Part shown: in pieces, positions 1-64,000 of the stretch
Layout: every line of letters begins with the position of its first letter
Position numbering within the stretch: the first letter of the stretch is position 1
Source of the DNA: Beijerinckiaceae bacterium
Lineage (GTDB): Bacteria; Pseudomonadota; Alphaproteobacteria; Rhizobiales; Beijerinckiaceae
Assembly (NCBI GenBank): GCA_024304885.1
Contig: JALJOM010000006.1
Coordinates: 1-64,000 of the forward strand
Length of the DNA stretch: 64,000 nt
Direction: 5' to 3'
Made by a program: the position numbers and the translations under genes
Notes under the pieces: generated by a model
Seen by the model: only the letters and a program-made list of their open reading frames with translations
Databases searched by the model: none
What the model was told of the DNA's origin: nothing

Positions 1-176
1 GGCCAAGCGGGATCGTTTGGCGCCCTCGCGGGGCCATCGGGGTAATCGGCTGCATCTTTCTCACCTTTCATCAGGCAAAGAAAAAGCGTTCACCGAAATG
101 GCGTTTCCTGGCTTGACAGCGATGTCCGGAAGTGGTTTCTGTGAACTTGCTATAGTTTCTACAGGGCTTCCGGGTC

Positions 177-214
177 GGTTCCGCCGCTTCGGGGGCCTTT
201 TTCTTTTGCGGTTA
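177..214. repeat. Direct repeat copy 1, GC-rich element with T-run
   Basis: The core gccgcttcgggggccttttt recurs near 748-786 in very similar form (gccgcttgggggcctttt), and similarity continues into the flanking ggtt and gcggtt. No strong hairpin was found in either copy, so a terminator role is uncertain. Confidence 0.45.
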
Positions 215-747
215 GGTCTCCTGGGTTGATTGGCTGTGTCGTGCTTTCTCTCGGGATGAATTCGTGGCGTCGGAGACAACGAAGACGTGATGACGGTTAG
301 GTTCCGTATTCATCGTTTAGGTTCCACCATCCCTGCGCCGATTCAAGCCGTGCGGGGTTTCAGGATTTCATTGGCATGAAGTCCTCCTTTCTCATTGACT
401 CAAGCTCGCCTTCGACCTCTGCGAATCGACAGCGAACCGATTCGGGAGTGTGACCGCTTGTCCCGCGAACTGAAAATGCCGAGGTGGAGCTCGGGTCAGT
501 TGCGTCGGGTCCCTGCCCTACTCGGCGTGAGCGCTGGTTCGAGCTCGGAGCCGGAGGGGTTGGTGTCGGATCGCGGCATGTGCCGTCGAGCGCCTCAGCG
601 GGCGTCGTCTTGAAACTTGGTGTCATAGGTCGCCTCTCGTTCCCGGCATGCAAAGCGGGAGTGCTCACCGAAGCGGTGTTCTGAGTTGACAGAGGTGCGC
701 GAGAGGCTTACTCGTATCTGTGCTAGAGAAAACGAAGGCTCTCGAGT

Positions 748-786
748 TGGTTCGCGCCGCTTGGGGGCCTTTTCTTTGGTGCGGTT
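748..786. repeat. Direct repeat copy 2, GC-rich element with T-run
   Basis: Second copy of the element at 177-214, same orientation, about 570 bp away and about 75 bp beyond the repB stop codon. Small insertions and deletions separate the two copies. Confidence 0.45.
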
Positions 787-857
787 TGTGGTTCTCCTTT
801 CCCCTCTCGTCTAATGGCCTTGAGGTTCACGGGGCCGGCGTGTTGGCGCAACGCCAT

Positions 858-1883
858 TCATGCTTCGCCGTTTTGGGCGAAAAACCGGTCGAGGATTTCT
901 GGGATTTCTCCTTGAAGGAATGATGCGAAAGCGCTGGCGTGTCGTCGATCGATCGTCAGGCTGATGGTGGCCCCAGTGAAGCGGCCTGTTCCTGCTGCTG
1001 CTCCGGACGAGGAGACGAGCTTCCAATCTTTCCCGTCCGAGGTCTCGGTTGTGCTTACGACGGCGGTGGCTTGGTGAAATCTTTGGTCGGAGCTGGCTCC
1101 GGAGATTTTGCCATCTGTCAAAGCCGTATGAATTCGGTCGAGCGCAGTTGGATCTTTCGAGACGATCGAGGCGAGTTTCATCCAGCGGGGCCGACCTATC
1201 TTCGGGGCGCGGCCGATCGCCGTGACGACATCTGGTGTCAAACTTCGGCAGACCGTTCGGAAGCGAGCGAGCTCGGCTTCATTCGTCGCTAAGGCGGCGC
1301 AGATGTCCTTGGATTTGATGGCGTTCGCGTCCAGGCGCCATGCATAGAGTGCGCGCTCGGCCCAGGTAAGGTCCTGGCGGCTCGAATTTTCGAGGCCTTG
1401 GGTGAGGATCATCTCGAGGTCTGAGAGATCTGCGACGAAAGCTCTGACGGGGCGACCGAGCTCTTTTGCTGCGCGCAGCCGACGGTGTCCGTAGACGACT
1501 TCGTAGCGACCCGGCATGTTGGGATGGTGCCGGACCTGAATGGGGACCTTCTGTCCCTCCGTTTCAATCGTATGTTTGAAAGCGCCGAAGTCGGAGTCGT
1601 TGTCGTCCGGAAGTCGGTCCGGGAAGGGCGACGGATCGATCAGCTCGGGGTCGAGGGTCGTTTCTCCGCCGGATGCCAATCGGGCGAGAAGCTCATCACG
1701 CTCGGCGCGGAGATCTGACAGTGTACGGTGTGTGGCTCCGATCACGCCGGCCCCGACGCGGACCGGTGCTCGGCTGTTCGATGAGTCTGGTGATGCGGGG
1801 CGGATCTCCGGTTGTGTCTCGCTGGTGAGGGTTCCAGACAAGGCGCCGAATGCTGCAGTGATGGATCGGGGTGACTTCGTCAT
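858..1883 (-). CDS. repB: RepB/ParB-type plasmid partition protein
   Basis: A 341-residue centromere-binding partition protein of the ParB/RepB family, partner of the ATPase encoded just upstream. The ParB N-terminal nuclease-like domain is visible at about residues 75-165, including the segment GRYEVVYGHRRLRAAKELGR, followed by an alpha-helical region expected to hold the DNA-binding helix-turn-helix. The start ATG overlaps the repA stop as ATGA, so the two genes are translationally coupled as in repABC operons. No repC follows. Candidate binding sites are the palindromes at 3896-3936 upstream of repA. The family is clear; calling it RepB rather than generic ParB rests on the form of the RepA partner. 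Confidence 0.88.
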   Translation of the reverse strand: MTKSPRSITAAFGALSGTLTSETQPEIRPASPDSSNSRAPVRVGAGVIGATHRTLSDLRAERDELLARLASGGETTLDPELIDPSPFPDRLPDDNDSDFGAFKHTIETEGQKVPIQVRHHPNMPGRYEVVYGHRRLRAAKELGRPVRAFVADLSDLEMILTQGLENSSRQDLTWAERALYAWRLDANAIKSKDICAALATNEAELARFRTVCRSLTPDVVTAIGRAPKIGRPRWMKLASIVSKDPTALDRIHTALTDGKISGASSDQRFHQATAVVSTTETSDGKDWKLVSSSGAAAGTGRFTGATISLTIDRRHASAFASFLQGEIPEILDRFFAQNGEA

Positions 1884-3097
1884 GGCGCGCGTCCCCAGCT
1901 TTGTGAGATGAGCCCGACAATCTGCGCGTTGACGGCATCGATGGACTCGCGTGCACGTTTGTACGTGTCACGCCCGACCTGGCCCGGCTCGAGCTCATAG
2001 AGGCTTTTCTTGGCTAATCCCGCAGCTTCGATTGCTGTGCTTTCAATGGCCGTTGGCAGCAGGACGTCGGAGCCGAAAAGGTGACGCAACATGGTCACGA
2101 CCTCGGCCTGAGGCTGATCGTTGGGATTGTGGCGCGTGATGAGGTACCGAAAGAAATCCTGTTCTATCGTGGCACCAGCGTCTTGCACGATTCGCGTCAG
2201 GTCGCCCATCATGAGCAGAAATTGACTCATCGATGCGACGTCGAGCATGGCAGGGTGGATGGTGACGAGCATGCTCGTCGCGGCATATATCGCGCTCAGC
2301 GTGAGGAAGCCGAGTGACGGCGGGGTATCGAGAATTACCACATCGTATTTGTCGTCGGCTTCGTCGATCGCAAGGCGCAAGCGCTCGAAGAAGGCCCCAC
2401 CGTCATATTTTTCGTTGGATGCGAGGAGCCTCGGTGTGTCGTGCTCGTATTCCATGACCTCGATATTTCCGGGGACGAGGTCGATGCCGGCGAAGTAAGT
2501 GCGACGAGCGACCTCGGTGATAGGGCGACGATCGCCGTCATAGCGCAACGCCGCATAGATCGTTTCGTTCTCGGCAACGTCGATCTCGGGTTGGGCGCCG
2601 AACATCGCGGACAGGGAGGCTTGCGGGTCGAGGTCGATGACGAGGATGCGATAGCCGTGAAGCGCGAGATAATGGGAAAGATGTAGGCTCGTTGTCGTCT
2701 TGGCCGATCCGCCCTTGAAATTATTGACAGAGACAATCTGTAGGTGCTCCCCGTTTCGTCGGGTGGGAAGGTAGCGTGCGGCTTCGGCCGGCCGCTGTGT
2801 AGCGAAGAACCGGCGAAGCTCGTTGACCTGGTCGAGTGTGTATGCGCGATGGTTGTTGTCCAGGCGGGCCGGTGCAGGTCCCTTTCCTTCGATCGACATC
2901 GTGCGCAGTGTCGATTCCGGAATCGACGTGAGAGTCGAGACTTCGTTCGTGAGGAAGCGCCGCAGCTGCTTTTCTGCATGCGGGGGATACATTCTCTCCC
3001 GGACCGTCTGCAGGTGGCCAGATAATATTTGGCCGTGCCGGATAATTTTCCCGGCGGCGTCCTCCAAGACGGGGATAGTGGTTGATGATCGAGTCAT
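1880..3097 (-). CDS. repA: RepA/ParA-type partition ATPase
   Basis: A ParA-family Walker ATPase for plasmid segregation. The deviant Walker A motif NFKGGSAKTTTSLHL follows an N-terminal helix-turn-helix region typical of RepA proteins of repABC plasmids (about residues 25-115). Walker A' LVIDLDPQASLSAMFG and Walker B VVILDTPPSLGFLTLSA are intact. RepA proteins usually act both as segregation motor and as autorepressor of the operon, which fits the repeat-rich leader at 3167-3253. The ATG at 3097 is used here; the frame is open to a GTG at 3142, which would add 15 residues. Transcribed first, then repB with a 4-bp overlap. Confidence 0.88.
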   Translation of the reverse strand: MTRSSTTIPVLEDAAGKIIRHGQILSGHLQTVRERMYPPHAEKQLRRFLTNEVSTLTSIPESTLRTMSIEGKGPAPARLDNNHRAYTLDQVNELRRFFATQRPAEAARYLPTRRNGEHLQIVSVNNFKGGSAKTTTSLHLSHYLALHGYRILVIDLDPQASLSAMFGAQPEIDVAENETIYAALRYDGDRRPITEVARRTYFAGIDLVPGNIEVMEYEHDTPRLLASNEKYDGGAFFERLRLAIDEADDKYDVVILDTPPSLGFLTLSAIYAATSMLVTIHPAMLDVASMSQFLLMMGDLTRIVQDAGATIEQDFFRYLITRHNPNDQPQAEVVTMLRHLFGSDVLLPTAIESTAIEAAGLAKKSLYELEPGQVGRDTYKRARESIDAVNAQIVGLISQSWGRAP

Positions 3098-3166
3098 TTG
3101 ACGGCTGAACCCCGACCTGACGGCGAGCGGACCTGATGACACCTCTTAAGCGTCAAGGTAGGGCAC

Positions 3167-3253
3167 GATTCGTTAAAGTCGTCCAGCGATTTTTTGTTAA
3201 TAAAACCTTAACGCACTGGAATCATCAGGTCGATCACGGGCTATGATTCGTTA
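3167..3253 (-). promoter_or_regulatory. Repeat-rich leader upstream of repA, likely promoter/operator
   Basis: An AT-rich island in GC-rich surroundings. The 9-mer gattcgtta occurs twice in direct orientation (3167-3175 and 3245-3253). The inverted pairs gaatcat/atgattc (3219-3225 and 3243-3249) and cgttaa/ttaacg (3171-3176 and 3208-3213) are nested between them. Its position just upstream of repA suggests the autoregulated partition promoter; this is inference. Confidence 0.5.
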
Positions 3254-3890
3254 CGCGAGTCAAGCGTAGAGATATTTTTTGATAAGTGTCAGTCTTAGGG
3301 TCAAGTAGTATCAGTTGATCCGTTCGTTGAGGTGGAAGAGTGACTATTGCTGCCGATTTTTTGCTCTTTCAGGGAGAAAGCATACGTCGGCGATGGACGT
3401 TCAGGGGCCGGCTGGCGACATGTTCGTACATGATGAGTTGAAATCGCCAGCTGTCAATCCAGGTTTGTGGCGGCACCGTCGTATCTCGTTTTCTTGTGGC
3501 TCTGAACTTCCCTAGCTAGCGGCTGGTCCCCTGCCCTACCGGCTACTGCGTGCCGGAGGGTCTCGCCGATGGCCGCCGAGGCTACGGAGCGGAAGCGGCA
3601 CTTTCCTTTCCGTCCGATTGTTCCATTTCTGGCAAGAGATAGCTTTTGGGCGGGCCGTAGCAGTTGAGTAATTGCGTGATTTTGAAATCAGGGCGCCAAG
3701 TAGGCTTATCAGTTTCTGAATTCCAACTTCGTTAGCTTCAATCTGCCACGTTGCATGCTCGGTAAATTTTCGACGGTGAGCGAAATACGAGGAATCCGTG
3801 CGCTCTTGACACTGTGTGATGGGTTCGAACGCGTGATTTCGACGGCGGGTCCACAGTTTTATCGCTGCTTTCGTCCGTCAGGGCGCGGCA
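3254..3890. other. Intergenic region between repA leader and palindrome pair
   Basis: No supported gene. It contains a partial copy (cagctgtcaa, 3448-3457) of the palindrome found at 3896-3936 and otherwise shows nothing recognisable. It could hold origin or incompatibility functions, but nothing in the sequence demonstrates that. Confidence 0.4.
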
Positions 3891-3895
3891 CGTGG

Positions 3896-3936
3896 TCTTG
3901 ACAGCTGTCAAGATCCCAGTTCTTGACAGCTGTCAA
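3896..3936. promoter_or_regulatory. Tandem perfect palindromes, candidate parS centromere
   Basis: The 14-bp palindrome ttgacagctgtcaa occurs twice, at 3898-3911 and 3923-3936, with centres 25 bp apart. The first copy extends to a perfect 18-bp palindrome (3896-3913). Palindromes of this size upstream of repAB-type genes are typical parS sites for RepB/ParB. Alternatively they could be operators for the adjacent recombinase gene, whose 3' end lies 24 bp away. Confidence 0.55.
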
Positions 3937-3959
3937 ATCAAGCTGATCTGGGTCAAGCG

Positions 3960-5021
3960 TCAGAGGCCCGCGGCCTTGGTGAGATTGACTCGGAAGAGAT
4001 CGCGCCGTCGCTGGTAGCGCCTCGTCATCTGCGGGCTCGCGTGCCCGAGCTGCCTTTGGACAAGCGCTTCGTCCGCCTCCGCCGAGCTGGCCAGACCCGC
4101 TCGTAACGAATGGCCGGCGAAGGCCGCCTTGCGCTTGCCTTCGGGAAGATCGGGCCGAACACCCGCTGCCAATGCGACGCGCTTCACGAGACGCGCCACA
4201 TGCTTGTCGTCGAGCCGGTCGGCGCCCGCGCCCCCTTTCCGCATCGAGATGCGCCGGAACAACGGGCCGTGGCAGATCCGGCCGAGGCGCATCCAGGTTT
4301 CGAGGATCGCGACAGGACAGGTGGCTGGACGCGAGCCTCTGCCGACCTCGACCTTTCGCCACCCGGTCTTGCCCTTGACGGTCAGGAGAAGGCCGCCTTC
4401 CTTCTGGCCCGCGGGCTCGATGATCTCGATCCAGCCGGTCCCATCCTGCGTCTGCCCCTGGCCACAATCGAGACCGACGATCTCGGAGCGTCGGAGACCG
4501 CCGGCGAAGCCGATTGCGAGGATCGCGCGATCCCGCAGGCCGCGGAGATCATTGCCCAGGACGGCGAGCATCGCGATCAGGTCGGGTCCAAGGACGGCTT
4601 CCTTTTGAACGGGCGGAGAGCCATGCTGTCGGCGAATGCCCGCGAGCACCGTCGCGATATGGCGATCCGAGAGATCGAGAGGCTGCCCGATCTGGCGATA
4701 GTGCCACGAGATTCCGGAGAGCCTTCGCTCGAGGGTCGAGACCTTGACCGGCTTCTGGGTCCGGTTGCTCGGGCTGACGAGAGATGTGAGGTAAAGTCCG
4801 ATGACCTCGGGATTCGGCGGGAGCTCTGCCAATCCTTGCCGACGAAGCCAGTTAACAAAGAGACGCCAGTCCGCGTCGTAGGCTCGACGCGTGTTCTCGG
4901 CTCGAGCGGCCTTGGCATAGCCCCTGGCTTTGGCAGCTGTCTCTTGCAAGTGTCGCGCAGGGAGCGCCGTGCCTGCGTCGAGCGTCGCAGGCAGATGGTG
5001 CGTGTCGGTCTCTGTCGGCAT
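3960..5021 (-). CDS. Tyrosine-type site-specific recombinase/integrase
   Basis: A 353-residue tyrosine recombinase. The N-terminal SAM-like core-binding domain (about residues 30-130) precedes the catalytic domain. All expected catalytic residues can be placed: Arg177 in GGLRRSE, Lys218 in KGKTG, His304 and Arg307 in GHSLRAG, His327 in LGHAS, and the nucleophile Tyr336 in MTRRYQRR. Such enzymes on alphaproteobacterial plasmids are thought to resolve multimers or move DNA segments. The dif-like site at 8743-8771 is a plausible target, though the link is inference. A degraded relative lies immediately upstream at 5190-5395. Confidence 0.9.
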   Translation of the reverse strand: MPTETDTHHLPATLDAGTALPARHLQETAAKARGYAKAARAENTRRAYDADWRLFVNWLRRQGLAELPPNPEVIGLYLTSLVSPSNRTQKPVKVSTLERRLSGISWHYRQIGQPLDLSDRHIATVLAGIRRQHGSPPVQKEAVLGPDLIAMLAVLGNDLRGLRDRAILAIGFAGGLRRSEIVGLDCGQGQTQDGTGWIEIIEPAGQKEGGLLLTVKGKTGWRKVEVGRGSRPATCPVAILETWMRLGRICHGPLFRRISMRKGGAGADRLDDKHVARLVKRVALAAGVRPDLPEGKRKAAFAGHSLRAGLASSAEADEALVQRQLGHASPQMTRRYQRRRDLFRVNLTKAAGL

Positions 5022-5189
5022 CGTGTGCGGGCCCGTGATTCGCGCCGCGACGGACTCTAGCCGAATCCTGCGAAATCTGTCACTTCAGGCCACGGCCGCG
5101 AGCGCCTTCCTTCCGTTTCGCGAAACTCCCGAACCACCGGACCCTGCCCGATCCAGGATTACGTCAGCAGCATTCCAGCGCCGACGGGA

Positions 5190-5395
5190 CAGATCGAGGC
5201 GCTCGAGCCGTGGCCGATCTCGACCTCGCGCCAGCCAGTCGTGCCCGTGACCCGGAGGAGCGCCCTACCCGCGGAATTCGACCCCGCCACGGCCGCAATC
5301 GAGGCCCGCAATCACGCTTCGCCGAAGCGCCCCGGCAAAGCCGATCGAACGCGAATGCGTAGGCAGAGCGGCAAAGATTGAGGCTCCCCGATTTG
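5190..5395 (-). pseudogene. Degenerate fragment of a second tyrosine recombinase
   Basis: Reading the minus strand gives IGFAGALRRSVIAGLDCGRG, nearly identical to IGFAGGLRRSEIVGLDCGQG of the intact enzyme at 3960-5021. Further downstream in the fragment the DNA still resembles the segment encoding the KGKTGWRKVEVGRGS region, but in another frame. The N-terminal domain and the C-terminal H-R-H-Y part are missing. This is a remnant of a paralogous recombinase with at least one frameshift. Confidence 0.7.
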
Positions 5396-5431
5396 GAGAC
5401 AGGGGGGTCGAGCTAGTACGCGTGCAGGCGC

Positions 5432-5704
5432 TCATGCATCGTGGAAATCGGACCCGAGCGCGCGGATCCGAGGGAAGGTCGACCGCTCGAAAAACACCTC
5501 GTCGGTTCCGGGCCGCTCGGCGAAATCGGCGAGCAGATCGCCGAGGGTCGCGGCCCGTTGCCGGCCGCTCGACCAATCGGTCTCGGAGACGATGATCACG
5601 GCTTCCTTGCCGCGGCGCATGACGCGTTGCGGCTCGCCGGCCAGCGCGCGCTCGACGATTTTCGAGAATTCGGCGCGAGCTTCATCGAGAGGGTAGGTGC
5701 GCAT
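5432..5704 (-). CDS. Phd/YefM-family antitoxin, apparently orphan
   Basis: A 90-residue protein with the Phd/YefM fold signature: an N-terminal DNA-binding segment (EARAEFSKIVERALAGEPQRV) followed by RRGKEAVIIVSETDW. These antitoxins neutralise a co-transcribed toxin and repress their own promoter. A good ribosome-binding site (ggagg) precedes the ATG at 5704. The toxin gene would be expected downstream (below 5432), but only the recombinase fragment is there, so the partner seems to have been lost. Confidence 0.8.
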   Translation of the reverse strand: MRTYPLDEARAEFSKIVERALAGEPQRVMRRGKEAVIIVSETDWSSGRQRAATLGDLLADFAERPGTDEVFFERSTFPRIRALGSDFHDA

Positions 5705-5831
5705 CGGGCCTCCGAGTCACCAATATTGTACATAGCAACATGGCAGTTGCACAACAAAGAGCAGGAACGCCGAGACACCGCACGCCTTTGGCAGTGCAGA
5801 CCCTGGCAGCTGACAATGCGCGGTTCTGTCG

Positions 5832-6254
5832 TCAGCCGTGCCAGGGATCGAGCAGAGGCACTCCGAACGGGGCGAATTCCTCGAGTTTGCGGGTGACGAG
5901 CGTGAGTTTTTTGGCGAGCCCGGTCGCCGCAAAAAACGCATCCATCGCGGAGAGCGCTGTCCCGGTCCGCCGGCTCTCGGCCATGAGGTCCCCACAGCTT
6001 TCCGCAATGGCGTAGTCGATCGGCAGGATCCGGCCGGCGAACCGCGCCGGCAGATCGTCGCGGAGCCAGGCGGTCAGGGCCGCGCGGCGCCGGCCCGGAT
6101 CGAGCAGGGCGACGCCACGCCGGAGCTCGGCGATCGAGGTGACACTCGAGAAAACGCGATCCTCGTCGACGGCGTCGAGCCAAGCGAGTACTTCGGCGTT
6201 GGGGCTCGGCCGTTGCACCTCCGACAAGACGCTGGTGTCGAGGAGGAGATTCAC
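5832..6254 (-). CDS. vapC: PIN-domain toxin (VapC family)
   Basis: A PIN-domain ribonuclease of about 140 residues. The start is the GTG at 6254, which overlaps the antitoxin stop as GTGA and gives the family N-terminus VNLLLDTSVLSEVQRP. The acidic PIN residues are visible: Asp in LLDTSVLSE, Glu in TSIAELRRG, Asp in SAMDAFFAA and the late segment TLVTRKLEEF. VapC toxins cleave tRNA or rRNA and are held inactive by the antitoxin encoded just upstream at 6251-6568. A frame open further upstream only overlaps the antitoxin. Confidence 0.88.
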   Translation of the reverse strand: MNLLLDTSVLSEVQRPSPNAEVLAWLDAVDEDRVFSSVTSIAELRRGVALLDPGRRRAALTAWLRDDLPARFAGRILPIDYAIAESCGDLMAESRRTGTALSAMDAFFAATGLAKKLTLVTRKLEEFAPFGVPLLDPWHG

Positions 6255-6568
6255 TGCGGAGCGTCGCGCGGGGCGTCGTGCTGTCGTTCGAGGTCGAGCT
6301 CGGCGACGCGAAGCGGCGACGCGAGCAGAAACTCGGCAAGCGTACCTCTCCGGTCGGTCTTGCGTGCCCATTCATCGGCGGAGACGATCACAGCGCAGGG
6401 CTTACCGTTGCGGGTGATGGTCTGCGGGCTAGTTTGGGCGCGGTCGACGACTTCGGAGAAACGCGCCTTGGCGCCGGCGAGAGTCCAGGTATCCGCACTG
6501 CGAGCGGGCGTGGCATCCGGAACTGCGGCACCCGCGGTTCCGCAAGGAGTTTTTGCGGGAGCGGGCAA
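6251..6568 (-). CDS. Phd/YefM-type antitoxin for the downstream PIN toxin
   Basis: A protein of up to 105 residues with the Phd/YefM motif WTLAGAKARFSEVVDRAQ followed by TITRNGKPCAVIVSADEW. It forms a two-gene unit with the PIN toxin through a 4-bp overlap. The start is uncertain: the frame opens with a TTG at 6568, and the conserved part begins only about 25 residues later, so a shorter protein is possible. Confidence 0.82.
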   Translation of the reverse strand: MPAPAKTPCGTAGAAVPDATPARSADTWTLAGAKARFSEVVDRAQTSPQTITRNGKPCAVIVSADEWARKTDRRGTLAEFLLASPLRVAELDLERQHDAPRDAPQ

Positions 6569-6780
6569 GAGGACCTCGTAGAACTCGAATAACCAATATG
6601 ACTATGTGACTTCACCGGTACGCTGCGAGGCAGTCTTGCCGAACCGGGACTCGAGGCGACGGGAGAGGCAAGCGGGGCAGGAGGCTCGCGCCGCAGGACC
6701 CAGACGGAGGCCTGAACCCGATCCCTATCGATAGCTTGTAAGCCGAATGGTCCTTGGTTTCATGCCGCGCTCGGGCTCAG

Positions 6781-6837
6781 CCTCGATCGAGCAGGTTCTT
6801 GACCGAGGAGGCGGACCAGCGGCGGCCTCCACGGGGC
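6781..6837. repeat. 57-bp direct repeat, copy 1, beyond the second vapBC pair
   Basis: Matches 7645-7701 with two mismatches over 57 bp. On the minus strand it encodes GGRRWSASSVKNLLDRG, the C-terminal end of the small protein at 7617-7976. With copy 2 it brackets the antitoxin/toxin pair at 6844-7497. Confidence 0.85.
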
Positions 6838-6843
6838 ACAAGC

Positions 6844-7260
6844 TCATGGCATTGCCAATGGTCCGAGCAACCGAACGTTCTCGCTGCGGGCGGCCACCGC
6901 AAGCTTCCGGTCGAGCGTCGCGAGCGCGGCACCTTCGGTGATCGCCAAGGCCAGATAAGCCGCATCATAAGCGCTGAGATCGCGAACTCTGGCCAAGGTC
7001 AGAACCGCATGGTCATCGCCCGGTCCCAAGCGCCGGAGCGGCAGCTGATTGAACCGTTGCATCGCCCAGGGCAAGAAACTCTCGCGCACGCGCCGCCGCT
7101 TCACGGCCGCCAGGAACAAGCTGCGGATCTCGTGGCGCAAGAGATCGGGAACCAAAGCAGGAGCTTCACGCAATAGGTCGAGGAGCGCATCCGTCTCGGG
7201 ACTTTGCTCGTCCGGCATCAACCAAGCCGCGACCATCGACGCGTCGGCAACGAACGCCAT
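6844..7260 (-). CDS. vapC: PIN-domain toxin (VapC family), second locus
   Basis: A 138-residue PIN-domain protein beginning MAFVADASMVAAWLMPDE, the standard start for this VapC branch. Conserved acidic residues are in VADASMVAAW, LLRHEIRSLF, LSAYDAAYLALA and ATLDRKLAVAA. The ATG at 7260 directly abuts the stop codon of the antitoxin gene upstream. The predicted role is a sequence-specific RNase toxin whose addiction effect stabilises the element. It differs from the VapC at 5832-6254 in length and sequence and so is a separate module. Confidence 0.9.
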   Translation of the reverse strand: MAFVADASMVAAWLMPDEQSPETDALLDLLREAPALVPDLLRHEIRSLFLAAVKRRRVRESFLPWAMQRFNQLPLRRLGPGDDHAVLTLARVRDLSAYDAAYLALAITEGAALATLDRKLAVAARSENVRLLGPLAMP

Positions 7261-7497
7261 TCAGCACCGACCCTCGGCTTTCCATTCCAGAATTTCGTCC
7301 AACGTGACAGGAGCCAGCGCAAACGAATTTCGGGTTGCCTTGATCTCCTCGATCACCTCGGCGGTATCATTGGCCTTGCGGAGAGGGCTGAGGCGGGCGA
7401 TCGGATCAGGACCCCGGGAAATGATCACCTCTTCGCCGGCTTCGACTCTCGCAAGGAGCTCGGACAAGCGGGCTTTGGCTTCCGCGACTTTGACCAT
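7261..7497 (-). CDS. Phd/YefM-type antitoxin of the second vapBC pair
   Basis: About 78 residues from the ATG at 7497. It starts MVKVAEAKARLSELLARVEA and continues GEEVIISRGPDPIARLSPL, a classic Phd-like DNA-binding half, with a C-terminal toxin-binding tail ending in EILEWKAEGR. Its stop codon abuts the toxin ATG. A GTG at 7539 in the same frame would add 14 residues but has no better ribosome-binding site. Confidence 0.85.
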   Translation of the reverse strand: MVKVAEAKARLSELLARVEAGEEVIISRGPDPIARLSPLRKANDTAEVIEEIKATRNSFALAPVTLDEILEWKAEGRC

Positions 7498-7616
7498 GAG
7501 GGGCACGGCGATGTTTCCCAAGCGGTAACGCGACGACACTGCCGCCCATGAAGTTAGAGCGCATGCGAGGGTTGGTCAACCAGTGGACCAAGTCACGACC
7601 GTAAGCCTCGCGGTCT

Positions 7617-7976
7617 TTACGCTCTCCGCGAGACAGGGCTCCTGCCTCGATCGAGCAGGTTCTTGACCGAAGAGGCGGACCAGCGGCGGCCTCCGCGGGG
7701 CGTAGGCTCGTGCATCGCTTCGAGCTGGGCGGCAATCTCGCGCAAGGTCATGTCCGGATCGGCGAGCGCAATGCCGTGAACGAGCGTGGATAGGCGATCC
7801 TGCGCGGGCTGCCGTGGCGCGCGCTCGATCAGACGCGGCTCGGCCAGGGCCTCACGAACCAGGCGACGGACGGCCCGGCGCAGGCGTTCGACGGTCCATG
7901 CTTGCCCAGGTCCCCGCAGGTTGAGGACTCGCACGACGTCATCCCGCAGGGCCTTGCTGGTCCATTCGACCTTCAT
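7617..7976 (-). CDS. Small protein with serine-recombinase-like helix-turn-helix tail
   Basis: A 119-residue protein from the ATG at 7976 (MKVEWTSKALRDDVVRVL). The C-terminal part, TLREIAAQLEAM followed by PRGGRRWSASSVKNLLDRG, resembles the recombinase segment of large serine recombinases, where a similar stretch forms a helix-turn-helix. No catalytic serine domain is present. It may be a fragment or a free-standing DNA-binding protein. Its last 19 codons lie in a repeat also found at 6781-6837. Function unknown. Confidence 0.45.
   Translation of the reverse strand: MKVEWTSKALRDDVVRVLNLRGPGQAWTVERLRRAVRRLVREALAEPRLIERAPRQPAQDRLSTLVHGIALADPDMTLREIAAQLEAMHEPTPRGGRRWSASSVKNLLDRGRSPVSRRA
7645..7701. 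repeat. 57-bp direct repeat, copy 2, inside the 3' end of a small gene
   Basis: Partner of 6781-6837. This copy is in frame as the C-terminal coding part of the gene at 7617-7976, whereas copy 1 has no gene upstream of it. The arrangement looks like a duplicated gene end flanking the vapBC-type pair. Confidence 0.85.
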
Positions 7977-8346
7977 GGCCGCGGCAGGGGAGACTCGTTC
8001 TCGAGGCCGTCGGCCCAAGCCTGGACCGCCTCATGGTGCGGGCAAACCGCGGCCAGTCGTGATCATCCAGGACGACAGCTTCTATGGCACGGACAGGGTC
8101 ACGATCTGCGCCTTCACCACGAACCCGACGGACGCACCCTTGTTTCGTCTGGCGGTCATGCCGAATGCGCAAAACGGTCTCGAATCACCCGGCCGCCTGA
8201 TGGTCGACAAGATCACCACTGCCCCGAAAACCAAGATCGGCGCGCACGTCGGCCGGCTCGGCACCGAGGACCTCTTGCGGCTCGATCGCGCGATCTTCGT
8301 CTTTCTCGGACTTGCGGGCGCCCCGAGAGCAACTCGGGAGCCGTGA
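7975..8346 (+). pseudogene. PemK/MazF-family toxin remnant, frameshifted at the N-terminus
   Basis: From about 8037 the frame reads GKPRPVVIIQDDSFYGTDRV, then CAFTTNPTDAPLFRLAVMP and GRLMVDKITTAPKTKIGAHV, an excellent match to alphaproteobacterial PemK/MazF mRNA interferases. Intact members begin near MKRGDIWT, a short stretch before the GKPRP motif. Here a matching AWTAS occurs one frame over just before 8037, so a single-base shift breaks the N-terminus. The in-frame ATG at 7975 gives an unrelated arginine-rich start. No antitoxin gene precedes it. Probably inactive. Confidence 0.6.
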
Positions 8347-8742
8347 GCACGGGAAGGGCAGGGGACCGCGGCGTCCGCGCGTGACGCGCGCGTCGTCGCA
8401 CCAATTCCCCGAATTCTCACCCGAAAATCCGCCCCCGAGGGCCTTTTCGGGCCGTTTTCGCCTCTCCCTCGGGAATCGCGGGCCCGGAAGGCGGATCTCG
8501 GCCTCGCAATCCGAAACCCAGTCCCGCTCCAGCCCCCGACGATACTATCGCCACGGCGCGCGCCGAGCGGCAAATTTCGGCGCGCCAGCGTGTCCTTGCC
8601 GGGCCGGGGGAACCAAAATTCTGGTCTCTCGCGTCGAAATTTCGCGTCCGAAGGCCCGGTTCGGGGACGACTCTCGCAATTTCCGGTCATTTGACTACGA
8701 AAAAATGAGAACATATAATGAACATATGGCGAGATCCCCCTA
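8347..8742. other. Intergenic, no gene seen
   Basis: About 400 bp without a supportable frame. The last 60 bases before the dif-like site are conspicuously AT-rich (acatataatgaacatatgg), unlike the GC-rich flanks. Confidence 0.5.
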
Positions 8743-8771
8743 GTGTCCGATAATCCAACCTTATCGGACAC
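8743..8771. other. dif-like tyrosine-recombinase core site
   Basis: Two perfectly inverted 11-bp arms, gtgtccgataa and ttatcggacac, are separated by a 7-bp spacer (tccaacc). Inverted 11-bp arms around a 6-8 bp spacer, with ATAA and TTAT at the inner ends, is the layout of Xer/dif and plasmid resolution sites. No T-run follows, so a terminator is unlikely. The tyrosine recombinase at 3960-5021 is the natural candidate enzyme; this pairing is inference. Confidence 0.55.
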
Positions 8772-8847
8772 GGCACAAGCCAGACAGGCGCGGCGGATCG
8801 TGGCCTTTATACTGGCAGAAAGCGCCGTCTCGTGCTAAGCTTCCCGC

Positions 8848-10233
8848 ATGATTCTCCTGAGTTCACCGAAGGACGCCGACCCCGCGCCCGCGAACCCTCC
8901 CGAGGACGAAATTCCGCTCGGGCGCGGGCTCCCGGACGCCCGCGCGGAGCCCGAAGAGGCCCTCGGCGACATCCCCGAGCCTTCGGCGAAGGGGCAGCGA
9001 CGCCGCGCCGGCAAGCCCACGATCGGCGTAGGGCGCGACAGCGCGGCCGCTGTTTTCATTGCGCCGTTTCCGAGCTGGGCTCGGGGTGCTGGGTCGCAGC
9101 ACTCCGAGAAGAGACCCCGCCAAGGAGCGGACGAGGAGTTTTGCGCGCCAATAGTCCGAGGGGAAGGGACAGAGGCCAGGGGTTTAGTCGAACGAAGTTC
9201 GACGGAACGGCTGCTCGAGGGACGGACGCTCGGAGGTCCTGCGGGGCCGAGCGCGGGGGGACTCACGGCGCGGAGTCTCGAGCCACCGGAGGAGGGGAGG
9301 GGGCTCCGAGACTCCGCCGCGCGCGACGTGGATGCAGGCGCGGCCGATGCCCTCGACGCCGCATTCCTGGCCGGCGCGGCCCTCGCCGCCCTCGACCCGA
9401 TCCTGCGCGCCGAGGTGTCCTGGCGCGGCTGCTGGGGTGCCCGCCTCGCGCTTACGGCCGCTGCCGCCTCCGCCCGTCTCCTCGGCCGCGCCGAGGACGA
9501 ATCGGCGCTCCGCGATGCCTTCGCACTGCGCCGGCCCGGCGACGATCCGGGCCCCGCCGGACGCCTCCTCGTCGCCTGGCGACTGATGGCCGGCCGGCGC
9601 CCCGATCTTGTCTTCGCCATGGAGACCGCGGAACAGATCACTGGCAACCTGGGCCTGCCGCCTGGCGTGCCCCTCGCCGAGATCATCGAGCATTCGGCTG
9701 CGCTCGCGCACAGCGGTCGGCCGGCGGTTTTCGCCGCCGCGGACGCCGCCGCGTTCGTCGCCAAGAGTCTCGAGCCCGCTCGCGAGCGCGAGACGGAACT
9801 ATTGGCTTATCTCCTCGCCGACGCGGTACTGGCCTCGCGGTTGCGATGGCCCGTGTTCGTGCCGCTCCTCGCCGGCGACGTGCTCCGTCCATCGCTGCGC
9901 AAAGGTCCACAGGGAAAGCGCGCCCGACCCGGTGACCCCGATTGGGCAGAGGCCTGTTGCCTCGCCTATGCCCGCGCCGCGGAATCCGCACATGACCGCG
10001 CCCGCGATCTCGCCCGCCGCGCGGACAAGCTCGAGGCCGCACTCCCGAGTCTCCGCGCGAAGGGTGCCGAGGCCGCGGTGGCGAATCTTCTCGGGGAGGA
10101 CGCGGTCGGCGCTTCGATGCGCCCGGGACATCTCTCCGAGCGCGCGGCCCGCCGCCTGTTCGATCGGCTCGTCTCCTTGGGCGCGCTGCGCGAGCTCACC
10201 GGGCGACCGACGTTTCGGCTCTACGGGCTTTAA
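8848..10233 (+). CDS. DUF1403 family protein
   Basis: A 461-residue protein of unknown function. The segment from about residue 170 (AAFLAGAALAALDPI) through RPGDDPGPAGRLLVAWRLM to the end matches the DUF1403 pattern found on many alphaproteobacterial plasmids beside scpB. The usual N-terminal PFPSWA segment is at about residue 73 but is separated from AAFLAG by roughly 90 low-complexity residues, and about 70 further residues precede it. The front of the gene may therefore carry an insertion, or translation may start later. The gene ends 2 bp before scpB, implying one transcript. Confidence 0.75.
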   Translation: MILLSSPKDADPAPANPPEDEIPLGRGLPDARAEPEEALGDIPEPSAKGQRRRAGKPTIGVGRDSAAAVFIAPFPSWARGAGSQHSEKRPRQGADEEFCAPIVRGEGTEARGLVERSSTERLLEGRTLGGPAGPSAGGLTARSLEPPEEGRGLRDSAARDVDAGAADALDAAFLAGAALAALDPILRAEVSWRGCWGARLALTAAAASARLLGRAEDESALRDAFALRRPGDDPGPAGRLLVAWRLMAGRRPDLVFAMETAEQITGNLGLPPGVPLAEIIEHSAALAHSGRPAVFAAADAAAFVAKSLEPARERETELLAYLLADAVLASRLRWPVFVPLLAGDVLRPSLRKGPQGKRARPGDPDWAEACCLAYARAAESAHDRARDLARRADKLEAALPSLRAKGAEAAVANLLGEDAVGASMRPGHLSERAARRLFDRLVSLGALRELTGRPTFRLYGL

Positions 10234-10235
10234 CG

Positions 10236-10946
10236 ATGCGGCGGCGCTCCAAGAAAGCCGAGGATCGAGACCCTCTCGAAGCAGATCTCGAAGATCTGCC
10301 GCCGGAGCTGCGCTGGCGCGAATGGATGGGCCGGGTCGAGGCGGTCGTCTTCGCCTCACCCCATCCCGTGCCAAGGGAAACTCTTGCCGCGCTCATCGGA
10401 AAAGACTGCAACCTCGATCTCCTCATCGAGGACATCCGTACGGAACTCCAAGCGCGCCCCTACGAGCTCGTCTGCGTCGCCGGCGGCTATCAGCACCGCA
10501 CCCGGGCGAAATTCGCTGGAGCGATCCGGGCCTCGGGCAAGGTACAAGCGAGCCCCGGCCTCTCGAAATGGGAATCCCTCGTCCTCGCCGCGGTGGCGTA
10601 CTTTCAGCCGCTGACCCGGGCGGATTTGGGGGAGATTTTCGCCCGCGAGGTCAGCCGCGATCTCATCGCGGCGCTCCGCGCCGACGGGCTGATTTCCGCC
10701 GGGCCGCGGAGCCCGAGGCCCGGCGCGCCCTATACCTATGTGACGACACGGAGATTTCTGGAAATGTACGGCTTCGAGAGCCTGCACGACCTCCCCGACA
10801 TGGAAGCGCTCCAGGACGCCGGCCTTCTCGGGAACGCCGACCGCGACAAGGGGCTCGCTGGGCTCAGAGCTGATCTCGCCGTGGCTGGCGAAGACGACGG
10901 CGTCCCGACGGAATGGGACGGCTCCGGTCGCGAGGCCGCGGACTAG
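10236..10946 (+). CDS. scpB: SMC-Scp complex subunit ScpB-like protein
   Basis: A 236-residue ScpB-type winged-helix protein. The family features are WREWMGRVEAVVFASPHPVP at the start of the first winged helix, YELVCVAGGYQHRTRAKFA in the middle and YTYVTTRRFLEMYGFESLHD in the second winged helix. Chromosomal ScpB works with ScpA and Smc in condensation. Plasmid copies beside DUF1403 have no scpA or smc neighbour and none is present here, so it may borrow the host complex or act alone. The start ATG follows the DUF1403 stop by 2 bp. Confidence 0.85.
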   Translation: MRRRSKKAEDRDPLEADLEDLPPELRWREWMGRVEAVVFASPHPVPRETLAALIGKDCNLDLLIEDIRTELQARPYELVCVAGGYQHRTRAKFAGAIRASGKVQASPGLSKWESLVLAAVAYFQPLTRADLGEIFAREVSRDLIAALRADGLISAGPRSPRPGAPYTYVTTRRFLEMYGFESLHDLPDMEALQDAGLLGNADRDKGLAGLRADLAVAGEDDGVPTEWDGSGREAAD

Positions 10947-11056
10947 CCGAACCACTTCCCATGCCGGGCCGGGCGCGGATCCCGCTCGGGTTCGGGACCA
11001 GGTGCGATTTGGGTTCTCGGAGATCGGACGATAGAATGACATCCGTGGAGGGACTC

Positions 11057-11752
11057 ATGCCGGACGTTCTCGAAAGGCCGTCTACGCCGACGCGGCATCG
11101 GCTCGATGTCGAGGCCTATTACAAGATGGCCGAGACCGGGATCCTCAAAGAACCGAAGCATCTCGAGCTGATCGACGGCCAGATCATGGAACGATTTCCC
11201 GTACAGACACGCCATAGGCTGGATGTCGACGCCTACTACAAGATGGCGGAGATCGGGATTCTGAGACGCACCGATCGTGTCGAGCTGATCGACGGGGACA
11301 TTATCGACATGCCGCCGATCGGAAGCCCTCATGCTGGTGTCGTGAAGCGGCTTACACAGCAGTTCGCCCGTGCAGTGGCCGATGGGCTCGTGATTCTGTC
11401 CGTGCAAGATCCCTTGCGGCTCACCCCCTATAACGAGCCCGAGCCCGATCTCATGCTCTTACGACCGCGCGCGGACAGCTATACAGAGGGCCATCCGACC
11501 GCGGCCGATGTCCTGCTCCTCGTCGAAGTCGCCGACAGCTCGCTCGCCTATGATTGTAGCGTCAAGCTTCCGCTATACGGGAAATTCGGAGTTCCGGAGG
11601 TCTGGATCGTCGACATCTCCGGCGCGGCGATCGACGTTCATCGCGAGCCGAAAGACGGTGACTATGCCGCGCGGGAGAAACACTCCAGCGGAGTGCTCTC
11701 GCCGTCCCTGGTTTCGGGGGTTACGATCGACATCGCGGCGCTCTTCGCGTGA
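11057..11752 (+). CDS. Uma2-family putative restriction-endonuclease-fold protein with duplicated N-terminus
   Basis: About 231 residues from the ATG at 11057, which has a clear ribosome-binding site (ggaggg). Residues 10-50 and 54-94 repeat each other: RHRLDVEAYYKMAETGIL/HLELIDGQI and RHRLDVDAYYKMAEIGIL/RVELIDGDI. Family members carry this segment once. The rest shows the Uma2 PD-(D/E)XK-like core: EPEPDLMLL, VLLLVEVADSSLAYDCSVKL and YGKFGVPEVWIVD. The biochemical function of the family is not established. An in-frame ATG at 11036 lacks a good site. Confidence 0.8.
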   Translation: MPDVLERPSTPTRHRLDVEAYYKMAETGILKEPKHLELIDGQIMERFPVQTRHRLDVDAYYKMAEIGILRRTDRVELIDGDIIDMPPIGSPHAGVVKRLTQQFARAVADGLVILSVQDPLRLTPYNEPEPDLMLLRPRADSYTEGHPTAADVLLLVEVADSSLAYDCSVKLPLYGKFGVPEVWIVDISGAAIDVHREPKDGDYAAREKHSSGVLSPSLVSGVTIDIAALFA

Positions 11753-11937
11753 GATGCGCCATAGCCTCGGCCGATCCTGCGATCGGCCCCGTCCAAATCC
11801 AGCGGCTCGCGCACGCGGGAAATTTTGTTAATTGTCGAGAACCCGTTCGCTTTGCAGGCTTGGCCTGGACCACCGCGAAAGGCCGTTCAGCTCATGTATT
11901 GAACCAGACGAATTGCCGATAGAGAAGGTCATGAACA

Positions 11938-12129
11938 ATGGGTGACAGATCGACGGCAGAGAAAGAAGGGCACAAACCGGTGGCTGATCCTGCGACCCTG
12001 GCCATCATCGCCGCCGAGCGGCAGCGCTGTATCGACCGCGTGCTGACCTACGCGGCGCTTCGGGATCAGGCCGCCGTCAATCTCGATAGTGCGGCGAGCG
12101 GTACCGGTCCCGAGAAACCGAGCGAATGA
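11938..12129 (+). CDS. Small hypothetical protein, possibly truncated
   Basis: A 63-residue frame (DPATLAIIAAERQRCIDRVL is the helical core) ending at a TGA at 12127. Immediately after the stop the same frame continues from a GTG at 12130 for 25 codons (VAERARMQAEVARDIARFLA), which looks like protein sequence of similar character. This suggests a longer ancestral helical protein interrupted by a nonsense codon. The ribosome-binding site is weak (agaagg about 11 bases upstream). No family recognised. Confidence 0.35.
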   Translation: MGDRSTAEKEGHKPVADPATLAIIAAERQRCIDRVLTYAALRDQAAVNLDSAASGTGPEKPSE

Positions 12130-12207
12130 GTGGCGGAGCGCGCGCGAATGCAAGCGGAGGTAGCGCGCGACATCGCCCGCTTTTTAGCCGAGGCGACAAA
12201 GGCCTGA

Positions 12208-12574
12208 GCCACCGATCCGAGAACGGGACCGGAGTAGCCGTGCGGCCCCCCCGGTGCACGGCTCCCAAGAAGCCACGAAGTGTCCGCCCGCGAGGCGACG
12301 GCCATGGCCGGACAATCGAGCGGCCTAATATGCACGCTGACGGCGGCGACCGCGTCTATTCTTGCCGAAGGGACAATGCGACTGTGAGGAGCGTCGGTGT
12401 CTCGCCGTTTCTACCGGAACTGAGCCACGAAGTGGCATCGGCAAAGGTTGTTACCCAGCATGTCCGGTCGGCGGCCAAGGCGTGTGAACGCCGGTTTCAC
12501 CTCAACGAGATGCGCACGACCGAACTTTGCTATACGACTGATGACTGTTAGTTTCTTGTAAGTGGCGGACGAGG
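12208..12574. other. Intergenic region upstream of the BREX operon
   Basis: No convincing gene. It must contain the promoter for pglW, but no clear -35/-10 pair or operator repeat could be picked out by eye. Confidence 0.4.
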
Positions 12575-15500
12575 ATGCACGAGCGTCGCTGGACTTCTAT
12601 CAGCCAGTCGGCCTTCGAGTGGGAGCGGGAGGCGCTCGACTTCCTCCGCGCGCACCTTCCGGACACCGAGCCGTGGCGCGCCTGGTCGAACTTCGAGTTC
12701 ATCGACGACGAGGGACGCGTCAACGAGGTAGATGCCCTCGTCCTGACACCGGTCGGGCTCGTCCTGATCGAGGTGAAGTCGCGCCCCGGTACCTTGCGCG
12801 GCGATGCCTATAGCTGGGCCTGGACGACGGAGGGAGCCCCGTTCATCACCGACAATCCCCTACCGTTGGCCAATAGGAAGGCGAAGCGGCTCGCGTCCGT
12901 GCTCGGCCGCCAGGAGGCGCTGGCGGTGGGGAGGGTTTCCCGGGTGAAGCCCTGGGTCGAACCGCTCGTGTTTCTTTCCAAGGTCCAAAAGTCACCTTCC
13001 CTCGACCCGGGCACGGCAAAACGGGTCGTGTTGCGCGGGCGGCCCCGTGATCCCGATGACGATGGCGTCATCGGCACGCTCCTGCGTGCGGGCGAGTTCG
13101 GGCTGGGCCGGCGGACGTTCGAGCCAGCGATGGTGCGGGCCGTGGTGCGTGCGATCGAGCAGGCCGGCGTCCGCCCCCCCGGCATGGGCCGCCGCGTCGG
13201 TGACTACGAGCTGGGGCAGCTTCTCGGCGAAGGCAGCAACTGGCAAGACTTCGCAGCCCGGCACGCGGCGACCGGCGTCGGCCGTCGAGTGCGGATCTAT
13301 CCTTACGCGCGCGCCGCCACGCCGGAAGCACGCGACCGCCTGGCGCGAACCGCCAAGCGTGAAGCCAGTATTCTCGAAGGCGTCGAGCACGCCGGCATCC
13401 AGCGCGTCCTGGATTATCGAGAAGCGGAGCTCGGCCCCGCCCTCGTGTTCGAGCACGACCCCAAGGCGCTGCGTCTCGACCGCTTCCTGGGGCAGCGGCT
13501 GGTGAACCTGGATCTCGGTCAGCGCCTCGCGCTCGTCCGACAGCTCGGCGAAGCCATGGCCTATGCCCACGGTAAGCGGCTCTACCACCGCGGCCTCGCC
13601 CCCCAGAGTGTCCTCGTGCGCGACCCGGAGAGCAATAATCCCCGCCTGCAGGTGACCAACTGGCAGGTCGCCAGCCGCGGGGAGGGTAGTACCGCGGGCG
13701 CGGCGATGACGGCGGGCACAGAGCATGTCGAGGACCACCTGGGCGACCCCGCCAGAGTCTACCTCGCGCCGGAAGCCACGACCGCCGGCGACGAGGGGTC
13801 CGCGCGTGTCGATGTCTTTTCCCTCGGCGCGATTGCCTACCACATCTTCACGGGGCGCCCGCCTGCCACCGACCCGCTCGACCTGCCTGCCCGATTGCGT
13901 GATGGCAACGGTCTCCTGATCTCCGGAGCTATGAACGGCGTGGGTCGCTGGCTCGAAGAGCTGGTCCGCGCAGCCACGGCGCCGGTCGTCCGCGACCGGC
14001 CGCGCGATGCGCGCGAGTTCCTCGAGTATTTGGCCGAAGCAGAGGGAGAGGCGGCTCCGCCGGAGCCCGCCTCCGCCCCGACTGTTGCCGATCTGGCCAC
14101 GGCCAACCCCGGCGACCGCCTCGATGAAGACCTTATACTCAAGAAACGGCTCGGGCGCGGCGGCAGCGCGGATGCCCTCCTCGTCGAGCGCGATGGCTCG
14201 GGAGAGGAGCTTGTCCTCAAGGTCGCGACCAACGATGTCCACGCCGACCGCATCCGCGCCGAGGCGGACGTTCTACGACGGCTGCATCACCAGAACATCG
14301 TCCGGTTTGTGGCCGATACCGTCGTCGCGGGCCGTCCCGCCATCCTTATGGAGCGGGCCGGCGACCGCACGCTCGCCCAGTGGATCCGCGGCGGTGATCC
14401 GTTATCGCTCGACCTCATGCGGCGCTTCGGCGAGCACCTCCTGTCCGCGACGGAATACCTGGAGCAGGAAGGCATCGCCCATCGCGACGTGAAGCCGGAC
14501 AATATCGGGATCGCCAAGGTCGCCGGAAGCGGCGCCTACCGCCTCGTCATGTTCGACTTCTCGCTGTCGCGGACCCCACTCGAGACCATCACCGCCGGCA
14601 CGAGACCCTACCTCGACCCCTTCCTCTCCGACCGCCGACCGCTCCGGTGGGACCTCCATGCAGAACGCTACGCCGTCGCCGTCACCCTGCACGAGATGCT
14701 CACCGGCTCGCCACCGGTCTTCGGCGACGGCCTGACCGATCCACGCCTCACCGAGGACGAGGCGACCATCCTGATCGAGCGCTTCGACCCATCGCTTCGC
14801 GACGGACTGGCCGCGTTCTTCGCGCGCGCCCTGCGGCGCGATCCCGTGGAGCGTTTCGGCAATGCCGAGGAAATGCTGCGCGCCTGGCGTCAAGCGTTCG
14901 AGTCTCTCGACCGCCGCAGCGAGACCGCCGATGGCATCGAGGTCATAGCACGGCGCCTCGATCGCAGCAGCAGCATAGCCGAGGTCGGCTACGGGGTCGA
15001 GGCGAGCGCGGTCCTGGACCAGATGGGCATTCACAATGTCCAGCAACTTCTGGCGGTGCCGCGCCAGAATTTCCGCTACCTGACCGGCGTGGGTGATCGC
15101 ATCCGAAAGGAGATCCGCGAGCGGGCGAAACGCCTCGCCCAGCTGCGTCCGGACCTGATTCCTGGCGGCATCACGTCGGACGATGGCGTCCGTGTCAGCG
15201 TCGACCGCTTGGCGGAGCAGCTCCTTCCCCGGCGTGCCGCGGGCGACGAGCATCCCGAGGACCGCATCCTCGCCTATTATCTCGGCATCGACGACGACGC
15301 GCCGCCCTGGCCCGGCGCGGGTGAGGCCGCGGCAGCCGTGGGGACGGCTCGCAGTGCCGTAGCCGATGCCCTCGAAGTCGCACGCGAGCGCTGGCACAAG
15401 TCCGCCGATCTGAACGGGGTCAGGGCGGAGATCGATACCCTCCTCACGGCGGCGGGCGGTGTCGCCTCACTGGACGAGCTCGCCGTCCAATTGCTCGCCT

Positions 15501-16735
15501 CGAGGGGCTCGGTCGAGGATGACGAGCGGCAACGGTTGCGCCGTGCCCGGGCGACGATCCGGGCGGCGGTCGAGCTGGAAGCTTCGGTCACCACTATCCG
15601 CTTTGTAGGCTACGGCGGTGCCGACAGCCTCCCGCCATTGCTCGCCAGCTCTCCGGAAGGGGCCGAATATGCGCGGAGTCTCGCGCGTCTGATAGATAGG
15701 CTGGTTGCGGAGGACCAGCTGCCCTCTCCAGCTCGCGTGGAGGAGGAGCTCGGCCTGGTTCCGATTCCCGAGGGCGCCAACGCCCTGGCCACCGAACGAC
15801 GGCTGCGCCTCGCTGTCGCGGCATCCCGCAGCTCCGCTCTGTCCACGCGAGGGGAGCTCTACCCGCGCGGCCTCGCGCCTCTCCTGGCGCTGCGCCTCAG
15901 CCTCGGTGCACTCGCCGGGGCCGATGTCCTCCGCGAGCAGGACATCCGCAACCGGGTTCGGGGCCGCTTCAAAGAGTCAGCGCCGCTGCCGCCACGGCCC
16001 GAGCTCGACGCCTTGCTGGAGGAGGCCGGCGCCAACAGGATCTGGCGGGAGCCGTCCGACGGCGAAGCCGGCTATTACAGCCGCACCGCCACGGCAGCCG
16101 ACAGCGGTTCGTCCATTTTCGTTCGTCACCCCACCTATGCGGCCGCGCCGGGGGCGACGCCCGAGGTGCTCGACGCCCGCGCCATCGAGGACAGGATTTC
16201 CTATGCCGCCGAGCGCGGCATCTTCCTAGCCGTGACCGTCGAGCCGCGCCGGGCCCGCGACGCGGAGATCGAGCTGCTCCGCCGCTTCCCGCGCGAGCTT
16301 GTGAGCCTGGAGCGCCTGATGCTCCGCGCCATGCGGGCCGAGGCCGAGACGCGGCAGGTGCAATGGCCGAAGGCGCTGGCGGCCGACGCCGCCGGGCCGG
16401 GCAGCTCCGACTTCAAGAAGCTGCTCCACCTTGCCGCCAAGGCGGCGCCGCGGGTCCGGGAGGAAGTGCTCGGCCTGCGCTCCCCGGCGATGCTCACCCG
16501 GCCGGGCCTCCTCGCCCGCTACGATCTCATGGAAATGCTAGTTGCTTTCTCGCAGGCCTCCGGGGCAGCCGGTAGCCCTCCGAGCCTCTGGCTGCTGATC
16601 CCGCAGGCGGCGCAGGGGCTGCCGCAGATCGACGGCACTGTCCTGCCGGTGATCTCCGCGGCCAATTGGGCACACCTGACCGACCCATGGCTGGCCAATG
16701 CCCATCGCGCCGGTGGCGGACGCAGCGCGGCCTGA
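12575..16735 (+). CDS. pglW: BREX-2 serine/threonine kinase PglW (NERD plus two kinase-like domains)
   Basis: A 1386-residue protein. An N-terminal NERD nuclease-like domain carries NEVDALVLTPVGLVLIEVKS near residues 50-69 (Asp53, Glu66, Lys68). It is followed by a first kinase-like domain (about 205-480) and a second kinase domain (about 520-795). In the first, the HRD loop reads HRGLAP and the DFG position reads NWQ, so it lacks the catalytic residues. In the second, HRDVKPDN is intact and the metal loop reads DFS. The long C-terminal part has no recognised domain. In characterised Pgl/BREX-2 systems PglW is an autophosphorylating kinase required for phage protection. It leads the gene block and is separated from pglX by about 170 bp. 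Confidence 0.93.
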   Translation: MHERRWTSISQSAFEWEREALDFLRAHLPDTEPWRAWSNFEFIDDEGRVNEVDALVLTPVGLVLIEVKSRPGTLRGDAYSWAWTTEGAPFITDNPLPLANRKAKRLASVLGRQEALAVGRVSRVKPWVEPLVFLSKVQKSPSLDPGTAKRVVLRGRPRDPDDDGVIGTLLRAGEFGLGRRTFEPAMVRAVVRAIEQAGVRPPGMGRRVGDYELGQLLGEGSNWQDFAARHAATGVGRRVRIYPYARAATPEARDRLARTAKREASILEGVEHAGIQRVLDYREAELGPALVFEHDPKALRLDRFLGQRLVNLDLGQRLALVRQLGEAMAYAHGKRLYHRGLAPQSVLVRDPESNNPRLQVTNWQVASRGEGSTAGAAMTAGTEHVEDHLGDPARVYLAPEATTAGDEGSARVDVFSLGAIAYHIFTGRPPATDPLDLPARLRDGNGLLISGAMNGVGRWLEELVRAATAPVVRDRPRDAREFLEYLAEAEGEAAPPEPASAPTVADLATANPGDRLDEDLILKKRLGRGGSADALLVERDGSGEELVLKVATNDVHADRIRAEADVLRRLHHQNIVRFVADTVVAGRPAILMERAGDRTLAQWIRGGDPLSLDLMRRFGEHLLSATEYLEQEGIAHRDVKPDNIGIAKVAGSGAYRLVMFDFSLSRTPLETITAGTRPYLDPFLSDRRPLRWDLHAERYAVAVTLHEMLTGSPPVFGDGLTDPRLTEDEATILIERFDPSLRDGLAAFFARALRRDPVERFGNAEEMLRAWRQAFESLDRRSETADGIEVIARRLDRSSSIAEVGYGVEASAVLDQMGIHNVQQLLAVPRQNFRYLTGVGDRIRKEIRERAKRLAQLRPDLIPGGITSDDGVRVSVDRLAEQLLPRRAAGDEHPEDRILAYYLGIDDDAPPWPGAGEAAAAVGTARSAVADALEVARERWHKSADLNGVRAEIDTLLTAAGGVASLDELAVQLLASRGSVEDDERQRLRRARATIRAAVELEASVTTIRFVGYGGADSLPPLLASSPEGAEYARSLARLIDRLVAEDQLPSPARVEEELGLVPIPEGANALATERRLRLAVAASRSSALSTRGELYPRGLAPLLALRLSLGALAGADVLREQDIRNRVRGRFKESAPLPPRPELDALLEEAGANRIWREPSDGEAGYYSRTATAADSGSSIFVRHPTYAAAPGATPEVLDARAIEDRISYAAERGIFLAVTVEPRRARDAEIELLRRFPRELVSLERLMLRAMRAEAETRQVQWPKALAADAAGPGSSDFKKLLHLAAKAAPRVREEVLGLRSPAMLTRPGLLARYDLMEMLVAFSQASGAAGSPPSLWLLIPQAAQGLPQIDGTVLPVISAANWAHLTDPWLANAHRAGGGRSAA

Positions 16736-16906
16736 GACGGCGGCAAACGGAATGTCGATGCCTACGGTTGGTGGAGGCGCTAACCCGCGCGGAGATTGCT
16801 TTGAGCTCCGCCGCCTGAGACACAGGTGAGGCAAGAAACGGGTTAGTCGCCGGCGTGTCGCGGCGCCTGCTTGCTGTGAATGAGAAGGCAAAGGGACGGC
16901 CGGGCT

Positions 16907-19900
16907 ATGATCGATGTGGGGCGGCTGCTGGCCGATCTGAAGAAGCTGCGGAAAAAGCTGGAGGAGGACCTGCGGCGCTACCACGCTGCATCCGCCGGGC
17001 GCGCGGCGATCGACGCGGAGTGGCAGGAAGCGCGCGATACCAGGCGCACAGCCGACACCTTCGAGACCTTCTTCGGCATGGTGGTCGACCAGGCGGCAGT
17101 CCACTGGATCCTCGGAATCGTGTTCCTCCGCTTCCTGGAAGACAATCGGTTGCTCGACCGACCTGTCGTCGCGGGGCCCGGGGAGCGGCTCGAAGTGGCG
17201 AAGCTGCGCATGCGCGATTGGTTCGCCACCCGGCCCGAGGACAGCGAGGCGGAATATCTCCTGGCGGTCTTCGACGAGGTCGCACGTCTGCCGGGCCTCG
17301 CGGGCCTCTATGACCCCACCCACAACCCGCTGTTTCGCCTGCCAGTGTCTGGCGACGGAGCGATCGCGCTCCTCGAGTTTTTCCGCGCCCGTGATCCGGA
17401 GACGGGCGAGCTCGAGAACGACTTTACCGATCCCAACTGGAATACGCGCTTCCTCGGTGATCTCTACCAGGACCTTTCGGAGGAGGCGCGCAAGCGCTTT
17501 GCTTTGCTGCAGACGCCCGAGTTCGTCGAGGAGTGGATCCTGTCGCGGACGCTGGATCCGGCGATCAGAGAGTTCGGGTTCGAGGAGGTGCGGATGATCG
17601 ACCCGACGTGTGGCTCGGGTCATTTCCTGCTGGGCGGCTTCACCCGGCTTCTGGAGGAGTGGCGGCAGCATGCGCCCGAGATGCCGCCGGCAGCACAGGC
17701 GCAAAGGGCGCTCGACGCGGTAGCGGGAGTAGATCTGAACCCCTTTGCCGTGGAGATCGCACGCTTCCGCCTGCTGGTGGCGGCACTGAGGGCCAGCGGC
17801 GAGACGCGCCTTGCGGCCGCGCCCGATTTCCGGTTCCGGCTCGCCACCGGCGACAGCCTGCTGCACGGTCGGCACTCCTTTCGCCGAGAGCTAGGCGGGA
17901 CCGAGGAGGGCTTTCGGCGCATCCTGCGCCACCACTATGCGGCGGAGGACACGAAGGCGCTGGATGCGATCCTCGACCAACAGTACCACGCCGTGGTCGG
18001 CAACCCACCCTACATCACGCCCAAGGACGCGGCGATGCGGGACGCCTACCGCGAGATCTATGAGAGCTGCTACAAGAAGTACGGGCTCGGCGCGCCCTTC
18101 ACCGAACGCTTCTTCGCCCTGGCGCAGGAGGGAACACAGGAGCAGACGGCGGGATTCGTCGGACTGATCGTCGCCAACAACTTCATGAAGCGGGAGTTCG
18201 GCAAGAAGCTGATCGAGGGCGTGCTGCCGCGGCTCGACTTGACCCATGTGGTCGATTGCTCCGGCGCCTACATCCCAGGCCATGGCATACCGACAGCGAT
18301 TCTGTTCGGACGCAACCGCGCGCCCGTGGCCTCCGTGGTGCGAACGGTGCGCGGGGTCCGTGGTGAGCCGGCGACGCCTGAGGACCCGGCGAAGGGATTC
18401 GTCTGGTCGGCGATCGTAGCGCAGACTGACATGGACAAGTCCGAGAGCGCCTTCATCAGCACCGAGGACACGCCGCGCGCAGCTCTGGCGCATCATCCAT
18501 GGAACATGGGCGGCGGCGGAGCAGCGGAGGTGCAGGAAGCAATCGAAGAGGATCAAGCCGTCCTGGCCTCTCTACGGCCGGAAATCGGGTTCGGCTGCAT
18601 CGTGAGCGAGGAGGAAGCGTTCATGCTGGCCGGCCGTCATGATGTGCCGACCGGCGTTTCTGCCCGCGACTTCATCGTAGGCGAGGATGTCAGAGACTGG
18701 TCCGCCAAATCCACTGGTTCAATCTTGTTTCCTTACGATGCGGATATTCGTCTCATGGTCGATGTCTTGACCGAACGTGTTCTTTGGCGTTGGAGAACAC
18801 TTCTACTAGCGCGCCGCGAGTTTGGGAATCGCACCTACCGTGAGGCTGGGCGATCCTTTGCTGAGTATCATCAGATTCCAGTGGAACGGAACCGCACTCC
18901 GCTCACCATCACCTTCGCCTTCGTGGCGACGCACAACCACTTCGTCCTGGACCGCGGTGGCAAGGTATTCAACCGCACGGCGCCGGTCATCAAACTGCCG
19001 ACGGAAGCTTCGGAAGATGACCATCTCGGCTTGCTCGGCCTCCTCAATTCCTCAATGGCATGCTTTTGGATGAAGCAAGTTTTCCATAACAGGGGTGATA
19101 GTACGGACGTGCATGGGGCGCGAACGACAGGAATCGACTTCTGGGTGAACACACACGAGTTCACTGGAACAGGCCTACAAAAGTTTCCCCTAGCAGCCGA
19201 ACGTCCTGTCTATCTCGCGCACACCCTCGACATCGAAGCGCAGCATTTCTCGACCAATCTCCCCAGCGCCATCTGCGCCCGCTCCGTCCCCACTCGTGAG
19301 CTCCTCGCCGCTGCCCACGCGAAGGCCGAGGCGGCCCGCGCTCGCATGATCGCGCTGCAGGAGGAGCTCGACTGGCGCTGCTATCGGCTCTATGGCCTGC
19401 ATGAGGATTCGCCCGAGCATCCGGATCCGCCGCCTCTCCAGCTCGGCGAGCGGGCCTTCGAGATCGTCATGGCCCGTCACATGGCCACCGGGGAGGTGGA
19501 GACGGCCTGGTTCGAGCGCCACCGCTCCATACCGATCACCGATCTGCCCGCCCATTGGCCAGTCGACTATCGCGCCGTGGTCGAGCGACGCATCGCCCTG
19601 ATCGAGTCCGACCCGACCATCGGCCTGATCGAACGTCCCGAATACAAACGCCGCTGGCAGTCCGAACCGTGGGACAAATTGGAGCAGGACGCCCTTCGCG
19701 CGTGGCTGCTCGATCGGCTGGAGGAGCCGCACTTCTGGCCTACCGACGACCCGCAGATCCGCTCCGCCCGCGCACTCGCAGATGCCGCCCGGCATGACGC
19801 GGATTTCCTCGGCGTCGCCGAGCTCTATGTCGGCCACGCCGGCTTCGACCTCGACGCGCTGGTAGCGGAACTGGTGGCCGCCGAGTCCGTGCCCTTCCTC

Positions 19901-20635
19901 GCCGCTCTCCGCTACAGCGAGACGGGCCTGCGCAAGCGCGCAGACTGGGAGGCGACCTGGGAGAAGCAACTCGCCGAGGATGCCATCGACGCCGACCTCG
20001 CCGACCGCCGCGGCGAATTCCTGCGCAAAGCTTGGTCACGCCTGAACCCACGCCACGACGGCGAAACGGCCGAGGACTACGTCGCCCGCATGGAGGCCGG
20101 CCTCACCGGCAAGGACGTGCAGGAGGCCGCCGACGCCGCCATCGCGACCGAGGCGAGGCGGCGGAAGGCGGAGATGGTCGGCGACATTCCCGTCCCTCTG
20201 AAATACAAGCAGGCCGACTTCCAGTCGCCGGCATTCTGGCGCCTGCGCGGCGGGCTCGACGTGCCGAAGGAACGCTTCGTCTCCTTCCCCCACGCTGCCC
20301 GGGACGCCGACCCCAGCCTCCCGATCCTCTGGGCCGGCCACGACCACCTCGCCCGTGCCCGCGCCATCTCCGCCTGGTATGTAGAGCGCAAGGAGACCGA
20401 TGGCTGGGGTGCGGATCGCCTGAAGCCGCTGCTCGCCGGCCTCTTGGAGCTCGTCCCGTGGCTGCGCCAATGGCACAACGGCATCGACCGTGACACGGGC
20501 CTGCGCATGGGCGACTTCTTTTCGGGCTATGTGGAGGAAGAGGCGCGCAGCCTCGGCCTCACCCTGGACGACCTGCGGGCTTGGGCACCGCCGGCACCGG
20601 TGCGCCGTCGCCGTGGACGGAGTGCAGTGGCATGA
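16907..20635 (+). CDS. pglX: BREX-2 adenine-specific DNA methyltransferase PglX
   Basis: About 1242 residues from the ATG at 16907; the frame also opens at 16880. The N6-adenine methyltransferase motifs are clear: SAM-binding DPTCGSGHFLLGG near residue 232 and catalytic NPPY near residue 365. PglX modifies host DNA so that BREX can tell self from phage. The central target-recognition region (about residues 598-760, DNA 18700-19190) is visibly richer in A/T than the rest of the gene, including HNHFVLDRGGKVFNRTAP and LLGLLNSSMACFWMKQVFHN. That suggests specificity exchange by recombination. The stop overlaps pglY as ATGA. Confidence 0.94.
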   Translation: MIDVGRLLADLKKLRKKLEEDLRRYHAASAGRAAIDAEWQEARDTRRTADTFETFFGMVVDQAAVHWILGIVFLRFLEDNRLLDRPVVAGPGERLEVAKLRMRDWFATRPEDSEAEYLLAVFDEVARLPGLAGLYDPTHNPLFRLPVSGDGAIALLEFFRARDPETGELENDFTDPNWNTRFLGDLYQDLSEEARKRFALLQTPEFVEEWILSRTLDPAIREFGFEEVRMIDPTCGSGHFLLGGFTRLLEEWRQHAPEMPPAAQAQRALDAVAGVDLNPFAVEIARFRLLVAALRASGETRLAAAPDFRFRLATGDSLLHGRHSFRRELGGTEEGFRRILRHHYAAEDTKALDAILDQQYHAVVGNPPYITPKDAAMRDAYREIYESCYKKYGLGAPFTERFFALAQEGTQEQTAGFVGLIVANNFMKREFGKKLIEGVLPRLDLTHVVDCSGAYIPGHGIPTAILFGRNRAPVASVVRTVRGVRGEPATPEDPAKGFVWSAIVAQTDMDKSESAFISTEDTPRAALAHHPWNMGGGGAAEVQEAIEEDQAVLASLRPEIGFGCIVSEEEAFMLAGRHDVPTGVSARDFIVGEDVRDWSAKSTGSILFPYDADIRLMVDVLTERVLWRWRTLLLARREFGNRTYREAGRSFAEYHQIPVERNRTPLTITFAFVATHNHFVLDRGGKVFNRTAPVIKLPTEASEDDHLGLLGLLNSSMACFWMKQVFHNRGDSTDVHGARTTGIDFWVNTHEFTGTGLQKFPLAAERPVYLAHTLDIEAQHFSTNLPSAICARSVPTRELLAAAHAKAEAARARMIALQEELDWRCYRLYGLHEDSPEHPDPPPLQLGERAFEIVMARHMATGEVETAWFERHRSIPITDLPAHWPVDYRAVVERRIALIESDPTIGLIERPEYKRRWQSEPWDKLEQDALRAWLLDRLEEPHFWPTDDPQIRSARALADAARHDADFLGVAELYVGHAGFDLDALVAELVAAESVPFLAALRYSETGLRKRADWEATWEKQLAEDAIDADLADRRGEFLRKAWSRLNPRHDGETAEDYVARMEAGLTGKDVQEAADAAIATEARRRKAEMVGDIPVPLKYKQADFQSPAFWRLRGGLDVPKERFVSFPHAARDADPSLPILWAGHDHLARARAISAWYVERKETDGWGADRLKPLLAGLLELVPWLRQWHNGIDRDTGLRMGDFFSGYVEEEARSLGLTLDDLRAWAPPAPVRRRRGRSAVA

Positions 20636-23600
20636 GCGATATCCGCCCTCTGTTCCGCGACCTGATTCACATTCCGGAGCGGGTTCAGACCAACGACTTC
20701 GTCCTGAAGCTGTCGGAAGGCGTGACCGACGAGGCGGCGGCGCGCACCATCGAGAGCTATGTCGTCACCCCGCAGCTCGCAAAGGCATTCCACGAGGCGT
20801 TGGGCTTCATCCGCGGCGCGATGGAGGGCGGGCACAGCGCGGCTTGCTACCTCGACGGCTCTTTCGGCTCGGGCAAGTCGCACTTCATGGCCGTGCTCGA
20901 CCTGCTGCTCGCCGGCCACCGCAAGGCCCGCGAGCTGCCGGAGCTGGCGGAGGTCGTCACCCATCATGACGCGATTCTCACCAACAAGCGCTACCTGATG
21001 GTGCCCTACCACATGATCGGGGCCCGAGACGTCGAGACGGCGATCCTCGGCGGCTATGCCGACTATGTCCGGCGCCTGCATCCGGACGCGCCGGTGCCGG
21101 GCTTCTACCTCGGCGAGAAGCTGTTCGACGACGCGCGGAACCTGCGTGCCACGATGGGCGAAGCTGCCTTCTTCGCCAAGCTGAACGAAGCGACCGGAGG
21201 CGCAGGCGACGGCTGGGGCGACCTCGGCGCCGAATGGAATGCCGTAGCGTTCGAGTCCGCAGTGGCAGAGCCGCCCGAGGGCGAGGAGCGCCAACGCCTC
21301 GTCGGCGACCTGATCTCGACCTACTTCCGCGGCTATGCCGACGTCGCCGCTGCCCGAGGCGAGGCCTTTCTCGACCTCGACCGCGGTCTAGTGGTGATGA
21401 GCCAGCATGCGCGGCAGCTCGGCTACGACGCTGTGGTGCTGTTCCTCGACGAGCTGATCCTCTGGCTCGCGACCCGTGCCGGCGATGTCGACTTCGTCTC
21501 GAACGAGGGCTCGAAGCTGTCGAAGCTGGTAGAGGCGCAGCGTTCCGAGCGGCCGATCCCGATCATCTCCTTCGTCGCCCGCCAGCGCGATCTTCGCGAG
21601 CTGATCGGAGAACATCATGCCGGTGCGCTAGAGGTGCGCTTCCTCGACACGCTGAAGCACTGGGAAGCCCGCTTCGACAAGGTGAAGCTCGAGGACCGTA
21701 ACCTGCCCGTCATCGCCGAAAGGCGCTTGCTGGCACCGGTGAGCGAGACGGCGCGGCAGGAGATCAATGCCGAGTTCGACCGGGTCATGCGACAGCGCCA
21801 GCCGGTGCTCGACACACTGCTCGGCTCGGACGGCGAGCGCGACATGTTCCGTAAGGTTTATCCCTTCAGCCCGGCGTTGGTGCAGGCGCTGATTGCGGCG
21901 TCCTCCGTGCTGCAGCGCGAGCGTACGGCGCTGAAGCTGATGCTCACCCTTCTGGTGAAGAAGCGTGACGAGCTGCGACTCGGCAGCCTCATCCCCGTCG
22001 GTGACCTCTGGGACGAGATCGCGACCGGCGACCAGCCCTTCTCCGAAGGCATGCGGATCCAGTTCGACAACGCGAAGAAGCTCTGGAACCAGAAGCTCCT
22101 CCCGATGTTGGAGCAGGTTCACGGCGTTACCTGGATCGACCTGCAGGAAGGTCGGGTGGAGGCCCAAGCGCGCCGCCTCCTCGAGAACGATGCGCGCCTC
22201 CTGAAGACACTGCTGCTCGCCGCCTTGGTGCCAGAAGTGCCGACGCTACGAGCACTCACCGCTCCACGGCTGGCGGCGCTGAACCATGGCTCGGTGGTCT
22301 CGCCTGTGCCCGGCGGGGAGGGCGGCATCGTCCTGCAGAAGCTCCGCGGCTGGGCCTCCCGGGTCGGCGAGATTCGGGTCAGCGACGATCAAGTGCCGGT
22401 CGTGTCGCTGCAGATCAGCGGCGTCGATGTCGAGCCGATCCTCGCCAATGCCGCCCAAGCCGACAACGATGGGACGCGACGCAGCAGGCTGCAGCGCATC
22501 CTTTTCGACATGCTGGGGATCGCTGCCGACAATACGCTGTTCGGCGCCCAGCCCTTCTACGCCTACGAGCATCTGTGGCGCGGCACGCGGCGGGAGGTAG
22601 ACCTCTATTTCGAGGTGGTGCGCGAAATCGGCTACGACCGGCTGCGCGGGCGTGGAGCGCCCGTGCTCGTGCTCGGCATGCCGTTCGATCCGAAGGGCAG
22701 GCCACCGGCCGACCATCTTGCCCATGCCCGCGACTTCAACGACGAGAACGCATCCGGCGGTGTCGTCTGGCAGCCGTCGCACCTGAGCGACCGCGCGATG
22801 AAGGACCTGGGAACGCTGGTGCGCATCGACTTTTTGCTCGCGGGCGCCGGCGACCGCCTGATCGAGGCGGCCCGTCACCTCTCGGCCAGCGATCGGGAGC
22901 AGGCGCGGGCGATCCTGAAGAGCCAGCAGAGCGCACTCCATCAGCGCATCCGGGCTTGTCTCGAGACTGCCTATGGGATTCGGCCCGACACGGACTATTG
23001 CCTCGGCGCTGTGGTGCCGCCGGAGGAGCGGCTGGTCTCGCTCGACGGCACCTTCCGTCTACAGACTCCCGTGGGCGCAAACATGGCCTTGGCCGTCTCG
23101 GCTCTCCTCGACCGCTGGTTCGAGCATCGTTTTCCCGCCCATCCCGAGTTCGAGGGCGAGGTGAAGGACACGGCGCTTAATCGGGTGTGGAAGTGCGTGC
23201 AGGAAGCTGCAGGACAGCCGAACCAGCGCCTGGGCGTGAACGACCTTGCCGATCGCCGCCATCTTGGCGCGATCGCAGTGCCGCTGAAGCTCGGTGTGAC
23301 CAGCCAGACTACCATCCAGCTCAATGATCATTGGGCGCAGCATTTCGCCCGCCAGCACGCCCGGGCCGGCGGCGGTCCCTTCACCGTGAGACGGCTCAAG
23401 GAGTGGATGGACGAACCGAAGCCGATGGGTTTGCAGCCGAAGGTGCAGAATCTCGTCATCCTCGCTTTCGCCGCCCAGGCCGACCGGTCGTTCGTGCGCA
23501 ACGGCGCGCCGGCTCAGGCCTCGCTCGAGCGCATCGACGATGCCGTCGAGCTGTGCGAGGAGCCGCTGCCAGACGAGGTAGCCTGGGCAAAGGCTCGGGA

Positions 23601-24339
23601 GCGTGCCGCGGCGCTGTTCGGCCTGGTGCCTGCGGAAGTGTGCAAAGGCGCCACGGTAGCGAGGCTCGCCGCGGACTTGAAGGCCAAGGCAGGGGAGAAG
23701 CGCGGCCCCCTTGCCGAGCTGCTGCGGGATCTCGGGCAGCGCATTGGCCGGCTGGACATCGCGGTGACAGCGCCGCGCCTCACGACGATCCGTTCGGCCC
23801 AGGCCCTGCTCGGTGATCTGACCGGCGCTGCCGGGTCGTTAGCCATCGTCGAAGCGCTCGCGGCTGCGACGCTGGAGACGAGCGAGGCAGCGGTCCAGCG
23901 CCTCCTCGCCGGCCTGAGCGAACTCCAGGCAGCGGTTTCGACCACGGCGTGGGAACTCATCGACACTGCAACTCAGCTGCAGGACCACCGACGGGCGGCT
24001 GCCGATGGCCTGTGGAAGAGGCTCGCCGAAGCGTTGGAAGCCGACGAGCACGTCGTGGCGCTGAAGCCGGTGCTGCGAGACCTGCAGTCGCGCGCCACGC
24101 ATCTTCTCACTGAGACGGGGCCTCGTGTGCCTCCCGATGGCGAGCCTCCAGCGCCACCGCCTCCTTCGCCGCCACCACTCGGTGAGGAAGTCGTCGAAGA
24201 GCGGTATCAGCTCGTCCTCGACGCGGCCGAGGCCGCAGCCACGCTGGAGCGCCTGCGTGAGCGCATCACCGCCGACCCGGCAAGCAGGCTGACCATCTCC
24301 TGGCGGTTGACTCGCCCGAGGACCGGAGAGCCGAGGTGA
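20632..24339 (+). CDS. pglY: BREX-2 ATPase PglY
   Basis: A 1235-residue P-loop ATPase, the BREX-2 counterpart of BrxC. Walker A is DGSFGSGKSHFMAVLDLLLA near residue 76, and a candidate Walker B is VVLFLDELILWLA near residue 270. The long helical remainder has no catalytic signature, and a proline-rich stretch lies close to the C-terminus. It is needed for protection in characterised BREX-2/Pgl systems, but its molecular role is not settled. The start ATG at 20632 overlaps the pglX stop and the end overlaps pglZ as GTGA, so expression is coupled. Confidence 0.93.
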   Translation: MSDIRPLFRDLIHIPERVQTNDFVLKLSEGVTDEAAARTIESYVVTPQLAKAFHEALGFIRGAMEGGHSAACYLDGSFGSGKSHFMAVLDLLLAGHRKARELPELAEVVTHHDAILTNKRYLMVPYHMIGARDVETAILGGYADYVRRLHPDAPVPGFYLGEKLFDDARNLRATMGEAAFFAKLNEATGGAGDGWGDLGAEWNAVAFESAVAEPPEGEERQRLVGDLISTYFRGYADVAAARGEAFLDLDRGLVVMSQHARQLGYDAVVLFLDELILWLATRAGDVDFVSNEGSKLSKLVEAQRSERPIPIISFVARQRDLRELIGEHHAGALEVRFLDTLKHWEARFDKVKLEDRNLPVIAERRLLAPVSETARQEINAEFDRVMRQRQPVLDTLLGSDGERDMFRKVYPFSPALVQALIAASSVLQRERTALKLMLTLLVKKRDELRLGSLIPVGDLWDEIATGDQPFSEGMRIQFDNAKKLWNQKLLPMLEQVHGVTWIDLQEGRVEAQARRLLENDARLLKTLLLAALVPEVPTLRALTAPRLAALNHGSVVSPVPGGEGGIVLQKLRGWASRVGEIRVSDDQVPVVSLQISGVDVEPILANAAQADNDGTRRSRLQRILFDMLGIAADNTLFGAQPFYAYEHLWRGTRREVDLYFEVVREIGYDRLRGRGAPVLVLGMPFDPKGRPPADHLAHARDFNDENASGGVVWQPSHLSDRAMKDLGTLVRIDFLLAGAGDRLIEAARHLSASDREQARAILKSQQSALHQRIRACLETAYGIRPDTDYCLGAVVPPEERLVSLDGTFRLQTPVGANMALAVSALLDRWFEHRFPAHPEFEGEVKDTALNRVWKCVQEAAGQPNQRLGVNDLADRRHLGAIAVPLKLGVTSQTTIQLNDHWAQHFARQHARAGGGPFTVRRLKEWMDEPKPMGLQPKVQNLVILAFAAQADRSFVRNGAPAQASLERIDDAVELCEEPLPDEVAWAKARERAAALFGLVPAEVCKGATVARLAADLKAKAGEKRGPLAELLRDLGQRIGRLDIAVTAPRLTTIRSAQALLGDLTGAAGSLAIVEALAAATLETSEAAVQRLLAGLSELQAAVSTTAWELIDTATQLQDHRRAAADGLWKRLAEALEADEHVVALKPVLRDLQSRATHLLTETGPRVPPDGEPPAPPPPSPPPLGEEVVEERYQLVLDAAEAAATLERLRERITADPASRLTISWRLTRPRTGEPR

Positions 24340-27035
24340 GCCCGCTCCTCGCTCCGGACCTGGCACAGATCGAGCGCACGCTCGACGCCTTGCTGCAGAG
24401 GGACAGGGACGCTCGGGTAATGGCCATGCGGTCGCCCATACACCGCGGCGGCTGGCCCGAGACGGTTGAGCGTGACGGACGGCGGTTCCGCATCGCCTGG
24501 TGCCCCTCGGAGCTCGAGCTGCGTGAGCAGCTCGACGCGGCCGAGGGGGGCGACGACGGCGTGATCGTCTTGACGCCGCTGGACGAGGCGAAGCTGGGCG
24601 ATGACGTGGTGGCGCGCTTTCCCCGCGCCCGGCTGGAGCAGAGCGACTGCTGGTCGGCAGTTCGCGGCGTCTTCCGCGCCCGTGACGTCGATCACCGGCT
24701 GCGCCTGCCGGCGAACCGGTGGTTGGTGGACCTGCTACTGGAGCGGCCACCGGACCGAGGCTATGTCCCCGCGGCGGGCGGCATCCTCGATCTGGAGACC
24801 GCATGGCGCGCCGCCCTCGATATAGTCCTCGGGCTGCCGGATGGCCGCACCGACGCGACGGCTCTGCTCGACTGGAGCCTCGAACCGGCGGCTACGGAAC
24901 GTCTTGCACGCCTGCCCGGAGAGGCACGGGACGCCGTGGTGGAACGTCTGGGGGCAGAGGGTGGGCCGGCGGCCGCGCTCGTCCTGGCCGCGGCGGCGGC
25001 TCGTCGTGGCGCGGATGCGTTGCCCGTTGCGCTCGCCTGCGGCGTCGTGTTCGGGGAGGAGGATCCACGCCCTGTTCTGCGCGAGGCGGCGATCCGCTTG
25101 GAGCCGAAGGTAGGTGGCGTGCGGATCGAACCGGATGCGGGGCGAGCCCTCGCCGAGGCCGGCCGTCGCATCCTTAACCGCCTCGCCCGCGAAGAGCCGG
25201 CCGCTGCGCGGGCGGTGGAGATCCGCGCCGCTGCGATCCTTACGGAAGTGCGCGCAGAATCCGCGGCTGCGCTCAGCCCCGCGCTCGGCATCGGCGTGGA
25301 GGCGCGCATTGCAGAGGCCGCGATCGCAATCGAGCGAGCGGTGGAGTCGGGGCACGCGGACGATGCATCCGAGGCTTGGGATCTCGCCCGGCGTGCTAGC
25401 GCGCACGACCGGGCAAGAGAGAGCCGGGCGCGGCTGGACCGGCTCGTCATGGCGGCCAGGCTCGTCTGCTGGCTCGGTGTCCGACTCACACCTGCCTGGC
25501 GCAGCTTGTCGGAGGCCGCCTCTGCCTATGCTTCGGATGGAGGCTTCGTCGACTGGGCGCGTCACTCCATCCGAGCCGGCGATCCGATACCACGGGTCAG
25601 TGCCACTTATGCGCGGCTTGTCGAAACCGTTACGGCCCGGCGCGAGGAGGAGAACCACGCTTTTGCCGTCCTGCTCGAGGAGTGGATTCGGCGCGGCGCG
25701 GCGGACGACAGCCTCATGCCGGTCGAAGCCGTCCTGACCAGGGTCGTGGCGCCGATCGCCGCCACCAGAGCGCCCGTCCTGCTCCTCGTGCTCGACGGCT
25801 TGAGTTTTCGAGTGTGGCGCGAGCTGGCGGAGTCGGTCGCACCCCTCGGCTGGACCGAGCTCGTGCCGGATACTCCTCGGCATGCACTGCTCGTAGCAGC
25901 TGCCGTCTTACCGTCGGTGACCGAGGTGTCGCGGGCGAGCCTCCTTTGCGGAGCCTTGACCCGGGGAGATCAAACTGTCGAGCGCAACGGCTTCGCCGGC
26001 CACAAGAGCCTTGTCGCGGCCTCACGGGCTGGGTTCCCGCCCCGGCTGTTTCACAAGGCGGACCTCGGCGCGGGGCCCGAAGTAGACGCGAAGGTTCGGG
26101 AAGCCCTGACCGAGCCCGGCCAGCGTGTCGTCGGAATCGTGCACAATGCGGTGGACGCTCAGCTCTCGGGCAGCGACCAACTCGACCTGAGCTGGACGGC
26201 CGAGAAACTGCGGCAGATCGCGGCCCTTCTGCAGGCGGCAAGGGATGCTGGCCGCGTGGTCGTCGTCACCGGCGACCACGGACATGTCCTGGAAGAGGCT
26301 ACGGTCGTCGTCCCCGGCGGCCTGGGTGACCGCTGGCGGACTGCAGAGCGGCGACCGGGAGAAGGGGAGATTGCACTCGACGGCGACCGTGTCCTGTCCC
26401 CGGCTGGAGGCAAGTCTGTGGTCTCCGCCTGGAGCGAGAAAATTCGCTTCGGCGGGAAGCGCAGCGGTTACCATGGTGGCGCAAGTCCGCAGGAAGTGCT
26501 CGTGCCGGTCGCAGTGCTCACTGCGGGCCAGGTACTCGCCGGCTGGTCGGAGGCGCCACCGGCGGAGCCTACCTGGTGGCACGGGCGCAACGGGGAGACG
26601 GTACCTCGCGGTGAGGCCGCCCACGAGGTGTCGCCGGCACCGCTGCAGCGGCGCCGGGTCGAGCGAGGGCAGGGCGATCTCTTCGCGGCTGCGGCGAGAC
26701 CTTCCGCGGCATCACCGACGCAGCTCACTTGGCTCGATGTCCTGCTGGCCTCCGAGGTGTACGCGGCCCAGCGTAAGCTGGCCGGCCGCGCCGCGCCCGC
26801 GGACGATGTACTGCGCGCCCTCCTGCAGGCGCTCTCCACCCGTGGCGGGCGGATGACTCGCACCGGCCTCGCCCAGGTGCTGGGGGTGGCGGCATTTCGC
26901 CTGGGCGGTCTCCTCAGCGCGGCCCGGCGCGTATTGAACCTGGACCAGGCCCAAGTGCTGAAGGACGAAGGCGACGACATCGTCCTCGACGAGGCCCTCC
27001 TGCGTGCACAATTCGACCTCGGAGGCGACCGGTGA
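24336..27035 (+). CDS. pglZ: BREX-2 alkaline-phosphatase-superfamily protein PglZ
   Basis: An 899-residue PglZ-domain protein starting at the GTG that overlaps pglY. The alkaline-phosphatase-superfamily metal-binding segments are visible: LLLVLDGLSFRVWRELAE near residue 485 and VVVVTGDHGHVLEEATVV near residue 645. PglZ is the family-defining gene of BREX and is thought to be a metal-dependent hydrolase or nuclease in the defence complex. The gene is uniformly GC-rich. It ends in a GTGA overlap with brxD. Confidence 0.94.
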   Translation: MSPLLAPDLAQIERTLDALLQRDRDARVMAMRSPIHRGGWPETVERDGRRFRIAWCPSELELREQLDAAEGGDDGVIVLTPLDEAKLGDDVVARFPRARLEQSDCWSAVRGVFRARDVDHRLRLPANRWLVDLLLERPPDRGYVPAAGGILDLETAWRAALDIVLGLPDGRTDATALLDWSLEPAATERLARLPGEARDAVVERLGAEGGPAAALVLAAAAARRGADALPVALACGVVFGEEDPRPVLREAAIRLEPKVGGVRIEPDAGRALAEAGRRILNRLAREEPAAARAVEIRAAAILTEVRAESAAALSPALGIGVEARIAEAAIAIERAVESGHADDASEAWDLARRASAHDRARESRARLDRLVMAARLVCWLGVRLTPAWRSLSEAASAYASDGGFVDWARHSIRAGDPIPRVSATYARLVETVTARREEENHAFAVLLEEWIRRGAADDSLMPVEAVLTRVVAPIAATRAPVLLLVLDGLSFRVWRELAESVAPLGWTELVPDTPRHALLVAAAVLPSVTEVSRASLLCGALTRGDQTVERNGFAGHKSLVAASRAGFPPRLFHKADLGAGPEVDAKVREALTEPGQRVVGIVHNAVDAQLSGSDQLDLSWTAEKLRQIAALLQAARDAGRVVVVTGDHGHVLEEATVVVPGGLGDRWRTAERRPGEGEIALDGDRVLSPAGGKSVVSAWSEKIRFGGKRSGYHGGASPQEVLVPVAVLTAGQVLAGWSEAPPAEPTWWHGRNGETVPRGEAAHEVSPAPLQRRRVERGQGDLFAAAARPSAASPTQLTWLDVLLASEVYAAQRKLAGRAAPADDVLRALLQALSTRGGRMTRTGLAQVLGVAAFRLGGLLSAARRVLNLDQAQVLKDEGDDIVLDEALLRAQFDLGGDR

Positions 27036-28348
27036 TCGGCGCCCAGAGGCGCGCCGCGATCCTCGACGCGCTGCGCCGTGGGACGGTGCCGCGTGAGGGA
27101 CTGGGCGCCTTTGCCGTCGGCATGGAGCGCTTCGAGGCGGCGATAGACGACGACCTCGCAGCTGTCTCCGGTGGTCGCGGCGGGTTCAAGGCGGTCCGCG
27201 GCGAGTACGGCTCTGGTAAGACATTTCTGGCGCGATGGCTGCAGGAGCGGGCTCGCGGCCGAGGCTTCGCAACGGCGGAGGTGCAGATCAGCGAGACGGA
27301 GACACCACTCCATCGCTGGGAGACGGTCTACAGGCGCCTTGTCGAGCGGCTGGCCACCTCGGACATGCCCGAGGGGGCGCTGCGGCCGACAGTCGATGCT
27401 TGGTTTTATACGCTCGAAGAAGACGTGCTCGTCGAGGGTCGATTGGGCCCGAGCGACACCGATGCGCTGGCCAAGGCGACCGAGGCGTTGATGGAGCGGC
27501 GCCTGGCCTCGATCGCGCGGACGGCGCCCGCCTTTTCAGCTGTGCTCCGGGCGTATCGCCGGGCTCTCCTCGCCGGCGACCTCGCGCTTGCGGAAGGTTT
27601 GATAGCATGGCTCGCCGGTCAGCCCAATGTCGCGGCGGCCATGAAGCGCGCCGGCGGCGTGAAGGGGGAGCTCGACGCCTTCGGCGCGATGCACTTCCTC
27701 GCCGGCCTCCTCACCATTCTACGCGACAGCGGCAAGGCCGGGCTGGTGCTCGTGCTCGACGAGGCCGAGACGCTGCAGCGCATGCGCGCCGACACGCGCG
27801 AGAAGGGATTGAACGCGCTCAGGCAGCTCCTCGACGAGCTGGATGCTGGCCGCTATCCTGGGCTCTACCTCGTCCTGACCGGAACCACGGCATTCTTCGA
27901 AGGGCCGCAGGGCATCCAGCGCCTGTCGCCGCTCGCGCAGCGGCTGCACACGGAATTCGCCACTGACGAGCGCTTCGACAACCCGCGGGCTCCCCAGATT
28001 CGCTTGCGTGGCTTCGACCTCGACGCACTGGCAACAGTCGGCCGCAAAGTGCGCGACCTCTACGCCGAGCAAGCGGGCGATCCGTCCCGCCTGCTGAGTG
28101 TGGTCGATAACACCTACATTGCCGACCTCGCCAAGGGGGTCTCCGGGCGTCTCGGCGGGCGCGCCGGCGTTGCGCCACGCCTCTTCCTCCGCAAGCTCGT
28201 CGCCGACGTGCTCGACAGGGTCGACCAGTTCAGCGACTTCGATCCCCGCCGGCATTATGCGCCGACTGTCGACGATCGCGAGATGACACAGGTCGAACGC
28301 GCGGCCGCCGGCGTCAACGATGTGGACGACATCGAGCTCGACGCGTGA
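27032..28348 (+). CDS. brxD: BREX ATP-binding protein BrxD
   Basis: A 438-residue AAA-type ATPase of the BrxD family. Walker A is VRGEYGSGKTFLARWLQERA near residue 56 and Walker B is GLVLVLDEAETLQRMR near residue 240. A sensor-like YLVLTGTTAFFEGPQGIQRL follows. BrxD and the adjacent helicase gene are the accessory pair that distinguishes the BREX-2 operon from other subtypes. Translation begins at a GTG overlapping pglZ and ends in a GTGA overlap with brxHI. Confidence 0.9.
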   Translation: MIGAQRRAAILDALRRGTVPREGLGAFAVGMERFEAAIDDDLAAVSGGRGGFKAVRGEYGSGKTFLARWLQERARGRGFATAEVQISETETPLHRWETVYRRLVERLATSDMPEGALRPTVDAWFYTLEEDVLVEGRLGPSDTDALAKATEALMERRLASIARTAPAFSAVLRAYRRALLAGDLALAEGLIAWLAGQPNVAAAMKRAGGVKGELDAFGAMHFLAGLLTILRDSGKAGLVLVLDEAETLQRMRADTREKGLNALRQLLDELDAGRYPGLYLVLTGTTAFFEGPQGIQRLSPLAQRLHTEFATDERFDNPRAPQIRLRGFDLDALATVGRKVRDLYAEQAGDPSRLLSVVDNTYIADLAKGVSGRLGGRAGVAPRLFLRKLVADVLDRVDQFSDFDPRRHYAPTVDDREMTQVERAAAGVNDVDDIELDA

Positions 28349-30438
28349 CGGCCGCCTTCGACGCCCTCCACCCGGCTCTACGCTACCACATCGTCAGCAC
28401 GCTCGGCTGGCCCGACCTTCGCCCAACCCAGGTCGAGGCCATCGAGCCTATACTGGCGGGAGAGGATGTCCTCCTGCTTGCGCCGACTGCCGGCGGCAAG
28501 ACCGAGGCCGCAGTCTTTCCGCTGCTATCGCGCATCATGTCGAGCGGATGGCGGGGGCTCTCGGTGCTCTACGTCTGCCCGCTCAAGGCGTTGCTCAACA
28601 ACCTTGCGCCCCGGCTGGAGCGCTACACTGGCTTTCTCGGACTGCGCGTCGGGCTCTGGCACGGCGATGTCGGGGAACCGGCGCGCCGCCGCATGCTGCG
28701 CGACCCGCCCGAGATCCTCCTGACGACTCCCGAGTCTCTGGAGGCTATGATGATCTCGGCACGAGTGGAGCACACCGCATTCCTTGGCACAGTTCGCGTC
28801 GCGGTTGCCGACGAACTGCACGCTTTCGCAAGCGACGACCGTGGCTGGCACCTCCTCTTCCTCCTCGCGCGCATCGAGCGGCTCGCCGGGCGTCGCATCC
28901 AGCGCATCGGCCTGACCGCCACGGTTGGCAACCCAGGCGAGCTGCTGACCTGGTATTCCGCCGGGCGAGGGGGCCGGGTCGTCGGGCCGACCGTTCCGGT
29001 CTCCGATGGCGAGGTGACCGCCGACTATGTCGGCTCCGTCGGCAACGCGGTGACCGTGATCTCGCGGCTTCATCGCGGCGAGCGTCGCCTCGCTTTCGCC
29101 GACAGCCGCAGCCGCGTCGAAGAGCTGGCATCGGGCCTGCGGCAGGCCGGTGTGCGCACCTTCGTGTCGCATGCGTCGCTTTCACTGGACGAGCGCCGGC
29201 AGGCCGAGGCCGCATTCACCGGGGAGCCCGATTGCGTCATCGTCGCCACGTCGACGCTCGAGCTCGGCCTCGACGTCGGTGACCTCGACCGGGTCATCCA
29301 GGTCGGCGCCCCACCCGGTGTCGCCTCCTTCCTCCAGCGCATGGGTCGGACCGGCAGAAGGACCGGCACCACCCGGAACTGTCTCTTCCTCACCACCACC
29401 GACGAGGAGCTGCTGACCGCTCTGGCGCTTACTAGTCTGTGGCGCGACGGGACAGTCGAGCCTGTCGAACCGCCACCGAGACCTGCACACATCTTCGCCC
29501 AGCAGGTCATGGCACTCACCCTTCAGCTGGGCGGAATCCTGCGGACGGAACTCGGAAGCTGGCTCGGCGAGACGATCGACGCCGTTCCACATGAGGAGCG
29601 CCATGCGGTACTCGACCACATGCTGGCTTGCGATGTACTCTTCGAGGATGGCGGCATCCTCGGACTGGGCGTGCGAGGCGAGCGCGAATTCGGCAGGCGG
29701 CATTTTTCTGACCTTGTCGCAGTCTTCTCCGAACCGTTCGTCCTCGTTGTCAGGCACGGTCTATTTGATATTGGCACTGTCCATCCGGCCAGTCTCGTCC
29801 GGTCCCCCCGCGGCGAGGTTCCGATCCTTTCACTGGGTGGACGAAGTTGGAAGGTGATCGACGTCAGCTGGCGAACGCGCGAAGTTGCAGTCGTGCCCGC
29901 CGAAGGCGCCGGCAGATCTCGTTGGCTCGGGGCAGGGCGGAGCTTGTCGTCGAAGGTGTGCAGGGCTGTGGAGCGGGTTGTCGCTGGCGCCACACCCGGT
30001 TGCCGGTTGTCACGGCGTGCCGCAGCTGCACTTGCCGATATACGCTCACGTCTACCTTTCGTGGATGCCAGCCGGCTTCCTGTTGTGTCAGATGGCAAGC
30101 GAGGCGTTACGGTCTGGACATTCGGAGGTGGCGCGGTCTCGTCTTCGATCTCCCATGAATTCGTGCTAGCCGGTCTCACGGTCAGCAGCTTCGACGACTT
30201 CTCCGTATCCGTACGAGGTGCAAACGTCAGCGACGTTTCCCGATGTATCCGCCATATAGATCCCGAGGTTGCGCGCCCACAACTCCCCGATGATTTCGCA
30301 GCTGCCCTGAAGTTCGGATTGTGCCTGCCTGAAATCGTTGTTGCGAACGTCCTGTCGAGTAGGATCGCAGACCCAGCCTCGATGCGTGAGATCGTGTCGC
30401 GCGAGCCGAGGCTAGTGACGCATCTACGTGGTGACTAG
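28345..30438 (+). CDS. brxHI: BREX helicase BrxHI (Lhr-like)
   Basis: A 697-residue superfamily 2 helicase. Motif I is LLAPTAGGKTEAAVFPLLSR near residue 45, motif II VAVADELHAFAS near 155, motif III GLTATVGNP near 192 and motif VI QRMGRTGRR near 330, followed by an Lhr-like C-terminal region. It is the last gene of the BREX-2 chain. Up to about 29690 the DNA is as GC-rich as the rest of the operon; beyond that base use becomes clearly less GC-biased although the frame stays open to the stop. The 3' third may have been acquired by recombination. Confidence 0.9.
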   Translation: MTAAFDALHPALRYHIVSTLGWPDLRPTQVEAIEPILAGEDVLLLAPTAGGKTEAAVFPLLSRIMSSGWRGLSVLYVCPLKALLNNLAPRLERYTGFLGLRVGLWHGDVGEPARRRMLRDPPEILLTTPESLEAMMISARVEHTAFLGTVRVAVADELHAFASDDRGWHLLFLLARIERLAGRRIQRIGLTATVGNPGELLTWYSAGRGGRVVGPTVPVSDGEVTADYVGSVGNAVTVISRLHRGERRLAFADSRSRVEELASGLRQAGVRTFVSHASLSLDERRQAEAAFTGEPDCVIVATSTLELGLDVGDLDRVIQVGAPPGVASFLQRMGRTGRRTGTTRNCLFLTTTDEELLTALALTSLWRDGTVEPVEPPPRPAHIFAQQVMALTLQLGGILRTELGSWLGETIDAVPHEERHAVLDHMLACDVLFEDGGILGLGVRGEREFGRRHFSDLVAVFSEPFVLVVRHGLFDIGTVHPASLVRSPRGEVPILSLGGRSWKVIDVSWRTREVAVVPAEGAGRSRWLGAGRSLSSKVCRAVERVVAGATPGCRLSRRAAAALADIRSRLPFVDASRLPVVSDGKRGVTVWTFGGGAVSSSISHEFVLAGLTVSSFDDFSVSVRGANVSDVSRCIRHIDPEVARPQLPDDFAAALKFGLCLPEIVVANVLSSRIADPASMREIVSREPRLVTHLRGD

Positions 30439-30444
30439 GTTAGT

Positions 30445-30924
30445 GTGGATCAGGACGGACATGGGACACCACTGCCGAAGAGACCAGGGCTGGCCCTCCG
30501 GCCGAGTATTTCCATCGAAAGTGTGGAGTTACGCCAAGGGCACTGGGTGCTCAGAGCAGATGCATGTGAATCGGCTCCGAACTTTGACCCCTTTCGGCTT
30601 CCAATCATGACCCAGTCTGATTTTCGAAGCAGCTTGTATTGTCAATGGATTGCCTCCCAGAGCCCGGGGTCAATGTTCGGCGCCGATCCACAATCACTAC
30701 ACGATATGCGGGAATCCCCTCTACGTTCATATATCACTGTAGCAATTCTCGCCGGTCACCCTATTTCTTCGGCCGGGGGCGAAGGAATAAGCCTTCCAGG
30801 TCTATCGACTTACAAGGTCAGATCCCCAATAGCTGGAATCACCTACGTTGCGGCGATGGAGCTCGGCATAGAATGCGGAGTCGCGCTCTCGCACGCGATC
30901 GGAGAAAAACGCCCAGGACAGTAG
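30445..30924 (+). CDS. Hypothetical protein at the BREX 3' edge
   Basis: A 159-residue frame starting at a GTG 6 bp after the brxHI stop. No domain was recognised. Its last 40 codons run antisense over the end of the radical SAM gene at 30802-32217, which weakens the case. It could be a degenerate accessory gene or a chance frame; the close spacing to brxHI is the only positive sign. Confidence 0.28.
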   Translation: MDQDGHGTPLPKRPGLALRPSISIESVELRQGHWVLRADACESAPNFDPFRLPIMTQSDFRSSLYCQWIASQSPGSMFGADPQSLHDMRESPLRSYITVAILAGHPISSAGGEGISLPGLSTYKVRSPIAGITYVAAMELGIECGVALSHAIGEKRPGQ

Positions 30925-32217
30925 ATCCCGGTGGCGATATCCCAAGGATGTGAGCCGAATGCGACCGGGCTCCGGTTCTTCCGCAAGTCCCAATTCCTTC
31001 GCCGCCACAAGAAGCGGTTCGTAAATGTCGTGATGCGCCGCGAGGCCGAAGCGGTCAAGTTCGGCCAGATGCAGGTCAAATAGGTCCAAAACTAACCGTT
31101 TGCGCAAACGTTCTTCGTCAGTGAAACGGAACCCCGAGACCGCCTGCAACAAGCCACCCTCGATATGAGCCATGTAGGTTTGGACTTGACCCATTGAGGG
31201 GTTGGACGAGCCACCCACCAAGTAGTCGGCCGTGTTGTTATATGAGCGGGCGCCAGCACCGATCCCGAGAACGGGCACGCCCGCGAATTGCAGCGATTTC
31301 TGACGATATCCCCCGCGGCCAGGCAAGATGAATCGGACGTTGCTTTCCTGGATGTAGCCCGCACAGAGGAAGACATCGCGGGCGTGATCATATCGGGCAT
31401 ATAGCGAACGGTCGCGCTCGTAGGTATATTTATTTGTGCGGATGAACCAGGCGTCAGGCCGAATCGTAAGAAAATACGTACTGATCGTTTCAGGGCGTAT
31501 CTCCAGAAGCGCACGTACAGACGCCTCCCAACTCTTATCTGACTGGCCGTGAAATCCGATGATGAGATCCGTGCTCAGATTGCGGACGCCCGCGGAGCGC
31601 AACGCACTAATAGAGTCAAGGATCTGGTCAACATCTGCGCGCGCACGCCCGGCGTCGCGCAACTCACGCGGCTGAAATGACTGGACTCCAACGTTGACAC
31701 GATCCACTCCAAGCGCTACGAGCGCCCGAGCATAACCTTCCCCTGAGCGTCCGGAAAGCGAGTCTGGTGACGCCTCGATAGCTACTTCCTCTACCTCCGA
31801 GCGCCAAATGGGGCGAAGACGATCCAATTCGTCGAAGACGACGCGCAGTCGCTCCGGTCGGAGCAAAGTGGGTGTTCCCCCGCCAATATAAAGTGTGCGG
31901 ATCCGCCGCGTCTCGATTACGCGGCGTTGGAGACGCAACTGCCCGCGTAATGCCTCAACGTATCGTGTGTGGCTCTCATCCTCAGTGCAGATAATCGTAT
32001 AAAGATTACAGAAGCCACACTTGTATCCACAGAATGGGACGTGGATGTACAGATTGAGGTCGTCCCTGGAGAGTGCCTGGTCCGCTTCCCAAACGGCAGG
32101 GATCGAAGCAGGAGCCTCACTCACTAAATAAGCTGAGCGGGGCGGATAGGCGCAGACGAATGGGGGGATGCGCACTTCGCACAGCGCCTTCTCCAAGGTA
32201 TCGCGCACATCATTCAT
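30802..32217 (-). CDS. HemN/HemW-like radical SAM protein
   Basis: A 471-residue radical SAM enzyme, start ATG at 32217. The iron-sulfur cluster motif CGYKCGFC (Cys65, Cys69, Cys72) lies in YIHVPFCGYKCGFCNLY, closely resembling HemN/HemW proteins, and TLYIGGGTPTLLRPERL is the SAM-binding glycine motif of the same family. A HemN-like C-terminal domain follows with RFTDEERLRKRLVLDLFDL. It is not near any haem biosynthesis gene. It is divergent from the subtilase gene at 32671 across a 450-bp gap in a cluster with NUDIX, kinase and CHAT genes, so a role in a conflict system or in modifying a small molecule is possible. The substrate cannot be told from sequence. Confidence 0.82.
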   Translation of the reverse strand: MNDVRDTLEKALCEVRIPPFVCAYPPRSAYLVSEAPASIPAVWEADQALSRDDLNLYIHVPFCGYKCGFCNLYTIICTEDESHTRYVEALRGQLRLQRRVIETRRIRTLYIGGGTPTLLRPERLRVVFDELDRLRPIWRSEVEEVAIEASPDSLSGRSGEGYARALVALGVDRVNVGVQSFQPRELRDAGRARADVDQILDSISALRSAGVRNLSTDLIIGFHGQSDKSWEASVRALLEIRPETISTYFLTIRPDAWFIRTNKYTYERDRSLYARYDHARDVFLCAGYIQESNVRFILPGRGGYRQKSLQFAGVPVLGIGAGARSYNNTADYLVGGSSNPSMGQVQTYMAHIEGGLLQAVSGFRFTDEERLRKRLVLDLFDLHLAELDRFGLAAHHDIYEPLLVAAKELGLAEEPEPGRIRLTSLGYRHRDLLSWAFFSDRVRERDSAFYAELHRRNVGDSSYWGSDLVSR

Positions 32218-32670
32218 AGTCAAACCCTGCTGTCCTCTCGACTATTCACGCACTGTCCCCGGACATTCGGAACGGACGTCTTTGCATAATCAAAAACAGA
32301 CCCCTGTACCGACGACCCGTTCAGGCCTGTATACATTGAACAGCGGCGGTCTTTTGCAAGCGCGCGCCACGGCGAGATTGTTCACCATCCAGTGGCCAGG
32401 CTCATACGAATGTTCCCCTGGATTCTTCATCTTGCCTCTCAGGACCAGCTCGACCATGGCGAAGCCTGAACCTCTCCCCGCACGATGCGGACAGCCTCGC
32501 TCTTGAAAAATTGCGATGCTCATGGTGTCAGAAGGCCCGTTCTCCATGTCATGTGCAAACTGCCAAAATATATGTGCGCACAGGGTGACATTTGCCACCT
32601 CTGGCTTCACGCTTTCCGATGCTACGTGCTATCTTGCAGGGGTCCTCACACCTTCGACTTTGGGATTTCC
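32218..32670. other. Divergent intergenic region, radical SAM / subtilase
   Basis: About 450 bp that should hold the promoters of two divergent genes. A frame open across part of it would extend the subtilase upstream, but the extension is cysteine-rich and unlike subtilase propeptides. No strong hairpins or operators were noticed. Confidence 0.4.
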
Positions 32671-33843
32671 ATGATCCAAGGGGGCAGCGTGCAGCAATAC
32701 GTCATCTTGGAGAACCTTCCGGCGAGGCGTTCCCCCCCGAACGCGATAGCGAGTGGGCGGACAGCGGCGGCTGATACGCGGGTCACCGTGGACTCGGTTC
32801 CCAAAGCGACCCTAGCCGACCTAAGACGCGATCCCCGTATTGCTGCGGTCGCACCCCTCATACCGACAAAGCTGGTGGTTCCGTCAGGCAGCGCAAGACC
32901 AATGGCGGAAGCTTGGGGAATTGTAGCAGTCGGCGCAGATCGGACTGTCTCGAACGGGCACGACGTTGTGGTAGCCGTGTTAGACACCGGCGTGGACACC
33001 AATCACCCGGCATTTGTAGGCATCACCATCGAGGGGGAGAACTTTACCCGAGATGGGCACTTTGACGTGGTGGGCCACGGCACCCACTGCATGGGGATTA
33101 TTTGTGGCCGAGATGTGGGTGACACTCAAATTGGCATCGCTCGGGGCGTCACCCGAGTGCTTAGCGGTAAGGTATTGAATGACAAAGGAGCTGGCAACAC
33201 GGCCCAACTTTTCTCTGGCCTTCAATGGGCAATTGACAAGGGAGCGAATGTTGTCAACTTGTCTCTCGGCTTTGACATCCCTGGTTTGGTCGAAAATCTG
33301 GTCGACTCTGCTTGGCCGCCTGCACTTGCTACCTCTTTGGCGCTCGATGCTTATCGTGAAAATCTTCTCATGCTTAATGCATTTATGGCCATGGTTCGCG
33401 CTCGTGTCCCATTCGGAGGTGACGCCGTGATCATTGCGGCGGCCGGCAACGAAAGCCGGCGTACGTTACGTCCCGATTATCGCATTGGCGCGTCTCTACC
33501 TGCCGCGGGCCAAGACATCATAAGCGTGGCAGCCCTTGAGCGTTCGACAGGCGGCTTGGCGGTAGCGGACTTCTCCAATTACCAGGTGTGCGTAAGTGCA
33601 CCGGGAGTCGATATCCTATCAGCCGCCCCAGGCGGTGGCCTCATAACCTTGTGCGGCACCAGCATGGCGGCCCCGCACGTGTCGGGCGTCGCCGCGCTTT
33701 GGTGGGACTATCTTCGGAATATGGGATTGAAAGTGTCCGGCGAACTTGTCCGGGCTAAAGTGATTGGTACCGCCTGCATATCTCCCCTCGCGCCCGGGTT
33801 TGACCCGCTCGATGTTGGTGCTGGCCTTGCATGTGCTCCATGA
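32671..33843 (+). CDS. Subtilisin-like serine peptidase (S8), no signal peptide
   Basis: About 390 residues from the ATG at 32671. The complete S8 triad is present: Asp105 in VAVLDTGVDTNHP, His136 in VGHGTHCMG and Ser331 in CGTSMAAPHVSG, with the oxyanion Asn260 in AAAGNES. A short inhibitor-like N-terminal region (about residues 8-65, QYVILENLPARR onward) precedes the catalytic domain. No signal peptide is seen from this start, so the protease is predicted to act in the cytoplasm, unusual for subtilases but known for conflict-system effectors. It sits directly upstream of the NUDIX-kinase-CHAT genes. Confidence 0.88.
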   Translation: MIQGGSVQQYVILENLPARRSPPNAIASGRTAAADTRVTVDSVPKATLADLRRDPRIAAVAPLIPTKLVVPSGSARPMAEAWGIVAVGADRTVSNGHDVVVAVLDTGVDTNHPAFVGITIEGENFTRDGHFDVVGHGTHCMGIICGRDVGDTQIGIARGVTRVLSGKVLNDKGAGNTAQLFSGLQWAIDKGANVVNLSLGFDIPGLVENLVDSAWPPALATSLALDAYRENLLMLNAFMAMVRARVPFGGDAVIIAAAGNESRRTLRPDYRIGASLPAAGQDIISVAALERSTGGLAVADFSNYQVCVSAPGVDILSAAPGGGLITLCGTSMAAPHVSGVAALWWDYLRNMGLKVSGELVRAKVIGTACISPLAPGFDPLDVGAGLACAP

Positions 33844-33949
33844 TCGGACTCGTCATTTGTTTCGTGTTTCCTGCAGGAAACGTGCGTAGCCTCGCTTACG
33901 ATTCTCGCGTTCCGCTCTGGCGTGAACCACGCTCTTTGAAAGTTTTCCA

Positions 33950-34450
33950 ATGATTGTCGAGACCCGCACCGACGTGGATACGGACTTTCAGGCGGCTGGG
34001 TGCTTCTGCCTACACAGAGACGAACTGCTAATCATACAGCGGCAACGACATAAAGCGTTCGAGCTTCACTGGGCAATCCCCACTGGTAAAATCGAAGGAG
34101 AAGAGTCCGCCCGCGAGTGCATGGCACGGGAGCTAATGGAAGAACTGGGGCTTCGGATTGATCCCTGTAAATTGGAAGAACTCAGTAATTTCACGATCGA
34201 GCACGATGAGGTGACTTTCAAGTACGTAGCCTTTGTACTGCGGTTAGAACAGCGGCCACCGATACATCTCAAAGAAGACGAAGTCAGAAAGTGTGATTGG
34301 GTACCTGTCCACAACATCATTAAGCGGCGTGTTGTGCCGTATTTCTACAACACCGTACAGGCGCTGTTGCAGCGGCTCGACGGGAGCCCAAGGCAGCCTT
34401 ATCTCTTCCCAGTGCCCGAGGCGAAAAGTGCCAAACGCCGACCGTCTTGA
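33950..34450 (+). CDS. NUDIX hydrolase
   Basis: A 166-residue NUDIX-fold hydrolase with a perfect 23-residue box from Gly to Leu: GKIEGEESARECMAR followed by ELMEELGL. This metal-binding motif hydrolyses nucleoside diphosphates linked to another moiety. The rest is a compact NUDIX domain with a charged tail. The gene begins 106 bp after the subtilase and its end overlaps the kinase-like gene, so these two are coupled. The substrate is unknown; with a deoxynucleoside-kinase-like neighbour, a modified nucleotide or nucleotide signal is a reasonable guess. Confidence 0.9.
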   Translation: MIVETRTDVDTDFQAAGCFCLHRDELLIIQRQRHKAFELHWAIPTGKIEGEESARECMARELMEELGLRIDPCKLEELSNFTIEHDEVTFKYVAFVLRLEQRPPIHLKEDEVRKCDWVPVHNIIKRRVVPYFYNTVQALLQRLDGSPRQPYLFPVPEAKSAKRRPS

Positions 34451-35117
34451 GGCGGAAGTGGACGTCGAATACGGAGCGAGACTAAATAGGGCTCTGGAAC
34501 CGGGACAGCACGTGCTGGTCCTTGGCCATTCCGCATCGGGTAAGAGCACGACCGCGAAAGCGGCTGCCACGATGCGAGGCCTTCGTTACGTGTACGATTC
34601 GGCCCTTCTTGAGAGCGCGCGATTCCAACACTACACGGACCGGCTATTTGGTCAGGCTGACTTCCATGCTTTCATGCCGTACGAAGTTGAGGCTCTTTTG
34701 GTGCGTTTTTTGCAAAACCGCCATCCCGCCGGGGATTGGATCTGCGATCAAGGCGTCCACTCGATTTTGGCGTACTCGCGCGCCCGTCATGCGCTCGGCG
34801 AATTGGACAACCATATTTACCAAACTATCTACGCACTCTTCTTGACGCTAGCAGCGGAGAGCCCGACCCCACGCCTCGTGGTACGGTTTCGGTGCGCCCC
34901 CCTTGAGGCACGGCGGCGTCTGGAGACCCGTGGACGCCCGCACGAAACGACTTCGCTTACCGTGCCGTTCATTGAGGAACTCGATCAAGCCTACACACAC
35001 ATACTGGCAAAGTTCCCGCCCGCGCCTGCCATCGAGGTGATAGAGACGACGGGCGTTAGCAAATCTGCCGTCGTCCACCGCTTTCTGACACTTATCGATG
35101 CGCATTCAACTCCGTAG
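34428..35117 (+). CDS. Deoxynucleoside-kinase-like P-loop protein
   Basis: About 229 residues from the GTG at 34428, which has a gagg site upstream and overlaps the NUDIX gene by 23 bp. The P-loop is VLVLGHSASGKSTTAKAAAT (GHSASGKST, about residues 33-41). Further motifs fit the dNK family: WICDQGVHSILAYSRARHAL in the substrate region and RLETRGRPHE followed by a Tyr-containing helix (LDQAYTHILAKF), like the arginine-rich lid of deoxynucleoside kinases. It overlaps the CHAT gene by 20 bp. Kinase activity on a nucleoside is a family-based inference; another P-loop role is possible. Confidence 0.7.
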   Translation: MPNADRLEAEVDVEYGARLNRALEPGQHVLVLGHSASGKSTTAKAAATMRGLRYVYDSALLESARFQHYTDRLFGQADFHAFMPYEVEALLVRFLQNRHPAGDWICDQGVHSILAYSRARHALGELDNHIYQTIYALFLTLAAESPTPRLVVRFRCAPLEARRRLETRGRPHETTSLTVPFIEELDQAYTHILAKFPPAPAIEVIETTGVSKSAVVHRFLTLIDAHSTP

Positions 35118-36921
35118 CTGGAGCGGCGAGCGGCCGCTCTTCTTCACGGCTGGCAATCTCCCGACGCAGCAAGCTTACAGCCTTACTGGCGAAGAGGTAA
35201 TGGATGCATTCGTGGTGTCTCTCCTGCGAAGCGATCAAGTCCTCCTTGCCGCGTCCTTCTATTTCGAGTCCGCTGCAACGCGGGCGCTGGTGCGGCATTT
35301 TCCTACCGTTTGGCGCGCCACTGCGAACGCCGCATTATTCTTCATCAACACTGCCTACCCAACAGTACTCGATCACGGCTTAGGCAAAATTGACAAGAGT
35401 CCCATCAGCTTCAAGCCGTACTCGGACCCAAAGCAGGTACGCAGGCGCGGGATCGACCTGGACCGCTTAGGACAGGTCGGGATTCGCGATGACGTGGACA
35501 TTAGCGCTACAATCGCAGGCGCGTGGGTCCGCTCGTGTACGTCTTCTGAACGTGGCAGCGTCGGTGCTATCTTGCGAGCCAAGGTAGATCCTTCGGCCAT
35601 GGCCGCAGCGACTGTGGTCTGCGTAAATCTCGCGGAACTTCGCCAGCACGACTTTATTTGGCCCTCGATCGAGGCGGAGATTCGCTCAAACCCCGTCCTA
35701 GCACCGGTGTATGGGGATCTACGTCGCACGCTGGCCGATCTTTATGCCGAGACCATGTCAATCACTCTCGGGGCCGTACAGACCACACCAGCCCTGACGC
35801 TGACCGCGCTACCCCTTACAGAGCGAGGGATCGGACACCTGGGCCGCTTCAGCTCAGTACTGCGCCGGGTAGGCATCGATCCCAGAATGGTGCGTGAAGA
35901 CGCTAAGCTTCTGGGCCTTCTTCAGCTCGACGAGCTCGCGCTACTACGACGACTTGACGATGAAGTACTGAGATCAGCGCTTGAACTCCAGGAAAGCGCG
36001 AACGAACTGTGGCGCGCCATTAGCCTCTCCGAGGAGCGAGAACATTTTCGTCCGCAGCTTTCGGACCTTGATGTGCGTCGATCACTTGCTTCCGCCTGTG
36101 ACGCGGTGGGTGTAAAAGCTTCGGACGGACTATTGGCGCGCGTCACTGCTGTACAGCGACTTTATGGTGGCGCTTTCCTGCACTGTTTTAGAAATCGTGT
36201 TCAGGAAATACTTGAGCATCGGCTGAAATTACAGGTCCCGCCGCATCGGCAAGCCAGCCCCGAGATTGCCTTTCAGCAGCAGGTTCTGCTGTTTGTAACC
36301 GCCGACCCCAGCGTCGGGACGCCCTCCATGCGTCTAGAGACGGACCGGGAACTCAAGGCGATCAAGAGCGCTCTCAGCAACTTCGGGGACCGTTCAGCCC
36401 TGCAGGTGGTCGATATTTCATCCATAGAAGCTAGGGAAATACAGCCAGCTCTCCTCCACCACCGCCCACGCTTTTTTCACTTTTCGGGACACGGAGATGC
36501 CGACGGCAGAGTCTTCCTGCAAGCGCCGGAACGCGGCGTAGTTCACGTCAATATCGATGCAATATTAGATGCTCTCAGCCTCGTGCCTGTGCCGGTCGAG
36601 TGCGCCTTGTTCAATTCCTGCTATTCGTTATCCGCCCTCGATAAACTTCAGCCCAAAGGCGTGCACTACCTGATCCTCGCGGCCGGACGCATCCCCGACG
36701 AAGAAGCACGGGCATTTTCATCCGGATTTTATCTGGCGCTCGCCGCGGGGTTCGGAGTTCGCGAAGCTTTTGCACTCGGGCGCGTTGAGTTAGCAATTGC
36801 GAACTTTGACACCGATCTCCTCCAGTTGTTTGAGCGCATAGACGACCCCGGAACTGCTGCTCCCTACGAAAGCAATCCTCAAGGTGGTGAATGCCGGACA
36901 TCCTATCGTCGGATCTCCTAG
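35098..36921 (+). CDS. CHAT-domain (caspase-like) protease with unknown N-terminal region
   Basis: A 607-residue protein. The C-terminal third is a CHAT domain with the caspase-like dyad His465 in FHFSGHGDADGRVFL and Cys508 in CALFNSCYSLSALDKL, followed by the typical FSSGFYLALAAGFGVREAFA. The first 400 residues are not recognised and may be a sensor or substrate-binding part. CHAT proteases often act as effectors in bacterial immunity and cell death. Overlap with the kinase-like gene shows operon organisation. Codon use is less GC-biased than in the BREX genes and in the conjugation region. Confidence 0.82.
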   Translation: MRIQLRSWSGERPLFFTAGNLPTQQAYSLTGEEVMDAFVVSLLRSDQVLLAASFYFESAATRALVRHFPTVWRATANAALFFINTAYPTVLDHGLGKIDKSPISFKPYSDPKQVRRRGIDLDRLGQVGIRDDVDISATIAGAWVRSCTSSERGSVGAILRAKVDPSAMAAATVVCVNLAELRQHDFIWPSIEAEIRSNPVLAPVYGDLRRTLADLYAETMSITLGAVQTTPALTLTALPLTERGIGHLGRFSSVLRRVGIDPRMVREDAKLLGLLQLDELALLRRLDDEVLRSALELQESANELWRAISLSEEREHFRPQLSDLDVRRSLASACDAVGVKASDGLLARVTAVQRLYGGAFLHCFRNRVQEILEHRLKLQVPPHRQASPEIAFQQQVLLFVTADPSVGTPSMRLETDRELKAIKSALSNFGDRSALQVVDISSIEAREIQPALLHHRPRFFHFSGHGDADGRVFLQAPERGVVHVNIDAILDALSLVPVPVECALFNSCYSLSALDKLQPKGVHYLILAAGRIPDEEARAFSSGFYLALAAGFGVREAFALGRVELAIANFDTDLLQLFERIDDPGTAAPYESNPQGGECRTSYRRIS

Positions 36922-37033
36922 GCGGACCATTTTGTCATGCGGGAGCTAAGGACACACCATTTTGAGCGATAAAGAACTTGTTAAATCAATCTCTTGTGGC
37001 GGTGGAGCCGACGTTCAAAAGGGTTCGTTTTAA

Positions 37034-37453
37034 CGCGGTGCGCTTTCCCAGCGGGATAGAGCCTGGGGCTCGCCCGCCCGCTGGTCCCATGTCAGAATCG
37101 GTGATGAACGGATCGCGTGGATCGAGTCTTACGCGCCCGCCTTCGTGCTGGGGAAGCCGGCGACAGAGGCGGCCAACAATTTGACCGGCCTTCGATCGGG
37201 GGGCCTGGATTCGGATGCAGTGATGTCGCTCTATGCCGATGATCAGTTCATCCACCTCATACCTTCCGTCGATTTCGAGGAGCAGCGACGGTTTCGGCGG
37301 GGGACTCAGGCGTCCGAGGTAATCGATTATTTCGCGGCCAACTTTGGACCCAAGAGGTGGCGCGCCCCGAGGAATGCGCGACTCTCTCTACTTCGCTTGT
37401 GTCCGATTGGAAGTTCGTGTGCGCAACCGATCCCGCGCTCGGCCAAATGGTAA
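37034..37453 (+). pseudogene. Unrecognised gene remnant without a start codon
   Basis: A plus-strand frame open from 37034 to 37453 encodes protein-like sequence (RIAWIESYAPAFVLGKPATE, then GLDSDAVMSLYADDQFIHLI and RRFRRGTQASEVIDYFAANF), but the only candidate starts lie well inside it and a stop at 37031 blocks extension. It looks like the 3' part of a gene whose front was lost. No family recognised. Confidence 0.4.
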
Positions 37454-37485
37454 GTCCCGGAGGCCCGAGCGGTGACCAAGCGGTG

Positions 37486-38946
37486 CTAGACGGCAAAGGT
37501 CGGCAAGACCGGTCCCGTGGCTCCATGCCCCAGACGGCACCCAACCTCGCTGCTGCATTCCGTGCAGCAGGGATCAACCCGCGGTGATGACATCGACAGC
37601 GCGCGCGACCGGCTCTCATAGCGCGCGAAATCAAGAGTGCCTGATGGCGCAACAAGTGCGGTCATGAAGAAGAGAAAGTCGTCGCAGGCGTGTGCGGCCC
37701 CTACTCCGTTCAGCGTGATGACGCTGGGCGCGATGACTTCGTCATCGTCCACGTAGCGTTGCCCCTTCCGCTCACGGTCGACCTTGGCCTCGTCCGCGAG
37801 CTTGCCCGGGTTTATCAGTTGATTACACCAGAGGCAGTTGATGCCGGGGCGCAGAGGGCGAACGACGCTGAAGACGTCGGTGAGGCGACCGCTTTCGTCG
37901 ACAGAGACCTTGCTGCCAATCTGGACGCCGGGGATCAGATATTGATGCACGATGGCGTTAACGAGCAATCGCGCGCGCATCTCATCCGCCGCGAGGAAAA
38001 TGTAGTCGCATTCAAGGAGGTCGGCTGTAGCCGACGGCTCGAGGATGTTGCGCGCAATTGCGTCAACATGGGCGGAGGGATTCGCCTCCGTGATGACGCG
38101 GCGCGCGATATCAACTTTGCGCGTCGCGTGCGCCAGCGCGAGGCGGCGCACCCAGGCCGGCGCAGTAGGGCTGCTCAGTCCCCACCAGACATCACGGCGT
38201 CGCGACCCAACGACGCGGGGGATATTGGTAGGATCGAGCCGGTCGGGATCGATCAAGACAAACGCTCCCACGCCGAGCCGGGCCAAATACTCGGCCACAA
38301 GAGAGCCGACGCCGCCGAGGCCGATGATCGCTACCCTCGCGCCGGCCAGAATGAGCTGCCCCGCTTGACCAAACATCCTCGTCTGACGGTCGTATTGCGG
38401 ATCGCCCTTAGCGCGGCTGCCGCGCGGTGCTGGGCGAAGGACGCGCCGTTGCCGGCCTATGATTTCAGTGCGATCGAGTGCGACGCGACGCCCTCCCGGC
38501 AGCCAGATGTCACCTGCGACAGCGCCGTGGGCGAAGACCAGCGCGCCGACCGCATTCCCTCGACTGATGTCGAGAAGAGCGGGGTATCCGCGTTCGTGGC
38601 TATTCAGGTCGTCTGAGGAGAACGCCACCGAACCCGACCCGCCGTGATTGTGGATCGCGAGATAAACGAGCTGTTCATCGCGACAGGTCAGGATATGGCG
38701 CCGCACGAACTCGGCCCTGAGCATGCGGTAGCCACGCTTGCCAGGGACGTAATCGACGCCGTCCTCTGCGAGAAAGAGATCGCGGGCAAGAAGCCGGGCG
38801 CAGCCGCTTCGCAAGGGATGAATGCCCGCAACGAGGACGGCGCCATGCTCGTCACCGTCACCGGGAAACAGATGCCCCTGCAGCGTCTCGAAGAGGGTTT
38901 CGGGGATGGTCAGCGACCAGGGCCCGTCTATCGCGTCTTGAGCCAC
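37486..38946 (-). CDS. JAB-E1 fusion: JAMM peptidase-like domain plus ThiF/E1 adenylyltransferase
   Basis: A 486-residue fusion. The N-terminal JAB/JAMM-like domain has Glu33, His99-x-His101 in LAIHNHGGSGS, and Ser110/Asp113 in AFSSDDLN, fitting a metal-dependent deubiquitinase-like peptidase. The ThiF/E1 domain follows with YDRQTRMFG (about 185-193), nucleotide-binding VAIIGLGGVGSLVAEYLA (about 205-222), LIDPDRLDPTNIPR, and zinc-site pairs CLWC (371-374) and CTEC (461-464). It would activate the neighbouring multiubiquitin protein and may also trim or remove it. The GTG start overlaps the E2-like gene by 19 bp. Similar JAB-E1 pairs act in bacterial ubiquitin-like and CBASS type II systems. 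Confidence 0.85.
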   Translation of the reverse strand: MAQDAIDGPWSLTIPETLFETLQGHLFPGDGDEHGAVLVAGIHPLRSGCARLLARDLFLAEDGVDYVPGKRGYRMLRAEFVRRHILTCRDEQLVYLAIHNHGGSGSVAFSSDDLNSHERGYPALLDISRGNAVGALVFAHGAVAGDIWLPGGRRVALDRTEIIGRQRRVLRPAPRGSRAKGDPQYDRQTRMFGQAGQLILAGARVAIIGLGGVGSLVAEYLARLGVGAFVLIDPDRLDPTNIPRVVGSRRRDVWWGLSSPTAPAWVRRLALAHATRKVDIARRVITEANPSAHVDAIARNILEPSATADLLECDYIFLAADEMRARLLVNAIVHQYLIPGVQIGSKVSVDESGRLTDVFSVVRPLRPGINCLWCNQLINPGKLADEAKVDRERKGQRYVDDDEVIAPSVITLNGVGAAHACDDFLFFMTALVAPSGTLDFARYESRSRALSMSSPRVDPCCTECSSEVGCRLGHGATGPVLPTFAV

Positions 38947-39350
38947 TGGATCACCTTGAGGAGTTTGTGTAGCGGGGTTTCGAGGCCGGCGGTGTCCTTG
39001 CGATTGGAGCGCCGGGATACCTGGACGGCGGTGCGCGCTGGCATGTCACCCGGCGTCTTGAGGGCAGCCTGATCAGGAAAAGCGTGGCCAGTGGAGATAC
39101 CCTCGCCGAGGGACGCACCGTCAAGGCGCGCTAGGTCCGGGCGCACAAAATGGGGATAGACGTCGGCGTAGGGACAGGTCGAGGGTATGTGGAAACCGAT
39201 CCAGCTGTCGTCCTGTGCGAAAGGCGCCCCCAGGGTGACGCCTTCCACCATGACGTAGGCTCCGCCTTCGCGATCGGCGGCGACGAGCACGCGGTCCCGG
39301 TTGAACTGGCCGGTGATTGCGTCGATAGCCTTCTGCACAGCCGGGCTCAT
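38928..39350 (-). CDS. Prokaryotic E2-like ubiquitin-conjugating protein
   Basis: About 140 residues from the ATG at 39350; an ATG at 39356 is also possible, but the strong gggggag site sits best for 39350. The segment WIGFHIPSTCPYADVYPHFV resembles the YP...P part of the UBC fold in the E2 families linked to multiubiquitin operons. Its only cysteine is Cys59 in that segment, ahead of where a canonical E2 nucleophile would be, so its catalytic state is unclear. It lies between the multiubiquitin and JAB-E1 genes and overlaps the latter. Confidence 0.7.
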   Translation of the reverse strand: MSPAVQKAIDAITGQFNRDRVLVAADREGGAYVMVEGVTLGAPFAQDDSWIGFHIPSTCPYADVYPHFVRPDLARLDGASLGEGISTGHAFPDQAALKTPGDMPARTAVQVSRRSNRKDTAGLETPLHKLLKVIQWLKTR

Positions 39351-39363
39351 CGCCATCTCCCCC

Positions 39364-40086
39364 TTAGCTGTTGTCGTCGTCGGCGATCGCAAGGTAACGT
39401 TGGCCAGGCTTCACCCGCACGCGGTCGCGGTCACCGACGATGCGGGTTTGACCAGGGCCGGTCTCCAAACTCAGGACGAAGTCCAGCTGGATCGCCACAC
39501 CGTCGTCGATGGCGGCCTGCTTGATCTCAAGGCCGGTACGACCGCTCCGGCGAATAGTCACCGGCTTCTCGTTCACATAGATCTCGATCTCAAGAGCGCG
39601 AGGGCGGAGCTTGAAGATTTCGACCCCCTTGCAGCCGAGGTCGACGATGTCGTCGTCGTCAAGCTCGCGGTCGGGATGCTCGTCGCGCCTGAGCACCACG
39701 ACCAGGTCCTCACCCGGACGTCCCGCAAGCACCTTCACCGTCGCGCCCGAAATCAGTGCGCACGGCCATTCGAGGCGCAGGCCCTCGACTTCGATTCGGA
39801 AGCTACGGTCGCTCTCTGCAACGATGAATTTCTCGATGCCGCGCGCCGCGATATCGGTCAGCTCTTCGAGACGAAGCTCTTCCAAGGCTCCGTCAGGAAG
39901 CCACTGCAGGACGATGTAGCCGGTAGAGTCGCGGTGACCAGCGGCCGCGATGATCTGGCGGCCGGAGGGGACCGGATCGCGGAGGACGTGACGGACGAAA
40001 ACAAGGTCAGGGCCGGCGATCTCGACCGGCCACTTTTGGTCGCGCGCCGCGGCCATATCATTCAGCGTATTTTCCTGAACCGACAT
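39364..40086 (-). CDS. Multiubiquitin-domain protein (tandem ubiquitin-like folds)
   Basis: A 240-residue protein read as three consecutive ubiquitin-like beta-grasp units (roughly residues 15-80, 85-155 and 158-235). Related segments include RSFRIEVEGLRLEWPCALIS and LEIEIYVNEKPVTIRRSGRT, and each unit closes with a short strand such as VEIFKLRP or YLAIADDD. It begins an operon with E2-like and JAB-E1 genes, the layout known for prokaryotic multiubiquitin systems. The C-terminus ends DDDNS and lacks the di-glycine used for conjugation, so it would need processing or act otherwise. The start ATG at 40086 has a gaggag site. Confidence 0.78.
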   Translation of the reverse strand: MSVQENTLNDMAAARDQKWPVEIAGPDLVFVRHVLRDPVPSGRQIIAAAGHRDSTGYIVLQWLPDGALEELRLEELTDIAARGIEKFIVAESDRSFRIEVEGLRLEWPCALISGATVKVLAGRPGEDLVVVLRRDEHPDRELDDDDIVDLGCKGVEIFKLRPRALEIEIYVNEKPVTIRRSGRTGLEIKQAAIDDGVAIQLDFVLSLETGPGQTRIVGDRDRVRVKPGQRYLAIADDDNS

Positions 40087-40140
40087 GAGTCATTGCTCCT
40101 CACTGAGTTCGTTGACCGACGACTCGCGGTATGCGATCGT

Positions 40141-40206
40141 GGATCACATGTAAGACAGCATGGAATCGTTCGGCTTACATGTCAACCACTGTCTTAAATG
40201 TAATCC
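40141..40206. promoter_or_regulatory. Inverted-repeat operator between the ubiquitin-like operon and XRE gene
   Basis: ggatcacatgtaagac (40141-40156) is repeated in inverse as gtcttaaatgtaatcc (40191-40206) with two mismatches over 16 bp. An additional inverted core cttacatgt lies between them at 40174-40182. Three related half-sites in a divergent promoter region are typical of an XRE/CI-type repressor. The natural regulator is the XRE protein at 40225. Confidence 0.65.
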
Positions 40207-40224
40207 ACGGAGGGAGCTAATGAC

Positions 40225-40557
40225 ATGGTAACGCTGGAGAATCTCGGCCTGCGCGTAAGGGAAAAACGCGGCGAGCAGGGCATTCGCGCAGCAGCAAAGG
40301 AAATAGGAATCAGTCACGCGACGCTGTCGCGGGTGGAGCGTGGCTTCATGCCGGACCTTGCCAACTACCGCCGTATCTGTCGATGGCTGGGGATAAAAGT
40401 CGAGGACGTCACGGGGGTGAGCGACGCGCCCACGTCCGTCGCCCGCGTCCATTTTAGGAAGAAGCCGACCGTCAGCGCTAAGACGGCTCAGAAACTCGCC
40501 CAGATGATTTTAACCGCCCAGGTGGCGATGGCAGGCATTCGGATGGAAGAGGACTAA
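40225..40557 (+). CDS. XRE-family transcriptional regulator
   Basis: A 110-residue Cro/CI-type protein. The helix-turn-helix is at about residues 20-45: GIRAAAKEIGISHATLSRVE, then NYRRICRWLGIKVEDVTG. A short basic tail follows and may be the site cut by the ImmA-like protein encoded 2 bp downstream. It probably represses both its own operon and the divergent multiubiquitin operon through the repeats at 40141-40206. The ribosome-binding site ggaggga precedes the ATG at 40225. Confidence 0.88.
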   Translation: MVTLENLGLRVREKRGEQGIRAAAKEIGISHATLSRVERGFMPDLANYRRICRWLGIKVEDVTGVSDAPTSVARVHFRKKPTVSAKTAQKLAQMILTAQVAMAGIRMEED

Positions 40558-40559
40558 AG

Positions 40560-41132
40560 GTGTCCAACCTGCGGCGTGGCTTCAAGACTTGGTGCGAGAA
40601 CGCCGCGGCGAGTTACCGGCGCGATCTTGCGCTTAGTCGTGCTTCGCCTCTCGACCCGCTGGCGCTGGCGCGGCATCTGCGCATCGTCGTGTGGGCGCCT
40701 GAGGAAATTCCTGGAATCAAGAACGACGTTCTTTTTCACCTGACTGTGACCGATCCAGACAGCTGGGACGCGGTCACGATCCAGTCAAACGGCATCACCG
40801 CGATTATCCTGAACAGCGCGCCGGACATCGGGCGCCGGAATAACTCGCTCGCTCACGAACTTTCGCACATAATCCTCGAACATGAGCCGGCACATATATT
40901 CCACACGCCTGACGGGCATCTCATGATGAACGAGTACAACGCAGTCCACGAAGAGGAAGCCAACTGCCTCTCCAGCACGCTGCTGCTGCCGCGCGAGGCT
41001 CTGCTGCAGGCCGTTCGGCGCGGCCTGAGCGATAGCGCCATGGCCCAGCATTTCGGGGTTAGTCCGCAGCTCCTTAAAATGCGCCGCAATATCACCGGCG
41101 TGGACCGGCAGATGGCCTATAGCCGCGGCTGA
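40560..41132 (+). CDS. ImmA/IrrE-family metallopeptidase
   Basis: A 190-residue zinc peptidase with the HELSH motif (His99, Glu100, His103) in NNSLAHELSHIILEHEPAH and a downstream acidic ligand region HEEEANCLSSTLLLPREALL, as in ImmA/IrrE proteins. These proteases cleave a partner XRE repressor on stress. Its GTG start is 2 bp after the XRE gene, so the pair fits an ImmR/ImmA-like switch for the divergent ubiquitin-like operon. Confidence 0.88.
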   Translation: MSNLRRGFKTWCENAAASYRRDLALSRASPLDPLALARHLRIVVWAPEEIPGIKNDVLFHLTVTDPDSWDAVTIQSNGITAIILNSAPDIGRRNNSLAHELSHIILEHEPAHIFHTPDGHLMMNEYNAVHEEEANCLSSTLLLPREALLQAVRRGLSDSAMAQHFGVSPQLLKMRRNITGVDRQMAYSRG

Positions 41133-41399
41133 TCGTCCCGGCCTCATGCAATCGGAGGGTAACAAATTAAGCAGTTGGGGTAGCAGCTGGGACCGCACGT
41201 TGTGGCCGCGCGAAATCGCGGGGCCGTGGAGCCGGCCAACCTCAGGTGTGAATCAGCAAAAGGGCTCGGTTGGGCTTGTCACGCGAGATTTCCAATTGGG
41301 CAGGCCATGCAAAGTATCCCGCCGGAGCGACGCACCGACTCCGAGGGACTGCGCGCCCGCCTTCGTTGCCGTGAAAGAAGGCGGAAAACAGGAGTCTCG

Positions 41400-41828
41400 A
41401 TGCCGATCCAGCCACGTTATAGATGGCTTTATCCGATCGACTGGCCGCAGCTGTCGGCACTTATCCGGTTCGAGCGGGCGAAGGGCCGCTGCGAGTTCTG
41501 CGGCCGGCCGCATGGCCGTGAAATCCGGCACTTGGGCGACGGTCGATGGTGGGACGAGGAGAACCGGACCTGGCGCAACGGGCGTGGGCGCGCTTTGTCC
41601 CGCCTCGCTCTGCCTGCCGACGACGTAACCGTCAAGATCACTAAGGTGGTGCTGGCGGCCGCTCACCTCGATCACGATCCAACCAACAACCGGCCGCGAA
41701 ATCTGAAGGCACTTTGTCAGCGCTGCCATATGCTCCACGACCGTGAAGAGCATCGCCGGCGGCGCTGGATCACGCTGCGAATGCGCAAGGCTCTCGGAGA
41801 TCTGTTTCTTGGTCCCTATCGCGCTTAG
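41400..41828 (+). CDS. HNH endonuclease-like protein
   Basis: About 142 residues from the ATG at 41400, chosen for its aggag site although the frame is open further upstream. Zinc-binding and catalytic features of the HNH fold are present: CEFCGRPHG early, LAAAHLDHDPTNNRPRNLKA with the His-Asp-Asn pattern, and ALCQRCHMLHDREEH. Small HNH proteins of this kind occur as stand-alone nucleases beside mobile defence genes. It does not overlap its neighbours, so a functional link to the ubiquitin-like operon is unproven. Confidence 0.75.
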   Translation: MPIQPRYRWLYPIDWPQLSALIRFERAKGRCEFCGRPHGREIRHLGDGRWWDEENRTWRNGRGRALSRLALPADDVTVKITKVVLAAAHLDHDPTNNRPRNLKALCQRCHMLHDREEHRRRRWITLRMRKALGDLFLGPYRA

Positions 41829-42045
41829 CCTCGCGAAGGAGAACCTCGGTGCTCCGGGTGCCGGAAGGAATTCATCACGGCCGGGATCGAGCGACCGATC
41901 ACCCCCGATCGAGGTCTTGGCCGAGAGTGGAATATCGCGATAATCCGTGGGGCAAGTGTGCAACATTGCACCACTGCCGGTTATGAAAATCGGCGGTGCG
42001 GAAAATCGAACACGGCAATTGGATGTAGATGATTTTGCGGTTCAC

Positions 42046-43185
42046 CTAGAGCTGCAGCCGCAGCTGACCGTCCTGGTTCGGGGCTCCCTCATCGAAGGAC
42101 GACAGGGTCACGCCGAGCAAGCGGATGCCTTTGCGGGTCGGGAAGACCTGGCCGAGCAGAGCGCCACAGATCGCTCCGACCTCGCTCGCGCTCCCCGGAG
42201 CCACTGCTACGGTCCGGCTGCGTGTGATCTGCTGGAAATCGGCATACTTGACTTTGACCGTCACGGTCCGGCCGCGCAGCCGCTGCGCTTCGCAGTGTCG
42301 CCAGACCTTGGCCACGAGAGGCTCGAGTTCCCCGAGCGCTGCCTCGAGATCGAAGATGTCGACCGCGAAAGTGTCCTCGGCGCCCACGGACTTGCGCGGC
42401 CGGTCGGGCTCGACCGGGCGCTCGTCGATGCCGCGCGCGATCCGGTAGTACCAGAGCCCCGACTTTCCGAAATGCTGCTGCAGGAAGGACAGGGGCTTCG
42501 CCTGGAGATCGGCGCCGGTCTCGATGCCGAGACGCTGCATCTTCGCCGCCGTCGCGGGGCCGACGCCATGGAATTTCTTTACAGGCAGAGCCGCGACGAA
42601 GTCCGGTCCCATGCGCGGCGTGATCACGAACTGGCCGTTCGGCTTGTTCTGATCGGACGCCATCTTGGCGAGGAACTTGTTGTAGGAGATGCCGGCCGAA
42701 GCGGTGAGCCCGGTCACGACCCTGATCTTCTCCCTGATCAGCTCCGCGATCGTCGTGGCGAGGGGAATGTCCTGGCGGTTCTCCGTCACGTCGAGATAGG
42801 CCTCGTCGAGCGAGAGCGGCTCGACGAGGTCGGTATGCTCGGTGAAAATCTCCCGGATCCGTGCCGAGACCGCCCGGTACACATCGAAGCGCGGCGCCAC
42901 GAAGATCAGCTCGGGACATTTTCGCTTCGCCGTGACCGACGGCATTGCGGACCTGACGCCGTAGGCACGGGCCTCGTAGCTCGCCGCGGCGACGACACCA
43001 CGCGCCGCTGCTCCGCCGACGGCGACCGGCTTGCCGCGCAGCTCCGGAGTGTCGCGCTGCTCGACAGAGGCGTAGAAGGCGTCCATGTCGATGTGGACGA
43101 TCCTGCGTGGCGAGGCCGCGGCATGTGGCGGCTCGCCTTCACATTCCTGCCCTCGAAGATCGGCCGGCTGGACCCGCGTCGTCAT
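42046..43185 (-). CDS. dinB: DNA polymerase IV, translesion Y-family
   Basis: A 379-residue Y-family polymerase. The catalytic acidic motifs are IVHIDMDAFYASVEQRD and EPLSLDEAYLDVT, with YSYEARA-type finger sequence AASYEARAYGVRSAM, the helix-hairpin-helix FHGVGPATAAKMQRLGI and the little-finger end TLSSFDEG. It performs error-prone bypass synthesis. It is last in a minus-strand set after the uvrD-like and SRAP genes, 68 bp behind the SRAP stop. Length is normal for DinB. Confidence 0.95.
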   Translation of the reverse strand: MTTRVQPADLRGQECEGEPPHAAASPRRIVHIDMDAFYASVEQRDTPELRGKPVAVGGAAARGVVAAASYEARAYGVRSAMPSVTAKRKCPELIFVAPRFDVYRAVSARIREIFTEHTDLVEPLSLDEAYLDVTENRQDIPLATTIAELIREKIRVVTGLTASAGISYNKFLAKMASDQNKPNGQFVITPRMGPDFVAALPVKKFHGVGPATAAKMQRLGIETGADLQAKPLSFLQQHFGKSGLWYYRIARGIDERPVEPDRPRKSVGAEDTFAVDIFDLEAALGELEPLVAKVWRHCEAQRLRGRTVTVKVKYADFQQITRSRTVAVAPGSASEVGAICGALLGQVFPTRKGIRLLGVTLSSFDEGAPNQDGQLRLQL

Positions 43186-43253
43186 TGGTCACCCCGCTGG
43201 CACTCGGATCCGCGCAAGGGCAACGCATTCAGCTTTGTGACAATGGCGGTCCA

Positions 43254-43925
43254 TCACAGGAACGAGTCTTCCTTCGGCTTTGCCGGCGGCTCCACGATCA
43301 CGAGCATGTTTCCCGGCAGCGGTCGCTGGAGGTGCCTGACCTCGTCCCACGACCCTGTGAGCCACAGATCCACCTCATCGGGCGTCGTCAGGATCGCCGG
43401 CATGGCCTTGAAGTGGATCGGCTTGACAATCTCGTTCGGTGATGTCGTCAGGAAACCGTAGAGCTCGTACTCGCGCTCGCCGTCTCGCACCTTTCGCACG
43501 CCCTTCCATGGCGTCCAGAGCCCCGCGAAAAACATCAACGGCCGGTCTCGGTTCCGGGCAAACCACGCGTTCGGGACCTTTCCGCCCGTCACCTTGCTCG
43601 CGGGGTCTGGTTCGGCGAAGGACGTGAACGGCACCACGCAGCGGCTCGTCGGGCCCAGCCAGCGCCGCCAGTGCGGCGAGTCAGCATTTCGGATGTTGGT
43701 GACGCCGGGGTCGTAGTTTCCTTTGATATAGGCCGGCGGCGTCGGCATTCCCCATGTGGCGCGCACGATCTCGCGCTGTCCATCTTCGCCGGCCCGCACG
43801 ATCGGGGCCAGCGGTGTTCGGGTGGACGTCGAAGGACGGTCGTTCCAACCGGCCTTGTCGCTGACGGCCTTGGTGAACACCATCACCGCGTCACGGGTCG
43901 TGGTGACGTTGTAGAGATTGCACAT
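43254..43925 (-). CDS. SRAP-family SOS response-associated protein (YedK/HMCES-like)
   Basis: A 223-residue SRAP-domain protein. The start is set at the ATG at 43925 because the family needs Cys2 exposed after Met removal (MCNLYN); an ATG 12 bases upstream would bury it. Other family signatures are RATWGMPTPP, SRCVVPFTSFAEPD, FAGLWTPW and ILTTPDEVDLWLTG. SRAP proteins form covalent links to abasic sites in single-stranded DNA. It follows the uvrD-like gene by 14 bp and precedes dinB. Confidence 0.93.
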   Translation of the reverse strand: MCNLYNVTTTRDAVMVFTKAVSDKAGWNDRPSTSTRTPLAPIVRAGEDGQREIVRATWGMPTPPAYIKGNYDPGVTNIRNADSPHWRRWLGPTSRCVVPFTSFAEPDPASKVTGGKVPNAWFARNRDRPLMFFAGLWTPWKGVRKVRDGEREYELYGFLTTSPNEIVKPIHFKAMPAILTTPDEVDLWLTGSWDEVRHLQRPLPGNMLVIVEPPAKPKEDSFL

Positions 43926-43939
43926 CCGGTCCGACATCC

Positions 43940-46006
43940 CTATCGCCACATGGCGCGCATCCGCGCCCCGACATCGACGCGGACCCGGCGCTGCTGCTCC
44001 GGCCCGTCCGCCGCGGCCGCGAGCGGCCACGATCGACGCTCGAAGAACTGGAGGAGCGTCGCCGGAATGAAACGGGTTCGCGACGCGTAGACATGGCGGT
44101 CGCCGGTCGACGGCTGGCCATGCGTGAAGAAGCGCTGGGGAACGATCAGGCCGAGACTGTCCTTCGCGCGCGTCATGGCGACATAAAGAAGCCGGCGCTC
44201 CTCCTCGATCTCGTCGGATGTGCCGGCGCCGAGATCTGAGGGAATGCAGCCGTCGACCACATTGAGCACGAAGACCGACTTCCATTCCTGCCCCTTGGCG
44301 GAATGGATAGTCGAGAGGATTAGGTAATCCTCGTCGAGCAGCGGGACGCCGGCTTGGCCGGACGTCGCGTCGGGCGGGTCGAGCGTGAGCTCCGTCAGGA
44401 AGCGCTCCCGCGACGAATAGCTGGCGGCAATATCCTCGAGCTGGAGGAGATCGGCGCGGCGCATCTCGAAGTCCTCGTGGAGGCGCTCGAGATGCGGCTC
44501 GTACCAGGCCCGGACCTGCCCGATCTCGGCCGGCCATCCGGCTGCGCGGGAGCGCAGGTCGCGCAACACGGCCACGAATTCCGGCCAGTCGGCCGCCGCG
44601 CGGGGAGGGCAGGGGTGGTCCCCCAGCGCCTGCATCGGGTCCGGACTTTCCGCCATGGCGTCGAGCACGTGTCCCGCCGTCGACGGGCCGATGCCCGGTA
44701 GGAGATGCATCAGCCGGAACCCTGCAACGCGATCGCGCGGGTTTTCCGCGAAGCGCAGTGCGGCGAGGACGTCCTTCACGTGAGCGCTGTCGAGGAACCT
44801 GAGCCCGCCGAATTTCTTGAAGGGAATGTTGCGCCGTGTGAGCTCGACTTCGAGCGGGCCGCTGTGGTGGCTCGCTCGGAAGAGAACGGCCTGTTCCATG
44901 AGCCGCATACCCTTCTCACAGTTCTCGAGGACCTCGCCGGCGACGAAGCGAGCCTGGTCCGCCTCGTCGCGCACCGTCACAAGTCTGGGCCGCTCCGCCG
45001 ACTCCCGATCCGTCCAGAGGTTCTTGGTGAAGCGCTCGCGCGCGAGCTCGATCACACCGTTGGCGGCCGCAAGGATCGGCTGGGTGGAGCGATAATTCCG
45101 GTCGAGCGTGACGACCTCGGCCGCCGGCGAGAACTCTTTCGGAAAGTCGAGAATGTTGCGCACGGTCGCGGCACGAAAGGAGTAGATCGCCTGCGCGTCG
45201 TCGCCGACCACGGTCAGGCCGCGCCCCGCCGGCTTCAATCCCGTGAGAATCGTCGCCTGCAGCCGGTTGGTGTCCTGATATTCGTCCACCAGCACATGAT
45301 CCCAGCGGCCGCCGATCTCGTCGGCGAGCGCCGGATCGCTCATGGTTCGAGCCCAGTAGAGCAGGAGATCGTCGTAATCGAGAACGTTCTGGGCCTGCTT
45401 GGCTTCGACATAGGCTGCGAACAGCTCACGAAGCTGGCCTTCCCACCCGGCCGCCCAGGGATAGCTCGCCCGCAGCACGTCCTGGAGCGGCGCCTGCGCA
45501 TTGACGGCCCGTGAATAGATCGAGAGGCACGTCCCCTTCGCCGGAAACCGGCTTTCGAGCTTGGAGAAGCCGAGCTGATGCCGCACGAGATTCACGAGGT
45601 CGGCCGAGTCCTCGCGATCGTGGATCGTGAACTGCGGGTCGAGGCCGATCTCGCCGGCATAGTCGCGCAGGATGCGCGCGCCTATGCCGTGGAACGTGCC
45701 GGTCCAGGCGAGCGCATCGGTCAGGATCCCCGCTTTGTCGCCGAGAACCCGGGCGCAGATCCGCTCGACCCTGCGGGCCATTTCGGTGGCGGCCCGGCGC
45801 GAGAAGGTCATCAGCAGGATACGGCGCGGATCGGCGTTGTTGACGATCAGATGCGCGACGCGATGGGCAAGGGTGTTCGTCTTTCCGGAACCGGCGCCCG
45901 CGATGATCAAGAGAGGCCCGCCGATGGTCTCCTCCGCGAGGCCGACCCCGTGCTCGACCGCGGCGCGCTGCCTGTCGTTCAATGTTTCCAGATGCGCAGC
46001 GCTCAT
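43940..46006 (-). CDS. UvrD/Rep-family ATP-dependent DNA helicase
   Basis: A 688-residue superfamily 1A helicase. Motif I is LLIIAGAGSGKTNTLAHRVA near residue 40, motif II HVLVDEYQDTN, motif III VVGDDAQAIYSFRAA, motif IV VTLDRNYRSTQPIL and motif VI ERRLLYVAMTRAKDSLGLIV. It resembles plasmid-borne UvrD-like helicases and is somewhat shorter than E. coli UvrD. With SRAP and dinB it makes a three-gene DNA-damage set on the minus strand. Confidence 0.93.
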   Translation of the reverse strand: MSAAHLETLNDRQRAAVEHGVGLAEETIGGPLLIIAGAGSGKTNTLAHRVAHLIVNNADPRRILLMTFSRRAATEMARRVERICARVLGDKAGILTDALAWTGTFHGIGARILRDYAGEIGLDPQFTIHDREDSADLVNLVRHQLGFSKLESRFPAKGTCLSIYSRAVNAQAPLQDVLRASYPWAAGWEGQLRELFAAYVEAKQAQNVLDYDDLLLYWARTMSDPALADEIGGRWDHVLVDEYQDTNRLQATILTGLKPAGRGLTVVGDDAQAIYSFRAATVRNILDFPKEFSPAAEVVTLDRNYRSTQPILAAANGVIELARERFTKNLWTDRESAERPRLVTVRDEADQARFVAGEVLENCEKGMRLMEQAVLFRASHHSGPLEVELTRRNIPFKKFGGLRFLDSAHVKDVLAALRFAENPRDRVAGFRLMHLLPGIGPSTAGHVLDAMAESPDPMQALGDHPCPPRAAADWPEFVAVLRDLRSRAAGWPAEIGQVRAWYEPHLERLHEDFEMRRADLLQLEDIAASYSSRERFLTELTLDPPDATSGQAGVPLLDEDYLILSTIHSAKGQEWKSVFVLNVVDGCIPSDLGAGTSDEIEEERRLLYVAMTRAKDSLGLIVPQRFFTHGQPSTGDRHVYASRTRFIPATLLQFFERRSWPLAAAADGPEQQRRVRVDVGARMRAMWR

Positions 46007-46771
46007 CCCCGTCCGACCCCGCTCGAGAATCGACGATCATCCGCAACTGCACGGACATGACGTCACCTCTTCGCCTTTCGCCGCGCCGGGCTCGAGTCTC
46101 GGCGGCTCCGAACAAATAAGGAACATAGCAGCGGAGCGACCTGTTGCAAAGTCCGTGATGAGCCGGCATTTCGCCGTGCCGGGTCACGCCGGCGGCTCCT
46201 ACATCGCCGATACTCACACCGCGCGGCGAGCGTATCGAGGTTGGGTCAGACCGTGGGCGGACGTTGCTGCCTTTCGGTGTCCACGAGATCGACGGCAGCC
46301 TTCCAGGGCAAAGAGCGGTGCTCGAGTGCCTACATGCGGTCGCATGCGGAGGATTGATCCTCGAGCTCGCCGGCCCGCTTGTCTTTCAGCGGCTTGGCGA
46401 TGAAAGCACCTTCGAATGCGCCCGATCCGGACGGCTTCGTAAAACAGAAGCATAAGTAATCGAAAATGACAGCTCCCCATAGCGAGTGCGACAAAGTGAC
46501 TCGCGAGAGCGACTGACGAAGAACGACAGTCAGCAAAACAGTTTTACCCGGTTCGGAACTCGAGTAATATCGCGGAGCTTGCGTCTCGGCGACTGTGCGT
46601 GCCGCCGGGCGATCTCGTGGAGCTGGCATCGAAGCTCCGTACACCAATTTGATGGTCGGAACGAACCATTTGTGCCGCAGCCTCGGGCGCGGGCGGGAAC
46701 GATCAGGCGCGAGTCGACAGTCGAACCACGAGCGGGGTCACACCCACTCGCGCGGCAAGGAGGTCGTGACC
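46007..46771. other. Intergenic between the repair block and the conjugation region
   Basis: About 765 bp without a supportable gene. Short overlapping frames have no recognisable content. A weak 5-bp inverted pair (ctgac/gtcag) near 46515-46535 was the only structure seen. Confidence 0.45.
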
Positions 46772-47185
46772 ATGACAAGCAGTCCAAACAACGGGTCGGG
46801 GAAGGATCCGTTCGGGAAATGCGAAGCAGCGCTCGGTTACGAGATGCAGCAGGCGGGGGAATGTGACGATAGTATCCTCTTGGCTGAATGTAGAGCCTTT
46901 TTCAAGGTCTTATCCAGCGTGGAGGAGGCCTCCGACGCAGGGGTCGGCGACCACAGCGAGACGGAGGGCGAACCTACCCTGGGCGAGCGCTGGAGACGCG
47001 TCGTCGCGACAATTTCGGGTGCCCGAGCAACAACGCTCGAAGGTCTTGCCTGCAAGGTCGATGTCATCAACGAGTTCTTGCGTTCTCACCCATGTGAGGA
47101 TTTGACAGAGCGATTTCTTCGGTCGCTGTGTCAGGATGTCGAGAGTCTCCTGGCAGGCGAGCTACGGAGCACGAGCCGGCAGTAG
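46772..47185 (+). CDS. Hypothetical protein at the start of the conjugation region
   Basis: A 137-residue protein from the ATG at 46772, with a good ribosome-binding site (aaggagg, 8 bases upstream). It is hydrophilic and acidic, with helical C-terminal sequence (LTERFLRSLCQDVESLLAGE). It has no signal peptide and no recognised domain. It lies 75 bp before the Dsb-like gene in the same direction. Confidence 0.6.
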   Translation: MTSSPNNGSGKDPFGKCEAALGYEMQQAGECDDSILLAECRAFFKVLSSVEEASDAGVGDHSETEGEPTLGERWRRVVATISGARATTLEGLACKVDVINEFLRSHPCEDLTERFLRSLCQDVESLLAGELRSTSRQ

Positions 47186-47259
47186 GGGGATGATCGGAAG
47201 GAAAATCCCGTTCGCGTGAGGCACGGCTAGCATGAGGGGGACATCAACGGGAGGCCCCC

Positions 47260-48384
47260 ATGCTGCGATCTGGTACCATTGCCTTTGTGATCGGTTTGTC
47301 GTCGGGCTGGTGTGTGGCAGCAGAGCTGCCACCGCTCCCGAAATGCAATCTCGACCCTCCACCGGGGCAATCGATCCTCGCTGGTTCAGAGGGTGGAGTG
47401 GCAGTCGCACAAGAGGTTGCCGATAGCGCCGGCGAAGTCGTGCGGAACGAGCCGAAGACGGAAGGTCCGAGGCTTTCGGACGAGAATCTGACCGCAATCC
47501 CGGTGCTCGCGCATATCGCGAGGTCGGGTGCGAAGATCGACGACCTCGGCGAAGCGCATGGGCTGCGCATGGTTCTCGCCAGGAACGGGGAAGAGTTCAT
47601 GCTCTTCCAGGTCGCGCCGGACGGGGAAGCCGTCGTCGCCGGCATCCAGGCCGATCTCCCCGCTGCGAAGCTCGCTTCTATCCTCGGCAGCCGAGCCACA
47701 TTTGTCGGCGAAGCTCATGGATTGCGCGGGCTCGTTCTGAAAAACGGCAAGCGCTTTCAGGTCGTCTACGAGACTCCCGACCGAGAGCGCGTGATCGCCG
47801 GCGTCATGTGGGACGCGAAGGGCACGAATCTCACCAAGCAGCAGATCTCCTCGGTCGAAGGGGCGCGTCCGACACTCGTCATCGGCGACCAGGCATCGGG
47901 GGGCTTTCGGGAGGGGAAGGAAGGGCTCGACCTTCTCGAGCAAGCGAGCTTCGGCACCTTCGGGCAGGCGGGTACACCGCGATTGTGGGTCTTCGTCGAT
48001 CCGCTCTGCGGCTACTCGGTGCGAGCGCTCGAAGGATTGAGGCCGCTCGCAGCCAGCGGGCAGGTCGAGGTCGCCGTTGTGCCCGTCGCCGTGCTGGACG
48101 ACGGGAACGGAAGCAGCACCGCAGCGGCCTTGGCTCTGTTGAGCCGGCCGAGCGCCGAGATGGTCGAGGCGTGGTCGAGGCGGGATTTCAGCGGAGAGCA
48201 ATCCTCGGATGCGCGAGCCAAGCTTCAGGTGAACATGGCCGTCGCGCAAGCGCTAGGCTTGCGCGGGACTCCCTTGTTCGTCTGGAGGAAGCCGGACGGA
48301 TCAGAAGGTCGGGTAGACGGCCTGCCGTCCAATTGGCGGGAGATCACCGAGTCGATCGGAGGGGTGGCCCGTGTCGCGCGATAG
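47260..48384 (+). CDS. DsbC/DsbG-like thioredoxin-fold protein with monothiol active site
   Basis: A 374-residue exported protein. The signal peptide is about residues 1-20 (FVIGLSSGWCVAA). The C-terminal thioredoxin-like domain resembles DsbC/DsbG-type proteins of type IV secretion loci: WVFVDPLCGYSVRALEGLRP carries the active site and GLRGTPLFVW the cis-proline loop. The expected CxxC reads CGYS, so the resolving cysteine is replaced by serine. It may act as a chaperone or monothiol isomerase for the transfer apparatus in the periplasm. Its end overlaps the next gene by 14 bp. Confidence 0.75.
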   Translation: MLRSGTIAFVIGLSSGWCVAAELPPLPKCNLDPPPGQSILAGSEGGVAVAQEVADSAGEVVRNEPKTEGPRLSDENLTAIPVLAHIARSGAKIDDLGEAHGLRMVLARNGEEFMLFQVAPDGEAVVAGIQADLPAAKLASILGSRATFVGEAHGLRGLVLKNGKRFQVVYETPDRERVIAGVMWDAKGTNLTKQQISSVEGARPTLVIGDQASGGFREGKEGLDLLEQASFGTFGQAGTPRLWVFVDPLCGYSVRALEGLRPLAASGQVEVAVVPVAVLDDGNGSSTAAALALLSRPSAEMVEAWSRRDFSGEQSSDARAKLQVNMAVAQALGLRGTPLFVWRKPDGSEGRVDGLPSNWREITESIGGVARVAR

Positions 48385-48928
48385 TAAGGACCGAAACCGC
48401 CACGAAACGGATACGCGTCGCAACCCGTCTTGGTTGGGAGGGTTCTGGCGCGGGACAAAATCAGCCGCTGCGGTGCCTTTCCAGGCGTTCCCCAAGGAGG
48501 AGGTCATCGAAGCCGCGAGGTTCATCGGCTCGCTCCTGAGGCTGCGAGGCGAGGGCAGCCAGGGGAAACAAGGGAAGTTCCCGCTCGACCCTCAGGGACG
48601 CTTCGATCTTCGGGCGCTCGCATTCCTCCAGGGAATGTCGGCGTCGCAGCTCGAAGCCTCGTTGGTGCGCAGGCAAAGATCGACGGCACGGGCGGCCTAT
48701 GTGGCCTTCGGCTTGGGGTGGCTTTGCTTCTTCGGCTGGGTATGGCGGGCCTATGCCGTCCCCTGGTCGGCGACTTCCTTGGTGCAGGCGCTCGAGTTCC
48801 TGCCGTTCCTGATCTTCTTTTTCGCTGCGGCGTTCCGGTGCGCGCTTGCGAATTTCCAGCTGAGGACGCGGCGCCTCGCGGGCGCGAAGGAATATCTCCT
48901 GACGCGCGAGGCTTTTTGGCCGCGCTGA
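48371..48928 (+). CDS. Hypothetical membrane protein of the conjugation region
   Basis: A 185-residue protein starting at a GTG inside the end of the Dsb-like gene. Two hydrophobic helices are visible (AAYVAFGLGWLCFFGWVW and ALEFLPFLIFFFAAAFRCAL), with a soluble N-terminal half. The overlap indicates cotranscription with the Dsb-like gene. The arrangement fits a small inner-membrane component of the type IVB transfer system, but no family could be named. Confidence 0.65.
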   Translation: MSRDSKDRNRHETDTRRNPSWLGGFWRGTKSAAAVPFQAFPKEEVIEAARFIGSLLRLRGEGSQGKQGKFPLDPQGRFDLRALAFLQGMSASQLEASLVRRQRSTARAAYVAFGLGWLCFFGWVWRAYAVPWSATSLVQALEFLPFLIFFFAAAFRCALANFQLRTRRLAGAKEYLLTREAFWPR

Positions 48929-49035
48929 CGACGACGACAAGGCTCGGGGCTCGCGGAAGAAAGGATCAGAGCGGATTTCGCGTTCGCGGCATGCGGTCCG
49001 AGACATGAGAGGCGTGTCAACGCAGGAGCGCTCTC

Positions 49036-49899
49036 ATGTCTGGAACGTCGTCAGAACGGTGCTTGGTATCAGTTGGCGAGGATTGCGGGTGTCACAACCG
49101 AGGGATACCGGGCCGATCTCTGGTTGTCGGATTTTTCGTCACGGTGGGCGTTGCGGCTCCGGTCTTCGCCGAGCCGGTGCCACAATTTCAACGCGGAATC
49201 CCGACCCAGGTGGTGCCGGCCTATCTGGAGCCGGGTCTGCCGGGGTTCGAGTTTCCGCGCGGCAGGGAACCGGACAACGGTGGGGAGGGTGGCGACGGCG
49301 GTGGCGGCCACGAAACGACGTCGGGGGATTTGGGCGGTGTCGGGCGGAATCGCTTGCTACGCGAGGAATGGGGCGAAGAGGCGCTCGCTGCCGCCGAGCA
49401 GCTGGGCATCTACGGGTCGGCTCTTGGGTCGACCTGCGTGCTCGAAGGGTGCCAGAACGTGCACGGTCCCGGCAGCGGCACGATCAGTGGCTGGTTTCAG
49501 ATGAGCGACGGAACCTTTCTCGAAGCCATCGATGCGGCGCTTCAGGAGAACCCGTCCCTGCGAGGACAGATCGTGTCGGGCTTGGCCGGCAAGAACGACC
49601 CGGTGACGCAATCGATCGCGGCCGCACAATATCTGAGGCAGGGGGCTGAAGCTCTGCAGCGTGCAAATATCGCAAATCCGACCGTCCTCGACACGCGAAG
49701 CTATTATCAGTTCGGGCCAAGGTATGCTGCTGATGTCGCAAGAGCGGACGATTCGGACAACCTTCGTGAGCTTTTGCCCACCTTCTCGGAAGCAACGTTC
49801 CGAGCGAACAATATCACCTCGACGACCACTGTAGGAGAGTGGCGAACGAGAATCATCAATCAGATCGGCAGCGCCGCATACCAGACCGTGCTTCTCTAG
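49036..49899 (+). CDS. Exported protein with lytic-transglycosylase-like domain
   Basis: A 287-residue protein with a signal peptide around residues 28-45 (LVVGFFVTVGVAAPVFAEP). The region from about residue 108 has features of SLT-type transglycosylases: NRLLREEWGEEALAAAEQLG with a candidate catalytic Glu, SGWFQMSDGTFLEAIDAAL in place of the GxxQxxPxT segment, and a late YYQFGPRYAADVARA. Such enzymes open peptidoglycan for conjugation machines. A short glycine-rich linker (about 82-92) follows the signal region. The ribosome-binding site caggag precedes the ATG. Confidence 0.6.
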   Translation: MSGTSSERCLVSVGEDCGCHNRGIPGRSLVVGFFVTVGVAAPVFAEPVPQFQRGIPTQVVPAYLEPGLPGFEFPRGREPDNGGEGGDGGGGHETTSGDLGGVGRNRLLREEWGEEALAAAEQLGIYGSALGSTCVLEGCQNVHGPGSGTISGWFQMSDGTFLEAIDAALQENPSLRGQIVSGLAGKNDPVTQSIAAAQYLRQGAEALQRANIANPTVLDTRSYYQFGPRYAADVARADDSDNLRELLPTFSEATFRANNITSTTTVGEWRTRIINQIGSAAYQTVLL

Positions 49900-49943
49900 G
49901 CGGAAAGGCCGAAGTTGCACCAGGGTATATGGGGGATGTATCG

Positions 49944-50339
49944 ATGAAGAGATATGGTTGTGTGGTCACCCTAGGAGTGATCTTGGCCGGATCGGCTCAT
50001 GCTTTGACGGCGGTTCGGCCGATCGACGGATACGTGTGCATGCGACTCAAATGGACGGGGACTGAAGCGGAGACATGGGATGAGTCGAAACTACCGGCAA
50101 TCTATGGAGCACCGTCGTCATCGGCGCAGAAAGTCGGTACAATCGGGGCGCGGGCGATCGTCGCTTCTCCGTTACATGTAGAAAACGGATTTGCGGAGGT
50201 CCTGCGCCTCGACGGTAAGAAGGGATGGATAAAGGTAGATCTTTTGCTGCCCTACCCGAAATCGGCGGACCCATCGAAGACTTGTGTGCCGTCGTACATG
50301 TCCGACGGTGGGATTGGCTTCGGTACGGTGAAGAACTAA
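49944..50339 (+). CDS. Secreted hypothetical protein, SH3-like
   Basis: About 131 residues from the ATG at 49944, with a signal peptide (VVTLGVILAGSAHA). The mature part (IYGAPSSSAQKVGTIGARAI, then VLRLDGKKGWIKVDLLLPY) resembles a bacterial SH3-type repeat, which often binds cell wall. It follows the transglycosylase-like gene by 44 bp in the same direction and is followed by a terminator at 50397-50430. The SH3 reading is a weak inference. Confidence 0.55.
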   Translation: MKRYGCVVTLGVILAGSAHALTAVRPIDGYVCMRLKWTGTEAETWDESKLPAIYGAPSSSAQKVGTIGARAIVASPLHVENGFAEVLRLDGKKGWIKVDLLLPYPKSADPSKTCVPSYMSDGGIGFGTVKN

Positions 50340-50396
50340 ATATTGTAGCAGGTCGGCGATACGTAGCGGAAGTGTCGTTCCTGCGAGGGGAAGACA

Positions 50397-50430
50397 AGGG
50401 CCGCGACACCGTCGCGGCCCTCGTTCTTTT
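50397..50430 (+). terminator. Rho-independent terminator
   Basis: A perfect 11-bp stem, agggccgcgac and gtcgcggccct, with a 3-base loop, is followed by cgttctttt. It lies 57 bp after the stop of the gene at 49944-50339 and closes that transcription unit before the DUF192 gene. Confidence 0.88.
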
Positions 50431-50485
50431 GGAGAGGTTCGCACGCTCGGGTTCTATCGTGGGGTCTCCATCAAGGTGGAGTCCC

Positions 50486-51028
50486 ATGTTCGAAGCACGC
50501 ACGCAACCGTCTGGTGCAGGAAATATCGAAGCTTCGTCCGATTGCCGGAAGCTGCGACGATCGTCTTTTCGTCGTCTTTTCGCGATCACGATGGTGTTGC
50601 TCGGCGTGGTCTCGATGGGTACGGCGCTGTTCGGCGGATACGATCTCGCCGACGAGCCCTTGTCGATCGAGACCGCGACGGGGCCGCACGAGTTCTCTGT
50701 CGAGGTCGCGCGGTCGCCAGAGATGCAGGCACGCGGACTGATGTACCGGACGTCGATGCCGCCCAGCCACGGGATGCTCTTCGTGTTCGGCCAGGACGGC
50801 CCGGTGCGCATGTGGATGAAGAGCACTCTTCTGCCACTCGACATGATCTTCCTGTCGAGAACGGGCACGGTGGTCGACATTCACGAGCACGCCGACCCGT
50901 TCTCGGAGCAGGTAATTTCTTCGAGCGTGGCTGCCAAAGCCGTGCTCGAGGTGTATGCCGGGACAGCAGCGCGGATAGGAGTAAGGCGCGGGGATTTGGT
51001 TCGGCATCCGGCGTTCGAAGGGTCTTGA
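50486..51028 (+). CDS. DUF192 family exported protein
   Basis: About 180 residues from the ATG at 50486. One N-terminal hydrophobic helix (LFAITMVLLGVVSMGTALFG) anchors or exports it. The rest is a clear DUF192 domain: FSVEVARSPEMQARGLMYRT, then MLFVFGQDGPVRMWMKSTLL, LPLDMIFLSRTGTVVDIHE and VLEVYAGTAARIGVRRGD. The function of the family is unknown, and members do turn up in type IV secretion loci. It lies after a terminator and converges with the minus-strand lipoprotein gene. Confidence 0.85.
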   Translation: MFEARTQPSGAGNIEASSDCRKLRRSSFRRLFAITMVLLGVVSMGTALFGGYDLADEPLSIETATGPHEFSVEVARSPEMQARGLMYRTSMPPSHGMLFVFGQDGPVRMWMKSTLLPLDMIFLSRTGTVVDIHEHADPFSEQVISSSVAAKAVLEVYAGTAARIGVRRGDLVRHPAFEGS

Positions 51029-51081
51029 TGATCGGATCGTCCGAGGAAGCTGAGTGCTCAGGAGCCCTCTCGGCCGCGAGC

Positions 51082-51393
51082 TCAGAAAGTTCCGCGCGGG
51101 ACGATCTCGTTTCCTCCGGAGGCCCCCGTAGCCCAAGGGGCGTCCTCGTAGGCTGGCCGAGAGGCCTGGGTCGAGGGGTCGGTCGGCTTCACGATCGTAC
51201 CGGCTCGGTCAAAGACCGGGGGCTGCCAAGTGGCGTTGGCGGTGTCATAGGCTGGAAAGGGATCGTAATAGGCGTTGGCTACGGCCGGGGGTGATACTCG
51301 CGCATAGGTATCCGGGGCTCGGACATTGCCGGAGGAGCAGGCTGCGAGAGGGGCGGAGAGCGAGAGAAGGAAGACGAGGTGCGTGTGGTCCAT
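51082..51393 (-). CDS. Putative small lipoprotein of the conjugation region
   Basis: About 103 residues from the ATG at 51393 (aggag site 7 bases upstream). A lipoprotein signal is clear: hydrophobic LVFLLSLSAPLAAC with the lipobox Cys followed by SSG. The mature part is short, proline-rich and without a recognised domain. It is last in the long minus-strand dotA operon and may be an outer-membrane accessory of the secretion channel. Confidence 0.65.
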   Translation of the reverse strand: MDHTHLVFLLSLSAPLAACSSGNVRAPDTYARVSPPAVANAYYDPFPAYDTANATWQPPVFDRAGTIVKPTDPSTQASRPAYEDAPWATGASGGNEIVPRGTF

Positions 51394-51446
51394 GACGGGC
51401 TCCTGTGATAGCGCCATCCTGGATCAAGGTTGTGCGAATGCTGCCG

Positions 51447-51929
51447 TTAGTCTCTAATCTTGGATCTCAGGCGTGAGGCGACGTCAATTGTCCGATGTCG
51501 ATGAGCGTCGGCGTCGAATTTGCCGGTCTGCATGAATTCGTCCTCGGCAGCACTTTGAAGCTCGGACAGTTCGACATATTCATCTGCACCGGCGAGGCCT
51601 TGTTCGGCTAGCTTGCGTAAATCTTTCTCGACAAGGAATAGTTCAGTCATGGATGCAGCGGCGTCTCGATCCTGTCGAATCCTAGCCTGCAATTCCTCGA
51701 CCTGCTTCTCCAGCTTGAGGGCACGCCTATACCATGCCATTAGATTGTTGTAGTCGTCGATATAGATGCGTCCCTCGGGTCGTTGAACAGTCGGATTAAA
51801 GAAAGATCGAACGTGATCGGCGAGATTTTGCCGTTGTTGGGAGTTTTGCTCGGCCCATCGGCCGAGCTGGTACCAGACGGCGCCGCCGAGCCCGCTGCCG
51901 CCTCCGTCATCATCGTCATCATCGTACAT
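51447..51929 (-). CDS. Hypothetical coiled-coil protein downstream of dotA
   Basis: A 160-residue soluble protein starting with a run of aspartates (MYDDDDDDGGG). A coiled coil is likely at about residues 70-110 (ALKLEKQVEELQARIRQDRD). It has no signal peptide or transmembrane segment. It starts 15 bp after the dotA stop, so it is in the same operon. No family recognised; possibly a cytoplasmic factor of the transfer system. Confidence 0.6.
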   Translation of the reverse strand: MYDDDDDDGGGSGLGGAVWYQLGRWAEQNSQQRQNLADHVRSFFNPTVQRPEGRIYIDDYNNLMAWYRRALKLEKQVEELQARIRQDRDAAASMTELFLVEKDLRKLAEQGLAGADEYVELSELQSAAEDEFMQTGKFDADAHRHRTIDVASRLRSKIRD

Positions 51930-51944
51930 GGGTGTAGCTTTTCC

Positions 51945-54308
51945 TTATTCGTCGTGGTGGTGTCGTCGGGAGGTGTCTGTACTGGCACGAAGGGTAGAGT
52001 CCATATTGGCAGCCGCTCCGCGACCTCCGCCTCCGCCCGACGACGGCGATCCACTATCGGACGGACCAGTGAGCAGTCGAGTGTTGTTGCCTGGTAGGCG
52101 GGGGGAAGTTGCTCTGGGGAGCGACGGGGGTTGAAGACCCTTGTTGAGTTCCTGTAGGGCCCCGCCAACACCGATCCAAGCCGCCTCGCGCGAGAAGTGA
52201 TCGATGTCGACGCGGTTTGCGGGGCCGAAGCCGATGAGCCGAGGCAGGTGATGGGGCAGGAGGGCGATCATGCGGAAGCTCATGAGCGCTGCGACCACAT
52301 GGGTCATGACGAAGATCGAGAGGAGCACACAAAGGCCGAGCCAGTTGGACACGAGCCATCCGTTGCCGAGCACGAAACCCGCGGCGATACCGAAGCTCAT
52401 GCGGATAAGCCAGGAGACCGCGGTGAAGATGAAATAGCCGATAAAGAGGCCGATGAGCATCAGGACAGGCCGGAAGAGCACGTTGAAGATCAGTGCATAA
52501 CCCGCCGTCGCGCGGCCGTGGAGGCCGGCGCCTTCGAAGGTCAGGTGAGCGAGCATCCAGAGGGGCACGGCGATCACCGCTTCGCATACGAGGATGAGAT
52601 AGCCGGCAACGCCGGCGATCCACATCACCCAGGGGATCATAGGCAGGATGAAGGCAATCGTTAGGCCAGGGATCAGGAGGGCGCAGAGCAGGAGCATGAG
52701 GGGGACGCCGAAAAACTGCATCAGGAGGTGAATGCCGCCGGCGGCCGCGGCGGCGCCCCAGTTGAGGGTGAGGACGTTCCAGGCGACCGTGCCTGCGGCG
52801 CCGGGGAGGCTCGAGAGGAGACCGGCGATGCCGAGCGCCACAGCAGCTATATTGATCAGCTGGTGGCCCAGCTGGACGAGGGCGCCGAAAGGATCGGTCC
52901 AATTGGTGCCTGTAGGAGCAATCAGCTGGACAATGTAATCGAGAATCGGCTGGGTGAGATTGATTGCCTGGAGGACTTGCTCGAGCGTGGAGGCGCCGTC
53001 GCTTCCGGGAATTTCTCCTGTGAAGAGCTGTGAGTTACCGCCGGGAGGGGCACGGCCGTCTGCCGTCGCGACATGGGTGCGCAGCTTGCTCAAGAAGGCG
53101 GTCTGCGACGTGAAGAGCGGCGCGATATCCGATTTGATCGCGTCACTGAGCCCGTTGAAGCTCGGTGCGTTGACGACGGGCGTGGCCGCAGCGAGTGAGA
53201 GTGTCTGGCCGTTGAGCCGGGCGAGCTCGAGGTAATAGGAGCCTGCCGCGGTCCATCCGAGCGTCTCGAGGCGGACCTGGTTCTCGATGAGGCCGACATT
53301 GCCGGCGCGCGCGTCCTCGGAGTTTTGCAGTGCATTGCGGAGCTGGCTGGTGAGGTCAGTCGCTTTCGCGGTGAGGCGCTCGGTGTAGGTATCGGTGGCG
53401 GCTTGGAATATGCCGAGGAGAGGCGAGAGTGTGTCCGTCTTCTTGGTGGCCCAATATTGATTGGCGATCTGCTCGACCCCGGGCCTGATCTGGGTCGCGA
53501 CGATCTCCTCGAGGATGGCGCGCTGATCGGCGGTCATGTCGACATTGACGCCGGCGATCCGGGTATCGCCCGGGCTCGGTGCTTGGACCGTGACGGAGCC
53601 GCAGGTCGGCGAGACGGTCTCGTTGCCTGTCGAGAGGCCGTAGGACCAGGACACCTTGCCGCCGGTGGGATGCCAAATGCCGGGCGTGCTCGCGGTCTGG
53701 ACCGGTGTCGGCACGGGTACGATTTGCTGGTTCGCGGCGGCATTTACGAGCGCGCGGCAGAACTCGTTCTGGATCAAGCCGTAGACGATGCTTTTGGTCG
53801 ACGGGATCATGGGCTCGGCGAGGACCATGGCGTCGGGACCGATAGCCCGGATGGCCGAGGCATAGAGGGTCTTGGCCATGCCTATGCCCCACATCGAGGC
53901 CTGAACGACGCCGGCTTGGCCGGCCGAGAAGCCTGTGCCCATAGGGAACATCATGATCGCGGCGAATCCGACCCGGACGACGAACAGGGTGGTCATGGCA
54001 TTGGTGAGGAGGCGTCCGCTTTCGGCGACCCGGTGAATATTGATGATGGTGATATAGCTGAGGAAGGCCATGGCGATCGCCGAGACAAAGCCCGTCAGCT
54101 GTCCGATGATCTGGCCGATGACGGTTGCGGCGTTTCCGGTGTTCGTCGGCGGGTTGCCGTCGATCGGGAAGACGCTTCGAATCATCTGGGCCGACCAATC
54201 GTCGCCAGGATTCAAGGCGTCCCAGGTGACGTTGTAGGGTTGAGCGACCGCCGGTATCGCGATCGTGAGGACGAGGAGCGCGGCGAAGAGGCGGAGCGGG
54301 AGCGACAT
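51945..54308 (-). CDS. DotA/TraY-family type IVB secretion membrane protein
   Basis: A 787-residue polytopic inner-membrane protein. A signal peptide (LLVLTIAIPAVAQP) is followed by two hydrophobic segments near the N-terminus (IGQLTGFVSAIAMAFLSYIT; FVVRVGFAAIMMFPM), a periplasmic domain of about 300 residues, and a cluster of at least five membrane segments from about residue 455 (INIAAVALGIAGLLSSL; LCALLIPGLTIAFILPMIPW; VLMLIGLFIGYFIFTAVSWL). This is the DotA/TraY layout of MPF-I/Dot-Icm systems. The tail is glycine- and serine-rich. It is the longest membrane gene of the operon from 59244 to 51082. Confidence 0.85.
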   Translation of the reverse strand: MSLPLRLFAALLVLTIAIPAVAQPYNVTWDALNPGDDWSAQMIRSVFPIDGNPPTNTGNAATVIGQIIGQLTGFVSAIAMAFLSYITIINIHRVAESGRLLTNAMTTLFVVRVGFAAIMMFPMGTGFSAGQAGVVQASMWGIGMAKTLYASAIRAIGPDAMVLAEPMIPSTKSIVYGLIQNEFCRALVNAAANQQIVPVPTPVQTASTPGIWHPTGGKVSWSYGLSTGNETVSPTCGSVTVQAPSPGDTRIAGVNVDMTADQRAILEEIVATQIRPGVEQIANQYWATKKTDTLSPLLGIFQAATDTYTERLTAKATDLTSQLRNALQNSEDARAGNVGLIENQVRLETLGWTAAGSYYLELARLNGQTLSLAAATPVVNAPSFNGLSDAIKSDIAPLFTSQTAFLSKLRTHVATADGRAPPGGNSQLFTGEIPGSDGASTLEQVLQAINLTQPILDYIVQLIAPTGTNWTDPFGALVQLGHQLINIAAVALGIAGLLSSLPGAAGTVAWNVLTLNWGAAAAAGGIHLLMQFFGVPLMLLLCALLIPGLTIAFILPMIPWVMWIAGVAGYLILVCEAVIAVPLWMLAHLTFEGAGLHGRATAGYALIFNVLFRPVLMLIGLFIGYFIFTAVSWLIRMSFGIAAGFVLGNGWLVSNWLGLCVLLSIFVMTHVVAALMSFRMIALLPHHLPRLIGFGPANRVDIDHFSREAAWIGVGGALQELNKGLQPPSLPRATSPRLPGNNTRLLTGPSDSGSPSSGGGGGRGAAANMDSTLRASTDTSRRHHHDE

Positions 54309-54371
54309 GGGATCCTCGCGTGATGTTCGGTCCCGCGAGGTTAGGAGCAGAGGGCGCGAATACGATTGCGT

Positions 54372-56519
54372 TCAGAAGCTTGGCGAGGGACGCGCCGCAG
54401 CGGAGGCGCCGGGACGTTCGCCGAATCCGGCACGCAGTGTGTTGCCGAGCTTGTCGAATAGGTTGCGAGCGCTTTCGGCGAGCTTGTCGAACATCTTGCT
54501 CTTGCCGTCCGCACTGGGGATCACCCAGGACTTCTCGCCGATCTTGCGGTCGAGCGTCTCGAACTTGTCGGCGATGGCCTGAGTGTTGTGATGGGCGCCA
54601 GCGAGGCCCGCGACATGGGCACGCTGGCGTCCGTAGTGCGCGAGAGCGGACTCGGCTTCTCGGAAGCGGGCTTCGAGGCCTTCGGTCTTCTTGATGGTTC
54701 TTTGAAAGTCTTTTCCGAGGCTCTCGTACCGGCCTCCTGCCTGCATTTCTTCCATGACCTTCTCGATGCCACCTTGTGTCTGCTCGGCGGCGTTCTTGAT
54801 CCGCTCGAGAACGCGTCTTGCGTCGCCGCTCTCGAGAGCCTCGAGGGCCTTCAGGGCCTCCTCGCCGGCTCTTTCGGCCTTGGCGAGATCTGTGGGTATT
54901 TTCTTTTCGTTGTCTTTGGCTGTGCGTTGTTCCACGCGTTCTTTCATAAAGGCCGGCATCGCCGGCCCAGTCTCCACGGCGTAATCTTCTCTCGGCTTGT
55001 CCTCCCCCGCTTGTCTGGCTTTCTTTCGCTCGGCCGTGCGTTGGGCGATGAAATCGATGAAGGCGGCAGCGCCAGTCCTTTGGACGAGTTGGCCTCTTCG
55101 GTCTTCTTGTTTTTCCTCGGGGTTCTTCCTGTTCTCTGCCTCTTTCGCCGAAGCCTGCCGATATACACGGCCTGGGCTATCGGAGGGACGGGGTGGCGGG
55201 GCGGCGCTCGCGTCCGACTTCGGTGCTCCGATGGGGGCTTCGATGTCCCTGGCCGAAGGTGGCGCGCCCGTGGTCGTTGTCCTCGGCGGCGCGGCCTCGT
55301 GATTGCGATCGCGAGTCCGTCCTTCGTCGGGGCGAGAGGCTGGGGAACTCTCGGTTCCGGGCTCGCGGCCCGTATTCGGCCGCGGCTCCGGGTCGAAGGC
55401 GGCGAGCTGGCGGTCGGCGTCGACCCGGGAGTCCGATGCCCGCTTCGGGTTGCCGTCGACTTGTCCGGGCTCCTCGCGGTCTTCGGTTGGCACCGCCTCG
55501 GGACCGAACGCCGCAAGCTGGCGTCGGGCGATGACACGAGAATCTCGATCCGTGGTGTTTCGGGCGTTCGGGTTCTCGCCTGTCTCGGGGTGGTCGGCGC
55601 CACGCTCTCCTGTAGCCGCTGTATCTGCCTCAGGGCCTTCGTCGCGCGCCGACGATGGTCGAGGGTCGTCGTTGCGTCGCAGGCCGAGGCTTTCTTCGAC
55701 GAGCTTCAGGGCTTCCGGAGAAGTCGGGCGGTCGTCGGCCTCCTGTGCCGACGGCTCGGGGCGTCGCCGTTCGGCGACGGCGGCATCGAAGGCGAGGCCG
55801 ATCACGACCTCACGAATTTTGTCGCTGTCCTGTTCGGGGGATTTGGCGATCTCGTCGGCGCTCGCGCGGATGCGGTCGACGAGCTTCTGGTCGGAGAGTT
55901 CCGGGGTGAGCTCGAGCAGCCGTTTCAGGCGCTCGTTCTCGAGGCCGGGGACCGAGGTGGCACGTCTGGAAAGCTCGGCTCTGGCGGCAGGATCCCTATC
56001 GACCGGACCGACCACGCGTTCCGTGTCCTGGAGGGCACGAGAGGCCTCGGTCTCGTAACCGTCACGGTCCGGGGATGTGGGAGGAATGCGTTCGGTCGCG
56101 AGCCGTTCGATCCTATCGGCGAGTTGCGGGTTTTCGTCGGCCACGTAGGGACGAAGCTCGTCGAGCCGGGTGATGATGTCACCGAGATGATCGGGCACGT
56201 TTCTCTCGGGTAATGTGCGGCCCGGAGTGATAGGTGCGGGCCTCTCCTGCTCGGGGGCGCCGGCATAGAGATTGGCTTCCTGCCTGATCCCCTCGAATTT
56301 CTCGAATTCGCCGCGTTTCAGATAAGAGAGGCCTTGCTCGACACGATCGGCCCATTGCTGGAACCTTTCGGGTTCATTCGCTTGCCGAGTGTCGGGGCGT
56401 GCAAAGCCGATTTCGGCGGCGAGATCGATATAGTCCTGCTCCGAGCGCTGCCGCGCTCGAGGGGGAGGAGAATACGCCGGAGCGCCGGCGCCCGCGGCTT
56501 CGAGATCGGTGTCGGACAT
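54372..56519 (-). CDS. Large hydrophilic protein with disordered middle and helical ends
   Basis: A 715-residue protein with no signal peptide or membrane segment. The N-terminal third is helical and charged, and the middle (about 250-500) is rich in Pro, Glu, Arg and Asp and looks disordered. It contains an internal repeat: DSRVIARRQLAAFGPE and DSRVDADRQLAAFDPE about 45 residues apart. The C-terminal 200 residues are helical (AEQTQGGIEKVMEEMQAGGR). It lies between dotA and a secreted-protein gene, 63 bp upstream of dotA. Possibly a cytoplasmic scaffold or substrate-handling factor; no family recognised. Confidence 0.65.
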   Translation of the reverse strand: MSDTDLEAAGAGAPAYSPPPRARQRSEQDYIDLAAEIGFARPDTRQANEPERFQQWADRVEQGLSYLKRGEFEKFEGIRQEANLYAGAPEQERPAPITPGRTLPERNVPDHLGDIITRLDELRPYVADENPQLADRIERLATERIPPTSPDRDGYETEASRALQDTERVVGPVDRDPAARAELSRRATSVPGLENERLKRLLELTPELSDQKLVDRIRASADEIAKSPEQDSDKIREVVIGLAFDAAVAERRRPEPSAQEADDRPTSPEALKLVEESLGLRRNDDPRPSSARDEGPEADTAATGERGADHPETGENPNARNTTDRDSRVIARRQLAAFGPEAVPTEDREEPGQVDGNPKRASDSRVDADRQLAAFDPEPRPNTGREPGTESSPASRPDEGRTRDRNHEAAPPRTTTTGAPPSARDIEAPIGAPKSDASAAPPPRPSDSPGRVYRQASAKEAENRKNPEEKQEDRRGQLVQRTGAAAFIDFIAQRTAERKKARQAGEDKPREDYAVETGPAMPAFMKERVEQRTAKDNEKKIPTDLAKAERAGEEALKALEALESGDARRVLERIKNAAEQTQGGIEKVMEEMQAGGRYESLGKDFQRTIKKTEGLEARFREAESALAHYGRQRAHVAGLAGAHHNTQAIADKFETLDRKIGEKSWVIPSADGKSKMFDKLAESARNLFDKLGNTLRAGFGERPGASAAARPSPSF

Positions 56520-56555
56520 GTCGGAGGATCCTCGTCTGGCGTAGCGCGAGACGGC

Positions 56556-57761
56556 TCAGTTGTTGGCGATGGTCGGGGTCGGCATCTGGACGGCCGGCTT
56601 GTAGTTCTGCTCGGTATTCGCCGCGAGCAATGTTGCGTTGACCGTGGCGTTGCGCAGGGCAATTCGGTAGTTTTGCAACAACAGATAGTTGGTGGCTGCG
56701 AGCTCGAGCGCGATCTCGCGCTGGACCGAGGCGGGAGGCATGCCTTGGAGCTTCGCGGCCCAATCGACGTCGCTGTACCGGCGATGGACGTCGAGGGTGA
56801 GGGCTTCGAGCCAAGAGCCCTGGTCGACCACCGGCAGGCCGAGGTTCTCGAGCTGCTGCTTCTGCGTGGACGTCAGCGGGACCGAGGGAGATTGTGTCGC
56901 GAGAGCATCGTCGAGCACGCTGCGGGCGAGCGACATGCGGGCATTGTACCTGCGTCGCATGGCCATGGCCTCGGCACCATTGACGGAGGTGAGCTGGTCG
57001 CCGCGCAGAGCGGCGGGGACGATCGGCTGAATGAGGTTCGTGATATAGTCGTTCGCAGCGTTGACTCCTTCCTGGCCATCGAGCGTTCCGGTGCCGAACA
57101 GGCTGTCGGCGCGCTGGTCGGCGTTCTGGCGTTGCGAGGCTTGGCAGAGGCCGGCATCGGCTTCGGTTTGCGAGCAATAGCGCTGGAAGTGGAGATAGTT
57201 GATGGCTTGGATGGCTTGACCCGTCCCGAGATGGGCGGGTTGGTTCGGGCCGGCTTCGCCGCGTGTGTCGGCGACCGTTTGGATCGCCTTGGCGACCTTC
57301 CAGGATTGACCGGCGCCGACGCTGATGGTCTGCCCAGCGTCGAGTGCGGCGCAAGCGGTCGGGCTCGTGGCGTGCTCGTCCCGAATTTCGGCGTTGCGAA
57401 AGTCTCTCTGGACGCGGGTCATGGCGAGATTGGTCGCATCGCCGAGGTCTCTCTGCGCCGACACCTGGGCTTTCGCGTAGTTTGCAGCCTGGGTGGAGCC
57501 GTCGCGCAGCAATTGCGTGACGTTGCCGTAGGTATTGGGGCCGAGCAATTGGGCGAGCGGGCCATCGAGACCGAGCTGGCCAGTGATCGTGTTCAGTATG
57601 CCGTTGGCCTGGTCTTGCAGACCTCGCAGGGCTTGCTGGATGGCGATCGCAGCCCAATCGACGACGGGCGCTTGGGCGCGAGCGGGCGTGGTGCCGAGGA
57701 CGGCAATCCCGAGGGCCGCTCCGAGAGCGATGGATGTGCGAGCGATTTTGGTGGATTTCAT
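56556..57761 (-). CDS. Exported protein of the type IVB transfer operon
   Basis: About 401 residues from the ATG at 57761. The signal peptide is SIALGAALGIAVLGTTPARA, cut before QAPVVDW. The mature protein is helical and polar with few cysteines, ending AANTEQNYKPAVQMPTPTIA. Candidates are periplasmic or pilus-associated conjugation proteins encoded near traY in IncI-type plasmids, but I cannot assign a specific symbol. It is followed by the 715-residue gene and begins 8 bp after the end of the gene at 57770-58330. Confidence 0.6.
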   Translation of the reverse strand: MKSTKIARTSIALGAALGIAVLGTTPARAQAPVVDWAAIAIQQALRGLQDQANGILNTITGQLGLDGPLAQLLGPNTYGNVTQLLRDGSTQAANYAKAQVSAQRDLGDATNLAMTRVQRDFRNAEIRDEHATSPTACAALDAGQTISVGAGQSWKVAKAIQTVADTRGEAGPNQPAHLGTGQAIQAINYLHFQRYCSQTEADAGLCQASQRQNADQRADSLFGTGTLDGQEGVNAANDYITNLIQPIVPAALRGDQLTSVNGAEAMAMRRRYNARMSLARSVLDDALATQSPSVPLTSTQKQQLENLGLPVVDQGSWLEALTLDVHRRYSDVDWAAKLQGMPPASVQREIALELAATNYLLLQNYRIALRNATVNATLLAANTEQNYKPAVQMPTPTIANN

Positions 57762-57769
57762 AATGAGCC

Positions 57770-58330
57770 TCACCAGATTCCGCCGTTTTCGGGCAAGGTG
57801 TAGCCGGTCGGCGGGAGGCCGTTGCCGGTGAAGTAGAGATGGCCGTTGTTGTTCTGGCCGGTGCCGATCGAGATGATGGGGGGTCCCCCTCCGCCGAATT
57901 GGAGCCGGGGACACCTGACACCGCCGCCGAAGCCCCCGCCGTTGATGTTGCCGCCAATGCTGCCGAAAAATCCGAGGTCGAAGCCGCTGACGGTCAAGCC
58001 GCATTGGACATTGCCGATGAGGCTGTTCCATTTGTCTCTGACGAGATTGCACAATCGGCCTTGGATCGACTGGAACAAGGTATTCGGGTCGAGGAGGTTG
58101 ACGACCACGTCGAGGCCGACGCCCTTGAAAAAATCGTCGAGGCAGGTCAGCTCTCGGAGGAGCTGAGGCGGCTTGATGTCGCGATCGTCGGCGGCGATCC
58201 GCGTCGTGATGGCATTGGCCGCGGCCTGGGTGAGCGTGGTGCAGCCGGTGCTGCCCTGTTGCTGGGCAGCGACCGGCGTGATGCTCGTCGTCAGGGCGAC
58301 GACGGCAGCGAGCGTGTAGGACGGTTTCAC
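57770..58330 (-). CDS. Exported cysteine-containing protein of the transfer operon
   Basis: About 186 residues from the GTG at 58330, which overlaps the upstream stop as GTGA. A signal peptide (YTLAAVVALTTSITPVAA) leads to a mature domain with Cys pairs (GSTGCTTLTQ, RELTCLDDFF, QGRLCNLVRD, NVQCGLTVSG) and a glycine-rich C-terminal half (NINGGGFGGGVRCPRLQFGG). Disulfides made by the Dsb-like protein at 47260 are plausible. No family recognised. Confidence 0.6.
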   Translation of the reverse strand: MKPSYTLAAVVALTTSITPVAAQQQGSTGCTTLTQAAANAITTRIAADDRDIKPPQLLRELTCLDDFFKGVGLDVVVNLLDPNTLFQSIQGRLCNLVRDKWNSLIGNVQCGLTVSGFDLGFFGSIGGNINGGGFGGGVRCPRLQFGGGGPPIISIGTGQNNNGHLYFTGNGLPPTGYTLPENGGIW

Positions 58331-58779
58331 GAGAGAGACTCCAGCTTCGGTTGGCAGGCCTGTAGGAGCGAGGCGACCCGTGCAGTGTCGAAGAGGTTGC
58401 GAGCGAGGATCCTGCGGTTGAGAGCGGTGATGCGGGCGCGGATCGACGCAACTGTGGTTCCAAGCAAGAGCGAGTCGAGGATTGCGCGGCGCTCCGGCTG
58501 GTCCGGCTCGCTCAGCCAATCGACGAGGGTCTCTGCGTGATCCGGCCCGAGGTCGTGCGTGATGGCGGCGACGATTTCAGCCGCCGTGCCTGTGCGGAGC
58601 ACGTTCGAGAGCGCGTCCGCTTCATCGGCACGGGGCTGGTCGAGGGCCGCGGCGAGACCGACGAGGGTTGCCATGATCTCGGGGTTCGTGCTCGCCGGCT
58701 CGAATGGGCCGGTATCCGGGCCGCGAGGCGTCGGCACACGCGCGGACCGGCTCGGGGAAGAGGCGAGGATGGGCTCCAT
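58327..58779 (-). CDS. Hypothetical helical protein of the transfer operon
   Basis: A 150-residue soluble protein without a signal peptide. The helical central part (AATLVGLAAALDQPRA-like sequence through SLLLGTTVASIRARITALNR) has no recognised motif. It is coupled to the next gene by a GTGA overlap and begins 54 bp after the N0/TcpQ-like gene. Its role in transfer is inferred only from position. Confidence 0.55.
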   Translation of the reverse strand: MEPILASSPSRSARVPTPRGPDTGPFEPASTNPEIMATLVGLAAALDQPRADEADALSNVLRTGTAAEIVAAITHDLGPDHAETLVDWLSEPDQPERRAILDSLLLGTTVASIRARITALNRRILARNLFDTARVASLLQACQPKLESLS

Positions 58780-58833
58780 GGATACCTCCGAAGGTTGCGG
58801 AGGATCTTGACCGAGGCTCCCGCGAATGCCGCG

Positions 58834-59244
58834 TCATTTCGAGATGAAGGCGGTCGAACCACGCAAGGTGACCTCGAGGCCGAGCGGCCTCACCGCCTCT
58901 TGCAAGACGAGCTTCCATGCCTTGCCGCCCTGCCAATCGACGAACTCGTCGGCGTCTTCCGGCTTTCCGTATCGAACCTGGATCGAGGGAGGCACGATCT
59001 GTCGGACCGCGAAAGAGAGCGGCACCGTTCGGCCGAAGCCGCGGGCGATCGCTCGCGCGGTCTTTGTTCTGGCGCGCGCGGGCTTGGCGGTTTTTGGGGC
59101 TGCTTTTGTGGCGGGGGTCTCGACTACCGCGGGTAATTCCGCTTTCGGCTGCTCGCCTTCCGGAGTGAGCATGACGAATTCTGCATGGGCGCTCGCGACG
59201 GTTGCGAGCAGGAGCGTGAGTGCAAGCGTGGGTGTCATGTGCAT
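58834..59244 (-). CDS. Exported protein with secretin N0/TcpQ-like C-terminal domain
   Basis: About 136 residues from the ATG at 59244 (gaggaggg site). A signal peptide (TLALTLLLATVASAHA) and a Lys/Ala/Pro-rich linker precede a C-terminal domain (VPLSFAVRQIVPPSIQVRYG, then WKLVLQEAVRPLGLEVTLRG) of the N0/STN or TcpQ type. In type IVB systems DotD has such a fold and sits in the outer-membrane core, so this is a DotD-like candidate although no lipobox cysteine is seen. It is the first gene of the minus-strand operon and divergent from the XRE gene at 59459. Confidence 0.6.
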   Translation of the reverse strand: MHMTPTLALTLLLATVASAHAEFVMLTPEGEQPKAELPAVVETPATKAAPKTAKPARARTKTARAIARGFGRTVPLSFAVRQIVPPSIQVRYGKPEDADEFVDWQGGKAWKLVLQEAVRPLGLEVTLRGSTAFISK

Positions 59245-59458
59245 GGGACCCTCCTCGGACAGAAGGATCACCCGAAGTGCGCGAATACGAAGTGGATCGC
59301 GGCTGGAAGCGAATTGCCGACAGCTGTGGCAAAACCATCGCAGTGGGTGCAATTCGAATTGAGGCAGAACAATGGCATCACAAAAAGCTGCCATATTTTA
59401 GTATGCCAGCATCGAAAATACACAATGGTGTCAGGGTGGTCAGGGGACGGGGGACGGA

Positions 59459-59914
59459 ATGGCTCGAGGGGTGAAGAAGCCTGAAAAAACGCCGGAAGAC
59501 AAGGCGGACTACGACCCCTTCTACGTAGCGCTGGGCGAGAGATTCAAAGCTCTGCGGGACGCGAAAAAATTGTCTCAGAGGCAGTTGGCGGCGCGGGCAG
59601 GCGTGAGCCCCGCGTATATCTGGCTCGTCGAGACAGGAGGTCAGAATATGACGCTCAGCGTTTTCAGACGCTTGTGCGAGGTGTTGGATGTGACGATGGT
59701 CCGCATGCTGACTTTCGGCGACGCGGAATTGGCGCCGTCACGTGAGACATTGGGACATTTGGTGGGCAGTCTCGAGAGGGTGTCGGACAAGCTCGAGGGG
59801 CGCATCGAACAAGAAGCGCAGATTCTCGACGAAATGAGGGGTCTCTCCTCGGAGGTTCGACGCTTTCTGGAGGCGGTTTACAAGGAGCGTGGCGCAGCCT
59901 CTGATGTTCCGTGA
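59459..59914 (+). CDS. XRE-family regulator with coiled-coil tail
   Basis: A 151-residue protein. The helix-turn-helix is at about residues 28-80: ALRDAKKLSQRQLAARAGVS, AYIWLVETGGQNMTLSVFRR, then LCEVLDVTMVRML. The C-terminal part (LVGSLERVSDKLEGRIEQEA) looks like a coiled coil for oligomerisation. It is divergent from the transfer operon and upstream of the gene at 60001, so it is a candidate regulator of conjugation genes. Confidence 0.85.
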   Translation: MARGVKKPEKTPEDKADYDPFYVALGERFKALRDAKKLSQRQLAARAGVSPAYIWLVETGGQNMTLSVFRRLCEVLDVTMVRMLTFGDAELAPSRETLGHLVGSLERVSDKLEGRIEQEAQILDEMRGLSSEVRRFLEAVYKERGAASDVP

Positions 59915-59926
59915 CAAACGCGTGAC

Positions 59927-59956
59927 TTGTTATAGTAGGCTTGACACGACTATAAT
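59927..59956 (+). promoter_or_regulatory. Promoter with overlapping inverted-repeat operator
   Basis: A TTGTTA (59927-59932) and TATAAT (59951-59956) pair with an 18-bp spacer is overlaid by the inverted repeat ttatagt/actataa (59930-59936 and 59949-59955). A repressor bound there would block the -10. It lies 13 bp after the XRE gene stop and drives toward the gene at 60001. Confidence 0.6.
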
Positions 59957-59970
59957 AATCCATCACGGTG

Positions 59971-59995
59971 CGGCTCCGGTGATGTACCGGAGCCG
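59971..59995 (+). promoter_or_regulatory. 5' UTR hairpin next to a start codon
   Basis: A perfect 10-bp stem, cggctccggt and accggagccg, with a 5-base loop (gatgt) ends 5 bases before the ATG at 60001. It occupies the place of a ribosome-binding site and has no T-run, so it is more likely a translational control element than a terminator. Confidence 0.6.
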
Positions 59996-60000
59996 ATCCT

Positions 60001-61359
60001 ATGTCGTTGGATGTCTCGGGGACCGAGTGGGAGATCATCGCTCCCCTCACCGTCGACAGTGTCGGCGGTACGGGCGCGAACACGAAATCCTGGCTCGATC
60101 TTGTTCTCTCGGGGATGATCCGGGCCGGGCTCGGCATCCAGGCGATCTGCCTCTACCTGACGGTGAGCGCGCCCGAGCTCGACGCTTGGGTCCGCCGCCT
60201 CCACCTCCCGCCGCCGCAGGGTGTTCCTCTCCGGAGGCCCGAGCCTCGTCGCGGCTGGACGGCAGCGGAGGTTCGTCAGCTCATAGACTGGTGGGGCAAG
60301 GGGATCCGTGTGGGGCGGATTGCCGAGGCGCTCGGTCGCTCGAAATCCGGCATCTACTATAAGAAGCGGCGGCTCGGGCTTCCCGCGCGGGACCGCAAGA
60401 GTCTTGTCGATCGTGATCTCTTGGGCGCGACCGACGTCTGTATCGGGGCGGGCGTCGAGGTTGCACGCACCGAGGAGATCGTGCCGACGAAACGTCGCAA
60501 CGCGCGGCGATCGGAAGCGTCCAAGACGGATCGCGAGTGTCGGGCGCGGCACGAAAGGAGCGCGATTGCCCCTCCGTCGCTGGAGTGTATCGATTCCGAT
60601 CGCGATCTGGCCGCTGTGGCCGTCGAGCGTCGAGGTGACAGCGTCGCGGCTGTCAATCCCGGTGTGGTCGGACAAGGGTCGGGAGAGGGCCCGGGGTCGG
60701 TGCGGCTCGGAACCGCATCTCCCGAACTGCTCGCGGCGATCGATGCTCTAAAAAAAGTCTGTCGGCCGCGGTTCGGTTGCGTGGGTCCTCCTGACTGGAG
60801 CCGGTCGGAAATGCCGGAAACCGAAGTCTACGAACTCGCGTTGCGAGCTTTCGGGGGCCAATCTCGCTTCGGTATTGCACACGACATGGGTATCACAGCC
60901 AAGGCCGTGTCAGACAGATTGTCGCGACTGGGATTTGGCGATGTGCGTCGAGGATGGCGCCAAGTCGAGGTCTTCGACGTGGCGATCGCGTTGGATCGAT
61001 TAGGGACGTCAGGAGCAGTGGCGCGCGTCGACAAGGACTACAGGTGCCTGTTTTTCGTGTCGAAGCGAGACCGGAAGGAGGTCCACAGATGTCCAGAATA
61101 TCATCGGAAAAGACGGGCGGAAGAAAAGCGAGCACGAGACGGTGTGCAGAAGTCTGCCGCAGTCGAGGATGGACTTGACGGGGTCACGAAAATTTTGCCG
61201 CGACCCGCACATGACGACGAAGATGACGAGCCCAGGGAGGGTCAGGATGTGCTCGAACTGGGGCAGTGGAAACAAAGGCAACATGCGCGACACTTGTGTT
61301 TGCTCGAGCAGACGATTGCCGAGGCAGTGGCATATCTGGGTTCGGTTGGTGGGTCGTAG
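60001..61359 (+). CDS. Putative DNA-binding protein with two helix-turn-helix segments
   Basis: A 452-residue soluble protein. A GcrA/SANT-like helix-turn-helix is at about residues 83-130: GWTAAEVRQLIDWWGKGIRV, then IAEALGRSKSGIYYKKRRLG. A second similar one is at about residues 280-320: AFGGQSRFGIAHDMGITAKA, then VSDRLSRLGFGDVRRGWRQV. The link between them is charged and probably disordered. No catalytic domain is seen. It is preceded by the promoter at 59927-59956 and the hairpin at 59971-59995. It may be a regulator of the transfer genes downstream. Confidence 0.65.
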   Translation: MSLDVSGTEWEIIAPLTVDSVGGTGANTKSWLDLVLSGMIRAGLGIQAICLYLTVSAPELDAWVRRLHLPPPQGVPLRRPEPRRGWTAAEVRQLIDWWGKGIRVGRIAEALGRSKSGIYYKKRRLGLPARDRKSLVDRDLLGATDVCIGAGVEVARTEEIVPTKRRNARRSEASKTDRECRARHERSAIAPPSLECIDSDRDLAAVAVERRGDSVAAVNPGVVGQGSGEGPGSVRLGTASPELLAAIDALKKVCRPRFGCVGPPDWSRSEMPETEVYELALRAFGGQSRFGIAHDMGITAKAVSDRLSRLGFGDVRRGWRQVEVFDVAIALDRLGTSGAVARVDKDYRCLFFVSKRDRKEVHRCPEYHRKRRAEEKRARDGVQKSAAVEDGLDGVTKILPRPAHDDEDDEPREGQDVLELGQWKQRQHARHLCLLEQTIAEAVAYLGSVGGS

Positions 61360-61534
61360 GTGAGTCGACTTTCTTTTCGATTGATCGTAGGTGTGCTCGG
61401 TGAGGCGGCACCTATCGGTGCCGCTCGTATCGGCGTCGGACGGTCCCTGGGATGCGCCGGACCCCGTGGTTGACGTCGGAATCCCTGCCAGATTGTTGTG
61501 TCGGGGACGGTTTTTTAGTCGATCGCGTTCCGTT

Positions 61535-61566
61535 GCGAATGCCAGGCGTTAGGCATTCGCGTTTTC
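61535..61566 (+). terminator. Hairpin with short T-run upstream of dotI
   Basis: A 9-bp stem, gcgaatgcc and ggcattcgc, with an 8-base loop is followed by gttttcc. It lies between the gene ending at 61359 and the dotI start at 61585, so it ends the upstream unit or acts as an attenuator for the dotI operon. The T-run is short. Confidence 0.6.
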
Positions 61567-61584
61567 CTTCGGCACGATCGGTTC

Positions 61585-62214
61585 ATGCAGAACGATCGAG
61601 CCGCAATCATGCGCAAGCTTTCCGACCCCGATTTTCAGGCGAGCCTCGTCAACAAGAGCATCGCTCTGGTGCTCGGGATGACTGTGATTATCGTCGCCTT
61701 CTTGATCCATGACGTCTACATATGGATGAACCCGCCGACGCCGCGATACTTCTATATCGACGGAAAGAACCCGCCTCGTCCGGCAACGCCGCTCACGAGC
61801 CCGATCGTGGACGATCAGCAGCTTCTCGACTGGACTGTGCGGGCGATCCTCGCTGCCTACAACGTGAACTACCACGACTATCCCGAGCAGCTGAACACCG
61901 CGAGCCGGAAGTTTACGCAGAACGGATGGAACTCGTTCGCGACGAGCTACATCCAGGGCGGCAACTACGAGGCCATGAAGAAGGGCATGTTGCTGTGCTT
62001 CGCGCAGGCGCAGCGGGCTGCGGTGATCGCCGAGGCGAAGGTCGTCAATGGTGCGCTCGCCTACAGGATCCAGGTGCCGATCCTGCAAACCTGCCAGAAC
62101 TCTCAGCAGCAGAGCACACAGAATCTCGTGATGACGGCTCTCGTATTGAGGACGAATGCCGAGGATCGTGTCGATGGTCTCGTGATCGAGCAGCTCGTCG
62201 CGACTGCACGGTGA
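61585..62214 (+). CDS. DotI/IcmL/TraM-family type IVB secretion protein
   Basis: A 209-residue inner-membrane protein with one N-terminal membrane helix (IALVLGMTVIIVAFLIHDVY, about residues 26-46) and a periplasmic DotI/IcmL domain: YFYIDGKNPPRP, LDWTVRAILAAYNVNYHDYP and VVNGALAYRIQVPILQTCQN. In Dot/Icm systems DotI is an inner-membrane core component. It starts the plus-strand run dotI-dotH-dotG with spacings of 12 and 9 bp, the same order as icmL-icmK-icmE. Confidence 0.9.
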   Translation: MQNDRAAIMRKLSDPDFQASLVNKSIALVLGMTVIIVAFLIHDVYIWMNPPTPRYFYIDGKNPPRPATPLTSPIVDDQQLLDWTVRAILAAYNVNYHDYPEQLNTASRKFTQNGWNSFATSYIQGGNYEAMKKGMLLCFAQAQRAAVIAEAKVVNGALAYRIQVPILQTCQNSQQQSTQNLVMTALVLRTNAEDRVDGLVIEQLVATAR

Positions 62215-62226
62215 GAGGAGGGGTTC

Positions 62227-63147
62227 GTGTCGAGAAGATCATGCATCGGCGTCGTCGCGCTGTTGGCGGCGACGATCGCGTGTCAGGCGCAGCAAGGCGG
62301 ATTGACGAGATCGGGGCAGGGGAGCGGCGAGAATGCGATTCCCCTGACGCCCGATATGATCCGGGAGCTCGGCCGCAAATACGGGGAGAGCAAGCGCGCC
62401 CAGGAAGAAGCGGCGACCGAGCTCGCGGTGCCGGTGAGCCGTCGGATCAATGTGTCGTTCACGCCGGGCCAGCCGACCAACATCGTTCAGACGGTGAAGG
62501 GCTATCCGACGGCTCTGTCGTTCTTCGACACGACGGGCGAGCCTTGGCCGATTGCGTGGGATACGAACTCGAATCCGGCGGGCGTCGCGGGTGGGGCCAA
62601 TTGCAGCTCGGACCAGCGATCAGGAGGGCCTGCGGTCGCGGCGGTGGGCTTCTATGTCTGCACGCCGGTCAAGGGATCGAATGTGCTCGAGATCGCTCCG
62701 GCGTCGCTGACGCCGAGGGGTGGTCTGCTCGTGACCCTGGCGGGGGCACCGAAGCCGATTTCGTTTCTCCTGGTGGCGGGAGGCGGCAAGTTCGATGCCG
62801 ACTTGTCCGTACATGTCGCGGAGCGCGGGCCGAAGGCGAAGGTGCAGATCGTGACGCGGTCGCGGGCGCCCGAGACGGGCACGGCGTTCCTGACGGCCAT
62901 GCTGGATGGCGTGCCGCCGGCGGAGGCGACGCCTTTGATGGTGAGCGGCGTGTCGCCGGAGGATCTGCGCGCTTGGAAGCTCGGTGACCGGGTGTTTCTC
63001 CGAACGCGGTTGACGCTGTTGTCGCCCGAATGGACGGCATCCGAGAACGGCGCGGGCGGGCTCACAGTCTATTCGGTGCCGGCGACGCCGGTCGTGCTCC
63101 TGTCGGAGCGAGGCCGGACGGTCTCGGCGTCGTTGAGCGAACCTTAG
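62227..63147 (+). CDS. DotH/IcmK/TraN-family outer-membrane core protein
   Basis: A 306-residue exported protein from a GTG at 62227 (gaggagg site). A hydrophobic leader (IGVVALLAATIACQA) is followed by a DotH/IcmK-type domain: RRINVSFTPGQPTNIVQTVK, YPTALSFFDTTGEPWPIAWD, VLEIAPASLTPRGGLLVTLA, and a late beta-rich part. DotH forms the outer-membrane complex of type IVB machines with DotC and DotD. Placement between dotI and dotG supports the call. Confidence 0.88.
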   Translation: MSRRSCIGVVALLAATIACQAQQGGLTRSGQGSGENAIPLTPDMIRELGRKYGESKRAQEEAATELAVPVSRRINVSFTPGQPTNIVQTVKGYPTALSFFDTTGEPWPIAWDTNSNPAGVAGGANCSSDQRSGGPAVAAVGFYVCTPVKGSNVLEIAPASLTPRGGLLVTLAGAPKPISFLLVAGGGKFDADLSVHVAERGPKAKVQIVTRSRAPETGTAFLTAMLDGVPPAEATPLMVSGVSPEDLRAWKLGDRVFLRTRLTLLSPEWTASENGAGGLTVYSVPATPVVLLSERGRTVSASLSEP

Positions 63148-63156
63148 GAGGAGCGG

Positions 63157-64000
63157 GTGCCGAAAGTTCTGTCGGATATGGTGAGCATCGTCGGTCGGCT
63201 GGGAAGCGGGCCGGGACGTCTGGTCCTCATCGCCGGGGTCGGGTTCTCGATGATCGCCGTCGTGGTGGCTGTTGCCTTGCGCACGGTGGAGGAGCCTCGG
63301 GAGTCCCGGGTCGCGAAGATGCCTCAGATCAACCTGCTTCCGGGGGGCACGCAGAGCAATCCGGCTCAGGACGCGCTCCTGCTCGAGGCGTCTCGGGAGA
63401 AGGCGAAGGAAGCGGAATCGAAGGGCGTGTCCTATACGCCGCCGATGCCCGCGAGCTTGCCCTTGGTCGACAGGCCTGTCGTCGACGAATCGGCACTGAA
63501 GTTCGAGCCCGTCGAGGTCGCGCCTCGGCGGGAGGCGAGGATCGTGACGAAGCCCGTGCCGCCTCCGCCGATGGTGCTTCCCGAGCCGAAGCCGTTTCGC
63601 CCCGAGCCGCTGCGGTCCGAGCTGCCGGCGCGGATCGAGAAGATTTCCTCGACGGTGCAGGTCGAGCCGCCGCCTGCGGTGATGACGCCGCAGGAGCAGG
63701 CAGCGATGGAGAGCCTGTTCGAGGGCTACGGAAGACCTCCCCGGACGGACATTCTTCTCGTTCCCGGAAAGGACAGTCCCGGAAACGATCCCACATTGGG
63801 GAAGCCGGATCCGGCACGGCAGACGATCGCGGACAGGCCGATCGAGGCGAGGACCATCGCGGATCGGGAAGAGGTTCGCGCTTCCGGGAAAGTTCTGGTG
63901 CCTGCGGGGCGTGGGATTTTCGCTCACACAATCGTCGGCGTGAATTCCGATGCAGGCGGGCCGGTGATCCTCGAGGCCGATTCGGGCCCGCTCGCGGGAG
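63157..64000 (+). CDS. DotG/IcmE/TraO-family protein, 5' part (runs off window)
   Basis: The first 281 codons of a longer gene starting at a GTG at 63157 with aggaggag upstream. One N-terminal membrane helix (LVLIAGVGFSMIAVVVAVAL, about residues 22-43) is followed by a Pro/Glu-rich linker (PVPPPPMVLPEPKPFRPEPL) and the start of the C-terminal domain (VLVPAGRGIFAHTIVGVNSD), which in DotG/TraO is VirB10-like and spans the periplasm. The 3' end is outside the window. Confidence 0.88.
   Translation, partial: MPKVLSDMVSIVGRLGSGPGRLVLIAGVGFSMIAVVVAVALRTVEEPRESRVAKMPQINLLPGGTQSNPAQDALLLEASREKAKEAESKGVSYTPPMPASLPLVDRPVVDESALKFEPVEVAPRREARIVTKPVPPPPMVLPEPKPFRPEPLRSELPARIEKISSTVQVEPPPAVMTPQEQAAMESLFEGYGRPPRTDILLVPGKDSPGNDPTLGKPDPARQTIADRPIEARTIADREEVRASGKVLVPAGRGIFAHTIVGVNSDAGGPVILEADSGPLAG

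Follow-up and report, generated by a model that had tools for sequence, protein, structure and literature searches.

A plasmid-borne block pairing a pro-subtilisin-like protease with a CHAT protease, a candidate conflict locus in a Beijerinckiaceae bacterium

The genes at 32671-36921 of a 64,000-nucleotide stretch of contig JALJOM010000006.1 from a Beijerinckiaceae bacterium (hereafter the window) may constitute a plasmid-borne, protease-centred anti-phage or anti-plasmid conflict locus, in which a subtilase and a CHAT protease would act in series. We put the chances of this reading at about even. They belong to a block of five genes (30802-36921) that encodes two proteases (subtilase and CHAT), two nucleotide enzymes (a NUDIX hydrolase and a deoxynucleoside kinase (dNK)-like protein) and one radical SAM enzyme. 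ORF calling, Pfam searches and a motif check found all five genes, with intact catalytic motifs, where the first-pass annotation had placed them. The block is plasmid-borne: its contig carries repA/repB-type partition genes. It lies between a complete type 2 BREX system and an E1/multi-ubiquitin locus, the two neighbours that annotation had described, and is less GC-rich than its surroundings, as had also been proposed for the comparison with the BREX genes. Of 24 window genes measured, those of the block have the five lowest GC3 values (0.60-0.63); the values of the remaining 19 run from 0.66 to 0.84. The block's shared base composition is an observation, as are its gene content and motifs.

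The HemN/STM4012-like radical SAM gene (30802..32217, minus strand) was at first said to face the subtilase gene, which is wrong: it diverges from it and converges with brxHI. No sigma-70-like or terminator-like site is listed in the intergenic region between the two divergent genes (32218..32670). The other four genes are on the plus strand. A gap of 106 nt separates the subtilase gene (32671..33843) from the NUDIX gene (33950..34450), which is followed by the tightly packed kinase (34428..35117) and CHAT (35098..36921) genes. The kinase ORF opens at 34293. The start taken is GTG 34428, which gives an overlap of 23 nt with the NUDIX gene; GTG 34458, 7 nt past the NUDIX stop, is also possible. 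The CHAT gene, started at its first ATG (35098), overlaps the kinase gene by 20 nt, and the description of these three genes as overlapping or closely spaced holds. A site scan found no terminator-like site between the subtilase and CHAT genes, and the two promoter-like and one terminator-like sites in 30300-37700 were no excess over shuffles. Repeats in 30000-41000 were short pairs only, which we took as chance. Directly downstream of the block is the remnant of a DUF3800 gene, which points to turnover at the site; it was the sole part of 30439-37485 to match any of 72,556 plasmids (three records). The remainder of the contig (64001-121276) had no match to HMMs built from the neighbours of related subtilases.

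The subtilase is a member of a distinct pro-subtilisin family. It matches Peptidase_S8 (1.5e-33, 116.8 bits vs a cut-off of 21.8) and has the catalytic residues Asp105, His136, Asn260 and Ser331, numbered from ATG 32671; the ORF opens at 32485, and the starts of relatives fall near the equivalent of 32671. The catalytic Ser331 named in the first-pass annotation was found in the triad Asp105/His136/Ser331. The best PDB matches of the predicted structure (pLDDT 90.6) are unprocessed pro-subtilisins, and the model indicates a prodomain-like architecture, with a prodomain-like N-terminal module (approximately residues 1-72) and a helical insertion (approximately residues 203-244). A genome-contig scan with two general subtilase peptide patterns, a sample and not a census, found at least 19 relatives at 40-50% identity, and several relatives are located on plasmids.

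Members of this family recurrently neighbour other protease genes. Among the matches listed, CHAT, caspase, TIR, trypsin or NucA genes lie within 6 kb of 10/27 family loci and 0/60 ordinary subtilases (Fisher 2.1e-6), a contrast in which the family is favoured because the HMMs were built from family members' neighbours, with 8 of the 10 positive loci supplying seeds. The genome-scan loci alone gave 4/19 vs 0/60 (p 0.0026, among the matches listed). Loci shorter than 12 kb account for 14/60 controls and 1/27 family loci, and the contrast persists without them (10/26 vs 0/46, p 9.9e-6; genome-scan loci, 4/18 vs 0/46, p 0.0048; both among the matches listed). A subtilase of 37% identity (L051) was excluded from both sets. 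A CHAT gene adjoins a family subtilase at three loci, in Sphingomonas (L022), Agrobacterium (L024) and S. meliloti (L025), that of L022 being annotated as hypothetical and detected by HMM only; a viral contig (L123) carries a further family subtilase, near Septu and Shedu matches. Because of the neighbour counts, the three adjoining CHAT genes and the viral-contig locus, a partnership between the subtilase and the CHAT protease is supported. Among the matches listed, 17/27 family subtilases had no such neighbour by these HMMs, and several of these appear by eye to sit amid housekeeping genes. Homologues of the NUDIX, kinase and radical SAM proteins were found by HMM at 0/27 family loci, and phmmer found none in the flanking sequence fetched for 87 subtilase loci (both among the matches listed). 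The co-occurrence of all five families that had been anticipated elsewhere was thus not seen in the samples searched, and the coherent system first proposed survives as a subtilase-CHAT core (10/27 vs 0/60) and not as a five-gene set, for which the same samples contained no second locus.

In the CHAT protein, the protease domain is C-terminal (approximately residues 390-575) and is preceded by a stretch of about 385 residues in which no domain was recognised. The Pfam match (2.4e-04, 21.1 bits) is below the curated cut-off of 24, and the score in a whole-genome search was 22.9 bits; assignment to the CHAT proteases comes from the His465/Cys508 dyad, which the motif check confirmed as originally suggested, and from similarity to annotated CHAT proteins (best listed tblastn match, 8e-13, H16). 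Similarity to PDB 8tl0, which we take to be a SAVED-CHAT protein, covers residues 395-559 (8.4e-04), and the protein aligns with the L022 CHAT protein over residues 255-466 (4e-6). BLASTP showed no significant similarity to the S. meliloti CHAT protein, and no match emerged when residues 1-385 were compared at the profile level with the Agrobacterium and Leisingera CHAT proteins. In 289 genomes of the class, the whole protein had three matches including its own, the other two covering the CHAT domain only; residues 1-385, searched against 398 genomes from the phylum, had seven matches, the six besides its own being weak (8.0e-4 to 0.0098). No close relative of the N-terminal part was found in the samples searched. 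A single-sequence fold of the protein was discarded (pLDDT 33). Elsewhere in the genome, a second CHAT-model match (C3, 31.0 bits, above the cut-off) is caspase-like by HMM and has no block gene nearby.

The NUDIX hydrolase is clearly assigned (Pfam 3.9e-18, 66.2 bits vs a cut-off of 21.1; a pattern-fitting NUDIX box from residue 46) and also matches the PADLOC candidate PDC-S07 (1.1e-17). At 1e-14 it was found in 1/269 genomes, its own; plasmids gave no match at 1e-8, and phages gave one (4e-8, 30%). The Pfam dNK match of the kinase (9.3e-06, 26.0 bits) is just under the curated cut-off of 27, and its best PDB match is a dNK at only 0.016. Membership is indicated instead by motifs, with a Walker A sequence, GHSASGKS, from residue 33 and, in an alignment with seven dNK-like proteins, the P-loop, the conserved Asp and the lid Arg...Glu. 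Weak dNK-like matches (22-29% identity) occurred in 5/398 genomes of the phylum, its own included, these being seemingly the same 398 genomes, drawn by the same rule, as in the search with CHAT residues 1-385; the neighbourhoods of two of the four other matches were inspected by eye, and both have folK-like and panB-like genes. Further weak dNK-like matches were found in 2/16 genomes with a family subtilase (16 of the 19 listed genome-scan loci) and in 1/149 genomes from the phylum to which one actinobacterial relative belongs, and the kinase matched no plasmid or phage. The samples searched contained no close relative of either the NUDIX hydrolase or the kinase. Viral-contig scans, in which exact short peptides were matched first, found no relative of the CHAT, NUDIX, kinase or radical SAM proteins.

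From this arrangement we infer a defence role, an order of cleavage and a nucleotide signal. The proteins of the subtilase-CHAT locus would be cytoplasmic. An infection cue would act on the CHAT protein by relieving its unique N-terminal half, the CHAT protease would cut the subtilase prodomain (or the reverse), and the broader protease thereby released would cause cell arrest or death. The NUDIX hydrolase and dNK-like kinase would most likely make, remove or monitor the nucleotide to which the CHAT sensor responds. The nucleotide-signal-to-proteolysis circuit envisaged in the first-pass annotation is plausible but unproven. It is unlikely, in our estimation, that the host-encoded kinase and the NUDIX hydrolase write and erase a nucleotide signal, such as a phosphorylated phage-DNA breakdown product, which the unique CHAT N-terminal half reads, leading to pro-subtilisin activation in a nucleotide-to-two-protease cascade. 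If the core reading is true, the pro-subtilisin family joins the proteases that accompany CHAT, caspase and trypsin genes in conflict loci, and the block is a candidate two-protease bacterial cascade. If the nucleotide reading is true, signalling would arise from salvage-type enzymes, not cyclases or TIR domains.

The locus is best read as a variant of the protease-centred conflict systems already described, one that includes nucleotide enzymes not known from such loci. A literature search found no published description of the five-gene combination, and the block fell outside each named system tested, in keeping with the initial failure to recognise one. IetAS consists of the IetS subtilase paired with the IetA ATPase; the window subtilase scored 44.7 bits with the IetS model vs a cut-off of 900, and IetA was absent from the families listed for nine proteins. 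TIR-caspase Thoeris-like loci are type IV. L022, from Sphingomonas, and L030, from another genome, carry a ThsB-like TIR, a caspase and a subtilase 49% and 43% identical to ours, respectively; the family-neighbour HMMs matched no TIR or caspase in the window. Unlike SAVED-CHAT proteins, the window CHAT protein has no SAVED match at E 0.1, and its N-terminal half is without a found relative. Kaur et al. (2020; PMC7159879) describe subtilisin (S8) domains that flank NucA with trypsin, and count Nudix domains, with a suggested action on ADP-ribose or NAD, among the effector parts. Like the NucA-trypsin and other peptidase-based NTP-dependent conflict systems described there, the block has several peptidases per locus. 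Its subtilase has relatives next to NucA-trypsin proteins at L036 and L048 and next to an Endonuclease I-trypsin protein at L034. In contrast to those systems, the window has CHAT, NUDIX and dNK-like kinase genes instead, the family-neighbour HMMs matched no NucA or trypsin in it, and the words 'chat' and 'dnk' have 0 occurrences in the text of that paper (PMC7159879). According to Tuck et al. (2025; PMC12799240), in nuclease-protease pairs and caspase-nuclease (canu) loci, found in defence islands, a protease activates its partner enzyme by cleavage; the block differs in having no identified nuclease partner.

A tentative alternative that deserves some credence is that the genes came together by chance in a defence hotspot of the plasmid, with the subtilase as a stand-alone conflict gene, the NUDIX-kinase-CHAT genes and the radical SAM gene gained successively as three units. 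It would account for the absence of a second locus with the gene set (87 subtilase flanks and 27 family loci) and for the 17/27 family subtilases without a protease, nuclease or TIR neighbour, both among the matches listed, and would fit the 106-nt gap from subtilase to NUDIX and the turnover shown by the DUF3800 remnant; yet all five genes have a GC3 of 0.60-0.63, under the 19 other genes measured, and the subtilase-CHAT adjacency is repeated in three other loci. That the NUDIX and kinase genes encode nucleotide-pool or salvage enzymes (MutT-like, dNK-like), carried for themselves and unrelated to the proteases, is quite improbable given how closely these genes are packed with one another and with the CHAT gene. 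Their intact motifs would suit such enzymes, as would the nearest kinase relatives found; these are dNK-like genes, and inspection by eye placed two of them with a folK-like gene on one side and a panB-like gene on the other, but the kinase is distant from these relatives (22-29% identity).

Under the conflict-locus reading, the radical SAM gene is probably an independent accessory, separate from the protease locus; divergently oriented, it would probably be separate cargo that shares the block's origin. Its product matches Radical_SAM (6.9e-24) with CxxxCxxC intact from residue 65, and the ORF opens at TTG 32223, with ATG 32217 the likely start. The best NCBIfam match is the STM4012-family model (3.5e-75, 253.6 bits vs a cut-off of 380); the window has no STM4011/4013/4014/4015 homologue, placing the gene outside the STM4012 system. 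A biosynthetic or peptide-maturation cluster, in which the radical SAM enzyme would modify a product and the subtilase cleave its leader, is very improbable: partners of either radical-SAM operon type are absent from the window, a search without a positive control found no rhizobial-type methyltransferase in the genome, and the recurrent neighbours of the subtilase family are other proteases. Such a cluster would be in line with the radical SAM protein resembling the radical SAM-methyltransferase pairs of rhizobial plasmids more closely than it does one STM4012-operon member, and with a subtilase match to the PatA/PatG model, far under its cut-off (41.8 vs 421 bits). At 1e-30 the radical SAM gene was found among 60 relatives in its own genome only, and in 20 plasmid records, all below 60% identity.

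All five genes that the first-pass annotation had claimed for the block were found as open reading frames: radical SAM (30802-32217, minus strand) and, on the plus strand, subtilase (32671-33843), NUDIX (33950-34450), kinase (34428-35117) and CHAT (35098-36921). Each of the five has its catalytic motifs intact, and Pfam matches to Radical_SAM, Peptidase_S8 and NUDIX are above cut-off. The kinase reached 26.0 bits against Pfam dNK, just under the cut-off of 27, and the CHAT protein 21.1 bits against Pfam CHAT, just under 24, so both assignments are carried by other evidence. For the kinase this is an alignment with seven dNK-like proteins that preserves its P-loop, one Asp and the Arg...Glu of the lid; for CHAT it is tblastn matches of the domain to plasmid genes annotated CHAT (8e-13 for the best among the matches listed) and a match to PDB 8tl0 (8.4e-04). 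Starts were revised to ATG 32671 for the subtilase, from comparison with relatives, to GTG 34428 or 34458 for the kinase and to ATG 32217 for the radical SAM gene. The tight packing of the NUDIX, kinase and CHAT genes suggests coupled expression. Just 3′ of the CHAT gene lies a DUF3800 gene remnant (37160-37347; 73-78% identity to three plasmid copies).

The contig, C6 (121,276 bases), is most likely a 121-kb repABC-type plasmid. ParA-type ATPase and ParB/RepB partition gene matches lie at its start (858-3142); the stretch 858-5250 matches 1,817 of 72,556 plasmid records, and the 12 listed of these 1,817 all match across repA/repB, which most of them have annotated as such. A complete BREX set (PglW, PglX, BrxC/PglY, PglZ, BrxD, BrxHI), which from gene content we take to be type 2, occupies 12575-30438. 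Downstream of the block (37486-40086), Pfam identifies a ThiF/E1-like gene and a multi-ubiquitin gene, accompanied by a 154-aa gene without assignment.

The radical SAM gene had been described as facing the subtilase; the two are instead divergent, about 450 nt apart, and the radical SAM gene converges with brxHI. Its STM4012-like product scored 196 bits against a methyltransferase-paired rhizobial plasmid protein vs 149 bits against one STM4012-operon member. Partners of neither operon kind were found in the window, and the rhizobial methyltransferase had no genome match at 1e-5 in a search run without a positive control. The gene is probably separate cargo and a bystander to the block. It shares its base composition with the other four: GC3 is 0.60-0.63 in the five genes vs 0.66-0.84 in 19 other measured genes, although among 54 mechanically listed ORFs some shorter ones elsewhere, many of them perhaps not genes, have 0.57-0.65. 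The shared composition suggests a common origin and does not prove a single event.

Relatives of the subtilase occur on plasmids, in genomes and on a viral contig. Plasmid-borne ones share 43-49% identity across most of the protein; 398 genomes of the phylum contained two (43 and 38%) besides the window's own, a genome scan yielded at least 19 at 40-50%, and a viral contig (L123) carries one at 43%. Ahead of the oxyanion Asn the family has a common insertion, missing from one ordinary subtilase that was aligned alongside. An AlphaFold model drew on the window protein together with L123 and, L041 excepted, the 19 genome-scan loci (19 relatives in all); it reached pLDDT 90.6, with the first 30 residues lower (57-84). 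Its top PDB matches were pro-subtilisins in unprocessed form (query-length TM 0.65-0.68). From model and matches, therefore, the subtilase looks like a zymogen; it is presumably cytoplasmic and inhibited by its prodomain. For the CHAT protein no comparable model was obtained (pLDDT 33). One 38% relative (L031, 9377-10549) has LLGTG in place of the catalytic Asp motif and GTAMA in place of the Ser motif, and is therefore probably a dead protease.

Within 6 kb, HMMs built for this analysis found CHAT, caspase, TIR, ThsB, trypsin or NucA at 10 of 27 family loci and at none of 60 ordinary-subtilase controls (Fisher, 2.1e-6), a comparison biased in the family's favor by HMM seeds taken from its own neighbors. 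Fisher gave 0.0026 for only the 19 listed genome-scan loci (4 positive), and 9.9e-6 (all family) and 0.0048 (genome-scan loci) after removal of loci under 12 kb. The remaining 17 family loci had no such neighbor by the same HMMs and distance. Independently of these HMMs, Pfam found trypsin with Endonuclease_NS or Endonuclease I at three family loci (L034, L036, L048), trypsin at L047, CHAT at L024 (Agrobacterium) and L025 (S. meliloti), and ThsB_TIR at L030. CHAT genes lie 33 and 22 nt before the subtilase in L024 and L025, and 33 nt behind it in L022 (Sphingomonas; HMM 6e-36, annotated hypothetical). On the viral contig, the subtilase has SduA, PtuB and PtuA matches no more than about 5 kb away. 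From neighbor counts, Pfam matches, CHAT adjacency and the viral contig, therefore, the family subtilase looks like a conflict gene able to pair with another protease, CHAT included, and often unpaired.

The first-pass annotation had suggested that the block is a nucleotide-signal-to-proteolysis system. Its observation of the genes stands and its interpretation survives in part: the likeliest reading is a conflict core of subtilase and CHAT, with about an even chance of being right, and the nucleotide circuit is an unlikely, if testable, guess. The CHAT protease, with its large unique N-terminal half, would be the natural sensor-effector, and the pro-subtilisin a natural substrate or amplifier; for the kinase and NUDIX, a role in producing, clearing or monitoring the ligand is conceivable. 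Nudix domains are counted among ADP-ribose/NAD-acting parts of conflict systems (PMC7159879). NucA-trypsin systems with S8 domains, from that paper, offer a further analogy, as do protease-activated nucleases (PMC12799240). The relevant parts of both papers do not describe this gene set, and no paper on the combination was found in a search reaching few subscription journals. Looking for the five families together elsewhere, as had been proposed, did not place NUDIX, kinase or radical SAM beside the subtilase: phmmer showed no homologues around 87 subtilase loci, and HMMs none around the 27 family loci, in the flanking sequence retrieved (10 kb at most and often shorter). Sets of 398, 16 and 149 genomes, as well as plasmids and phages, yielded no close kinase relatives; 269 genomes yielded no NUDIX relatives at 1e-14 besides the window's own, and 398 genomes none that was convincing for CHAT residues 1-385, samples small beside known diversity, the sole large scan having been queried with the subtilase alone.

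The Sphingomonas plasmid locus (L022, 7628-11926) is a compact multi-protease arrangement of ThsB-like TIR, caspase, subtilase, unannotated CHAT and TIR genes. The viral contig appears Mu-like by eye; its stretch 3155-9170 has matches to Shedu (SduA) and to Septu (PtuA/PtuB) near the family subtilase. In Microvirga and a Dyadobacter MAG, animal haem peroxidase-like proteins (L034, 11842-13680; L036, 8105-9742) adjoin family subtilases and trypsin-nuclease proteins.
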